This document shows, piece by piece, positions 1 through 64,000 of a stretch of DNA of 64,000 nucleotides (the stretch's first letter is position 1; each line of letters begins with the position of its first letter). The stretch covers positions 13,727,975 through 13,791,974 of the forward strand of contig CM048846.1 of NCBI GenBank assembly GCA_026545225.1, written 5' to 3'. The notes under the pieces were generated by a model. It saw only the letters and a list, made by a program, of their open reading frames with translations. It had not been told where the DNA came from and made no database searches. Source of the DNA: Cornus controversa. Taxonomy: Eukaryota > Streptophyta > Magnoliopsida > Cornales > Cornaceae. Both the position numbers and the translations under genes were made by a program.

Positions 1-3000
1 CTCCAATATTGATGAATTAACCTTTGTGAAAGAAGTGCATCTCAGGTAAGGACTTCTCTGTCCTTCCATTTCTTATGTGGATATCTACAACCCATAATTG
101 CCTCCTATTATAAATTCAATCCATTCTCATTTAGCATAATTATACTCTGTTTAGGACCATTGATGAACTGGGAGTTGATAGGTCCACTATTGCAAGTAAG
201 TCCCTATTTTGCAATAACATTCAGTTTTTGTCTGTTGATGAGAATACTTTGAAGTTGAAGTTTCCCTATTGCTGTTAATACGTTCTCTGTAAATTAATTT
301 ATTATATTATGTACAATGCCTTCCATTGTGCTAACAGTCATGCACCGCGTCTTACTTCCTCACTATTTGATGCATAAATAGATGAGCATCAAATTTTATA
401 ACATTTGACTTGGGAACATTTAGGTCATTTATTGTTTGCTAAAACTGAATTCCGGAATTAGGTTTGAAAATGCTTCATAACAAAGTTAAAGAATTCACTC
501 TTTTTTTTTTCACCCTTTTCGGAGGCAAATCCAGGAAACAAGCTGAATATGCCAGCCTTACTCATCTCTTTTTGACCAAGTTCTTCAATAATATACCTTA
601 GTATAGTACAAGTACAATGAAATGTAGCCATTGATAAAGAAAATAGAGGGTTTCCACGTTGACAGTCCATTCTGTAATATATAAACTTCCCCGCATTTAT
701 GATTCTCTTTAAGATATCTTCTGATGCCCCCCTATTTGTTTATGGTCTATAAATTCTGTTATTTGTCCTCATGTCTGTTGAGCTAATATTCATGCAATCT
801 TACTAGTGTCTGTTTTTCACTCTCATTCACTTTTTTGCAGCACACCTAGAAGAACTGGAGCAACTTCTTAAGGGAATTGCTATGATGAAAGAGTTGACTC
901 TACGCACAAAAGACTACTTAGTCTCATTCGGGGAATGCATGTCAACAAGAATTTTTGCAGCTTATTTAAATACAATTGGTGTTAAATCCCGGCAAGTACG
1001 ATGTCTTCTGATCATTTATATCAACTATAGTAAGCTTAACAAGTTTGTATGCTCCACTAACTGATAAAATAACTTAGTAATGTCTATAATGAAGAACGTG
1101 GCAAGAGATATGATTTCAGGATTATATGTTACTTCGTGCTTAAACATCACCTATCGTGTAATTTTAGATGTTCCCATCATTTACCTTCCATCTATTTTGA
1201 TAAGACCATCATTTTCTTTTTATACTTGTCCCAACCGCTGAGAAAGAAGTTTCATTCTATATAGAACTTCCAAATGGAATAAATGTTTATACATAGAAGG
1301 AAAAGAAATTTTCTATAAACAAAAGATATATATATATATATATATATATGCAATAAGTGTCATCAGCAGCTCATTTTTTTAATTTTTCAAGACAAAGAAC
1401 TTGCAAGTCTAGAGTTGCTTAACAATTTTTTCTTAACACTTAACGGTATATCAGAAAGGTGTAAAAACCAAAAAAAAAATATCAGATTGAAATGATTATA
1501 TGTAGAATTAGATGTTATTTGGTGGGTTCACAACTCTAAATTGTGCTTAATATTTAAAATCTCTGCAGATTAGGTTCTGCTTTATAATGTGTATCATTTC
1601 TTGTCTTCCCGATCTGCATAGTTTAGATTTATGTTTAAATTTAGTGATAAGGGTGTTGTGTTTTTGCATGTCCATGTATTTTACATCTAAAAATTTCTTT
1701 CAACCTATTCGCATAGTTCTCTTGATAGATTATTAGTGTGATTTGTGGTTGGTTAGAAACAAAAGGATGAGTATAGTATTCTTTGTCATGGAGTTATTCT
1801 ATGAAAGCCTTTGTGCAGCAAAAAAAAAAAGGGTATTAACTCAGATGTGATTATGAAATGGCTCATGTAGGAAGCCTATTAATTCTAGTTGATAAAAGTA
1901 TAATCGATCAACATAATACATAAAGCTGACAGAAGAAGCCACTTGAACATTAATATTTAATGTTTAGCTACATCAGATTGGAGTAAATATTTTATTCTTC
2001 TATACTTTCTGTTGTAATTGGTCAAGGCTTTGTAGATAATTCGAATGCCGTAAATTATACATAATATTTATTTCCTTCTGTGTTCTGTCACATTACCTGT
2101 TGGCCAAACATTTGTTGTAATTGTAGGCGCCTTTGCTAGTACTGCTTTTGATGATGGCTGATTGTCACTGTGTACTGTTTTTGCAGTATGATGCGTTTGA
2201 TATTGGTTTTATAACAACAGATGACTTTACAAATGCGGATATTTTGGAAGCAACTTATCCAGCTGTTGCAAAGAGATTACATGGTGATTGGACGAGTGAT
2301 CCTGCAGTTCCTGTTGTCACTGGCTTCCTTGGAAAGGTCTTTCTACTTGCAGCACCCTTATATATTTTCTTTGTTAAAGGTGCCATAGTATCTGCTCCAC
2401 TTAAGTGGGATTTTGATTTGATGGTCTAAAATAATGTGATATATTGGAATATTACGATTGCAGGGCTGGAGATCTTGTGCAGTGACTACGTTGGGTAGGG
2501 GTGGTAGTGATTTGACAGCAACCACTATTGGTAAAGCACTGGGGTTGCAAGAAATTCAGGTTAGTGCACACCGACACACCTTGAATGCATGTATGTAGAA
2601 AATTGTTGATAAACTGCACAATCATTATGAAAATGTGAACACACAGACAAAAACAGACGTATAGAGAAATTTGGTGTGTGAAAAAGTGTTATACAAAGGA
2701 GTTCAAATTCTTGAAAGATTTTAACAAGCTTTTAGAGTATGTATATACATGACTCCTATATGATGATTCTAGGCAAAATATTTAAAAACCTATTTCTCGA
2801 TCCATTACAGGTATGGAAGGATGTTGATGGTGTTTTGACTTGTGATCCTAACATATATCCACATGCAGAACCTGTGCCATATCTAACATTTGAAGAGGCA
2901 GCTGAACTTGCATATTTTGGTGCTCAGGTACCATATCGTTATAGCTTTTAATCATAAACAGAGTATAAGAACATTGCATTTCTTGTGTTTGATATTCTTG

Positions 3001-6000
3001 CATGGACAATGGGCCAGGATCTGTGTAAGTTCTGGCTACAATTCACTTGAGTATCATATTTGTGCAAACTTGTTCAACTGGCAGGATATTTGGCTGAATT
3101 TCTGCATAGACTTTTTCGAATACAATTTACCTAGTTTTTTTTGGAATTAACCAATGCTGTTTAATCAACTAGTTTTGCAATTAATTCATGGACACTATCT
3201 GCTTAGGAACTTTTAGAAAACTAAATGATGCTGCCCTACTTTTAGGTTTGTGGTGGGGCTAAGGTCAGTAGCTTCCAGATTTAGGTTTTAAAAGGAATAA
3301 GAAAAGTTGGAAGTAGCTTCAGCATTTTATCCTTGAAGGAGTGGAATTCAATGTTTATTTGACATGAATTTTTCTATTAAAAAAAGTTAGGATAATATTA
3401 AGAAGTCCTGTTTCATCATGCCATTTAATCTGCCTCAAATAATGAAATCGATGGCTAGAATGACTTGCAAATAAAAAATATCCTTAGATTTTCTGGGAAC
3501 ACATTATTAATCATATATTATATTCCAATTGGACTTCATTGGTTTGAGTATCATGATCATCATTATTATTGCATTCCTTTATACTTCTTCAGCTATTGCA
3601 AGTAACTTCTACTTCAAATTTGGTACCTGTAACATCATCTTACTGGCCTTTGTGAACAACTCAATAATACAGAGTACCAAATAAATAAGGCCCTGTTTGG
3701 TAACACTTCCAATTCCAGATTTCAGTTTTCATTTTTATTTTTTTGGAAGTCACAACAGAAATGGCATTTGGTAACGCAGTTTTCATTTCTGAAAAAATGA
3801 AAGTGATGTCAAAATTTTGACAATCCTTAGGCATAATTTGAAAGCTTCATAACGAAGCTTTCAGTTTCAGATTTCAATTCAAGTTTTCATTTCTGATTTT
3901 TTTATAAAATACAATAAATAAAATATATATATAAATATAAATATATATAAGATATATAAATATAATAATAATAATAAATATATAATATATATAAGAAGAA
4001 AATACAATAAAATAAGAGTTATATATAAATTCAATTATATATAATATAATAAATACAAAATTATAAGTCAATAAGAATAAAAACTTTTATAAAATACAAT
4101 AAATAAATTTATATATAAATATATATAATAATAATAAATATATATATAAATATAAAGATATATATAAGAAAATACAATAAAATAAGAGTTATAAAAGTCC
4201 TAACATGAGTTTGAACCATATTACTCAACACAATTTTTAGTCAAAGATACCACTATTTTTGTTTTGAAAATTAATTGGGTTACCAAACATATTTTCAGAT
4301 TTGTGCTTTCAAAATTTCAACAGCATATGACGTTAAAAAACGTATTCTGCTTTTGACAGAAATGGTAGCACAGGAGGTTTTCAGATTTCATTTTTCAGAA
4401 AATGAAATCCGACAGTGTTACCAAACAGCCCCTAAGGCAGCTGTTTCATTCCTTGATTCTAAATTACAATTTTTGAGACTTTTTTGGTATTGCTATACAC
4501 ATCAAATTCCTTAGACTTTAACAAAAGAAGGCATCTACAGAAGCCTTTAGGGATTATACTGTTGCCTCCAAAGAACCCATCCTCTTACCAAAATCTCTTT
4601 TTGTAGTTTCAAAGTTCTTTGAGGAGACTTCAAACTAAGATACAAGCTTAATAAAAAAGATGGGATCTTTGCTTTGATAACAAACTAAATTTAGGAAATT
4701 TGGGATACTGCTGCCTACACTGACGGACCCAGAAAATTGTATGAGTGGGGGCGACCTTGAACAAGAAGAATATATAGTGGGGTATTATAAAAAATTCAGT
4801 GGGGGCATTTTTAAAATTTTAACAAACATTATACCTAATTTTCTAAATAAGTAAAATTTCAGTGGGGGCAGCTGCCCCCACTGGGCCCTTAATGGGTCTG
4901 TGCCTGGCAGCATACATTCAGATTAATGGTGGACTAAGGTTATGAAAGCCTTCAAGGTTTAGGGATTTAAAGGTAGAGGAAATGTCGTAATTTTTGTAGA
5001 TGGAAATGATTGGATTGTTTTTAAAAGTGATTGGTTGCAGGAATCACAGGGAAGTAGTTGCTAATAACTGGAAGAAACTAACCACGGTGTTTGTGAATTA
5101 ATCGAAAGGGAAAATGCAAGAGAGAGGTTTCAGGTAATTTGAGATTAGATACGGTAGAGTTTGAGAGACCAAAAGGATCTTCAAGACAGTTATTAACAGT
5201 AATCAAGAGAAATCATTTGTACTAATCAGAAAAAAAAAAGAAATAGAGAGAGAAAGAGAAAATTTGTGGAAGGACAAAAAGAAAAGAAAAAAAGAGTAGA
5301 AGAGTAAGAATTTAGAAATCAATGAAATTGTATCATACATCACATTTAACTTCAAAAGTTAACTGTCAGATTCTCAAACTTAAAACTCGATTGCGCAACA
5401 GCAATATTGTGCTCCATCTGAAATTCCCGATGCACCCCTTAGCTTGTTCTGAATCACTATCTTAATTGAAAAGTTGTAACTTTATGCAACTTAGTTCAAA
5501 TGTATGTACCTGTTTTAATATGCCCCTAACCTCATCATAGTGTGTAACTGATAGAGAAAAATTCGCTACTTGTGGCTACCTACTATTAGATTGTCCCTTT
5601 CTGAGCCTGGTTTAAGAAGTAAGATTGGATACTTGCATGTCATCATAATTATTTGGATTTGTAAATTTCCATCTTTCCTGTCCTTACAGGTCCTGCATCC
5701 ACAGTCCATGAGGCCAGCAAGGGAGGGGGATATCCCTGTTAGGGTTAAGAATTCTTACAACCCCAGAGCCCCAGGTACCCTCATCACTAGAACAAGAGAT
5801 ATGAGTAAGGTTTGTTGCACATCACAATCTTCAATAAATGAAAATCATTATTGCATAAAAAGTTTAAAGAGCTGAACATGTCTTCTTTCAACTTCCAGGC
5901 GGTACTAACTAGCATTGTTTTGAAACGGAATGTAACTATGTTGGATATTGTTAGCACTTGTATGCTTGGTCAATTTGGATTTCTTGCTAAGGTAAAAATT

Positions 6001-8629
6001 CTAATTGCTGAATCTGGTGTTTTAGTCTCTGGCCAGCTCAATTCCTTTTTAAGTCTAATCAATTATGTTTGGCATTGCTCTGTGCAGGTATTTTCAATCT
6101 TTGAAGACTTGGGTATATCTGTGGATGTTGTAGCTACTAGTGAAGTTAGTATTTCCTTAACATTGGACCCATCAAAGCTCTGGAGCAGAGAACTGATTCA
6201 GCAGGCAGGCATATTTTGTCATGTTTATGTTTTTGTTAGATTTGCTATATCACGGTTTTTCATCCCTGCATAGCTTCAATTTCAAATATTCACAACCGTC
6301 TTGTAAATCTCTCTCTCTCTCTCTCCCCCCATTAATACAACTACCTTATAAATTTTTCCTTTATAGATGATCCGTGTTAGTGTATGAAATGTTTAATGAG
6401 TTTCATGTTTAGTATTGTGAATTAGGAGCAAGATAGCAGTATCACCATTCACAGAGCACGGCATGCACATCTATATATGATTTTTTTGTAAATTGCAAAT
6501 AGTAGTAGGGTTTTCTCTTGTCCCGTGCTTTGACTGTTGACTTCTAAACTCCGTTTGGTAATATGTTTCTTTGAGCAGGAACTTGACCATGTCGTGGAAG
6601 AACTCGAAAAAGTTGCAGTTGTAAAACTTCTTCAGCATAGATCAATCATCTCTCTCATTGGGAATGTCCAAAGGTCCTCACTGGTTCTAGAGAAGGTGCA
6701 AAACCTGCATACCTGACTCATTCTGATTGAGTCGAGTTATTTTATTCAATTTTCTTTTTGTGGTTTTTGTTATTACAACTTCCAAGTTCATAGTAATACA
6801 TCATTGATGTGGTATCCATCTCTCCGTTCTAGTCATTGACCAATGAGTATGACTTCCCCTTCTTCGACCGTCTTGAATTGAAAGTTCATTAAAGAACACC
6901 CTGTACATAACCTCTACTTTGAACTCTTAACTAATATTTAACTTTGTTCTTTGTCAAAGTTTTTGGTTTTTTTTCTTATTGAATTTTGCCTAAATACAGT
7001 ATTAGTATGTGAAGCATGTACTTACCAAGGGTTGTATCCCAGTGGTACTTTCTCACCTTCCAAAGTGGAAGGTTGAGGGTTCAAGTTTCCGTAGGACAAT
7101 TTGGGTGTGTGAGAATTTCTTGCCAGAATGCCAGGATAAAAAAGAAAAAAACAAGTGAAGCATGTACTTTTCCTTTTTCTGTTAATGGCTAAAGAGGGCA
7201 TTGTTGGTAGGGGTGTTGAAGGAAAGTGTATTCACTTCAACCTTAGTCTTTTGCCCCCCACTTGTTCACCAATGTACTCTCACTAACCCTCTTTTTTTTT
7301 TTTTTATCTTTGTTTTCTCACCAATTCATCATCATCACCCTTGCCTTTGTCCCATATGGATGGGGCTGGCCACATGAATTCTCTTTTTCCATTCTTTTCT
7401 ATTATACACCATGTCTCTTTCAATATTTAGTTTTTTTTAAATCATTTTAAATTACTTCATCAAATGTAAGTTTTGGTCGGCCTCTTTGTCATTTACCTTC
7501 TAGGCAAACAACCTGTCCTCTCCTAACTGATGCATCTTCCGCTCTATGTTGTATATGGCCATACCACCTAAGCCATTCTCTAATTTTATCACGAATTGGA
7601 GCTACTCTTAGCTTACCTCTCACTCATTCATTACTAATCCTATCTTTTCTAGTTACTTTTATTTTTCATCGTAGCATCCTCATTTCCACTACATGAATGT
7701 TTTGTTTTTGTTTCTTTTTCAACGACCTTCACTCGGCTCCATACAACATAGCTGGCCTAATAACCGTCCTATAGAAATTTTCTTTTAATTTATTTGATAT
7801 TCATTTGTCAATTGTTTTCCCACTAATTGCATAGTGATAATAGATTATCAGCGAGTCAACATATTAGCGTTCTAATGCTGCTGGGTTCGCTCATCATCTA
7901 GCTGCCTGTTTGTTTATGACAATTTACTACTTGTATTGATTCTTGTTTCTTGGGTGCATTTTCTGGCAGGCATTTCGTGTTCTTCGTAACATAGGAGTTA
8001 ATGTTCAGATGATCTCTCAAGGTGCATCTAAGGTATTTGGACTCAACCATATGATGTTATCTGTTGCATATGGATTATAGTTTTGAGTTGTAGCTCTGCT
8101 ATACACCCCAAGCATAGGTCTTAAGCACCATGACAGAACACTTATATCTTCAACGGTCTGGGAGCCATTGCTAGATGTGCCAACTGAGGTGATTCCCGTG
8201 CCAATAAATTTGCATTCACAGATTCGACAATTTTGGCAAGCACTCAATATATATAGAGCCGAAAAGACACACAGGCACCATTTGGTTTAGCATGATTGGG
8301 TCAAATTAGATAGTCGAGATTTCTCTAATATGTTGAGTTATGGGGTTGGAACCGCCCTCTTTTTTTTCTTTTTCTGGGTGCCTAGTATCTCATATGGAAA
8401 ATCATGAGAGCCTAGATATGGCTATAATAATCGAGTGCTAAGAAGTTATGATGTAATAGTTCTGTCATTATTGTATCTGTTTAACACATCATTCTCTTTT
8501 CTTTTTTTGTTTGGTTTTTCTGTCTATCAGGTTAACATCTCATTGATAGTAAATGACAGTGAGGCAGAACAATGCGTCAGGGCTCTCCATGCTGCCTTCT
8601 TTGAGAATGATGTCTTCGAACTAGTCTAG
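1..8629 (+). CDS. AK: Aspartokinase, monofunctional, chloroplastic (3' part)
   Basis: Phosphorylates aspartate, the first step of the lysine/threonine/methionine pathway in plastids; the monofunctional plant enzymes are feedback-inhibited by lysine. Exons read from splice sites and frame: 1-45 (truncated by the window edge), 155-195, 841-995, 2187-2336, 2464-2559, 2811-2927, 5690-5809, 5899-5991, 6088-6204, 6579-6695, 7970-8032, 8531-8629. This gives 403 residues and a stop; about 150 N-terminal residues, including the transit peptide, lie upstream. The kinase part shows [39 protein letters not shown] and [17 protein letters not shown], and the end holds two ACT domains ([39 protein letters not shown]). 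From exon 3 onward all introns are phase 0. The intron after 6204 starts with GC, not GT. The C-terminus stops soon after the second ACT domain (FENDVFELV), shorter than Arabidopsis AK1 as I recall it. No homoserine dehydrogenase domain follows, so this is not the bifunctional enzyme. Confidence 0.95.
1326..1349. repeat. (TA)n microsatellite
   Basis: A run of about 12 TA units in the aspartokinase intron between 996 and 2186. The rest of that intron shows no recognisable element. Confidence 0.9.
3689..4432. mobile_element. Harbinger/Tourist-like MITE in aspartokinase intron
   Basis: Ends are GGCCCTGTTTGGTAACAC on the left and the reverse complement of GGGGCTGTTTGGTAACAC on the right, 16 of 18 matching. 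TAA flanks both ends (3686-3688 and 4433-4435), the 3-bp TWA target duplication of PIF/Harbinger elements. The 744-bp body is extremely AT-rich, with ATATAA-type tracts and no transposase reading frame, so it is non-autonomous. It lies in the 2.76-kb intron 2928-5689. Confidence 0.85.
4711..4910. mobile_element. Small inverted-repeat element (candidate)
   Basis: About 200 bp bounded by GCTGCC...GACGGACCCA on the left and its imperfect inverse (TGGGTCTGTGCCTGGCAGC) on the right, with internal GTGGGGGC motifs in inverse arrangement near 4860-4880. ATAC occurs beside both ends but the spacing differs by one base, so the target duplication is uncertain. Superfamily not identified. Confidence 0.45.
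6301..6327. repeat. (TC)n tract
   Basis: A CT-rich microsatellite ending in a C run, in the aspartokinase GC-AG intron (6205-6578). Confidence 0.75.
7024..7154 (+). mobile_element. tRNA-derived SINE with 15-bp target duplication
   Basis: The sequence resembles a tRNA promoter module: an A-box-like CCCAGTGGTA followed by a B-box-like GAGGGTTCAAGTTTC, then a short tail ending in an A-rich run. It is flanked by a perfect 15-bp direct repeat GTGAAGCATGTACTT (7009-7023 and 7155-7169), showing a recent target-primed insertion into the aspartokinase intron 6696-7969. A second copy of the family is at 41576-41668 on the other strand. Confidence 0.85.
7463..7850 (-). mobile_element. RTE-clade LINE fragment (antisense in aspartokinase intron)
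   Basis: The minus strand shows the 3' part of plant RTE retrotransposons: a remnant of the reverse-transcriptase C-terminal region with motifs like AMLYGAE, EMRML and RGRPK-type residues, interrupted by stops and frameshifts. The same family recurs at 19060-20290, 34790-35255, 41690-41800 and 48295-48370. It is short, 5'-truncated and long dead. Confidence 0.7.
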
Positions 8630-9683
8630 AAGCACGGATCTGAGAATGATTCTATTTTAAGATTGCCAAATGAATGTTCATTATGATGATCAATGTATTT
8701 TTTATGTATGAGCCATCTAAATTTGGGGAACCTTTTTTCCCCTGTTATCGTTGATTCATATGTAGTTCTGTAGCAATCCAACATTCTATCTGGCAGGCTT
8801 TAGCTGGGCATGCATGTTTCACAACGACAATGACTGCTAGATTTCACTATATGTTCACTCTGTTTTACTTCTTTTTCAGTCTTGGAAGAATTAATTTTTT
8901 CAATGACGTGAAAGATATGCAAAAAGGGCTTCATGAAATTGAGGTGATTTGGGCCTCATCCCAAATTTTGTTTTCTAGGCCGTTAGTAAAAAATACCCCA
9001 CTTTCTTATAAAAATCAATCCTGGAACCAGGGATTTGGAGTTATGGTTGAACATGACTTATATTTATTGAGTTATAATAGGCGTCAATCACGTTCTTTTA
9101 ACATATGGTTTGCATGTATTAGATGGTGATTATGGTTTGGCAGGTATTAGATAGTGATAAGACTTATTGTGTTTTGTGACTTTTATTCACATGTTATACC
9201 AAATTTCGGTTTAACAAATATCAATATTATGAATTATAGGTATGTCAAATTGGTAGATCGACTTTGACTAAATGACTTGTGGATTTGTTAAATACTCTAG
9301 TTGATTATAGATTTTATTTTATTTTAGTTTCAATCGATTCATCTATTGATCTGTTGGACCTACTTTATGTGATTATAGATTGGACCTACTTTATGTGATT
9401 ATAGATTGAGGAGAAGTCCTTTCAATGTGTAAATTATTATTGGGAATTTATACTCTACCCTCTCTTAGAATGGATTTGTTGTGAGAGGTTATTTTAATGA
9501 TGTGTTTGGAATGCAGGAATGGAATAAAATGCAACTGAGAATGAAATGAGAATAAAAGTGAAATGAAATGATCATTCTCATTCTATTGTTTGGTTGCAAA
9601 TATAAAATGAGGTACGAATGAAATAAATTTTAAATCAAAATTTTTAAAATGCCCCCCTTAGTGACAAATAATTAAACCAACAA
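8630..9683. other. Intergenic, aspartokinase 3' flank
   Basis: Holds the aspartokinase 3' UTR region and AT-rich DNA with no supported gene. A short stretch near 9512-9545 (GTGTTTGGAATGCAGGAATG) looks like one end of a Harbinger-type MITE, but I found no matching opposite end. Confidence 0.5.
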
Positions 9684-10185
9684 ATGTGTGGTGGTGGAGG
9701 AATGTGGCGATGTGTAGGTGTTGGAGTGGTGGTGGAAGGTGGCGATGTAGAGGTGGTGGTGGTGGTGGAGGAAGGTGATGATGTGGACGTGATGGTATGG
9801 TTGTGGTGGAAGGTAGCGATGTGGAGGTGGTGGATGATGGTGGTGATGTGGCAATAGGGGTGGCGGTGGAGGTGGTAGAGGAAGGTGGCGATATAAAGGT
9901 GGTGGCAGTGGAAGAAGGTGTCGACATGGAGGTGATGGAGTGGTGTGGTGGGGGGTGGCGATAAAAGTGGTGGTATAGTGGTGGAGGAAGGTGGTGGTGG
10001 AGGTGATAGTGATGCGATGTGGCGACGACGGCGGTGGTGGAAGAATGTGGCAATATTAAGGTGGTGGTGTGGTGGAGTAGGAAGGTGGCGATACGGAGGT
10101 GGTGGGGTGGCGGTGGTGGAAGTGGTGGTGGTGGTTGTAGAGTCGATGGTAGTGGTGGTGGTAGAGTCGGTGTGGTGGTAGAAAT
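9684..10185. repeat. GGT/GGA-rich minisatellite
   Basis: About 500 bp of degenerate tandem units of roughly 30-39 bp built on GGTGGAAGGTGGCGATGTGG. The plus strand is strongly G-rich, with many GG and GGG runs. The open frames on both strands (Pro/His/Ser/Thr-rich on the minus strand, Gly/Val-rich on the plus strand) follow from the repeat and should not be read as genes. Confidence 0.85.
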
Positions 10186-10204
10186 TATGATGTATAGTTC
10201 TTTA

Positions 10205-10585
10205 TGCTTCATTTGGTAGGAAGGAAGGAAGAGAAGTGGAGGGAATAAGCAAATTTTATTCGTTTGGTAAAAATGATGAAATAAAAGAAGAAAAAATATG
10301 ATGGATGAGCCATCCTTTCTCTTTCATAAATTTTAATTATCTAAATTTGGACTAAAGACATGAAGAAGGAAAGACAATGATATTATACAAGTTTTTAATT
10401 ACAAAACTTTCCTTATTTCTCTTTCATTCTCTCATAACAAATAAAATAATGTATTATTTTCTTATCTTCTCTTCCATCAAACCAAATAAAAAGAGGGAAT
10501 AATACAATCTCATCTCTAAAAATGTCTCATTCATCTCTCATTCTCTCCCTTCCATCAAATTTTTTTCTTCCTACCAAACAGAGCA
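10205..10585. mobile_element. Tourist-like MITE, 381 bp
   Basis: Left end TGCTTCATTTGGTAGGAAG; right end is the reverse complement of TGCTCTGTTTGGTAGGAAG. TTA lies directly outside both ends (10202-10204 and 10586-10588), the TWA duplication of Harbinger-type MITEs. No coding capacity. It abuts the minisatellite on its left. Confidence 0.85.
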
Positions 10586-11007
10586 TTAAGGAAGCTATGG
10601 AAAGCTTTTTGATTCTAGAAATGAACTTTTAGAAATTAGGAAATAGAAAGAAAAATATGTGACTCACTAGAATACTTTTTAAATTGTAAATTCTCATAAT
10701 TTAGCTAATGAATCTTTGCAGCAAAATTCTAACAACAAAAATAAAATTGATAGGATGTTATTCTTCCTTTCCTTTTTTTTTTTCATTCCCCCAGTATTTT
10801 GTTTGATTAATTGCATGTATCTAAACTTTAATTTGTCTTATTTTATAGATACGTATAAAATAAATTACAAATTTGGTGAGTAAAAGACAATATGTCAAAT
10901 ATAAAAATGTAAGATAAATTGTGCATGAATTAAAATTTTAAGAAAGGTAAAAAATCAATTGGATTAGAGTCTTAATTTAAAAAAGGGTAATTATGATATT
11001 AAAAATA

Positions 11008-11925
11008 GGCAAAAGGGTCAAAAACCCTCCTGTGCTTTTAAAAATGTGCAAGAGCCCCCATGTGTTTTTTTGGGACCATATCACACCCTCATATTTGCAA
11101 AAGAGAGCAATTTACCCCATCTTGCACATATTATATTTTTCTATGACCATTTTACCCTTTCTATTATTTAAAAAAGAGGAGACTTTTTTCCGAGAAAAAA
11201 ATTCTGGAAATAATTTTCGAATAAAAAAACTAAATATGCACAATAACTTAATAAAGTTTTTTGAGAGGAGAGGTTTTTTTTTTTTATATATATTAAGTTA
11301 TATCAATTTACGAACAATAAAATAAAAATGCACAATTACATAATAAAAAATTTTGGATTTTTTTTTTACTAGAAAGCGGTTTTTTTTTTATATTGAGTTT
11401 TTCTTTACCTTAATAAAAAAAAAAGTTTTTTTCGGGAAAAAAAATTCAAAAATTGTTTCCGGAAAAAAAACTAAATATGCACAATAATAATAATTTTCAA
11501 ATTTTTTTATTTTTTCAAAAATTATTTTATTTGTATAAATTCTCTCTCTTTCTAATGGAAAAATTTTCAGAAAACAAAAAAAAAATCAAAAATTTTTATT
11601 ATGTAATTGTGCATTTTTATTTTTTTCTGTAAATTGATATAACTTAATATATAAAAAAAAAACCTCTCCTCTCAAAAAATTGTATTAAGTAATTGTGCAT
11701 ATTTAGTTTTTTCTCCAAAATTATTTTAGGAATTTTTTTTCCCGAAAAAAAAATCTCCTCTTTTTTTAATAATAGAAAGGTAAAATGATCATAGAAAAAT
11801 ATAATATGTCCAAGAGGGGGCAAATTGCTCACTTTTGCAAATGTGAGTGTAACATGGTCCCAAAAAAAGCACATGTAAGTTTCTTGCATCTTTTTAAAAG
11901 CACAGGAGTTTTTAACCCATTTGCC
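11008..11925. mobile_element. Mutator-like foldback element, 918 bp, 9-bp TSD
   Basis: The left arm begins GGCAAAAGGGTCAAAAACCC and the right arm ends with its near reverse complement. Homology continues inward through most of each arm: the left has AAATGTGCAAGAG, GGGACCATATCACAC, TTTCTATGACCATTTTACC, and the right has the inverse of each. The whole element is therefore close to one long hairpin. A perfect 9-bp duplication TTAAAAATA flanks it (10999-11007 and 11926-11934), the hallmark of Mutator-like insertion. No transposase. Confidence 0.9.
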
Positions 11926-11944
11926 TTAAAAATATAAAAATCAA

Positions 11945-12471
11945 ACATTGTATAAAAAAACCTGTGCTTTTAAAAAGGTGCAAGAAACCCCCCTATGCTA
12001 TATTTTGAAACATATCACACCCTCACATTTGCAAAAGTGAGCAAATTACTCTATCTTGTACATATTATCATTTTCTATGACTATTTTACCCTTTTCATAA
12101 TTATAAAAAATAAAGAACAATAAAAAAAAGAAAGGTTTTTATATATTAAATTTTTTTTACCTTAATAAAAAAAAGAGGAGTTGTGCATTTTTATAATAAT
12201 AGAAATGATGAAATTTTTTATTATGTAATTGTGCATTTTTATTTTTTTTAAAAAATTGATATAACTTAATATATAAAAAAATCTCTCTTCTCTCTATTGT
12301 TCTTTATTTTTATAATAATAGAAATGATAAAATAGTCATAAAAAATAATAATATGTACAAGAGAGAATAATTTGTTCACTTTTATAAATATAAGGTATAA
12401 TACTCTCAAAATATAGCATAAAAGATTTCTTGCATACTTTTAAAAATTATTAAAGTTTTTGACCTTTTACC
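11945..12471. mobile_element. Second, diverged copy of the Mutator-like foldback element
   Basis: Starts with CCTGTGCTTTTAAAAAGGTG, the same arm as in the 11008-11925 element but lacking its outermost 20 or so bases, and ends with GACCTTTTACC, the inverse of the family terminus. The arms are again inverse copies (ATGACTATTTTACCC and its complement). It lies directly beside the first copy. Shorter and more diverged; no clear target duplication. Confidence 0.75.
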
Positions 12472-12539
12472 TTTATTTTATGGAAAGAGGAGAGTGCAGT
12501 GGTTGAGAATATTGGTGTAGCACTGTAGCGCAAACATAA

Positions 12540-12580
12540 TTGGCATATAAATATAAATATAAATATAAATATATATAGTT
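12540..12580. repeat. (ATAAAT)n microsatellite upstream of CGR1
   Basis: About six TATAAA-type units roughly 70-100 bp before the CGR1-like start codon. They could supply TATA-like sequence, which is inference only. Confidence 0.6.
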
Positions 12581-12647
12581 GTTGCTTGGCTCACTGGAAA
12601 CCCTAACCTAGTAAACGTACCAAGAGGTCTTAGGTTTAAGGTTGAGA

Positions 12648-13253
12648 ATGGCGTGCACAATCGATTTCAGGTGCCTGGACGAAGGCTTCGGCGGCAAAAC
12701 TTACAAGAGAAAGAGATCTGAACAAGCCGAAGAACTCAATCGATCATCTATCCAACAAGAAAAGAACAACGATGGCTCCATCTCTATGTCCATGGAGATC
12801 GACAACGGCACTAACGAAGAGACTTGCCCTCCATCAAAGAAACAAGCAGTGCCTTCTTCAGAAGACCCTAACAAGCCCATATTCGGAAAGCCTACATACG
12901 ATGGAGTAATTGCCGGAAAAGTGTCGGGCCGCAAGTGGAAGCAGCCGAGAAGCCACCGTGCCTCTGCGATGAAGGTGAGTCAAAAGGGCACGAATTTCGA
13001 GCAGAGGATGAAGCAGAAGGAGATAAAGAAGGCGTACAAGGAGAGGATGACGGAGCTGAAGGAGGAGATAAGGCAGAATAAGGTGGAGAAGAGGAAGAAG
13101 AGGGAGGAGAGAGAGAAGAAGAAGCAGGAGAACATTCTGAAGTCTGGTACTAAGCTCCAGAAGATTACTAATCCTAAGACTCTCAAGAAGATTGCCAAGT
13201 CTAAGCAGAGGAAGCTCCTCAAGGTTGTTCCTGATGATCTGCTCAACAAGTAA
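12648..13253 (+). CDS. CGR1/CCDC86-family nucleolar rRNA-processing protein
   Basis: A 201-residue, intronless protein. In yeast, Cgr1 acts in nucleolar pre-rRNA processing for the 60S subunit; the plant homologue is expected in the nucleolus. Residues about 1-85 are low-complexity and acidic/Ser-rich. The conserved core follows: FGKPTYDGVIAGKVSGRKWK, a WKQPRSHRASAMK stretch, then a long lysine/arginine/glutamate coiled coil (KEIKKAYKERMTELKEEIRQ and onward) typical of the family, ending KLLKVVPDDLLNK. I take the ATG at 12648 (MACTIDFRCLDEGFGG); two codons upstream there is only a TTG in frame. A 5' leader with few other ATGs precedes it. Identification rests on the Cgr1 core and the coiled coil. 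Confidence 0.85.
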   Translation: MACTIDFRCLDEGFGGKTYKRKRSEQAEELNRSSIQQEKNNDGSISMSMEIDNGTNEETCPPSKKQAVPSSEDPNKPIFGKPTYDGVIAGKVSGRKWKQPRSHRASAMKVSQKGTNFEQRMKQKEIKKAYKERMTELKEEIRQNKVEKRKKREEREKKKQENILKSGTKLQKITNPKTLKKIAKSKQRKLLKVVPDDLLNK

Positions 13254-15016
13254 GCAAGCAAACTAAATTCTGAGAAGCTGCTTTTTTTGTACCAATGAAA
13301 AAAAATATGTTGAATTTTGTTGCTTTATTTTGGTTGGTTGGCAAGACTTTGAATTTTGAATCTGGTTTCTTTCTTTAGAGATGATAATGGAGGTATCTGT
13401 CTCTTGATGTTTTTTGGTGTGGTTGATTATATAAAAATTTCAATTTCGTAAAGAAAGAAAGTCAGGCTGTGACCGTGTATGCAAAGATATTTGCTCCTTT
13501 TTCTTTCTTTCTTTCTTTCTTATAATATAGTAGCAGTAGTAGTAGTAGCAGCAGCTGTCTAGAGTGAGTATCTTTGGAATTATTTCACTCGGCTGTTAGT
13601 GGGATGGATATTTTTTGCCATAGGCAAATTCAGTTATGTTGAATATCTATTCAAACGCAAGTGAAAGGCATATTTGCTAATTCAAAATATGCGTTAAATT
13701 ATTATTAATGCGGATGGTTTGATCTTATTTCATCAAACAACCAGAAGATTGATGTCTCCATTGATAAGTCCTGCATAGAGGAAGTTTATAGTCTTCCCAA
13801 GTTTGCAGGTTTGAACTTTGAAGAATTGGTATGTATCAATTGCTATATAACTTATACGAAATTAAAAAACAAAAATAAAAAATAATCCTCTTAAACTGAA
13901 ACATTTTAGCTTACAACAGCTACAACTAATAGCAACTATCATCTACTATGATTCCAAAATAACTCTGATTCTATCATAATAATATCTTAATATTTATCAT
14001 ATAAATATCGAACATGTTTATATAAAATAGTATTCTAATAGTAAAGGTACATATTATTTCATTCTCCTTCAAGAACCTTGTCCTCAACCTGTACGAACAA
14101 CAAAGATGTAGAGATTTTCTTCTGAAAAACACTTTTGAGGGTTCCTCCTAGTCTTTATTAAACTTGTGGATTTGCCAGAAAAATGTCCTGATGCCAATTG
14201 AAATCCAATTTGAAATTAAAATTGAAAAAATCCCCATCTTCGAGGAGCTTGGAAACCTTCTAAGGTGGAGGGGCAGAAATTTCCTAAGCGATGAGTTGTT
14301 TCTTTTAGAAAATGTTCTTCATTCAACTTTATGTGTGAATATTGAAGATGGTTCATTGCAAATGGCTTTGCCTTGAATCCTATATGTTGAAACAAACTTA
14401 AATTTCTTACTTATGTGCTGGTGAGAGAGATTAGCATCAGTATACTAGTTTGTTACACCTTACCCTGGCTAGTGCATTGTCAAGGAGCAAAATGGTACCA
14501 AGTTATCTCAAGAGGCAAACGATAATGTTGTTTAATGCTTTCAAGTTCCATCTCATTGATCAAAATGAACCCTGGTGCAGGAGGTAGGTACTTATTGGAT
14601 TTCTCATAATTAAGATTTTCTTAGATCTTATATTTGTCTCCATTTTTTTCTCACTTTTGGACAATTCTCGTCTGCAAGACAAGACTTGTCCCAACAAGAA
14701 TTGTTATATAATAGCTCAGAGCCGCAAACATATGAATTGAATTTTATATTTACCATAATTTTTCAGATGTTAGGCCTGTGGCTGGCCAATTGGATAAAAC
14801 ATTTCCCGAAGTAATACTGAAAAAAACTTTCACAAACTGTAGCTACTCTGGATCCAAAGTTTCTTTTAATGTGCGTAGGACTTGTTCAACTTTATTATAT
14901 TCACAATATTGAGTACTGAAGCTAGTTATACTGCAGAAATAGCTAAGTATTAATTATACACAATAAACGTTTAAAAAAGAGGCTGTCTTGCTTCTATACA
15001 TGGCTTCATTCTAGTT
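13254..15016. other. Intergenic between CGR1 and LIR1
   Basis: Contains the CGR1-like 3' flank, a (TTTC)n tract near 13500-13520 and a (GTA/GCA)n tract near 13530-13555. Nothing coding is supported. A short open stretch at 14164-14376 has no recognisable motifs. Confidence 0.5.
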
Positions 15017-15688
15017 CTAGTAGACCCCCTTTTGATACGCCCGCTCACAGAACTCTCCACCAAGAACATCACAAGCCTCTCCTAGCAACACACTGTAAAA
15101 CAGATTATACATTAGCACATCTGTGAATAAAGTTTTTGTGTCTTTGCTATTCAATAATTACATATACTATTTATTGGGTCCTTACGTCTTTGAATCATTG
15201 TACTCAAGATACTCTCTTTCAATCAACTCGGAAGCAATCCTCATCATGCTACTTGTGGCCTTCTCTTCTTTGAGCTTCACTTCAGGATATATTTTAGCCA
15301 AACAGGCATCTCCACCGATTGTGTCGCAGGCTTCTGCGGGGAACACACTGGATGGAGCATATTACATGAGTAAGCAGCAGCAGCATGTTTGGGAAGACAA
15401 CATCAAGGATGAGTGATTGACTCAAAACTAATAATTGAACTCTGAATCATTTCAAAATTAAGCCCTAAATGATGACACTAAATGAATGATAAAAATCACT
15501 TACGAAATGGCAGAGGTGTAGTCAACAACTGTAGAGGTATCGTAAGTGGCAGCAGTTGCTTTGACTGGAGAAGAACGAGAATTAGCAAGTGAGACAACAG
15601 GCGGCTTTGTCTTTGGAGTGGAAAAGTTTTTTACAGTGGTGGAAGAAGGGAGAAGAATTGGTGCCAAGCACAAAGCTGTTGCTTGCAT
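15017..15688 (-). CDS. LIR1: Light-regulated protein LIR1, chloroplastic
   Basis: LIR1 binds leaf-type ferredoxin-NADP reductase and strengthens its attachment to TIC62/TROL at the thylakoid. Three exons: 15688-15504, 15347-15186, 15092-15017. The joins AT-TC|T and AC|T keep frame and have GTAAGT/GTAAGG donors and CCAG/ACAG acceptors, giving 140 residues. Residues 1-50 form a Ser/Thr/Pro-rich plastid transit peptide starting MQATALCLAPILLPSS. The two diagnostic Cys motifs follow: VFPAEACDTIGGDAC after VDYTSAIS, and VLLGEACDVLGGEFC near the C-terminus, which ends ERAYQKGVY. The second motif has LL in place of the FP that I expect in the family. A TATA box, two I-box GATAAG motifs and an evening-element-like site lie just upstream, fitting light and clock control. 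Confidence 0.92.
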
Positions 15689-15776
15689 CTTGTTGGGTTG
15701 GTTGGTAAGTAATTCTAAGTATAATATTTTGGTGCTTTGCTGAATAAATCATGGGAGAGGAGGATGCAATTGAGTT

Positions 15777-15863
15777 CTAATTTATATTATAGGGTGGGTT
15801 AGCTTATCTGCCTGCTTGGGGAGCGAGATATTTATGAATGTCAGTCATGTCATGTGGATAAGG
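15777..15863 (-). promoter_or_regulatory. LIR1 promoter: TATA box, I-boxes, evening-element-like site
   Basis: Read on the minus strand upstream of the LIR1 ATG (15688): a TATAATATAA box around 15781-15790; GATAAG at 15803-15808; AAATATCT, the core of the evening element AAAATATCT, at 15826-15833; and a second I-box-type hexamer at 15857-15862 on the plus strand. I-boxes occur in light-regulated promoters, and the evening element binds clock MYB proteins. The motifs are seen; their function is inferred. Confidence 0.55.
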
Positions 15864-17362
15864 CTTTCTTTTTCCTCTTGAGACTGATCAAGAGGTGAAG
15901 AAGCTTTTGCGGGTGTCCATCATTGACAGATTTTTTTTTCCTTTATTATTGCTCTTGTACTTCTCATTCTTGCACAAATATCTTTTAATTGCCTTTGACA
16001 GGTATAGTTAGGGGGTGCAAAAATTGAGCTGGCTAACCTGAGCACTGAGTCCTATTTGGATTGAGGTATTCACAACAATGAGTCGGGGGCTTATGCACAA
16101 GCCGGGTGAACTTTCCGGTCCCGCACCCGCACCCGCACCCTCGCAAGTTCTTACTATAAAACTTATCCCACCCAAAAATGGAGCTCTGAGAGCAAATCCT
16201 TTTCCAATTCACCAATTCAGTTTTGTTAATCCTCGGATTCATAACTATTTTTCATTGCTTGAATTATAAATATTTACATGTGACATTTACTACAGATGCT
16301 AATAACTAAAATGTACCTAATATTGAATAATAATGGTTTGAAATGTGCAGAATTAAGAATGAACCTACAATATTAAACAAAGTATAATAAATTATTGTCA
16401 CACTCAATTATATTGATAAGTTTTCTTTTGTTATTTGTTTTATAAATTTTTAAACATAAGAAATATTCAAATCAGTTCAAATATTTAGTCTAAAAAATTA
16501 AAAGTGTAATATATTTGCAAACAAATTATATAAACAATTTTAGTTTTACTTTAATTAATTAAGATGTTTATTATTTTATTACTTTCATGTACAAAAATTT
16601 AAACAATATCTCTTTAAGAATTTAGAATAAATGTATAGATTTAGCATACCACATTTCCTTAAAAATAAATAATATATTATAATCTTTGTACTTTAATTAT
16701 AATTAATGTTATGTATCTCCTAAAATAGAAGAAATAAGAGTACTTATAACTTAAATACATTTGAAATTACATTTATATGATCCCACAAAATATATAATAG
16801 CCTTTAGCACATGTACAAATATTGAAAATATTTCACACACACATATCACATATGTATATGGTAATATACTAGTGTAGAAGCGTTTTAGAGATGTTCCAGC
16901 TCCAACTTAATTTTAGATTTTGTTGTTTTCACACTCTGCTTAATATGACTTAAGTTATATATATTTATGATCATGATTAACTTTTTTAAGCTTATTTTTT
17001 TTTAAATCTTGATTTATTATATATTAATTGAAGAATTAATTTCTTGTAAAATTGTTTATAATATTTCATATATTTATATTTATGCATTGGTGTAACACAG
17101 TTTGATTTTTAGCCAGGTTTCTATTACGAAAGCTCAAGGGTTTGCCTTGCTTATGAGCATGAGTTGAAGGTTCGGTTAGATTGGACTCGGTTGATGTTTT
17201 ATATTTTAGTTGGCTCTGAGTTGATTTTGTCGACGTTGCACTTTTAACACAATAATCAAATAATATAATTTAGTGATACTGATTCACCTTTCAAAATAAA
17301 AGGTGTCTTTCAAAGTAGACGGTGGAGATTGTAAAGTCGGGTGTGCGAGGTTAAAAAAAAAT
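15864..17362. other. AT-rich intergenic DNA between LIR1 and TSSC4
   Basis: No gene seen. A GC-rich island near 16100-16145 holds a CCCGCA hexamer repeated about four times, next to GGGGGTGCAAAAATTGAGC at about 16010-16028, which resembles the end of plant hAT-type MITEs. A loosely inverse sequence lies near 17225-17250, but the pairing is too weak to call an element. Confidence 0.4.
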
Positions 17363-17631
17363 GGTAAATATCACTTACACCTCTTCAGATTAAGCAATAT
17401 TTCGATCAGATTCTCTCTAATTTCAATATTTCCAACTACACTCCTACCAGTAACATCCGTCAATTTTTTTCTGACGTCAATAAATTCCGTTTGTTTGCTG
17501 ACGTGACACTAACGGAAGGAGGAAATTGATACATAAACTCAAAATTTAGGAGGTATGGTTGGGAATATTGAAACTAGGAGAGGTCTGGCAGAATATTGCC
17601 TAAACTAAGGGGGTGTAAGTGGTATTTATCC
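17363..17631. mobile_element. Long-TIR MITE (Mutator-like candidate), 269 bp
   Basis: Begins GGTAAATATCACTTACACC and ends with the inverse of GGATAAATACCACTTACACC. Inverse similarity continues inward (GCAATATTTCG against GCAATATTCTG). Flanks are A-rich, so a target duplication cannot be judged. The terminus resembles that of the 45192-47414 element (GGGTAAATATCACTGAC). Confidence 0.7.
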
Positions 17632-17654
17632 AAAATAAAAATACCTTTCAGATA

Positions 17655-17701
17655 GAAAGGGAAAGGGAAAGGGAAAGGGAAAGGAAAAGGAAAAGGAAAA
17701 A
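17655..17701. repeat. (GGGAAA)n microsatellite
   Basis: About seven GGGAAA/GGAAAA units about 250 bp before the TSSC4 start codon; the strand is pure purine. Confidence 0.9.
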
Positions 17702-17946
17702 AATAGTCCATTCTAGACAAACCTCGGCCCAAGTTGAAAGAAGCCCAGGTCTGCATCTTTCGCAAGTGGGGAGGACTGACGTTTGATTAAGAAAATGTTG
17801 TTGGTTAAGGATTCTCTCAGATGTGGAGAGGAATTGATACGCATCTTGTATATAAAACCTGAAAAGAAAAAAAAGGAAACCCTAATAAATCAATCTCTTT
17901 CTGCTGTGCTCTGGTGGAGGTGGAAGAAATATCATCATCATCATCC

Positions 17947-20900
17947 ATGGAAGAGAGTTTTAGGGTTCGTGTGGACAAGGCGTTCGGCTCTTTAGCTACT
18001 TCAACGCCATCTTCATCATCATCATCTCTTTGTTCCCTGTGGTGTCTGACCGACGAAGAGATGGAAAGAAGAGAATGGAACCGAGAGAGAGACAGCCCCG
18101 AAGAGGACCAACTCCAGCCCCAACCCTGCCCCTACAATAACCCACAAAATCTGTCTCAGAAACAAAACAGAGCCAAACCCCCCACCCGTAATGAAGACCT
18201 TCCGAAGGCCGACCTTCAAGACCTCAGCGACAATGAGGATGATGATGAAGAATCAGAAGATGATGGAAACCAGCGATCCTCACGTCAACTACTCAGACAA
18301 CCAGACGACCTTGAATTCGACATTCGATCCTACATTGGTCTCGATTCTACTCTAGACAACGAGGTACGGTACCAACACCTAATTCATTCCCATCCATCAC
18401 TCTTCTTACTCTTTCTCTCTATCTATCAATTTATCTATATGTGTGTGTGAATCTGTTATTATTTCTCTCTTTTTTTTTTCTACAGTGAGGAAGTGGATTT
18501 TTTTCTAAATAAAATCGTTGTACTCATTTGTTGAGCACCACAGGAAACACAATCCTTCCATATTACGATTATATACCATCCTTCCATATGCACCATCACA
18601 GGCATACGTTGATCCATCAATCAAGAACTCACAACAGAGTCTCTCTAGATGCACTTTCTTTTTAAAAGGCGTGCATATGTTGATCCATCCATCCATCAAT
18701 GGCTTGATCAATTGAAACTCAAAACGGAATGTAATGCATCAATTGATCCACGTACAATTCCATCAATTTAACTCTGTCCAGTTTTCTTAAAAACTTAGTG
18801 TATGAAAATTGCTAAGGCTACCTATATGCATCAACGCATAAAATGCAAATCAACCCATATGCAAACCTACTTTGGTGATCATGAAGTTAGTTTCACATTT
18901 TCAATTCAAGATCAAAGGTCATCTATCAGAAGTATGCTCTAATTCATCATCATCGTGGATCACGAGTAATTCTATAATACTCGGGATTCCTTAAATGTAG
19001 GAATTCCACCGGTGATAAAACTTTATTTTCCATTATTATACGGAATTATGAATGAAAGATGGAGTCTTACTAGTGGTGTTCCGTGATATATAATAATTTC
19101 TCGTCGACCATATCAATTCTTTTTTTCCATTCTTTTCGATTATACACTATGTCTTCTCTTAAATTTAAGTTTTTTAAATCGTTAATTACTTCATCCGATG
19201 TAAGCTTTGGTCGGCCTCTTTGTTGTTTATCTTCTAAGCAATCCTCTTTTAAGCCATACAACCTAATCTTTTTCCCCTGATTTTATCATTTATATACCTA
19301 ATGTTCCCCTCATACGTTGATTATTTATTTTATCTTTTCTAGTGATTCCTATCATCCATCATAGCATTCTCATTTTAACTAACATGAATGCATGATGCAT
19401 TGAATTTGTAACTTTTTCAACGCCCAACACTCCACTGCAGACAATATTGTTAGCCTAATAATCATTTTATAGATTTTTCCCAAATATGTTTGGTATTCTT
19501 TTAACACATAGGATACCACTAGCTTGCCTCCAATTTTTTTTTCCCTAGTTGGTACACACACCCACCCCCAAGGAATTGTTTGCACCCAAGAGGATTTGAT
19601 CCTTAGACCTAATGTTTGCTAGGCACTAAGGTCAAGTTCTTTATCCATTTTGTCAATTTCTTAGTTGGTACACACATACCGGACTCCAATCATACTTGCT
19701 ACATCACCATCTATCTCTCCATCTTTTTGTAATATTGATCCTAAGTTTCGGAAATAGTTCTTTTGAGCAACTCTTTGGTCTTGAAGTGTAATATTTATAT
19801 TGTCGTTTTCTACTGTATCAAATTTAAATTTCATATATTCCGTTTTAGTTTTACTAATTCATAGACCCCTTGATTCTAATGCCGTTCTCCATATTTCTAA
19901 TTTCGTTGCTAAGGCTTCCTTATAAGTATCTATTATAAGTATCTTTTATTAGTAGGTCATCCGCAAATAACATACATCATGAGATGTTTTTTTGAATATC
20001 TTTTATTATTTTGTCTAATATTATCACAAATAGGTATGGACTCCCACTTTTATAGGAAAGTCACTAGTTTTCCCACATTTAGTGTTAACCCTAGTCAATG
20101 TCTCATTATACATATCTTAAATAAGATTTATAAGTTTTATAGGTACTTGTTTTCATTTTAGAGCCCACCAAATTATGTCCCTTGACACTCTATCATATGC
20201 CTTCTCTAAATCTATTGAAAAACACAAACTTTGGATTTTGTTACAAAATTTGTGTAACACTATAAACGACACCTAGTCCTAACAGTTTATACTTTTGTTA
20301 ATGTACTATCTAATGTCTTTACATGATTTTATCATATTACCTGAGCTTATGAGTTTATTAGTGTCCTTAATGTGTAAATTAAGAGTTTATCCCTCTCAAA
20401 TTGAGACTGTGGATGTGAAATTTTTTTACTTCAATTTTGTGCAGGAGGAGGAAGATGAATTTGACAAAGTGGCTGTTGGTAGCGAAAAGGCTGGTGATCG
20501 CTTGTATATGAGTGATATTACTGATTATGGGACTGATATAGACTCTTACAATGAACTTCCCAATACATTTGAGGATGTCACAAGAGACCCTCGTGCAAAT
20601 CACTTGGCTGCAAAAATTAGGCTTAAAGAAGATGCAGAAGCAGCTAGGAATTTTGGCTCTCCTCGATCTTCTGATAATGTTGGTCGACCTGCTGTGGATA
20701 CCAACAATAGTGAAACATCAGAAGATGGTTTACACCTGAAGTCGATTCTGAAGAGGAAGGAAAATCAGATGGACCCGAAATCACAGAAACGTGTACGGTT
20801 TGACCCTGGATGTATAAATGATTGTGAGGAGAAGTCTGAAGGAGCCAAAGATTTAGCACTGGAAACCTCTTCAATGGAAGAAGCTAGGGTGCCAATAGGA

Positions 20901-21368
20901 GCATCTTCCCTGCCCCAGTATTCTTCAGGTGTTCCTGATTATATACAGAATCCTTCGAAGTACACACATTATACTTTTGATTCATCATGCGATGTTGATG
21001 AAGAATCTAATAGGAAAGCCTACACGGACTTCCTTAATCTGATGAAGAGGTCAAACACCAGTGAGTCACAGCCAGATGACACTTCTATTGATATTCCTAC
21101 ATCAGTAACCTTCACTCCAAAAAAGAAGCTAGGTGACAGTTCCACCGCAAAAAGTAGGAATGAGTCCAAGCAAAACCAGGAAGGTGCTTGCAAGGAGTCT
21201 ATGCACAAAAAAGGTTGGCCCATTAGCATTGTTTCTGGGTATGCCGTAGAAAGTGAAGTTTGTGCAATGGAGGAAGATGAGCCAGAAACTGCTGCCAACA
21301 AAAGTAGGAAACCAGGTCGTCAGTATCGGACAAAGGCCAATATGGAGTTGGATGAGACTGCTGCTTGA
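17947..21368 (+). CDS. TSSC4-family protein (U5 snRNP / tri-snRNP assembly factor)
   Basis: Human TSSC4 is a U5 snRNP-associated chaperone for tri-snRNP formation; the plant role is inferred from it. Two exons, 17947-18363 and 20445-21368, joined in phase 0 across a 2.08-kb intron, give 446 residues. The N-terminus (MEESFRVRVDKAFGSL) carries the short RVRVDKAFGSL segment of the family, followed by SLWCLTDEEMERREWNRE. Residues about 60-120 are acidic and disordered. The family signature is in exon 2: a KSILKRK-KRVRFDPG region and VPDYIQNPSKYTHYTFD, matching human VPDY...P.....Y. The Lys/Ser-rich tail ends with a short stretch near the stop. I chose ATG 17947 after an ATCATC-rich leader; upstream in-frame codons are GTG only. 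The intron carries an RTE LINE with a SINE inside it. Confidence 0.85.
19060..20290 (-). mobile_element. RTE-clade LINE, 5'-truncated, antisense in TSSC4 intron
   Basis: Minus-strand translation shows plant RTE reverse-transcriptase remnants: a FSIDLEKAYDRVSRDI-like block near 20160-20220, a GVEC/AVECWALKK-like stretch near 19400-19450, and the C-terminal RGRPKLTSDEVINDL...[15 protein letters not shown] end near 19070-19220. Frames are broken, so it is not active. A SINE with its own target duplication splits it at 19546-19676. Confidence 0.8.
19561..19661 (-). mobile_element. SINE nested in the RTE LINE
   Basis: The minus strand has a tRNA-like B box (AAGGATCAAATCC) and the typical downstream TTGGGTGCAAACAATTCC. 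A perfect 15-bp repeat TAGTTGGTACACACA flanks it (19546-19560 and 19662-19676). This family is distinct from the 7024 and 41576 SINEs. The nesting shows it arrived after the LINE. Confidence 0.75.
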
Positions 21369-22503
21369 TGAGCACTTGACCATTCAGCACAGCATTAGTC
21401 CAGTATTTTATTTTGCATGGAACCCTGATTTTAATTTTCTAGAATGTTACTCGGGTTTTTCAAGTTTGTTTTTCAAGTTTGTAACACCTATAATGTACCC
21501 ACCTGTTTTTACTCTATATAGGTTGTGAGTTTTGTGACCATATTAAGATCGAAAAATATTAATAGTACTTCAAACTTGTAGTTTTTATTTGTATGCAAAC
21601 AGTAACAAAACTCCCACATAGGAAACAAGAATGGAAAACGCTTTTCTTACCGTTGTTTTGGTAAACATTGATCATAAGCCGGGGAATGGTTCTATTTTGC
21701 TTGATGGCCAGAAAACTTGTTACATCCATTCCCTTTTTAATCAATAGATATCTATGAAGTGTTCAAGTTTTAACCAGTAACTTCATTATGCCTAGTACTG
21801 TACGATTACTCCTTAAAGTAGGAATAACATACGAGGTGTTGGTAACTTGAGACCATCGAGGGTTGGCTGGGGTGCTTTGGTCCTGAAATATTGGTGGTTT
21901 CTTCTAGAGCTGATTTGGTTCATAGAAGAAAGATTACTAAGGACAGAAAATGGTCCAAAGTTGAGACGACTTGAGAGGAAGATGATAAGCTACTATTTAC
22001 AGAAATTTCTCGTGAAAAATAGCTAAAGCAGATACTTCTGTCAGAAGATTTAAATATCGATGAAGTACCTAATAGCCTCCTCGAAGCAGTTTGGATAAGT
22101 CATTGCAATGAATTTGCCTGCAGTTTGATTTGGGTTATTCCATACCTCCTCTCGTGCAATGGTGGCCTCACATGAGAGGTTTATCGTATGGATGTACAGT
22201 TGCATAACATGATGTTAAAATCACATACTTGGGATGATTCTTTGCCAAGTAAACAAGAGAGTTCATGCTTTCATGTCCAGCTGCTCCAAAAGAAGTATAA
22301 AGGAACGAAAGAGATCAACCTTCTAAGGTTCTAACTGGTCAGAAGAACTAACTGCAAAGAATGAACATTATGTGAAGGAAATACATGTAGGATAAATTCT
22401 GTCACAAATATATGGTACAACAACTCTATGATTCTACAATACTAATGAATCATTCTGTGGTTTCTGGAACATTTTTTTTAAGGTAGACTGAGTTGCCGAA
22501 AAT
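21369..22503. other. Intergenic between convergent TSSC4 and NAA30
   Basis: The shared 3' flanks of two convergent genes. No additional gene, RNA or element could be supported. Confidence 0.5.
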
Positions 22504-23968
22504 TCATATTTCAAACTTCGAGCTTTGTAGCAAAGAACTTTCTTCTGGTGGTATATGATCATTTTGCCCGTGGCTCTCATTTCCAGTTGCCAGCATTGGC
22601 AGGGAAGAGTACAACTCTGGGCGGGGAAATAATAGCTTCAGTCGAAAAGCATCAACTCCATTCAGGTAGTAACGGAAAAGCCTTTTTGCCCTAATAAACC
22701 CAAGACGGCCATATAGTGCGAGTGCTCCCTTATTTGTAACTTCTGCTTCCAAGGTTACCTTGAGAGTTACACAAAATCATGAGCCAACAACTTTAAATTT
22801 TCAATTTGTGACCATAATAAATTGACGCAATCCGACATCCAAATCACATTACTGTACAAAGGGGGAATATGTAAGTATGGATTTGTTACAGCAAATGGAG
22901 TATGGCTTAAGCAGAAAGAGCATAGAGCCATAGACTATTTAAAGAGGTTTCTATGATTCCAGAAAAACAGGTGTTCCAATTTTCGTATCTGGTAATTTTC
23001 TGTGGACCTGTGCACTTGTAAGAACCCCTGAAGAATTTTTTAGAGCCTATTCCAGAAAATTCTGTCCCCAAATTGAAGATGCTAGAAACCATGTCAATTT
23101 TAAGACAATACTCATTCAACAACACACTGATGCAGAAGCAGCAGAACTGCTGAGGAATATTTTTCATGGTAGTGATACATTAACAAAATCGTCAGTTCAA
23201 AATAGTAATGATGCATTTTAGGATATACAGACGATGGATAAAATAAAATGTGCCTGGCTAGGGAACCTAGAATATATGGATTACTTGTGCTGCTGTGTTT
23301 GTGAAGTGCATGTTGTTATAGTTTTTTGATTTGGCACCTGTGTGCTCCTGGTTTGATTTGGTCCTGTTCTTTTGTACTTATTCTATTTTTTAATTGAATG
23401 GGTTTTGGTTCTGTTCTTTTGTTCCCTACAATTAGAACGTTAAAGTGAATAAATTGTGAACAGGCCTTTTCTTTTCTAAGAAAACAAGTTGTATTCGAAA
23501 TTAAAGTATAAGGAGCTTTGCAGTGATAACTCCATATGTAGGAGCAGAAGTTTGATCACTTTGTGAGAAAAGATAACTGTGCCAAGGATTTTATAGAGGA
23601 TGTGCTCTAGAAGAGCAGACTAAAAGAGGTTGGCTCACATAGCGGACCCCAAGGGCAATTAATGTTTTGTAGAGAGGTGTGTGTGTGTGTGTGAGAGAGA
23701 GAGAGAATTGGTTTGGAGGGGATGTCTTGGTTGGTACAAATGCATTTTGAGCCAATATCCCTTTGTGTTTGCTATAAAAGCAATAATTGGTCCATATATT
23801 TTTACAAGACAAATGCAGTAATTATTCATGTATAAAACAAGTTTCTATAACGTATATGTTTTGGATATCACAGGGCATCAACTCATATGAAGAGACTAAA
23901 AATGAGTGAATGCAAAAGACAACATAGCTTGGACGGCTTTCAAATCCAAGTTTGAAAGAAATGAGAAC

Positions 23969-24024
<56 letters not shown>

Positions 24025-27000
24025 TGCAAATTACATGCCAATGACTAATGTGAAGAGAGAAAAATAGATCAATGCACATGCACAATATAGCTGAAAAAGG
24101 CATTCTAGACCAAGGGTTTTAAAGATGGATGGACCATGACATATGTGATGCAACTGTAGGAAGAGCATCGACAGAGATTATGTTGGCACAGTACCTACCA
24201 AAGAAGAAAATTATTAGCACAGATTGATGGACAAGGTTTTCTCAGAGCAATTAATTTGGCACGGAATACATGTCTAAACAGTCTCAAGCTCAAGACTGCA
24301 TTGGTACAAAATGAGCAGTATTTTCTCTCCTCCAGTTCAAAATCACTAGGCTTGAGGCTGTATAATTATCACCCCTTGTTATATTTAGTAGACCATGCAT
24401 CCAGAAGGTTGGATTGAGGATGATTTGCCAATAGAGATCGAGATGAGTAACTAGAGTGGGGATGCTTATCAAAAAAATGAGCAACAAATTTTATTGAAAT
24501 TAAAGACAATACCGTAGTGGAACATGCTTTGTTGACCAGAACAGAGGGAATCAAATATAAAACCAACGACCATTTGAGAAGCCACATAGTGTTGAAAGGG
24601 ATAAGTGGATCCGCTAGATTTCTACAAAAATAAATGGGACCTATTTATAACATTCAAAAACTTAAAAGAATTTTTCTACAATTTCCCTCTAAAAACTTTC
24701 AATAGTCATTTGTGGCCAATCTTTAATATTAAAAAGTGAAAGGAGTTTTTTCAAATTAAGAAATTAGCTTAAAATTTAATTTAGAGGCTGTTTTTTTTTC
24801 CTCTAATGTTATTAAACCTTATGTGTGGACCTAAGAGCATGTGCAGCATGCACTTGTTCATGTGCAGTGTCACTGTGTGCAAGGGGGAAAAAAGGAAGAA
24901 GGGAGATAGCTCCTTGTGGTAGTATTCCTTGTTCAATATTTAAATTTTCAGAAACGCAGTCATGAAATGCCCACTACCTGGTGTTAATCCTGCTTCAACA
25001 AGGTGCAGCAAGGGTGGAATGGATATAAAAAGCTGTCCTTGGGAGTATTGTAACATAAATTTTATTACTATTTCTCTCGATCTAGAGGCTCCTCACATGA
25101 ACCTTATCCCATGTCTTTTTACCTAAACCTATCTCTTTTCTATTTTGTCCCATCTACATACTAAATTGTCAAAAAGTAGATAAAGCTCAATAAGAAATGT
25201 CCCCTTCTATTGTTTCCCTTTCCTTTTGAGTAAGAATTGTCATCCACCTTTAAAAAGATGAGAAAGGAAAGAAAACGTTCAAAACAACCCTTGGGTAGTT
25301 TTCGTCTTAGCCTCTTGTCTAGAACTCTATTTTTATAAAACCTTATAAATTCTAGAAACGGGAAAACTCTAGTATTTTGGTCCTTAAGAAGCAAGTACAA
25401 GAGTAAGTGAAATATATAGATTCACTCTTACATCAACATTCAAACCCCTGAGTTATAGAACTAAGAGTTTTTCTTCTAATAAATTAAATGAAAAAGGAAG
25501 CAATATGGCTTGATTGTAATAAAAACCCCAAGGAATAGCCACACTGCAATGACAACATACCTCTTCACAACCTGATTCCATCATCACTTTAATAGATCTG
25601 GTAACAAGATCTGTAGCTGCAACAAGAGAAAATATTGACTTAAATACAGAAGAAAAAATTGTAGTTAACAAATCATCTCAGAAAGAAATACTCTTAATCT
25701 TCACATTCAAACTATCTTTTCTACATATACTCCTACAATTTATTAACTGGAAATAAATAATGTCTACTCATTTATGTATCTGTAAAAGTGCGTTACTCAG
25801 CCTACGCAAAGATGTAGGCAAGGATTGTAGGAGACAAAGTTAAACTTTGCATTATTTTTCACAAATTGATTGCTCTAAGCCTCAAACTTAGTTGAACTTT
25901 TACGGTTGAACAAAGCAATGACCCCTATTTATCAACCCATAATTTCTATAATTTGTTTATCCTATAAGTCATATTAAGACATCTAAATCATATTGCCATG
26001 CATCCTAGTAAAATCTTGCCTTACATTCCACCACAAAGAATATGCTGACAATACCATGCAACGAGTCCAACAATTTATCTAATATTTCAACAATTTTCTT
26101 ATGGTTATTAGCAAGATATAATATATATATATATATAGTAAATTCGTCACCAACTTGAGATAAATGGAAGGTTGAGAGATGTATTAATATTTCCTGTTAC
26201 ATGGTTTTGGTGCTTTTGGAATAAAATGGCTTCTGGTTCTAAAATCATACTTGGAAGTATAATTAATTAAACCATGGCAATACAACTACTTTTTTAGCAT
26301 AGATTGGAATCCGGATTAGAATATTAAGACTTAGGTACTGCCATGATTCCTACAATTTAGAGAGTTTTTGACGCAGAACGGAAGTATAAGGGGTTAGCGT
26401 AAACCATAAGAACAAAAACTGGAATCCACCAGCACAATTAATTGTAAACCAAAGTAAAACTTTATTGATAAATTAATTCCCCTCTGCCCTATGGCAGTAC
26501 ATATATTTATAATAGAGAAATCATAATCCTAACAGGACTAGGAAACCTAAAAATAAAGGAAACTTGTAGAAATTCTAATCCTAACAGGAAAAGAAAATCT
26601 ATTTCCAAAGGAAACGAAAAAAAGGAAAGAAAACACTAAAACAATAAAGGAAACTTGTAGAAATCCTAATCCTAACAGGAAAAGAAAATCTATTTCCAAA
26701 GGAAACGAAAAAGGAAAGAAAACACTAAAACAATAAAGGAAACTTATTATAATAGTTATTCTGACAACCGAGCGAAAAGTTATGCCCGTTTCTTCGGACC
26801 AACGCGTTTTGCCAATTTTCGGTCAATCTCTTCTTCAAACTCCAAAGCCAATTGTCCTACATCAGTCTTTCCCACCTGCGAAGAACTTGACCTCAAGTTG
26901 TAATCCGGATAAAGCGGAACATCATCACTAAACTCATAAAGGTCAGCTACATTGAAAGTACGAGATATGTTCATATCAGCAGGTAAGTCAATCACATAGG

Positions 27001-30000
27001 CGTTGTCATTGATCTTTTTGATCACCTTGTACGGCCCATACTTCCTTGGCTTCAACTTGTTATAGGAACCAACTGGGAACCTTTCCTTACGCAGAAACAC
27101 CATAACTTGATCACCCTCAGTGAACAATTTCTCACGTCTCTTCACATCTGCTGCAACTTTATACTTCGCATTCTTCTCCTCTAACCGCGCCTTTACTTCA
27201 GCCTGAACATCGCGAACTTGCTCAGCCAGGTTCTCAGCAGCAACACTTGTTCCAGTGACCTTGGGAAGACGTGTCAGGTCTAACGCATGCTTAGGAGGCT
27301 GTCGATACACTAAAGCAAAAGGAGATTTACCAGTAGCAGTGTGAATTGCATTGTTATACGCAAATTCAGCTTGTGCCAGAATTAAATCCCACTGTTTAGG
27401 CTTGTCACCACAAATGCACCGAATTAAATTCTCCAGTGTTCGATTCAGATTCTCAGTCTGCCCATCGGTCTGCGGGTGCGCAGTGCTACTGAACTTTAGA
27501 GTAGTATCCATCCGCCGCCACAACGTAACCCAAAAATGGCTAAAAAATTTCGAATCCCTATCAGAGGTTATAGACTGAGGAACTCCATGTAAACGGACCA
27601 CCTCACGAAAGAACAGTTGAGCCACATGTGACGCATCAGATGTCTTCCGACAAGGGATAAAATGTCCTATCTTGGAGAACCTGTCAACCACAACAAACAC
27701 AGAGTCTACTCCACGCTGAGTTCGTGGAAGACCCAAAACAAAATCCATCGACAAATCCTCCCATATGGCATTCAGTACAGGTAGAGGCATGTAAAGACCT
27801 GTATTTTGAGCCTGCCCCTTAGAAGTCTGACAAACATAACACTTGCGAACAATGTTACCCACGTCGCGTTTCAACTGAGGCCAGTAATACCACTCGGCTA
27901 TCCCACTGATAGTCTTGTCACGCCCCAAGTGACCACTCAAACCTCCACCATGTAACTCTCGAATCAGCTTCTCCCTCAAAGAGCTCCGAGGAATACATAA
28001 CTGATTACCACGGAACAAGTACCCTTCGACCAAATGAAATTCTCCCTCTGTCTGTCTAAGACCACATTTTTCCCATACCTCAGCGAAATCTTCATCCTCA
28101 GAATACAACTCTTTCAAGAACTCAAACCCAATAATCTCTTGCTGCATAGTGATCAGTAAACTCGCACGTCGACTTAATGCATCTGCCACCTTATTCAGAA
28201 TCCCAGATTTGTGTTTCAGCACATAAGGAAACTTCTGCATATAGGTCACCCACCGAGCATGCATATTACTTAGACTCCTCTGACTGTTTAGATACTTCAA
28301 AGCTTGGTGATCAGTGTAAAGAATAAATTCTTGCTGAATCAGATAGTGCTCCCAATGCTTCAGAGCACGGACAATAGCATAAAATTCTTGGTCATAGGTA
28401 CTCCACTTTCGGCATGCATCACTAAGTTTCTCACTGAAAAACGCCACTGGTCTCTTCTCTTGTGACAGAACTGCTCCAATCCCAATTCCACTAGCATCAC
28501 ACTCCACCTCGAATAGTTTCTCAAAACTGGGTAAAGCCAAAACAGGAGTAGTGCACGGTTTTTCTTTAATGACTGCAAAAGCTGTGTCGGCATCTTCACC
28601 CCACTGAAACTTACCCTTCTTTAAGCACTCTGTAATAGGAGCCACAATACTGCTGAAGTCCCTAATAAATCGACGATAAAACGTCGCCAACCCATGAAAA
28701 CTCCTCACCTCTCCTACTGTCTTTGGTGTAGGCCAATCACGAATGGTTCTCACCTTTTCATCATCAACCATCATTCCCTCCGAACTGACCACATACCCAA
28801 GGAATAACAATCTTTCTGTCAGCCAACTGCATTTTTTAAAGTTGATAAACAACTTATTTTCGGACAACACCTCTAACACAGCCCGTAGATGCTCCATATG
28901 ATCTTTCTCACTCTGACTGTAAATCAGTATGTCATCAAAATAGACGACTACATATTTTCCAATGAAAGGTCGCAATACCTGGTTCATAAGCCGCATAAAA
29001 GTACTAGGCGCGTTGGACAATCCGAAAGGCATAACCAACCACTCGTAGAGTCCATCCTTTGTTTTGAAAGCCGTCTTCCATTCGTCACCAGGTTTGACCC
29101 GAATTTGATGGTATCCACTTCGCAGGTCGATTTTTTAGAACAACTTCGAACCCTCCAACATATCTAGCATGTCATCCAATCTCGGGATTGGAAAGCTATA
29201 TCTGACAGTTATCTTGTTGATCGCGCGACTATCAACACACATCCTCCAACTGCCATCTTTCTTTGGGACTAGTAACGCGGGAACAGCGCAAGGACTCATG
29301 CTCTCTCGAATGAACCCATTTTGCAACAATTCTTCCACTTTAGCCTGTAAAATCTGATTCTCCTTGGGACTCATCCGATAGTGTGGCAAATTTGGTAAGC
29401 TTGCTCCCGGAACTAAATCAATATGGTGCTGAATATCTCTCAACGGTGGAAGATTATTTGGTAACTCTTCAGACATCAACTCACTGAATTCGATCAACAA
29501 GGACTGCACCTCCTCGGGTAACACAACTCTCTGCTCTTCCTTGCCTTCTATCACTAGAGCTTGCACAACCACAACATGTACCTCCTGTGCCTCCTTAACT
29601 TCAGATTCCAACTCAGTTATTGACGTGACTAAAGAGACTAAGGATTGCTCTTCTACTGTGGCTTTAGTTGAGCCACCACCGGAACTCTGCTTCGGAACCA
29701 TTGCAATCTTCCTGCCATCCCAACTGAAAACACAAACATTGTCGCGCCCCCTGTAGGTGATATCCACATCAAACTGCCATGGTCGTCCCAATAACACGTG
29801 ACTAGCATCCATGTCGACTACATCGCAGACCACCTCATCTCGGTAATGCTGCCCGATTGAAATAGGAACTTTACACACCTCCGTCACGTTTGCTTTAGGC
29901 CCCTTCTGAATCCACCCAATCGCATACGGCTTTGGATGTTTTTTTGCCTGCAGCTTCAGGTGTTCCACTAATTTTCTAGACACAAAATTCTCACAACTTC

Positions 30001-31970
30001 CACTGTCAACAATTAAATCACAGACTTTGCCCTGGACACTGCAGCAAGCCTTAAAAATATTATTTCTTTGTGAGAAATCCTCCAGCTTCGTTGAACACAT
30101 GACTCGCTGAATCACACAGTTGACATGCTCTCCCTATTCCTCCGCAATTTCTGCACCATCCAGGAATTCGTCAATACCTACTCCTTCAACATCCTCGTTG
30201 TTTTCCCCAATATCCACGAAATTCACTGATTTTCTGGCTGAACATTCATTCGAACGATGGCCTGGTTGGCCGCACCTGTAGCACTTCAAACCGCCTGTTT
30301 TAGCATATGGGTTTGGCGCCATCCGTGGGGCTTCCTTCGTATCTGCTGCTGTCGGACGCATCCCAACATGGTTATTACGTGTCCTTCTTGTAGTAGGAAA
30401 ATCGATTGGATGCCTTTTCCATTAACTCTGCTTTCAAGGCCATGTTTTGCGCCTCATCCACTGTCCAAACAACTTGCAGTCCAATTTTGTTTCGAATGGT
30501 AGACTTCAATCCTGCTAAGTATCTGGAAACCTGCTGTCCATCAGTCTCATTCAGGTTGTTACGAACTGACAGCCTGGTCCACTCCTCAGTATAATCCGCA
30601 ACAGTCCTATTACCCTGCACACAATTCTGGTAATTCTGGAAAATAAATTGCTCATAATCTGGAGGTAAAAACCTGCTCATCAAAAGTTGTTTCATTCTCC
30701 TCCAGGTTCGTATAGGAGCCTTGCCTTGTCGTCGCCTATCGTTTTGCAACTTCTCCCACCAAACAGCAGCCACGCTTCTCAACTTATACGCCACCATCTT
30801 GACTTGTCGATCCTCCGTAACTTCAATCATCTCGAAAAACCTCTCAACCTCAGAAATCTAGTCCAGAAATTCTTCAATCTGCAATTTACCATGGAACAGC
30901 GGTATGTCTGCGCGTATTCTATAGTCAGGTTGATTTTGGTTTCGATTTTGTTGACGAATTCCTTGGTGACTCACAACGTCCTCATCAGAGTCTTCATCAC
31001 TCAAATCTTCGAACTGCTCATGTCTCGCCACTCTAGCCGGATGTCCACCTCCAGGGCGGCCAAGGGCAACTCTAACTCTGTTGGCAGGGGCTTGAGCGTT
31101 ACCAATAGGGATGTCGGGATTAGGTTGCCGCTCCATCAGTTGCTGTAACGTGGCCGTCAACCTCTCCATCGCCTGTCGTTGCTCGTTAATCGCTACCCAT
31201 ATATCTGCATCCCTACGACCAGCGTCGCTAAGGTTAACTCCTCCGTCTTCGTTGTTGACCATCATACAAGACAAATCCTTAGGCTCTGATACCACTTGAC
31301 GCAGAACGGAAGTATAAGGGGTTACCAGCGTAAAACCTAAGAACAAAAACTGGAATCCACCAGCACAATTAATTGTAAACCAAAGTAAAACTTTATTGAT
31401 AAATTGATTCCCCTCTGCCCTATGGCAGTACATATATTTATAATAGAGAAATCATAATCCTAACAGGACTAGGAAACCTAAAAATAAAGGAAACTTGTAG
31501 AAATTCTAATCCTAACAGGAAAAGAAAATTTATTTCCAAAGGAAACGAAAAAAAGGAAAGAAAACACTAAAACAATAAAGGAAACTTGTAGAAATCCTAA
31601 TCCTAACAGGAAAAGAAAATCTATTTCCAAAGGAAACGAAAAAGGAAAGAAAACACTAAAACAATAAAGGAAACTTATTATAATAGTTATTCTGACAACC
31701 GAGCGAAAAGTTATGCCATTTTCTTCGGACCAACGTGTTTTGCCAATTTTCGGTCAATCTCTTCTTCAAACTCTAAAGCCAATTGTCCTACATCAGTTTT
31801 AAGTGTCATCATAATGTAATTCTTGGCAATTGACTAACATGATAATTTACAAGGCCTCCTTATGAAGCCAATGTAGTTCCAGTGCAGTTATACCAAACAT
31901 TTAGGAGATAAGAACATCAAAAAGTCTCGAGCAATGGAGTGGAATTAATAGTTCAAGAAAAATCTTAAAA

Positions 31971-32016
<46 letters not shown>

Positions 32017-32470
32017 GAGAGAGAGAGAGAGACCAATGCCTCTGCCTCTGTAAGGTTTGAGGACGACGAGCATTGCAATGTAACCCCTGAAAGTATTCCG
32101 ATGTTCTCCCATCTTACAAACGACGGTTCCAACACATTTGCCTTGGTGGAAAGCCTAAAGAATCGCACACAGCCATATAATTTATTATATAAAATCAAAA
32201 GCAAAAACATACAAGTAGTAATTAAGAATTGTAGCAAGAAAGAAAGAAAGAAGTAGACGGATATTATACCAAGAAAGAGAGTTGGGGCCAGAGGTAGACG
32301 AAGTATCGGTAGGTGAAGATGGAGTAGGGTTCGCTGAGTTCTTCATCTACAAGGGCCATGATAAGGGGCAGGTGATGCTCCCCACCGTAGCTCACGTATT
32401 CTATTTTTTCCGATGCCTCCTTCAACTCCACACTTGTTTCCCCTTCATTATTCCTCCTCCGACTCTCCAT
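22504..32470 (-). CDS. NAA30: NAA30/MAK3, catalytic subunit of N-terminal acetyltransferase C
   Basis: Transfers acetyl from acetyl-CoA to nascent N-termini starting with Met followed by a hydrophobic residue, as the catalytic part of ribosome-associated NatC. Four exons: 32470-32270, 32154-32034, 25616-25561, 22758-22504, giving 210 residues. Exon 1 has [19 protein letters not shown] and [20 protein letters not shown]. Exon 2 has [14 protein letters not shown] and the acetyl-CoA loop PYRGRGI (about 101-107). Exon 3 reads [18 protein letters not shown]. Exon 4 has [20 protein letters not shown] and [20 protein letters not shown], then a divergent tail. Joins are in frame with AG acceptors. 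I prefer ATG 32470 ([10 protein letters not shown]); an in-frame ATG at 32512 would add 14 residues. Intron 2 (6.4 kb) contains a gypsy element in the same orientation, and its donor begins inside a CT/TA microsatellite. Confidence 0.93.
22759..25560. other. NAA30 intron 3 (2.8 kb)
   Basis: Non-coding, with a (GT)n(GA)n tract around 23675-23706 and a 50-bp (TA)n tract at 23972-24021. No element with clear ends was found, and short open frames here show no known motif. Confidence 0.55.
23972..24021. repeat. (TA)n microsatellite, about 25 units
   Basis: A pure alternating AT run in NAA30 intron 3, likely length-polymorphic. Confidence 0.95.
26369..26864 (-). repeat. 3' LTR of the gypsy element
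   Basis: 496 bp, TGATGTAGG...GCGTCA in element sense. It contains an internal tandem duplication of a unit of about 90 bp (26557-26735), which the other LTR shares. The pol frame appears to run into this LTR and stop about 85 bp inside it. A purine-rich tract (26866-26877) lies just upstream in the element's sense, as a plus-strand primer should. Confidence 0.9.
31282..31294 (-). other. Primer binding site (tRNA-iMet) of the gypsy element
   Basis: TGGTATCAGAGCC on the minus strand, two bases inside the 5' LTR. It matches the 3' end of plant initiator tRNA-Met, the usual primer for plant LTR elements. Confidence 0.92.
31297..31795 (-). repeat. 5' LTR of the gypsy element
   Basis: 499 bp, direct-repeat partner of 26369-26864, with the same internal tandem duplication. 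It also retains the short piece of pol-derived sequence expected if the LTR boundary lies inside the coding frame. Confidence 0.9.
31974..32033. repeat. (TA)n(GA)n microsatellite at NAA30 intron 2 donor
   Basis: About 20 TA units followed by nine GA units, directly against exon 2. On the minus strand the intron starts GTCTCTCT, so the 5' splice site is the first bases of the CT repeat. Confidence 0.9.
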
Positions 32471-33881
32471 CTCTCTCTCTCTCCCCACTCTGCTGTGTAT
32501 CAGTGTATACATACAATGTATGTGTTGTTGCTGCGCATCGGCGGCACACGCTAGTACGGGGGAGGAGACTCCACCTTAAGAAAACTTGGCACGTGCTAAA
32601 GATGTGGCGTGGAATGTGGTCTGGGCTCGTTCTTGGGCTAAGACCTAAGGCTTTAGCCCAAGTGTCTGTTTATTGACTTTTGTATATGGATCAAGTTAGG
32701 CCCATGCTTAAAAAAATATTATTCTTTTTCTTTTTCTTTTTCTTTTTCTTTTTCTCTCACGTTAGTGGCAGGTATTCGGTGCGCTGACGAATATGTGTCG
32801 GGTGCATCTGGATTGTAGGTGAGCTACACGTGCGGTGAGATCCATGACGCGTGTAGTGCACTGACTATCCAGATACTCCCCAATGCATATGCGTTAAGCG
32901 CACTGAATATCTTTCCCTCACATTAGAGTGTCGTAGACTTGTTAATTTGCAAGAAGTTCGATTTCTAGTAGCACCTAATGGTTCACAACCATACATGCTA
33001 CTCCCCTGTTCATCATACACATGCAACTATTAAAAAATATATATATTTTAGAGACAACTCCAAAAAAATCCTAACTCCAAACCTCCAAAATGTAAGATAA
33101 AGTCTTGTAATTAGGGTATCTTCTTGTATTTTTTTTTTTTTTTTTCTGAAACATATCTTCTTGATTGTTGCTCTACTTGAAACTGCAATCAAATAACTCA
33201 CAAGCTAACTCCTCTGCTTTGATTTGGGTTAGTTCGCTTGATTTTGGATTAAAGAATTTAAACTGCAGTATAGTTTGTTAGCACAAGATTGATAGGTGTG
33301 TCACATTTAATTAAAAGACTCCAATATTAACACTTCCCTGTAAGCAAATACACTCTATTCTTGTAGTGAAATGAGATAAAAGTCTCTAACCTAACAACTG
33401 ATAAATTTAACAGAACTAAGAAATCAAAAAAGAAATTTAACAATAGTATTATTTATTTTTATTTTATATCTAATTTGGTAAGCTTATCAATGAGCTATTT
33501 AGAAAATAAAATTTCGAAAGTAATACTTATTGAAAATTGAAAGAAGTTGTTTGTTTTTTTAAAGAGAAAAATAATCACTAAAGAGTTCCATTTTTCTTTT
33601 ATAAAAAATAAAAAAATATACAATGAGTCCCGTTAACAATGGGGCGATCCGTGATCGACTGATCGTATGATTCATCTCCATTTAATCCTACCCCATACGT
33701 GTCATAAGGTTGTAATCTTTCAAATACTTGACGGGAACCGTAGAGACAGAACTGCGGGTAAGCGAAGCAGGTATCCGAATTCCGATTCGAGTGGTCTGGT
33801 ATTCGTACCTTTGCTACCGGGTCCTCGGTATTTCGCAAAGTAGACCACGCCACGCACCTCCGACTCCCAGCAAAGCGCATC

Positions 33882-33912
<31 letters not shown>

Positions 33913-33965
33913 CAGAGAGAGAGAGAGAGAGCCATTGTTGAAAGAGAGAAAGAAAGAAGAAGATA
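32471..33965. promoter_or_regulatory. Divergent intergenic region between NAA30 and the Rieske gene
   Basis: 1.5 kb shared by two genes reading outward. It holds a G-box CACGTG (in GGCACGTGCT, about 32588-32597), a second ACACGTGC near 32826-32833, a (CTTTTT)n tract near 32725-32755, a T-run at 33130-33147 and a (TA)n(GA)n tract at 33889-33931 close to the Rieske start. G-boxes bind bZIP/bHLH factors; whether these act here is inference. No further gene is supported. Confidence 0.5.
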
Positions 33966-36900
33966 ATGTTGAGAGTCGCAGGTAGGAGGCTCTCCTCTCT
34001 CTCATTGTCATGGAGGCCGCACCAGCTACCAGCCTTAACCTCGTCGCCTATCATCTCCAAGTATCCCATCAACGGCGTTGATTCCTGGTCGGACGACCTC
34101 GGATCCACCAACTTATTTCCATTAGCTCCCCAATTTCATCATCTTCCATGCAGAGGTTAGCTTTTCTTTTTTACATTATTATTATTATTATGCAATTTTT
34201 TACCTTGATTAATGCGTTGAAGAGAGTATGGAAATGATGATCTTTTGTGTAAGCACAATATTTTTACTCAGATTAAGTATTCTAAATTGAAGTCAGATCG
34301 ATTTATTGCTTAAAGCTAAATATATATTATAATACCAAGGACACAGGCAATGTAGCGCGTTGACACTAGATCCAAATGATGCCTTAAGCTACATTTGGGA
34401 TGTCCTTTTTTATTTATTTATTTTTCCTTTTTTTTTTGGGACCCACCAGCATGATGTATATGATTTGAAAACTAGGTATTTTGACCGATGCCATAAGTGT
34501 TTGACATGCCTTTTTGCAAACAATTTTTTCCCTACATCACCCTCTCACTCTCTTGGTAATTTGATGACTGCATCTCACGAAGCAATGCCTAGCAAAGTGC
34601 AATCTCTACAAAGGGCTAGAGGCAAGTGCGATCTGGAATCGATGATGAAACTCTAGTGAGGAAAAAGCTTAATTATTTTTTAAAATACAAGAAGTTCTGT
34701 TATATTTACTTCCATGAATAGAAAAGGGAAATATTGTTCATATTGGTATTTTCTCAACAGTGATTGGTGTATCTATCTAGGATTGAAAGGAAAGTTTCAT
34801 AAAACAATTATTAGACTAGCCACACTTTATAGAATAAAATGTTGGGAACTAAGAAAAAACATATGCATAAAGTGGGTATAGCAAAATTGTGAATGTTGAG
34901 ATGGATGTGTAGTAAGAAAAAAAAAGCATACAATTAGAAGTGAAAACATTAATTAGAATATTGAAGTACTATCCATTGGAGATAAAATGAGAGAAAATCG
35001 ATTAAGATGGTTTGGACATTTATAAAGTAACACCATTAAGTGCACCAACTATGAAGCGTGACATTGTCCACATTGATTGTAATGTTAGGAGAAGGGGAAC
35101 CAAAATTAACATGGGCATAATTAGTGGGGACATAATTACTGAGGGGAGATATGATAACATGTGGTTGATTAAGGTTATGGCCTTGGATGAAGCAAAATGG
35201 AAAAATAGAATTCGTGTATCCAACCCTAAGTAGTTGGGAATAGACTTTGTTGAGCGTATTTTCTTCACAAAGGTAGATTGCAGTTCTGCCTTGTTGGAGG
35301 ATAAAAGTTGGTTACCTTATGCCATATGAAGCACAAACACTTCTAAAGAGGAGTTGTGTTTGTGCCCAACAAATTTTCTACTACAACACTCCTATAATTG
35401 TGTTGGACATGACAAAAATGTTAAATTGTTTATTTCAACATGAGTTTGATATCGTATGCATGGCCAAAGTAAGTTCCTCATGCGAGTGAAATTATAATTT
35501 TAAAAAAGAATTTAGTTGTTAAAATATATATATTTAGAGAGAGAGAGAGAGAGAGAAATATTTTGGGGTTGTGTGATATGATTAGTAGTATACCCAACTC
35601 AACAAAGCTTTTTTTTTTTAACTATTTCCTGTGGGTTACATTGATCGTGTTTCACCATTCTGCTCTATCTAAAGTAATAGTCTCAATTAATAGTGCATTT
35701 TATCTTTTCTTTCTTAAGTATTCCCAGCAATAATATATTATGCAAAACGATATTTTAATTTATTCAATTAAATTAATTTATGGAATCTCAATATAGTAAT
35801 CAAAATTAAGCTTTCCCTATGAAAAGGCAAATATAATTATTAATTTATATAAAGCCATGTGTTATAACAAACAGCCACAAACCAAGCACAATCACGAAAC
35901 ACGACAGAAAACGAAACAAGCACCACACAGAATAAAAATATTAACTTGGTTCGGCGATATACCTTCGGCGAAAGTTTTCACTATGCGAAAATCAAGATAT
36001 TACAAGTTTCGACCCCAAACCCTAGCTCTCGCTCTCTCACTCTCTTTTTGTGTTTTCAGTATTTTCTCTCTTAATCCCACTCCAAACCCTAGATGCCCTT
36101 ATATACCGGGCTACAAGAGATTCCTAAACAGGGTCCAAAAACCCGCAAGAGAAAAACAGGCCACACAAAGCCCATTTTCGGGTCAAAATTGGGTCACAAT
36201 GCAACCCGGGCTGAGACAAAATTCGGGCCACAACATAACACCATGTCCTTCCCATGTTTGTTGTACTTCTTTAAGGTTTTGTTGTGTAGGTGTGTCCATG
36301 TTACATGGCTTTTGTCTTTAGGATCATGCTTCATAACTCCTTAACATAACTTATACTCTACTAGTTTGCCTTTGCCATTTCCATGAGGAATATAACAACT
36401 TGAATTGAAGAACATAATACATGGGTATATTGGGGTGCGTTTAGTAACGAAAATATTTTTTGTTTTTGTGCCCGAAAGAAAACAGAAATATATTTCTATT
36501 TTTCTGGGTGGAAACAAAAAAACAGAAATAGCGTTCATTAAAACTTACTGTTTTCACATTTTTAAGAACAAAAAACAGTGTTTAGTAACTTATTTGTTAT
36601 ACAAATATATTTTTAATTTTATTTTTAAAGGACTATGTTCTTGATTATAGGACTATGATCATGCCCAATACTTCTCTTTGATTTCTTGTCCAGTGATTCT
36701 TTAGGACTGGAAGTACTGCATTGTCTAGGCTGTGTTTGGTAGAAAACTTTGGAAACCACTACTCCATCTTTCTCTTCTTAATTCATTGTCACCAAGATGG
36801 TACTGGTGCATTACCCAGTTCGTCTTCTCGGGCTTTCTTTGCCTTCAATAGTTGGTGTAGAGCACTAGTATCTTTTTGAAACCTTTCACCACCCCACCGA

Positions 36901-39900
36901 TGATAACTGGTCTAGTCTTGCCTGTTTTGTGCCATCTTGTCTCACCCCCTTCAGCATCTCTTTGCACCTTTCTTCGTTTTCTAGTCCAAGTGACGGATTT
37001 GGCCATTTTTGCCTACACCTGTGTCATATATATATATATATATATATATATTAGATCATGCACAGAAAGAAATTAACATGTACATGAATTTCTCATAGTC
37101 AAGAACAATGACAATGCTAGCTGTATTAAGAGACTCAAATCAATTATTTATTTAGCAATGGAATTAATAGCTTGTGCTCAGAGTAGAATATATATATATA
37201 CACACACACACGTGCATATGATGATAAGGTCAAGAGAGAAGTGGTAATTAATTACAAAAACCTGATATGATTTTTGAAGAAGAAGAAGGAAATTACATTC
37301 TTGTGCTACAGTAAAAAAAGAGTGGGCTCCACTACAGTTAAAAAAACATTCCTGTGCTACAGGAGAAGAAACAAGAGAAACACAATTTTTTTGTTTCCAC
37401 TTCCTTTAACAAAAATGAGAAATATTTTTGTTTTTGAGAACAGAAATATTTTTACTAAACATATTTTTTGTTTTTGTTTTTGCCTTTTCAGAAGATGGGA
37501 ACAGAAAAACAAGAAATATTTCTGTTACTAAACGCACCCTTGGTTTTCTTCCTTCATTATTTAAAATTTTGTATTGTGTGGTTGGTATGAATGGTGGTTC
37601 TAGATGCTGTGACATGAAAAAAAAAAGCTTTCCTGTTGCAGCTTAGTTTTAAGGACCTTTTATATTGGGTAGCTTTTTGCTCTTTATGATTGATTCATTG
37701 CTTCTTACTCGGAATTTTGCAAGGCTCACAGTCTTCTCATGGCAGAATCTTGAAGTTAAATCTAAGATGATTTAATTGAAGTAGTTTATAACATTTGGAA
37801 ATGGAAAGAGGGTTTTCCGCCTGCAAAATTTATGTGCAATTTTCTAAACAAATTTATAATAACTACTCACTCGATCATTTTCTTTTTAAATTGAGTGAAG
37901 AAGTTATCAATTGATCATACTTCCCTCAAAAAGAATGGCTCTTTCTTCATATTTTTAAGTTCGTTTTAAATAAAACTTTTATGAAGTACATCTTTTGTTG
38001 TAGACATCAATTCTTTAAATGGATAAGAGGGACATACATGTAGTTAAATAATTGAACCTTCAAAATACAATTACTTTATCCTCTTGCTTGTCTCGTGCTT
38101 AAATGAATTAAAGTACCTTGAGTAAAATATCGCTACCCAATGTAAGCTCTTTTGTGATTATTTATTTGTTTGATAAGTGTTATTCTTGATCCATTATGGC
38201 TCAATAGGTGCCTTAAAATAAAAATGAGATTTAGTAACGTATTAATATCCATTAACCCTGGCCCCCACACCACCCACAAAAAGGAATAAAAAAAAAGGGA
38301 GAGAAAAAAAGATAGAGATTTGCTAAGTTGTATAATTTATGTTATTTTAGGGAGGTCAGGTTTTGGGCATTGGCTTCTAAGTTCTTACATTCTTTCTCAA
38401 CTCCTAGGTTTTGAACTAGTGATTGAGTACAAGGAGAGAAATTAATCTTCTTAAACTTAGCTACTTTCTATTCACTAATCTAGATCAATCTACACGGCTT
38501 GAAATTTGATTTTTCTTTCACTTAGCATAAGGCTCTCTCTTCTCCAACCAATATCAAGCTTTCAACTTGGCAAGTTTGATAAGTTTATTCTATTTCTTAT
38601 CTTGGTTTGAAGTATTTTTTTTTATTGTAGATTTGTATAACATTGGATTTTGCTTCTTCCCATAATTCATTATACATTGAAAACAGTGTTGGCCTCTTAG
38701 AAGGTCAAAGATTTGTTTTTTAAGCGAATGTTTGGCTCCTAGGCAACTTATCAAATCTAAGATTTCTTGACTAGTTAAATTAGCGATCCAGATGAAGTGT
38801 CTGATATTCTCTACAAGCTTGAAATTTGTGTGGATTTTATGTATCAGTCTCGAACAATGGCTTATATCGAGCATGCAAAATACGGCCTTAGTGAATTAGC
38901 CTCAAGTTCTGAACATTAAATATCCTCAAAAGAATCCATATGAAGTATGAGAATGATAGCGAAGGGGAAAAAGTAAAACTATATGAACTGACCAGGAAAT
39001 GATAATGTTGAAACATTACTTAACAGTTAACTCTCTTGAATCCATATTGAGATAATCAACTTAAGAGGGAGAACTAACTGTCACATTATATTGATATTGA
39101 AAAAGAACGAAGAAGAAGACACAGACACACAACTTCCTAATGCAAGGGTTGTCATGCCAAGCACAAGAGAAACAAAGGAATTGTTAGTAATTGTCGGCAT
39201 ACAGGAGGATCATAAACATTTGGATCGAGGAATTGAATGGAATTAGAGGAAACGTGTTTGTTTTAAAATTTTGGAGGAAAGGAGAGGAATAGGAGGGAGA
39301 GCCTTACTCCTTGATCAGTGCTTTGGCTATCCTTTCAAAAGCTATGTTTCTTGGACTTGGGTATGGGAATCAGGTACTGGTACTACATGTCTAGAGGTTG
39401 GATTAATCCATTTCTAAATTTATAGGATACAGGGACTCAGCTAAAAAGTGTCCAAAAATTTAATACGGACAAATATTAGAGACTCAAAGTTTCCAACTAC
39501 CTAAACTATGCGAGTAATTGTTGAAATTAAAACATTAAATTCCTTAAAATTATTTACCAGTGATTTAGTATCATCATTTTTTTTATTAGTAAGAAATATT
39601 ATTATCATTTGTTTCGTAGAGAGGAGACATTGACTTTTGATTCTGATTTTTTAAAATACATTTATATTATTACTCCCTCTGTCCCAAAAAAAGATTCCCT
39701 TTTTGGGAACTCGACTTTTTAAGAGTGTATTGTTTAATATTTTTTTATTGTGAGAGAAGTGAATGAATTCTCAAATTTACCCTTCTAAAATTTTGACTTG
39801 TATTAGTCATGGGCCAATTATTCAATGGTGGGTCCACAATGGAGGGCAAATTAGGAATTTTAAAAAACATGGTGCATTGGATTTTGAAAGGTGGACACTT

Positions 39901-42900
39901 ATTTTGGGATGGAGAGAGTATATAAAAAGAATAAAGACAACATACATTAGCTCATTTTCACTAGAATGTTTAAAGAAACAATTTTAAATAATAAAATTAT
40001 AGGCCATCTATTTTAAATGATAATACTAGTAAACAATTTAAAATAAAGACGGGCATAACATCTGTCCTGCCATCTCTTTTAAAAAGAAAAGACAAATAAA
40101 AGGACATGTTATCTGCTCTTTTACTCTTTTACAATGATCGGTTACTTCTAGAATTGGTACTTATCACATTTCTTTATTGAAAAGAAAAATAAAAAAATAA
40201 GTGGTTGTAGTCTTGTAGAAGTCAGAAGGATAAGAACGCATGGCTCAATGTGATTTTAAAACACACTGCAACTAAGGAAACGTGGCAGCAGGATGACCTT
40301 TAATTGGCCACGCATAGCAGGAGGATTTAAACAGTCTTGAAAATTCCAAATGACATGTGAATTTACACTTTTGCTAGACGTAGGATATCATGCAATAGCA
40401 GCGCCTGGATGACACAATTGTCAACCTGCAAAGGAACTCTATTTTCAAACTGGAAACCTTAATTTTGAACCAGAAACTATCAGGCACATCACAGATGACA
40501 CCCGATCTAACAAAGAAACACAAAAAATTTCAAAACCCTAACAAGCATCCATTGAAACAATTTTCCACAAGCATCTCTTCATCTGTTGTGTTTGATAGAT
40601 GTGAAACATATTTTGTGTACGCGTCTGTGTTGTGTCGTGTCATGTCGACATGGACACCTTGGGGTAATATAGCGAGTCCAGGTAATATAGTTCAAAAATG
40701 GGAGCATCTTATCCCTATTTTTATAACAAGTAAATTTTGCCCTTATTAGTTACAAATTAGAATAAGTATTTCCTTTTTTTTTCCTGGGCAAGATGGAATT
40801 TTTTTATATATGAAACAATATAGTACAATGCAAAACAAGTGGGGGCATACCCCCACTGAGAACAAAAGAAAAACACGCTAGTCCAGAAAAAGTACTAGTT
40901 TTACAAAGAACAAGGACAGTAATGATAAGAAAGGAGAATAAATCCTGAAACTGTACGTCAGAAATGTCAAGAACTTCCCAACAAATCTGTTTAGCAGCTT
41001 CTTCTAGACTTCCCATCATGCATTCTATTATTTCTCTCACTCCAAATATGCCAAATAGTAGTGAACAGTCTTCTAGCAAATCTAACAGCAACTTTTGACC
41101 TTTTTTTTCCCCCTTCGCTACTTTTTCCAAACACAATGAATGTGCTTCTTTTATATTTAGGAGGAGCTTCTGTGGTGTGTTATAAGATTGATTATTTTGG
41201 TTTAGTTGAATAAAATAAAGAGAGATATATGTTATATTAAAGGTTAAGCAGGAACTATAGAATCAAGAAATTTTCAAATAACTAGGATTAAAATTGAATA
41301 TGTGGAATGTGATTTTAGCAAAAATATATTTATACGGAAAAAAAGTGAATATTAGGATTCAAATTGCATATGTGGAATGTGATTTTAGCAAATATATATA
41401 TACAACTGGAAAAATATGAAAATCGAAGGCCAAGAGATGTATAAGAATGAATTTGTTATTCAATCTTGATTTTTCAGTAGGAGAGATTGGAAAGAACGTT
41501 CTTCATAGAAACAAGTAAAATGAGTGTGGAAAAAGATTAGGATGGTTAAATAAAGAAATGCTTTTGGAGTATTGTCTTTCTTTTCCTATTTGAAACTCAC
41601 ACACCCATTTTGTCCCTATGGGACTTGAACCCTCGACCTTCTACTTGGAAGTACCACTAGGTTACAACTTGGAGTATTGTTGATTATTGTTATTATGAAT
41701 TTGAAAGGAAAATTTTATAATATGCGAACTACTAAGAAATGCCATATCCATAAGCTAAATGTATCGTGATAGAACTATGGTAAGACAAAAAAAAAGAGAG
41801 GATAAAAGCCAACTTTAAAATACTTTTGGGATGATACAAATAGCACAAATTTGATACAAAAGGTGAGAGAATCAGCTTAATGGTTGTGCGGGAGGAAGAT
41901 TGGTAAATGCATTGGTTGATTACTACACTGATGAGGTAGATTGGTGTAGTTCACATGGAGAATACTGTTAAAAAAGAGGAAGAGGAAGACACTAAATTAA
42001 TGTGGTCTATAAATTAAGAAAGAGAAGTCATGATCGTAGATGAATGAGTTCCAACACCACCTTGATCTTATTCTATGTACCCCATGAATTTACTCCATAT
42101 GCCCCCTTCAAGCCAAACACAATGGGCAATTGCATATTTGTAATTCCTCAATTACTACCTGGTTTCTTTTGTAAAGATGGACATATTTTCTTCTTATCTA
42201 ATTGAGTCAGGATCTTGCGACATTTTCTTGAATTTATGAAATTGATTTTTTTTCAAAAACCCAAGACAAGGTAAATCAACAATTTGTATTTTCCATCCGT
42301 TGCTCCTTATCAAGATTAAATGTTTAGAGATTTCACATACCTAATCTCTTATCATGGTTGGTTATTGTTTTGTTGGGAATTGTGTCTCAAATTCCTTGTG
42401 TAAATAGGTTTCTATTTTAGAGTTGTATTTTATTAGGTAATTTCTTGTTGGGCAAGTCTTGGGCTCCAAGGATTGTAATCCTTGTTCAACAAGGAATTGG
42501 GTTTCGAATTCTATAAATAGTGTTGTGAAAAACAGCCGCAAACCAAACACAATCACGAAACACGACACAAAACGAATCAAGCACAATACACAGAACACAA
42601 GAATTTACGTGGTTCGACAATGTGCCTATGTCCACGGCAAAGATCCGGCAAAAGATTTCACTATGCGAAAATTAGGAGATTACAAGTTTCAACCCAAACC
42701 CTAGCTCTTGCTCTCTCACTCTCTTTCTGCGGTTTTAGTGTTTTCTCTCGTTAGTACCTCCAAACCCTTAGATGCCCTTATATATCGGGTCAATCGGGTT
42801 GCAATGCGACTTGGGTCGAGACAAAATTTGGGTCACAACATAACAAATAGATACCTAGGTAATGGGTTGGGACTTGTGAGATTGAGAGAGATGTAGTCTC

Positions 42901-43947
42901 ATGAGGGAACTCTTGTGTAGAGGTAATACTCTCATTTTAATTGAGAGATTAAAACTCTTATGTAGATGCAATACTCTCATTGTAATTGAAAGGTCACTTT
43001 CATTGTTTTGAAAGGGCACTTAGAGAGAGAATTTTTGTTTAGAATTTGTGATTTCCTTTTGAGTGAGATTGGTGTACAAGGGTTGAGAGTTGAGCGTTTA
43101 CAATCCTTCAACTTGTACTGTTACAATCTATATAGTGAAATCGGGCTCTCCGTGGACGTAGGCTTGTGTTGCCGAACCACGTATAATTCTTGGTATGTTC
43201 TTGCAAATTGCTTCGTGCTTGTTTACTTATCGTCACATCGTAATATTTGGTGGGACGTGATTGGAGGCTTGTTTCTTAACAGTTTTTATTTCTAGTAAAA
43301 TGGTTGATTATTGGTGTTGTTTTATGGTTCATATTTCTTCATTATCTTCAGTTAGACTTTGTTGGTTTCTCTTCCTTCCATAAGTATGTATTATGTAATT
43401 TTTAAATGGCAGCCATTTTGTGTAAAAGAGTACCTTAAGTCAGGTTTAAACCTAGTCCCCTCTCCTAGCACCTTGGTGGTACTAATGCATTCACTCTTTC
43501 ATCTTATTCACTCCGTATTGGTTTTTGACATTTTGTTAGATACATGTAATTGGAGGAATCATCTATAACCCAAATTTTATATTTGTTTTGTTGAAAAGGC
43601 AGCAGAGTGTGCTCAAATTTAATAACGACCAACAGTGTTTCCTTTTCTTTTGCATTCTTCAAACACTTTGTTGGAAAGGGATGACAATGGGGCAGGTTTG
43701 GGGCGATTTTTTAAACCTTACCCCAACTTGATTACAAATGCCTTCTCCCATCCCTATCCCAAACCTGGGATGGGTTTATACATCCACTCCCATCTCCATC
43801 CCGAGAATGGATTTAATAGCCCGTTCCTGCCCCATCTCGACCCTATATACATATATAGATCTTTACGTATGTGTATATATAAATATATACACATATATAG
43901 ATCAAGATACAAATCAGAAGAAAATCCTAGATATTTATTTGTGTATA

Positions 43948-43984
<37 letters not shown>

Positions 43985-46900
43985 TCTAGCTTACCATGTT
44001 TGGCCGCTGGGAAGTGGAGATGCTAGTAGAAGAGATTTGATTGTAGACAATCACCGAAGAAGTGATTTTTCACCATAGATGATCGTAGACAATTTTCTCG
44101 CTATAAAAGTGATTATTACTAGCCATAGACGATCGTCAACCTTGGACTCACTTATGATCACTGACTGGGGGAAGGAATTAGAATGGAGTGGCAGGTGGCT
44201 GAAAGTGGAATCGGGGTGGGGTGGTGGCTAGGTAAAATGGAAACCTTAAGTCCCCAAGGAAATGAGAATTAAGATATATATATATATATAGGTTAGGGCA
44301 TTTTAGATATATAATTATAAAATAAGTGTATCAATGTAATTTCATTATATAATAGGGGCGGGCTAGGCAGAACAATGGCACCCCTGTTCCCACCCAGATG
44401 TCAGGCCAAGTTCAGCCTTCTTATACCATACCTGCTCATTTAAGAACACACCAAACCCATCCCATTAGGGATGGGGTGGGGTGGTAACTTGCCAGATCGG
44501 GCCTAATTGCCACTCTTATAATGGATTAGCAAGTTCATCCATATTTGCTTTACAATTTTTCTACTCATAAGAAAAAGGTTGATTCCACGTGTTGGAAGGA
44601 GACTAAAGAGACTTGACTGCTCTCAGCTTGAAACTACATCATTGTACTTGTCACTCAGTATGAGTTTTTATCATGCACCAATGGTTCCTTCTTTTATTAC
44701 ACACACACACACATATATATATATATGTATATTCACACACAAATATTTTTAAAAGACTTCAATTTAATGACCACATTGTAGTCACCTACATTTTTTATGC
44801 CATTTCATTGTATTGTTTGAAAATGCTTATATATCTGTATTGCAGCTAAGAGATACATTAGAATTTTTTTTTTAACACCAGTTCTTATTCATCTATTTGG
44901 AGGGCCATACTTTGAATGATCACAATAGTTATATGCTTGTGGAATTTTATGTGATCAGTAATAATAAATAACATATTTAAAAGGAGTTCGTAGCTGCGAT
45001 TAGGAAAAAGAAAAGAATGATAATAGTGAAACTAGTAATGTGTGAGGGCCATACCTTGAATGATCACAATAGTTATATGCTTGTGGATTTTATGTGATCA
45101 GTAATAATAAATAACATATTTAAAAGAGCTGCTATTAGGCAAAAGAATAGAATGATAATAGTGAAACTAGTAATGTGTGGAAATATATTTAGGGTAAATA
45201 TCACTGACAACCCTGAGGTTTGATGTATTGTCACGTGACTAACACCTCCTGTCAGAATTTTCAATATTTTAATAAGTGAAATGTCTTGACTGCCACTGTT
45301 CTTTCTCTCTCATCTCCTCCTCCAACCACCACCGCCAATATTCTCTCTACCATTATCTCGGCTGCCAAATGATGGACAGAATATTCAACATGGGTCAAGC
45401 AAACTTTGAATATTTTAATTCAACTTGCACCTTCCTCTCTGTTGCTCTCATCCTTCTTGGCATCCCTCTCCTCTCTCTCTCTACAATCTCCATTCTCACT
45501 CTCACGTCTCACAGTTACCATGGGTCTTCCGGGTTAAGCATGGCCATGGAGCATGCATTGCTTGCCGGAAATGTGTCTCTGGTTGAAGATTCGGCAGTGA
45601 ATGGGTGGTGACAGGTGGTCCAGTGGAAGTGGGTCTTGCTCCGGTTGCATGGAGTTTTGGTGGTGAAAGAGGACGGTGGTGGACTGTTCTGATGAAGAAT
45701 AAGGTGGTAGTGGGTATGATGACCAGTGATGGTGAAGCTTGGCCATGGTTGTGACGGACTGACGGTGCTCGATGAAGATAACCCAGACAGAAATGGTGAT
45801 GACTGTGATGGGTTCTCTGTGCATGGAGCTTGGACAGTGAGCTTTTGCAGTGGAGGTTATTGGCGGAGTTGATGAAGCTTGGTGAAGATAGCCAAGATGA
45901 TGGTGGCTTCAGAGACATGGAGCCCCGACAGTAATGGGTCTTCTTCATGATGGTTCGCAGAGGTTGATGGAGCTTGTTTTGTATCAATGACGAAACACAA
46001 AGAGAACTTCATAAAGTAACTGAGTTTCATAATGAACACATAAAAGATAAATAAAAATGAGAAGTCGAAAGACAATATGATTCGACAATGATAATAAAAA
46101 ACAGTGCCCAATTCAACAAAATCATAACCAGTATCCATACAATGCCATACAAGAAACGCATAAGAAAAGAAAAGAAAAGGAAGTGCTACAAATAAACCAA
46201 ACAGAATGCTTACATTTTCCCTTGCTTCTTGGTAAAGTGCACGAACACGAGAAGCACCAACCCCAACATAAATCTCCACAAACTGAGAGGCAGAAATGGA
46301 GAAAAAGTTCACACCTGCCTCACCAACAACAGCTTTTGCTAATAAAGTCTTCCCAACCCCAGGGTGACCACAAAGAAGTGTGTCACTTGATAAAGCAACA
46401 TACCATAAAACAGTCATTTCAACCCAAGCCGAGTCATATGTAGAGCATTGCAGAGAACTTGCTTATAAGAGCAAAATGAACAAAGTGAAAAATGCATGTG
46501 GCATAGCTGCATATAGCCAATAAACAGAGAAACAAACAAAAACAGATAAAAAAAAAGAATGAAATCCAAGTAATTCTTTTTAGATGAATCACTGGTATAT
46601 ATTATAAGGAATATATGGATTTTTTATTAGTATCGATTATAAAGAATATACTATTACCACTTACCACACAAACAAAATGGCCCATTCAGCTACTGTGGTG
46701 GTTTGTGCATGGGAGAAGAGGATGTTCATGGCGGTTGCGCATGGAGTTCGTATGGTGACAGAGCTTCACTAGTGGCCATGGTATGGTAGTGAAGATGACT
46801 CGTTGACTTGTCCGGGAGGGAACAACCATGGGGCTTCAATGGAGTTTGGTGGTGGGTGGTTGCTTCGGTAGTGGAAATTTCGGCAGTACTTGTTGGATAT

Positions 46901-49872
46901 GGAGATAAATAATTTTATATATAGGTTATATATATTATAGTATATATATATATAGATAGAGAAAAAGAAAGAGAAATTTAATTACTTTTTTATTTTATGT
47001 TAACATTATTATTTATGGAAATAAATAATTATATATATAGATATAGATAGAGAAAAAGAAAGAGAAATTTAATTACTTTTTTATTTTATGTTAACATTAT
47101 TATTTATTAAAATAAATAATTATATATATAGGTTATATATACTATGTATATATATAGGGTTGTTCAAAGGGGCATTTGGGTCCATTAGACAGGGTTAAAT
47201 GACTAATTTTAGCATTCAAAATGGTTAGGTCAAAAGTCAAAGAGCAGTAGGATTATTTCGCTATGAAGAAGTGCTCTGACACACTGGACTTCTAGCAGGA
47301 GGGGGTGTTTGTGATATACAGAACAAACTACAGGGAGTGTTGGTGACGAAAATTCAAAGAGTTGTAGCCGCATGACAATACATCAAATTTCAGGGGTGCC
47401 AGTAATATTTACCCTATATTTAAAGCAATAATCACTCATGCAACCCATCTGGACTAGATGAACATGTTAATGTACAATGTTTGGAACATACAGTTAAATT
47501 ATAGCCGAATGAGATAAATCATGTATGGGAGGACAATTTAATGGTAATGTAGGAAAAACTTGTGGTGCGTATGAGATGGTGCAAAAGTTAGAAGGGTTTT
47601 CTAAGGAGAAATCTTAACATCTCCAAATAGATTGGCAATTTTAAATGTATATATGAAAAATTATCAAGAATATATGTGGGATCGTAAGAATAGGTGATGG
47701 AATTCAAAATTTTAGATAGTAGGATTATTTAAAAATACGATGTTAAAAAAAAAAAGTGCATGTAATTTACAAGATGAAACAAACACTAAAAATAGGATTA
47801 TTTAAAAAAATAAGATTTTAAAAAAAGTGCATGTAATTTACAAGATGAAACTAACACGATATGATGATATGGAATAAGATTGATAAATATATTTAAATAA
47901 TATCAAAGCAAGTTCTTAGAAAATCAAAATGAAAACCATTATTTAAAGTTCAGAAGAATATTGTTAGTAAATAATTTTTTCACACTATCCGGTGTAGTGG
48001 ATTATGGAGGTCTAGGAGAGAGGATGGTGTTGGTTGACAGCGGTGGTGGTGGTCAGTTTGAGAGATGGGGGAGGGGGGGGGGGGGGTAGGTTAAATTTGG
48101 GGTTAATTTAATAATTCCATCCAATCACAATGATGTCAGCAATTTAGATGTTTATGGATATAAAAGTAATGGGAGTAAATTTGTCATTTCAATACCAACT
48201 GTCAACAAACGTTAAGTTTCTTGCTCTGACAGTGGGTGTTAAAGTGATTTTCACAAAAGTATGGTGCAATAAATTTACCCTTTAATTAAAGTTATAAGCT
48301 CAATAAAGCAGAATGGTGAAATATGATTCATGCAGTTGACTCCAAATAGTTGAGACAAGATTTTGTTTAGTTGGTTTGAGTAATTGTGTGTATTGCCAAT
48401 TTGGCTGGTTAACTAATATTGAGGAAGGAGAATTGATGTGCTCGTTAGGCTATATGAGTTGAGGAATAAAGGTGTGATGTTTGACCTCAAAAAACTCTAA
48501 AGCATGATTGATGAGTCTTTAACCATTGAACCTTCGGGCAGTTATAACATGGCTTTCGCTTCCATTCATTCTTAGGAGTGGTGGAAAACGACAATGCATT
48601 TGGATAACTCGATCTCTTAAAAGTTTATTCTTCCCTTCTCTCTGGCTGATTTGGATGACTATCCTGCACGCATTCTCTCATCTCATTTGAGACCCCAATT
48701 ATCTCCAAGGGTTTCATTTGTTGAGGGAATTCTTGGCACCCAAATAAAGCATGAAGGAAATTTTTGAAGATTAATGAAGAAGTTGGAAACATGGAAACAC
48801 CACCCTTTTTGGGAAAGTTTTTGCATCCTAACTTGGAAGATTAACTTCTTTAAAGTGCATCTGATGCCTTGTTTTTAATTTACTTTTATTGTAATGTCTA
48901 GGAAATTTGTTGAAAACTGAGCTGTAATGTTCATTTTAATGACTTCTTCCATGATTTTTTTGTTCTGCTCCCATCCTTTGAGAAAATGTACCTTCTTTAA
49001 GTGGTTCAAACACGTACTAGAATATACAAGTGAACCCAATCTTTGGTTATACATTTGTTTTAAATGCAACCTCTATAGCAAGTTTGTAATCTAATATTTC
49101 CTCATGTCCTCTTTCCTTTATTCAGCCATACCTTCCAGTGCTAGAATGGCAAGACAAAAGGTTTGTTTGCTTCTTGTTGACATGCAGTAAACACATAGAC
49201 CGTTATTGGTGATTGATTTATGTTGCAGGCTTTGCTTCCGAGTCGCTCACCCCAAAGAATGAAAATAACATTATTCCAGACATTCCTGCAACTGTAGCAG
49301 CTGTTAAGAACCCCACCTCAAAGATAGTCTACGATGAGCACAACCATGAGCGTTACCCACCAGGTGACCCCAGCAAGCGGGCATTCGCCTATTTTGTTTT
49401 GACAGGTGGAAGGTTTGTGTATGCTTCCCTGATTCGCCTCCTTATCCTAAAGCTTATTCTCAGCATGTCAGCCAGCAAGGACGTTCTAGCTCTGGCCTCT
49501 CTTGAGGTTGATCTCTCCAGCATTGAACCTGGCACCACTGTGACTGTTAAATGGCGTGGAAAGCCAGTCTTCATCAGGCGCCGAACAGAGGAGGATATCA
49601 AGCTGGCGACCAGTGTTGATGTGGGATCTCTCCGTGATCCGCAGGAAGACTCAGCCAGGGTTAAGAATCCAGAATGGCTTGTTGTTATTGGGGTTTGCAC
49701 TCATCTGGGTTGCATCCCCTTACCAAATGCTGGTGATTTTGGTGGGTGGTTTTGCCCATGTCATGGTTCTCATTATGACATCTCTGGCAGGATCCGTAAG
49801 GGCCCGGCGCCATACAATCTGGAGGTACCGACTTACACTTTCTTGGATGAGAACAAGTTACTAATTGGATGA
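33966..49872 (+). CDS. UCR1: Rieske iron-sulfur subunit of mitochondrial complex III (15-kb intron)
   Basis: Carries electrons from ubiquinol to cytochrome c1 in the inner mitochondrial membrane. Two exons, 33966-34155 and 49229-49872, join across an intron of 15,073 bp (donor G|GTTAGC, acceptor TTGCAG|GC) as ...[11 protein letters not shown], giving 277 residues, close to other plant precursors. Exon 1 is a presequence starting [11 protein letters not shown], the usual plant Rieske N-terminus. Exon 2 has [20 protein letters not shown], a membrane segment near [16 protein letters not shown], the hinge [18 protein letters not shown], then the cluster motifs CTHLGC (C220, H222, C225) and CPCHGSHY (C239, C241, H242). 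C220/H222/C239/H242 bind the 2Fe-2S centre; C225-C241 form the disulfide. The C-terminus is EENKLLIG-like (LDENKLLIG). No additional exon is needed between the two. The intron holds at least ten repeats. Confidence 0.95.
34790..35255 (+). mobile_element. RTE-clade LINE fragment (Rieske intron)
   Basis: Degenerate plus-strand RTE 3' end: [16 protein letters not shown]-like block near 34975-35025, [11 protein letters not shown] region, and a terminal [14 protein letters not shown] near 35190-35233, matching the family's AEWRxRIHVADPN end. Frames are broken and the 5' part is missing. Confidence 0.8.
35860..36240 (-). mobile_element. Solo LTR, family A, 381 bp, TSD CCATG
   Basis: TGTTA...TAACA ends and a perfect 5-bp duplication CCATG (35855-35859, 36241-36245). 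On the minus strand it reads as an LTR with a TATATAAGG box, so it probably lies antisense to the Rieske gene. A second copy of the family is at 42521-42845. No internal region, so it is the product of LTR-LTR recombination; superfamily not determined. Confidence 0.85.
36433..37539. mobile_element. TIR DNA element, about 1.1 kb (Harbinger-like candidate)
   Basis: Left end GGGTGCGTTTAGTAACGAAA, right end the inverse of GGGTGCGTTTAGTAACAGAAA. TTG flanks both ends (36430-36432, 37540-37542), a 3-bp duplication though not the canonical TWA. Internal sequence includes (TA)n at 37024-37052 and AGAAATATTT motifs near both ends. No transposase frame. Confidence 0.65.
37543..39672. other. Rieske intron segment without a bounded element
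   Basis: AT-rich intron DNA, no exon or element boundary detected. Open frames such as 38590-38874 (-) have no recognised motif. Confidence 0.4.
39673..39918. mobile_element. Stowaway MITE, 246 bp
   Basis: Starts CTCCCTCTGTCCCAAAA and ends with the inverse of CTCTCTCCATCCCAAAAT, the classic Stowaway (Tc1/mariner) terminus. A TA dinucleotide lies at both ends (39671-39672 and 39919-39920). Internal sequence is non-coding. Confidence 0.92.
40795..41145 (-). mobile_element. L1-type LINE 3' fragment
   Basis: The minus strand encodes [20 protein letters not shown] near 40990-41060, the end of the zinc-binding reverse-transcriptase domain of plant L1 elements, followed by a 3' end with A-rich tail on the minus strand (TTTTTTT on the plus strand near 40796). 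Strongly 5'-truncated and disrupted. Confidence 0.75.
41576..41668 (-). mobile_element. tRNA-derived SINE, second copy of the 7024 family
   Basis: On the minus strand: TTGTAACCTAGTGGTACTTC, AGGTCGAGGGTTCAAGTCC (B box) and TGGGTGTGTGAG, the same blocks as 7024-7154. Flanked by TTGGAGTATTGT (41564-41575 and 41669-41680). Inserted at the edge of an RTE remnant. Confidence 0.85.
41690..41800 (+). mobile_element. RTE LINE scrap
   Basis: Short plus-strand stretch reading like [20 protein letters not shown], part of the RTE C-terminal region. Too small to say more. Confidence 0.5.
42371..43281 (+). mobile_element. Solo LTR, family B, split by a nested solo LTR
   Basis: Begins TGTTGGGAATTGTG and ends CTTGTTTCTTAACA, with GTTT on both sides (42367-42370, 43282-43285). 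The 3' half has CCGTGGACGTAGGC and GCCGAACCACGTA, sequence common in plant LTR ends. Removing the nested insertion leaves about 580 bp. No internal region remains. Confidence 0.75.
42521..42845 (-). mobile_element. Solo LTR, family A, nested in family B LTR, TSD AATAG
   Basis: TGTTGTG...CATAACA ends and a perfect AATAG duplication (42516-42520 and 42846-42850). Clearly related along its length to 35860-36240 (shared CACTATGCGAAAAT, CAAACCCTAGCTCT and AGATGCCCTTATAT). It is younger than its host LTR. Confidence 0.88.
43678..44519. mobile_element. hAT-like non-autonomous element (candidate)
   Basis: Left end AAGGGATGACAATGGGGC and right end the inverse of TAAGAGTGGCAATTAGGCCC, with GGGG/CCCC-rich subterminal blocks (GGGATGGG, CCCATCCC) on both sides. 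The middle has (TA)n(GA)n at 43949-43983 and (AT)n at 44273-44291. Flanking 8-mers are only partly alike, so it is old or the ends are slightly off. Confidence 0.55.
44890..45181. repeat. Tandem duplication, unit about 145 bp
   Basis: The block containing TTGAATGATCACAATAGTTA and GATAATAGTGAAACTAGTAA occurs twice head-to-tail (about 44900-45045 and 45046-45180) with few differences, so it is recent. It directly adjoins the Pack-MULE-like element. Confidence 0.9.
46214..46378 (-). pseudogene. Captured FTSHi-type AAA ATPase exon fragment
   Basis: The minus strand encodes [20 protein letters not shown], then [20 protein letters not shown] and [15 protein letters not shown], followed by an intact GTAAGC splice donor (46213-46208). 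This matches the Walker A exon of plant FtsH-like proteins, closest in memory to FTSHi4 (plastid import motor/embryo-lethal family). The Walker A second residue is His where Pro is usual, and an Ala in KAVAGEAG is Val here. The Walker B, arginine-finger and protease parts are absent, so this is a fragment and not a gene. Retained intron sequence means it was captured from genomic DNA. Confidence 0.85.
46905..47110. repeat. Tandem duplication, unit about 105 bp
   Basis: AGAGAAAAAGAAAGAGAAAT and TTATGTTAACATTATTATTT occur twice head-to-tail within the Pack-MULE-like element, nearly identical. Confidence 0.9.
48069..48086. repeat. Poly-G run
   Basis: GGGGGAGG followed by a run of G, in a GGT-rich stretch (48040-48090) of the Rieske intron. 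Unusual in this AT-rich DNA and prone to sequencing error. Confidence 0.85.
48295..48370 (+). mobile_element. RTE LINE 3' scrap
   Basis: Reads like [16 protein letters not shown], the terminal block of plant RTE elements. Just upstream (about 48260-48285) is TAAATTTACCC, which may be the end of another terminal-repeat element whose left end I did not find. Confidence 0.5.
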
Positions 49873-50528
49873 GCATTGAAGATGAGATTTCTTTCTGGTG
49901 AATAATGACACATTTAGGATTTCATCATTATATATTTCATTTTTAAATTGTCTCGTGCACATATATTTATTTTTCTCCTTCCCCTATGGAAATGCTCAGT
50001 GATGGTTATGTAACTTGCATATTGCCATTGCTATTGAGGATGGTTTTGATCTGAAGTCAATAAGTTGCCCACACATCATATAAAAATCTTGATGTTTTAT
50101 AGAGGCTGCTTTTATGATAATTTAATAATGCAGGTTATGGTCTTCAATACTGATTTTTTTTTTTTCTTTTATCCCAAATTATGTATTTTTTATGATGTGC
50201 AACCAACCACCTAGTGAATGATGAAGTTGTGTTGTTTGGTTCCATGTTGCGTAACAAGACCATGTTCGACTCCTTGCTGAGTTATTGTTATTCTGAAATT
50301 CCAAAAAGAATGTTGAACCAAGTAAAAAAAAATTAGGTTGCTTGTGAAGAATGAATGAGAGATATCATGATGTCTACAAGATAAAAATATAAAGAATGTA
50401 TTGAGAAATAGTGTGTGAATTCTTATTATCCAGTAAAGATGTGCAGTGAAACCAAGTGGGAGTCCTGTTGTATGCTCACACACACACACAGTAGAGGATG
50501 AAAGATGATGTTATTTAGAAAATCCTTA

Positions 50529-51715
50529 TCATCGCTCGAAGAGGCCTTTAACATACACCATGCCTTTCTCACTCAGCTGGAGCTCCTTTCTCATTTGCTC
50601 TACTTGCTCGTCATCTCCTTGAACGATGATCTCTGTCAGGGTCCCATCACCTGCCACTATCATTTTGACCTTGATCTGCTCCTTTCTTGATGCTCGATTC
50701 CAGTAATACAGTCCTCTGTTTAATTCCCAAAACAAAACAAAACAAAACAAAACATTATTATTAGTACTTCTTCTTCTAATCTAATCTAATCTAATCTGTC
50801 ATTCCAGTTACTGAATTGGATGAATAGAAAGCTTGACAAGTAAAAGTGCACACTTACGCCAACGGACTTAAGATGGTAAGCCAGAACCAATTATTGCCCA
50901 CGTCTGGAAAAGTAATGGTAAGTACAAGGGCAACGCTTGCTAGGCTTATGCAGGTGCAGAATGTGAGAAATGCTGCTTGTCCTTGGCTTGGAACCATCAT
51001 GCCCTCAAACCTTCAACCAAGGAGAAACATGTATGTATGTATGTATGTATGTATGTATATCAGACACAAAAACGTGTACACGCACACAGCATCTTTTGAA
51101 CTTCCTACTTGGAATATAATTTATGTAATGGTCTGGGTGTGGAGCTAATCTGCAATGCAATTGAAAGCTCACAAGGACAAGCGCTTATAATAACCGGTTC
51201 TGAATCTTCTGATACACAGTTTAATTACCACATGGAAAAAATAAAATAAAAAAAGAGTAGAAGTTTGCAACTTTATTGAAATTTTTTCAAGTACCAGACA
51301 TGCATTAATTTAATAGGATTCATGTGGCCGACCGTATTCATATGGTATGGGATAAAATAGCATGGGAAGGAGCTACACATGCATCCTATGGAGATTGAAC
51401 CTTGGTTCGTGCTTAGCATTGGAGGTAATCAGAATCAGTAGGTAACAAAACACTAACTAAACAATATTAATAGCATACTAAATTAAAATGTCTCTCTCAT
51501 GAGGGTTAAATTGTTGAGGGTCTGTCCTAAGCATTGACAGTATGAACATTGGTCCTTGTGGATTTGGATCTCGTTCAAGATTAGGTATGGATAAATAATC
51601 TCATATGTCGTCTAGTTCTAGTGCAATGGCATTGAAGGTGCTGGTGTTCAAAACTTAATTGCCATGTGAATTATCAAACTAGCTATTTGGCTGACCCATT
51701 GTGAATGCGATTGAG

Positions 51716-51769
<54 letters not shown>

Positions 51770-52683
51770 CTTACGTTATGGTTTCTCCTCTGTCTAACAC
51801 CACAAAATTGTTGCGAGTGAAGAAAGAAAGAATTTCTCCAGCCACCTGGCTAGGCACTTTCTTCCCTTCCCCTTCCCCTTCCCCTATAAACGTCTTCTGC
51901 ACAATCTGAGTCACCAAACCACAATGAAATTTTTGTAATTCATAAAATTTGAAGAAACATAATAAAATATATAGCAACAACAAAAGAATTAATATTTATT
52001 CAAACCTCGCACACCCATCTCATCTGACTCTTCTGAAGTCCTTTCGCTACATAATTTTTTAATTTGTTTGTGTAAATTATAATATTATCTGTAAATTTCT
52101 CAGCAAGCCCATAAAACATAGCAACTTCATGAATCATGACCCACGTCTCACTTAATTTACTCAACCAAGATGCCCATTAATTGTTGTTTAAAAAAAGAAA
52201 ATTTTGAAATCCTCGCCTAAAAATTAATCAAGTTATAAATCAAAATCAGGCTTCTTGATTGAAAAAAAAGAGACAGGAATTCAGAAGAAAAAAAAAACCA
52301 TTCTGTGTGGTGGAGGTACGTACCTTAGATTTAACAGAGCGCTTGATGAGGGACCATAGGCCTGGAACAGAGATGACAAAGAGACCCAAAGAAGTGTAGT
52401 AGCTGACCAACGAATAGCCCACACTGTCTGCGAGTAGAAAGAGCAGCGAGGATGATGGGTTGTTGTGATGGACAAGCAGTGCCGAAGAAGAAGATGAAAG
52501 AACATCGTGGAGAGAGGAGACTCCAACTACGAGCTGCCTCCTCCTGGGTCTTGTTGGGGTTTGAGGAAGTCCAAGCCACGGTTGCTCGTGGGCAAATTCT
52601 CTACTTCTGAATTTGGAAGGATAAGAGAGAGGTTGGTGCGTATGGGAATGGGACGGTACTACTAGTATTACTTTAGCTGCCAT
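50529..52683 (-). CDS. CCB4: CCB4-like protein: cytochrome b6 heme ci attachment factor, chloroplastic
   Basis: CCB proteins (system IV) attach heme ci covalently to cytochrome b6 on the stromal side of the thylakoid, during b6f assembly. Four exons: 52683-52324, 51905-51775, 51010-50858, 50715-50529, giving 276 residues with in-frame joins (AAG|ATT, AC|G, GC|A). Residues 1-60 are Ser/Arg-rich, a likely transit peptide. A hydrophobic segment SLVSYYTSLGLFVISVPGLW lies at about 93-112. Exon 2 has VAGEILSFFTRNNFVVLDRG. Exon 3 has a second hydrophobic span (FLTFCTCISLASVALVLTIT). The C-terminus is KEQIKVKMIVAGDGTLTEI, IVQGDDEQVEQMRKELQL, KGMVYVKGLFER. These match what I recall of CCB4; CCB2 is a related family and would be the alternative. 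I use ATG 52683 (MAAKVILVV). Confidence 0.8.
51719..51768. repeat. (TA)n microsatellite beside CCB4 exon 2
   Basis: About 25 TA units beginning five bases beyond the exon-2 donor core (minus strand GTAAGTAATATAT), so the splice donor lies at the repeat edge. Confidence 0.92.
51890..52323. other. CCB4 intron 1
   Basis: AT-rich intron, nothing else recognised. Exon 2 begins at 51905. Confidence 0.4.
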
Positions 52684-55600
52684 TTGCACAACAAGAGAGG
52701 ATGATGATGATGATACTGTTGTCTGCCTAGCTATCCATCTACTTACCTCTACCGAAAATTATATGCTACAACCCTTGTTACAACTCCTTGCTTTAATCAA
52801 CCAATAGCAACACACCACTAAGGCGGACAGGTTCCAAAACCTTTTATTTTTTTTTTTTTTTTTTTTTTTATTTTTTTTTTTTACCGAATATCAAATTCCA
52901 ACCGATGATGAAGTGCATTTACCAAACTGTCCCTTATAATTAACTATTTTTAAAATTTAAAAAAATATAAAATGCCGAAACTAACTTCAACATGTAAATC
53001 GATCCATATTTTAAAATATTTAAGTGTTTGAGATGTGTTTGTGTGGTGGTTTATTCATTGCTAAGGGAGAGAACGACGGAAAAAGCGATCTAGGGCTTCA
53101 GACTAAGTGCAATTTTGGATCTAAAGTTCGAGTTCGCAATTTACTCTTGAATTTACAAGTTATTCTTCAAATAATTCAGTTGTCTATATTTCTCTATTAT
53201 ATTTGTCATTTTTAGATCTGTGTTTTTTTCATTTGAGCATGGGGTGCTTTCAGTGCACATAAAAGTGGATATAAATTACTGTGTTTTGATTGGGAAGGTT
53301 TGTGCTGAGGTGAGTGTGAAGGCTGACCTTGGGTATTCATTCATGGGATTCTTTTGGTTTATTCGTTGTTTCTTTTGTTTTTCATTATTTTTCCTCTTCA
53401 TATTCGGATGGCCATTTTATTTTGATTTATAAATTACTATCACAGTTGTTGAACTAAAGTTTGATTTTCTTTTATTCCGATGCCATTTTATTTTGATTTA
53501 ATAATTTCTATCATAGTTTTTTATTTTCTTTTTTAATTATATTTTCCTCCTGATATTCCGATGGTCATCTTCTACTAGTTCATCATGACCCATTAACAAC
53601 TATCGTCTGTATTTATTCTGCTATAGAAATTAAAATCAAAGCCTAGCAGAGACATTTATTCTGAGAGTTTGAGGTATCCCGTGGACCAAGCATCATATTT
53701 ATGATGGGACATTAGTAAGATCTTAGAAAACAAAGTGTTGATTAGTACAGGATATTTATTCTCATTTTGACTGTGGTATAATGAAGTGCCCAGGACATCA
53801 TTCTATTTATCTTTTTACTATGTATTGTGTTTCAATTAAATAATTTGTTGGTTTTTCATTTAAGATAATTATGTAAAACTTTTAGATACTTAAATTGTGA
53901 GTATTGATAAGATAATAGTTACATTATCATTTTTTATTCCATATTGCTTAATTTTCTCTTGCGAGTTTTACATATACATCTAGTATATATTTTTGGGGTT
54001 TGTCTTGTGCTTTTGTTAATTTTTCATGTATTTAGACATAATGAACATGTTAGATTGTCCCCGAGGTGGCTAATGGTAATGTTGAGTTCGCAGTGATCAA
54101 TGAGGCGGCAAATGAAAATGCTGAGATAGAAGATGACAATGTTGAATTGACAATGAACAATGTAGATGTCAAGGCTCATGATATGAAGGTATTAGGATTT
54201 GAAGACTTAACTACAATGTTATCTTAAAATTATTTTGACAATTTATAAACAAAGCAAAAATTATCAAACATATGTATCCTACAAATTTATTTTTATAAAC
54301 AATAAACACTAAAAATAAACGGTTGCCAAATAGATCCTAAGTTTTTGTGTTGACAAATTTCAGTGTCAAAACTTGATTAATCGAGTTATAATTTTATGTT
54401 TAGTTTGAGTCTCAATTTGGAAGCCGAATAACAAGTGATCTACACAAGCTCAGTGCCTATCGATCTCGATCGGATTTGAACATCACTGAAGATAAGTGAG
54501 TGTGTGTGCACTTCTTTTTGGAAAAGGGTTTAGTGAAGTCAATAGTTTTAAAGAAATTTTTTGGACATAACGTATTTGGAACCGGTTGCATTTTATTTGG
54601 AACTGGCTGCACTCTTTCGTTCATGTATTTGATCAAATATGTGACTATTTATCAAAAATACATAGTCAATAAATGACATGTATAACTATCATATGTCATG
54701 AAGTCAAATAATACCATATGAATCATAAACTTTCATGCTCACCAACAACTTTCACCATAAAATCAAGCATCTTAGTGCTCATATTTAACAAGAATCATAA
54801 CATATTAGTATATTACAACCATTAAATGACAAGAATAGCCTTATTCATCATTTAGACGTGCTTTGACTACTCACAACACATCAATACACAACTTAGGAAT
54901 TAGTTGGCTGCCCATTAAAGTGAAAGCTGACTTACTTAGAGCTAGAAAAAAAATTCAATGTTTATATTTTTTTGTTATTGTTCATGTGTTGCTTGTGATA
55001 GTACTTATCCAATGTGTTTTAGTGAAATGATCAAAGAAATTTAATTAGTTATTAATGATATTGGATTGCGCGCACACACATAAACTTGTTAGATGAATTT
55101 TTAAATTTTTATAAATTTTGTGAATTGGAATCGTGTTATGATTATGTAATTGAGAGTAATTTTGCTGATTTATTTATGGGTTCTAAAATTTTTGTTCATA
55201 TAAGTTTTGAATTTTTAAAATTTTTTTTAAATCATGATTAATTTTTGAAAACTTGATTGGAATATTCTCCGAGTTTATTTTTATCTCAAAAATGAAAAAA
55301 TTTAAATCCCCAAAAGATATTTTTTTCCCCTAAATGAACGATTTTATAAAATATGAAAGAAAAGAACCAATGAAGGCATACCATCACAAAAACTTCAGAA
55401 AAAGAAGAGTACCAAGGAGAGGAACCACTTCCTATACAAAAAGGGATAAACTTGTCACAAAGGCTACATAGAAACAAACTCAACATAAAGCAAATGTGGG
55501 CATGTTTGATAATTCAATTGAGCGCTTAAAACTTAAAAATTTCAATAATTTTTAAAATTAGTGTGTTTGATAACATTTGTAGATACCGCTTAAATAAATA

Positions 55601-56229
55601 AGTGTCTTGTTATAAGGAGTAAAAATTTTAAGCAATAGTAGGTTGTTTAAAGCCCAATGCAGAACAAAACTATTTTTTATTGACATATTTGTTTTTATAT
55701 ATATTCGATTCAATCGCCTTCTTGAGATACCTGTCATATTCAACTTCTTCCACAATACCTCCTCTATAGCAAGAATCTTAAAATTATGGTAAAATTTGTA
55801 CGTATTTATACGATTATTTCATAAAAGATAAAGTTAGGATAAAAAAAATTATTATGAAATACTTGCATATTTATCATTATAATAGGATTATTTTGTTTAT
55901 ATTTTAAAATATTGAACATTAAGAACAATAATTCAATTAATTCAACCAAAATAAAGTAGAAAAATAATATTATAAAAACAATTTAAAAAATTCTAAAATT
56001 ATCACAAATATAAAATTAACAAAGAATACTAGGAAAGCAAAATATGGACAAGATAAAGGGAAAAGATTTATCCATAAATAATAACATACATAGCCCAAAA
56101 TAAGGGAAGAAAAAACCTTAAGAAATTCATGCAGTTTAGACTTATTCCTAGATGAAAATATATGTTTGAGTGAAATTAGTTGTTGTATCAATTTTTTTAC
56201 AATATATTTTATAAAAAAAGGTTGCATGC
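52684..56229. other. Gene-poor region downstream of CCB4 promoter
   Basis: Starts with the CCB4 upstream region, a (GAT)n tract near 52701-52715 and a poly-T run at 52848-52880. From 53000 to 55900 it is AT-rich, with short open stretches such as 54060-54190 (acidic, PEVANGNVEFAVINE-like) ending at a GT donor. They could be remnants of a gene exon, but I recognise no family. No gene is claimed. Confidence 0.4.
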
Positions 56230-56410
56230 CAACATACATACCCCAATCCACCTTGTTGCTTCGCCACCTAAACGCATTCCAGGCTGCCTTGAAAGAGAAA
56301 GATCCCGAATTCCAGGAAATACCATCTGCTTGACCAATAAAAAAATTTATTGGCAACCAGTAACCAACCTCGACACAACTGTGGGCACTCCCGGAGGCCG
56401 GGATCACCTA
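56230..56410 (-). mobile_element. L1-type LINE fragment (zinc-binding RT domain)
   Basis: The minus strand reads GSFSFKAAWNAFRWRSNKVD followed by W, matching the SIKSAW...RxKVxW start of the zf-RVT domain in plant L1 elements. No further RT domain adjoins, so it is a scrap. The 40.8-41.1 kb copy carries the downstream part of the same kind of domain. Confidence 0.6.
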
Positions 56411-57468
56411 CACATTACTATGGATGAACTGATGCACTTTAGAATGTCTATTCCCACGTACACCACACTGCCTCCAAACTCTAACTCATCCATAATTTAA
56501 AGGAGAGGAGTGCTAGGAACAGTTGCTTAAGCGACTGTCCTTTCACAGTCGCTCTATTTATTGGTGAAAATCAATTATAGTAATTAATGCATTTTTGTGT
56601 AATAAATGTCTTACTTTTTCATCCAACAAAATGTCATTCTAGTTTTAAGATATTTACACTAATGCCATCAAGAAACAAATAAAACTATATTCATGGAGCG
56701 ATCATATTCTTCCAACAATCAGTCCTCAAAAATTGAGTAAGTCTGAAGTCCAGCACAACTAGACGAAGAGTCACAAGAAATGTTGAGCAACAAATTCTTT
56801 GTAGAGTGTAAAACTTTGATAAAGTTTGTGTAACTTTGCTTCGAGATAATAGATTAGTTTCGACAGATGAGTAGTCTCTGTGATTTTTTTCTTCAAAATT
56901 CTACTTAAAAAATTCATAGTATCATCTCTCACTTTACTTTATTTATTACTTTGTATAATTGATTTAGTTTTAATTGGACAAAGATTAAAATTGGTTGAAA
57001 ATTAATCATAGGAGCAAGCTTGATCTTTTCACCCTCTCTAAGTATTTTTCATCTATCAAACCTTCCATAGCCACTTTGGCACCGTAGTCCACCTCGCACC
57101 GAGGACCCCATTTTGCACCATTTTTTTATTTTAAAGAATGTTTAATATTTGTGTTGTGAAAGGAAAACTGAAAAATAGAAAGAAAAAAAATGACTTTGTT
57201 ATTTGACTAAGGGCTTATAATCTAATGGCATAACCTCCACCCTTCTCAAAGAGGAGTGGAAGGAAAAATTATCCTGTGTATTGAGAAATTTCACCACTAA
57301 TAAGACTTCATTTAATATGATTTTCTATAATAATGAAAAATAGTGTTTTATCAGTAGTAAAATTTTTACATTTAAAGAATTTCAAAATATTGTAGAACTA
57401 CTCGAAGGGAAGGGGTTCATGCCAGTGTGGACAAAAAAAAAGTGTGAATCCCCAACTAGAAAAAAAAA

Positions 57469-57502
<34 letters not shown>

Positions 57503-60196
57503 ATTTTACATATTACTATAATATTCCGGATTTCAGTTTTTTTTCCTGTATACCTACCTCATAGTGGTAATCACAGTTGTTATAGTTTCGTGGTGTGTAA
57601 GTTGCCACAAATGAATTTAATGATATAATTTAGACATTTGATGTTTCATACCATCCAAGAAATGATTTTGTGCAGTGCTTATATGTTGGGAAGTAAAAAC
57701 ATGAGACCAGCCGTGCAAATTAATGTCCCAAGTGTTGGTTTGTATCCAGTCTGTCTGGATCACACTGGCTAATAATAATGACCCATTCATTGTTCACAAC
57801 ATAAGAAGAAAATTGATACCAAATTGAAAATGACTTGCTGTTGGAAATAAAATGAAATAAAATATACCACGTCTTCAATCTCAAGATGCTGAATTCACAG
57901 AAAATAGGCTTGCGGGGGTCTCTATGTGTCTTCATCTTATACTACTACTACTTGGAGCCAATTCTTAACTGCCTATTCGCCAAAAAAGAGAAAATCTTAA
58001 TTGCTCATAGATTGTCATCGTCCGTCCTAGGTGATAATTAATTAAGCACATCTTCTAATCGTTTCCAATGTGAATAAATATTTTCTCAAAAACACTTCAG
58101 CCCTCCCTCCCTGCCTGTAAATGACCAATTTTGCGCACAAAAAATATTTCAATTTAAACCCATAATTCATATATTGTTTACCCAAAATAAATTAAAGATG
58201 TAAATGCAGAATGTATGTATACAACAAGTGTATCCTAGGAAGTCACACATGCAGTTCAATGCAGCAACAACAATAATAATAATTTAAGCTCAAAGTAAAG
58301 AAAATATTAAAAAATCTTCAACATCAGTGTTATGGTCAAATATGTAATAATAATTTAAGCTCAAAGTAAAGAAAATATTAAAAAATCTTCAACATCATTG
58401 TTATGGTAAAATATGTAATTAATGCGCTATAACACCACCACCTTTAACCATAATAGCAAAATATCGGTTTAAGTCCACAGGTAGTAAGTAGTATTATTGT
58501 CTACTTGATTCTCTATATCTCTACTTATTATATAGAACAACATCAGTAGTTTCATATTTTGACATCTTGAAATCACAACTAAACTGAAATCTAATAACCA
58601 ACAAAGTAGTGATTTTATTGTTGAAACCAGACTAAACCAAAAGAAAATTTGCACACAAAAAATTATACCCGTCTCCGAAAGCAAAAGCACATCAACTGAT
58701 GTCTATAGCTGAGCCAATGCACAAGGAAAACAACTTCAACCTATGTAACAAGGCAGTGAGGAGACTGCCCGTCAAAGGACTAGCTGTTTCATCTGTTAGA
58801 AAGATTATTACACAGCGTACATCTTTGCTTAAACGAGATATTATTATTTTGTACAGAGTCACTTCTTTAGCACTTCCTGTTTTTACTTTTTACTGCTGAT
58901 TAAAAAAAAACCTTGAGACTGAATACCAAGGTCCTCTAAAACTTCATGGAAAGAAATTTCAACATCAAGAAAATGTTTCTCTCACAAGGTTATAATACTG
59001 TAATTGTTAAAAAGACGTAAAATAGTTTACCTCTAATTCTTTTACCACTATATCCAACTAAAGGTCTAAAAATACTGAAAATGTATTCTTGAAAAATATT
59101 TTACATCAAAAAGCAGATATTAAAATGTTTTACAATAAAAAATTTACATCAAAACAAATAGAATATATTAAGCAAAAGAAAATTCAAAGTAGAGAAATGG
59201 AATATATTATAGCTGAAACAGATACTGCAGATTATATATACTATTATTTTACACATTTTTGTCATCTAAAAACAATTTTCACCAGAGAATATTAAGCAAA
59301 AGAAAATTGAGAGTAAACAAGAATCAAGAAACCATAAACACCCTTTAGTAACAAAACACGAGACAAATGATCATGCACCGCGGAACATTGAGAGATCCAC
59401 TTGACTGACAGTTTCTCCTCTCGACCTCTGTTAAAGAAAAACTGTAGTGTATGACATTTCATTGCCTAGAGAACATTACGAAAACAAAAAAGTAAAATTG
59501 GACTAATTTAAAGAATTCGGTATTAAAAACTTGCAGAAAAAAAAATATATACCTACTTTAGAAAAACGACTAGTTCTGCAAAAGTATAAAATCTGAAATC
59601 AAATATAGATGTAGAAGCAACAACAAATGGGGTTTCTTATAATTCCCTCTTCTTCCCTCTACATTAATTAGGTTTGGAAAAACCGGGATTGCCGATGTAC
59701 GTAGACTGATCCCCCACCCACATTGTCTGGATATAATCCAAGCTAGTATGAGAATTTTATTATGGAGTTATAAAGCTATTCTAGGAGAAGTTTCCAAGAA
59801 CTGGAAAAACCCAAAATGAAGGACCTCAAGGCACAAAAACAAGTTCTGTAGCATGTCAAACATTAAGAGAGGAACTGTGTATATTCTCCATTACAAAAGC
59901 AGTAATGAAGAGCTAAAAATAGCACAATGCTAACCGATATCCACCACAATAAGGGTTCGAAGAACAAGAGAAGGGTAAAGCTGAGGTCCTGAGGTCCTTT
60001 TTCTTCTCTACTCTCACGTCACACTCAATACTACAGATTAGTAACAGTAACATCACAATTAAAAAAAAAATTGCAAAAATGAGACGTCAAAAGAAAACAA
60101 TAGTACAAAAAAAAAATTATACCATCCAGCCTTACATCTTGATATTAGTTTCACAAGTTGATCATGTCGCTTGAATGGACAAAAATCAACAATCCC
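56411..60196. other. Intergenic before eEF2
   Basis: Mostly AT-rich, with a (TA)n tract at 57472-57500, a two-copy tandem repeat at 58275-58425, and the eEF2 3' region at the right. The sequence GGAGTGCTAGGAACAGT near 56508 looks like a terminal repeat of a DNA element, but no partner was found. No gene is supported. Confidence 0.4.
58275..58425. repeat. Tandem duplication, unit about 73 bp
   Basis: TTTAAGCTCAAAGTAAAGAA through AATCTTCAACATCA and TTATGGT occurs twice head-to-tail with about two differences, so it is recent. Confidence 0.9.
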
Positions 60197-63041
60197 TTAC
60201 AGCTTGTCCTCGAACTCAGACAGTGGAGTCATCTGCTCCTTCAAACCTTTCCTCTTACGAATCTCTGAAACCAGATTTGCTGCTTGCGATCCAGCCTCCA
60301 GTGGATCAGACGACATCATGTCCCAGTGATCAAACACACACTGAGGGAAAGCCTGCCCTGACGTTGCGGCTCTCAAAGTGCTTGAAAATCCGAATGACTC
60401 AACAACAGGAAGGTAAGCCTTGATGTTGTACAGAGGAGTACCCTGCCTCTGCATTTCCTCAAACACATGGCCACGTTTCTGATTGAGAACACTGTAAATT
60501 CCACCGAGGGCTTGCTCTGGCGCTTGAATTTCCACCAGATATACAGGCTCTAGAAGACGGGGCTTGGCTGTAATCTGAGAAGCATATATAACCCTCCTAG
60601 CAGTTGGAATAACCTGGCCACCACCTCTGTGAATAGCATCCGAATGCAGAACCACATCACAAACTTCGAAGCAGATACCCCTCATGTTCTCTTCAGCCAA
60701 TGCACCTTCTTTCGATGCCCACTGGAACCCAGCAACAACAGAATCCTTGATTTCATTCAGGTATTGGACTCCCTTACACATATCAACCACCATATTGGGG
60801 CCAGTGGTTTCAGGGCCAAAACACCAGATTTTCTTTGCAAGATCCTTGTCCCAACCAAACTCCTCTGACAAGATTTTTGAACGAGCCTTTGGGTCATCCC
60901 TTGGGCCAATACGCCCATCATCAATTGCCTCTGGAAGCCCCTCCTCCAAGGGTCTAGCTTCCATGTATAAACGGTTGTGCTTGTTAGGAGACTTGCTCAT
61001 CACAGTCCGGCATGACTTCTCAAGAACTGTCTCACGGAAGGAGACAACGGGATCAGATTTTATAATTTCAGCACCACCCATGAAATCATCCTGCAAGTCC
61101 TTCAGACAGATCTCAAGGTGAAGTTCTCCAGCACCGGCAATGATGTGCTCCCCAGACTCTTCAATGGTACACACCACCATAGGATCAGATTTGGCCAAAC
61201 GTTTCAGACCTTCGACAAGCTTGGGAAGGTCAGATGCAACCTTGCACTGTACCGCCACACGCACAACGGGTGAGACAGAGAACTTCATTGCTCGGATGGG
61301 ATGGGCATCGACTTCCTTCTCATTTGTCAGGGTCGCATTCTTGGTGATGTACTGATCCAAACCAACCAAGGCCACCGTATTCCCACAAGGTACATCTTCA
61401 ACAGTTTCCTGCTTCTTTCCCATCCAAATGACAGTTCTCTGAACACTCTTAACATACAAATCCTTTTTCTCCCCAGGGACATAGTTAGGACCCATGATTC
61501 TAACTTTCAAACCAGTTGAAACCTTACCAGCAAAAACACGACCAAAGGCAAAAAACCTACCCTTATCGGATGCTGGAATCATCTTGGACACATATAGCAT
61601 AAGAGGCCCCTCAGGATCACAGTTCCTTATAGCATTTGCATATTGATCATCAAGAGGTCCCTCATACAAGTTCTCAACACGATATTTTTGAGCAGTGGAA
61701 GGAGATGGGAGGTGGAAGATCATCATTTCCAGTAAAGCACTACTTGCTGGAAGCCAGGTCTGCATGACACGCTTCATCAATGCCTTCCCCATCAAATCCT
61801 TCTCATCACTCTTCATAGTGACACCAAGTTTTTGCAACATAGGCCACAGCTTATCTTTCTGATCATTCATGCATGTGTTAATGATCTGTTTAATGGGTTC
61901 ATAGCAGAACTGAACAAAACCACGCTTGCATGTAGGAGAACCAGTATTTTTGCTGGTCCATTTCTTAGTAGTAGGGTCAAAAAAGTTCTCACCCCATAGC
62001 CGTTCCATCATTTTAGTTTCATCAACTTTAAACTTGGAAGCATACATCTTGGCAAAGTTGGTAAGAGTAAATGCCCAACCGTGCAACCCTGCAGAGAAAG
62101 CAACTGTTCCCTTCTCGGGGTAGACCATAACATCACCAAGGAGAGGATCCTCATATGTAGCCATGATGACATTTGCATTCTCAATAACCCTTTGGAATGT
62201 TTGATAAGCCTCCTCTCCATCGACCTGGAGCTCAAGGAAGCACCTGTCCATCTTGTTAACAGTTAAGACCGGTCGGATCCTTTCTCCCAGGGCCTGGCGG
62301 AGGACAGTTTCTGTTTGGACGCACACACCCTCAACACAATCAACCACCACAAGAGCACCATCAGTAATGCGAAGAGCAGCTGTGACCTCAGACGAGAAGT
62401 CAACATGTCCAGGGGAATCTATGAGATTGATAAGGTACTCGTTCCCATTTCGCTCTCCCTTGTAGCTCTTCAAAGATTCATCAGACATCTGATAGTATAG
62501 AGAGATACCAGTAGACTTGATGGTGATACCACGCTCAGCTTCATCCGCGCGGGTATCTGTCATCCGCACATCACCGGCAACTTCTTGAGCAATGATACCA
62601 GCGGCAGCCACAAGAGAATCAGTAAGCGTGGACTTCCCTGTCGGGAGCAAGGGTAACAAATATCAGAACAAGTACCAACAATCCCAAAGACAGACTTCAT
62701 TCAAATGTCGGATCAAGAGTCAAGACCATGCACGGGTCAGAAGTTACAATGACTATAAAATTTGGTCTTTAAAATGTCTAATAATGACTTCAAAATTGCC
62801 AAAAAAAAGAGTTAAATAACTATAACCCCAGCCTAGGTGCAGATGAATTTCATACCATGATCCACGTGAGCAATAACAGACATATTACGAATGTTATGTT
62901 TGTAATCCATAATCCTACGAAGCTCATCAGCTGTAAACTTCACCTGCACGAATCAAAACAATTTCTCCATCAGATAAATTTCCAACTTCAAGCAAGAGGA
63001 AATAACAAATCAGAAAGAACAGTAAGCAAACAACTTACCAT
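60197..63041 (-). CDS. Elongation factor 2 (eEF2)
   Basis: GTPase that drives ribosome translocation in the cytosol. Three coding exons: 63041-63039 (just the ATG), 62943-62856, 62637-60197, with introns of 95 and 218 bp. Total 843 residues, the standard eEF2 length. G-domain motifs: AHVDHGKST (26-34, split by intron 2 after the G of codon 31), [10 protein letters not shown] (switch), DSPGHVDF and NKMD. The regulatory stretch [12 protein letters not shown] contains the Thr phosphorylated in animals. Domain IV has [20 protein letters not shown] with the diphthamide histidine at residue 700. The C-terminus is [13 protein letters not shown]. Start choice: the ATG is followed directly by GTAAGT, and the next exon starts [20 protein letters not shown], matching the invariant M-VKFT N-terminus. 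It is highly conserved and complete. Confidence 0.97.
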
Positions 63042-64000
63042 TTTGACTAGTTTTTAAAGTCGCAAACAAAAGAGTACTTGAATTAGAGATCCTTCAAAAA
63101 CTCCTGCAAGTCAACAAGTTCAACAAGTTCACCTCTGGTGCTTTGACAAACACAATCCAAATATGCAGTTTACAAGGTCATGTTTCGTAATCTATTAGCA
63201 CCAACTCATATGTATACACAATACCAAAAGTTGACAGAAGAAGACATTTATTTTATGGGATGTAGTTCATTTGTTCTCCACTAAAGTAATAGAAGAATCC
63301 CATATGCTCAAACATAACTCAAACATAACACGTTCACCTCTCCATATATTGAATGTCACACATCAAATTGGGGCATTAAACTTGCATAAGGAGGAGCAAA
63401 TTCAAATCAGGAGCAAAATATTTAGTTCCTACACCTCTATGTTTCTTTTGTGCAATGGATAACATAAGCATAATTCCACCTGATGAAATGATAAGACCAT
63501 TTATGTGAAGAATAGCAATTGATACATGGTCTGAAGCGGTAACTAACTACTGCACAAAGCCTAACACCTTCCTCCTTCAATTTCAAGGGAGTTTTCAAGA
63601 AAGAAAAGAAATGACAGATCCGATACCAAAAAGAATGCATTACAAGTAGGGTGACCACGGATCGAATCGGATTATGCATAATCCTAATCCGATCCGCAGT
63701 TTACAGATTGATGAAAATCCAATCCGATCCGTCAGTCGGATGGATCGGATTGACGGATTGCCACTGTTCAAAAAAATCTGAATAACCCAAAATTTTGATT
63801 TTATTTCCTCGTTTATTGGCAGAATCAAAAGTTTATCAAATGAGAGGAGTGAAAGGAAGAGACAACTCAAATAATTGTTTTAAATTTGAAGGCAATGAGG
63901 CTCAAAGAATGTGTTAGATTGTAGGACTCTTTGTCAATAATTTATCATTATCTTGAAACAACTAGATTCATCGTCTTATCTTATTGCTTCATATCAGCAC
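63042..64000. promoter_or_regulatory. eEF2 upstream region
   Basis: Holds the eEF2 5' leader and promoter, transcribed leftward. The exact transcription start is not visible, and a further 5'-leader intron is possible. A palindrome-rich block is listed separately. No other gene is supported. Confidence 0.45.
63650..63765. repeat. GGATCGGATT palindromic cluster
   Basis: Two imperfect hairpins in a row: CGGATCGAATCGGATTATG against its inverse at about 63657-63696, and AATCCGATCCGTCAGTCGGA with the inverse next to it at about 63715-63760. Such blocks are usually ends of degenerate DNA elements. Origin not determined. Confidence 0.65.

Follow-up and report, generated by a model that had tools for sequence, protein, structure and literature searches.

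The element described here, 2223 bp long and lying at positions 45192-47414 of the window (the whole 64,000-nucleotide stretch analysed, contig coordinates C2:13727975-13791974), is a genuine Pack-MULE, and a clean and ordinary case of this known kind of gene-capturing transposon. We think it very probable that a segment of the FTSHi2 gene was copied into a family member that had no such cassette, that the loaded element was later copied again, and that the captured exon is a neutral passenger. The first-pass annotation had proposed a Pack-MULE with a captured exon and its intron flanks, and this reading is borne out by a parent gene, a terminal-repeat family with 9-bp duplications, and one cassette-free relative. 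The capture is unusually legible: a single genome contains the parent, the relative without the cassette, the loaded copy and another copy that shares its junction, which makes it possible to read both the junctions and the sequence in which the events took place.

Boundaries and interior of the element

The two ends are imperfect inverted repeats of about 70 bp, the left one (45192-45262, plus strand, beginning GGGTAAATAT) pairing with the right one (47348-47414, minus strand) at 57 of 71 aligned columns (80%), and the alignment score is 67, whereas 2000 shuffles gave 29 at most. When the left repeat is aligned to other copies, a gap of some 25 bp opens within it; this gap and the 80% identity of the ends count against the Pack-MULE reading. 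The element is flanked by TATATTTA, a perfect 8-bp target-site duplication present at 45184-45191 and again, exactly, at 47415-47422, for which the chance of a match is about 6e-5 at the local composition. Inverted termini and a perfect 8-bp duplication had both been claimed previously and both stand, and the two termini, when their pairing was tested, proved to be partners of each other. We also note that about 143 bp are duplicated in tandem at 44900-45180, with copies starting near 44900 and 45044, and that this repeat stops a few bases before the left target-site duplication.

Between the termini, internal family sequence with a GC content of 49% (45300-45976, plus strand), parts of which are common to the copies L010, L011, L012 and L018, is followed by the captured FTSHi2 segment (45977-46693, minus strand), a further stretch of internal family sequence common to the cassette-free relative L012 (46694-46897, plus strand), and an AT-rich, internally repeated right part that is present in many family copies (46898-47171, plus strand). 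No transposase was found within the element in the three open reading frames of at least 110 aa and the eight of 12 half-element frame stretches (stops read as X) that were compared with Pfam; the left interior gave no match within what was scanned, and the AAA exon of the cassette was the sole Pfam match in these frames.

A multi-copy family with 9-bp target duplications

The genome searched comprises 771.7 Mb in 61 contigs and is that of a plant, judging from its Rieske and FTSHi genes. A search of it with the focal element, in which 40 of 2318 candidates were scored, gave at least 132 matches. A 22-base pattern of the family terminus, with two mismatches tolerated at most, was found 785 + 747 times (1532 matches, which are not counts of elements), and the reversed control pattern gave 0 + 0. 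From the element search 39 places were fetched, the parent gene and 38 candidate copies (L010-L047), and both ends are present in 23 of the 38. Perfect target-site duplications flank 16 of these 23 two-ended copies in strict register (15 of 9 bp and one of 10 bp) and 17 when one base of register freedom is allowed, whereas none of the 23 has one at any of 40 shifted control offsets. The remaining six lack a perfect 9-bp duplication despite the register freedom, having none or one of 7-8 bp (L024, L029), and in L014 and L024 a duplication of 9 bp is present if a single mismatch is accepted; of three longer copies added subsequently, L081 and L083 show a perfect 9-bp duplication and L082 does not. 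The terminal inverted repeats are long, as expected of a MULE, spanning 71 columns in the focal copy and 79-96 in the 12 sister copies measured, with 76-90% identity in all 13. A search for other copies with the same termini had been suggested as a check, and it uncovered a multi-copy family that duplicates 9 bp.

The focal duplication is one base short of this. Both the discrepancy and the six two-ended copies lacking a perfect 9-bp duplication were counted against the Pack-MULE reading. hAT transposons make 8-bp target duplications and have short terminal repeats, and taken alone the focal duplication, exactly 8 bp, would fit a hAT-type transposon carrying a gene fragment. We regard this as very unlikely and reject hAT membership, both because the perfect duplications of the sister copies are of 9 bp or, once, 10 bp, within the range of about 9-11 bp of MULEs and absent from the shifted controls, and because terminal repeats of 79-96 columns beginning GGG do not resemble hAT ends. 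Since sister copies duplicate 9 bp, the family is Mutator-like rather than hAT, and the 8-bp duplication of the focal copy reflects either natural variation or the loss of one base from an original 9 bp.

The captured segment and its parent gene

The 717-bp cassette consists of the end of intron 1, the whole of exon 2 (173 bp, encoding the Walker A motif; 46214-46386, minus strand) and the start of intron 2. It matches C1:7579406-7580120 at 92%, and at that locus exon and introns are contiguous, as the earlier proposal of a gene fragment with intron flanks would have it. Because it has this intron-exon-intron structure, the cassette was captured from genomic DNA and not from a spliced mRNA. 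It is AT-rich and mostly intron, with a GC content of 34%.

In the 10 kb of the parent locus that were read, which cover part of the gene, the counterpart of the captured exon is in frame and is followed by further FtsH exons, and upstream of it lies a stop-free first exon of about 442 codons. In a comparison with the Protein Data Bank this exon reaches 580.8 bits (E 1.4e-173) with Arabidopsis FTSHI 2 (entry 8xku, chain F; we take the species of the entry to be Arabidopsis), compared with 13.1 bits (E 0.34) for FTSHI 4 of the same entry, and the best match of the captured exon itself is likewise FTSHI 2 (91.4 bits). The FTSHi parent with matching exon and intron flanks, for which the first-pass annotation had proposed a search, was thus found on contig C1, but the name given there, FTSHi4, is rejected on the exon 1 scores; by sequence similarity the parent is FTSHi2 (EMB2083). 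Loss of this gene is embryo-lethal in Arabidopsis (PMC8197885, in excerpt). Within its intron 1 (about 3150-3700 of the fetched locus, L009) there are fragments that by eye resemble the tail of a LINE reverse transcriptase.

A whole-genome search with the cassette, extended by four bases of flank on one side and seven on the other, found four places: the focal copy, the FTSHi2 parent, a stretch of the cassette in the relative L010, and another FtsH gene, in which the exon alone is matched at 75% and which is presumably of the active chloroplast type judging from its translation. Within this genome, neither outcome that the first-pass annotation had named as refuting was seen: apart from the parent and that exon match, the cassette sequence lay in family copies, and the two termini pair with each other.

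State of the captured exon

The Kimura two-parameter distance between cassette and parent is 0.052 overall (702 sites), 0.054 for the exon and 0.051 for the introns. Equal distances in exon and introns argue against constraint, in a comparison in which the exon sample is small (173 bp) and the distances include the parent's own branch. The captured exon has nine changes relative to the parent, four of which alter an amino acid; one converts the Walker A motif from GPPGVGKT to GHPGVGKT, at a variable position of the motif. The acceptor AG is mutated, with an AG remaining one base further on, and the donor GT is kept. Because the exon is as diverged as the introns and has a mutated acceptor, it looks like an inert, neutral passenger.

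The host gene and a possible function

The element lies in intron 1 of a gene for the mitochondrial Rieske protein, a model predicted from the DNA by tblastn, for which a plant Rieske protein served as query. Exon 1 (33966-34155, plus strand) is placed by an 18-residue match (E 5e-4), splice borders and frame, exon 2 (49229-49872, plus strand) has the Pfam Rieske and UCR_TM domains, and the 15,073-bp intron between them (34156-49228, plus strand) has GT/AG borders and a matching frame. The FTSHi2 exon is antisense to this gene, and the earlier placement of it, antisense within an intron of a mitochondrial gene, is thus confirmed. Elsewhere in the window we note, by eye, long open frames that resemble the polyprotein of a gypsy-type LTR retrotransposon and lie upstream of the Rieske gene (26780-30830, minus strand), and a long open frame similar to elongation factor 2 (60197-62659, minus strand).

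This arrangement raises the question of function, in that transcripts of the Rieske intron would carry an antisense FTSHi2 exon and could give rise to small RNAs tuning the parent. The captured and parental exons share perfect runs of 38, 54 and 30 nt, which in principle would permit small-RNA targeting. However, the cassette is intronic, its divergence is uniform over exon and introns, its orientation may be due to chance, and there is a single full copy, and we consider a functional cassette highly improbable. Less probable still is the more specific suggestion that an antisense FTSHi2 exon in the Rieske pre-mRNA, with a match of up to 54 nt, might, by way of small or antisense RNA, couple the expression of a mitochondrial respiratory gene to an essential chloroplast gene.

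Relatives and the order of events

Two relatives bear on how the cassette was acquired. L012, on C9, is a family member without the gene fragment, in which the family interior is continuous over the capture site and about 17 bp stand in the cassette's place. These 17 bp could form a perfect hairpin (CTTCG-GTGT-CGAAG, with a 5-bp stem and a 4-nt loop), an observation made by eye in one copy. L010, on C6, has the same left junction as the focal copy and retains part of the cassette's intron. Because L010 is without an intact left end and L012 without an intact right end, the target-site duplications of both are unreadable.

Relative to the parent, L010 and the focal copy share six substitutions, lack the same 9 bp and carry the same additional 4 bp, although some of these differences may have arisen on the branch of the parent. 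In the alignment of focal copy, L010 and parent a further eight columns differ in the focal copy only, 13 in L010 only and two in all three, 188 are identical, and 22 gap columns were set aside. The identical junction is best explained by one capture that was later copied, an order of events that rests on one partial copy (L010). Segmental duplication of the focal region to the L010 locus is not supported, as the 3-kb flanks of the focal element have no similarity to the 7-kb L010 locus at E 1e-3.

The course of events that we favor begins with a family member that shared the internal DNA but had no cassette. It would have gained 717 bp of nuclear FTSHi2 in exchange for about 17 bp of its own, most likely in the course of repairing an internal break or stalled replication fork by copying from FTSHi2. 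Template-switching repair of an internal gap is the model put forward in PMC8277862 (excerpt). One may also imagine that two neighbouring MULE copies flanking a piece of FTSHi2 were mobilised together, as in the tandem-insertion model described for other superfamilies (PMC8903248, in part), and the repetition within the AT-rich right part, seen in many copies, would speak for such an origin. The cassette, however, sits within sequence that is continuous in L012, and no remnant of a terminal repeat was seen at either cassette junction; we judge joint mobilisation unlikely. Since about 17 bp were replaced, no terminal-repeat remnants were seen, and inspection of the junctions by eye shows little or no microhomology, gap repair by template switching would appear to fit better. 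After gap repair, the loaded element would have been copied at least once, to account for the C6 remnant and the present copy, and the latter would have entered intron 1 of the Rieske gene at a target rich in T/A.

The element is non-autonomous and would presumably have been moved in trans, by a transposase recognising the GGGTAAATAT... termini. A search for MULE domains scored 150 places of 886 candidates, and in 30 of these 150, taken together with 1.5 kb on each side, the family terminal repeat was absent apart from one 16-nt match (E 0.007); in the part of the genome searched no transposase with the family termini was found, which counts against the Pack-MULE reading. The longer copies L081 (3340 bp), L082 (2288 bp) and L083 (1776 bp) were considered as autonomous partners and rejected, since none has a stop-to-stop frame of more than 134 codons, and two stretches of L081, in one frame each, gave no Pfam hit.

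Comparison with known systems

The literature searched contained no paper combining Pack-MULE and FtsH. The statement in the first-pass annotation that Pack-MULEs are described mostly in grasses is partly right, tomato Pack-MULEs also being in print (PMC3310237, excerpt). Our understanding of Pack-MULEs is unchanged and the significance of the case is modest; it adds an AT-rich, intron-dominated capture that contrasts with the GC-rich captures of rice-group MULEs (PMC4858842, as far as the excerpt goes).

Like the Pack-MULEs of rice and tomato described in the available parts of PMC3310237 and PMC4858842, the element is non-autonomous and Mutator-like, with inverted termini and a target-site duplication near 9 bp, and it holds a captured fragment of a nuclear gene whose parent lies elsewhere. 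Its terminal repeats are short relative to the typical 100-500 bp of MULEs given in the former, at 71-96 columns in the family, and its capture, mostly intron with 34% GC, is unlike those of the rice-group MULEs that take GC-rich sequence according to the latter. With the animal Pack-TIRs of PMC8277862 (again in excerpt) it has in common an internal capture at a small gap in a pre-existing element and a multi-copy state after transposition, although it belongs to a plant Mutator-like family, has hardly any junction microhomology by eye, and has its parent on another contig. As in the Pack-TYPE elements attributed to tandem insertion in the portion of PMC8903248 consulted, only part of a terminal-repeat family carries an internal gene fragment; unlike in those elements, no inner terminal-repeat remnants are seen and the cassette replaces about 17 bp.
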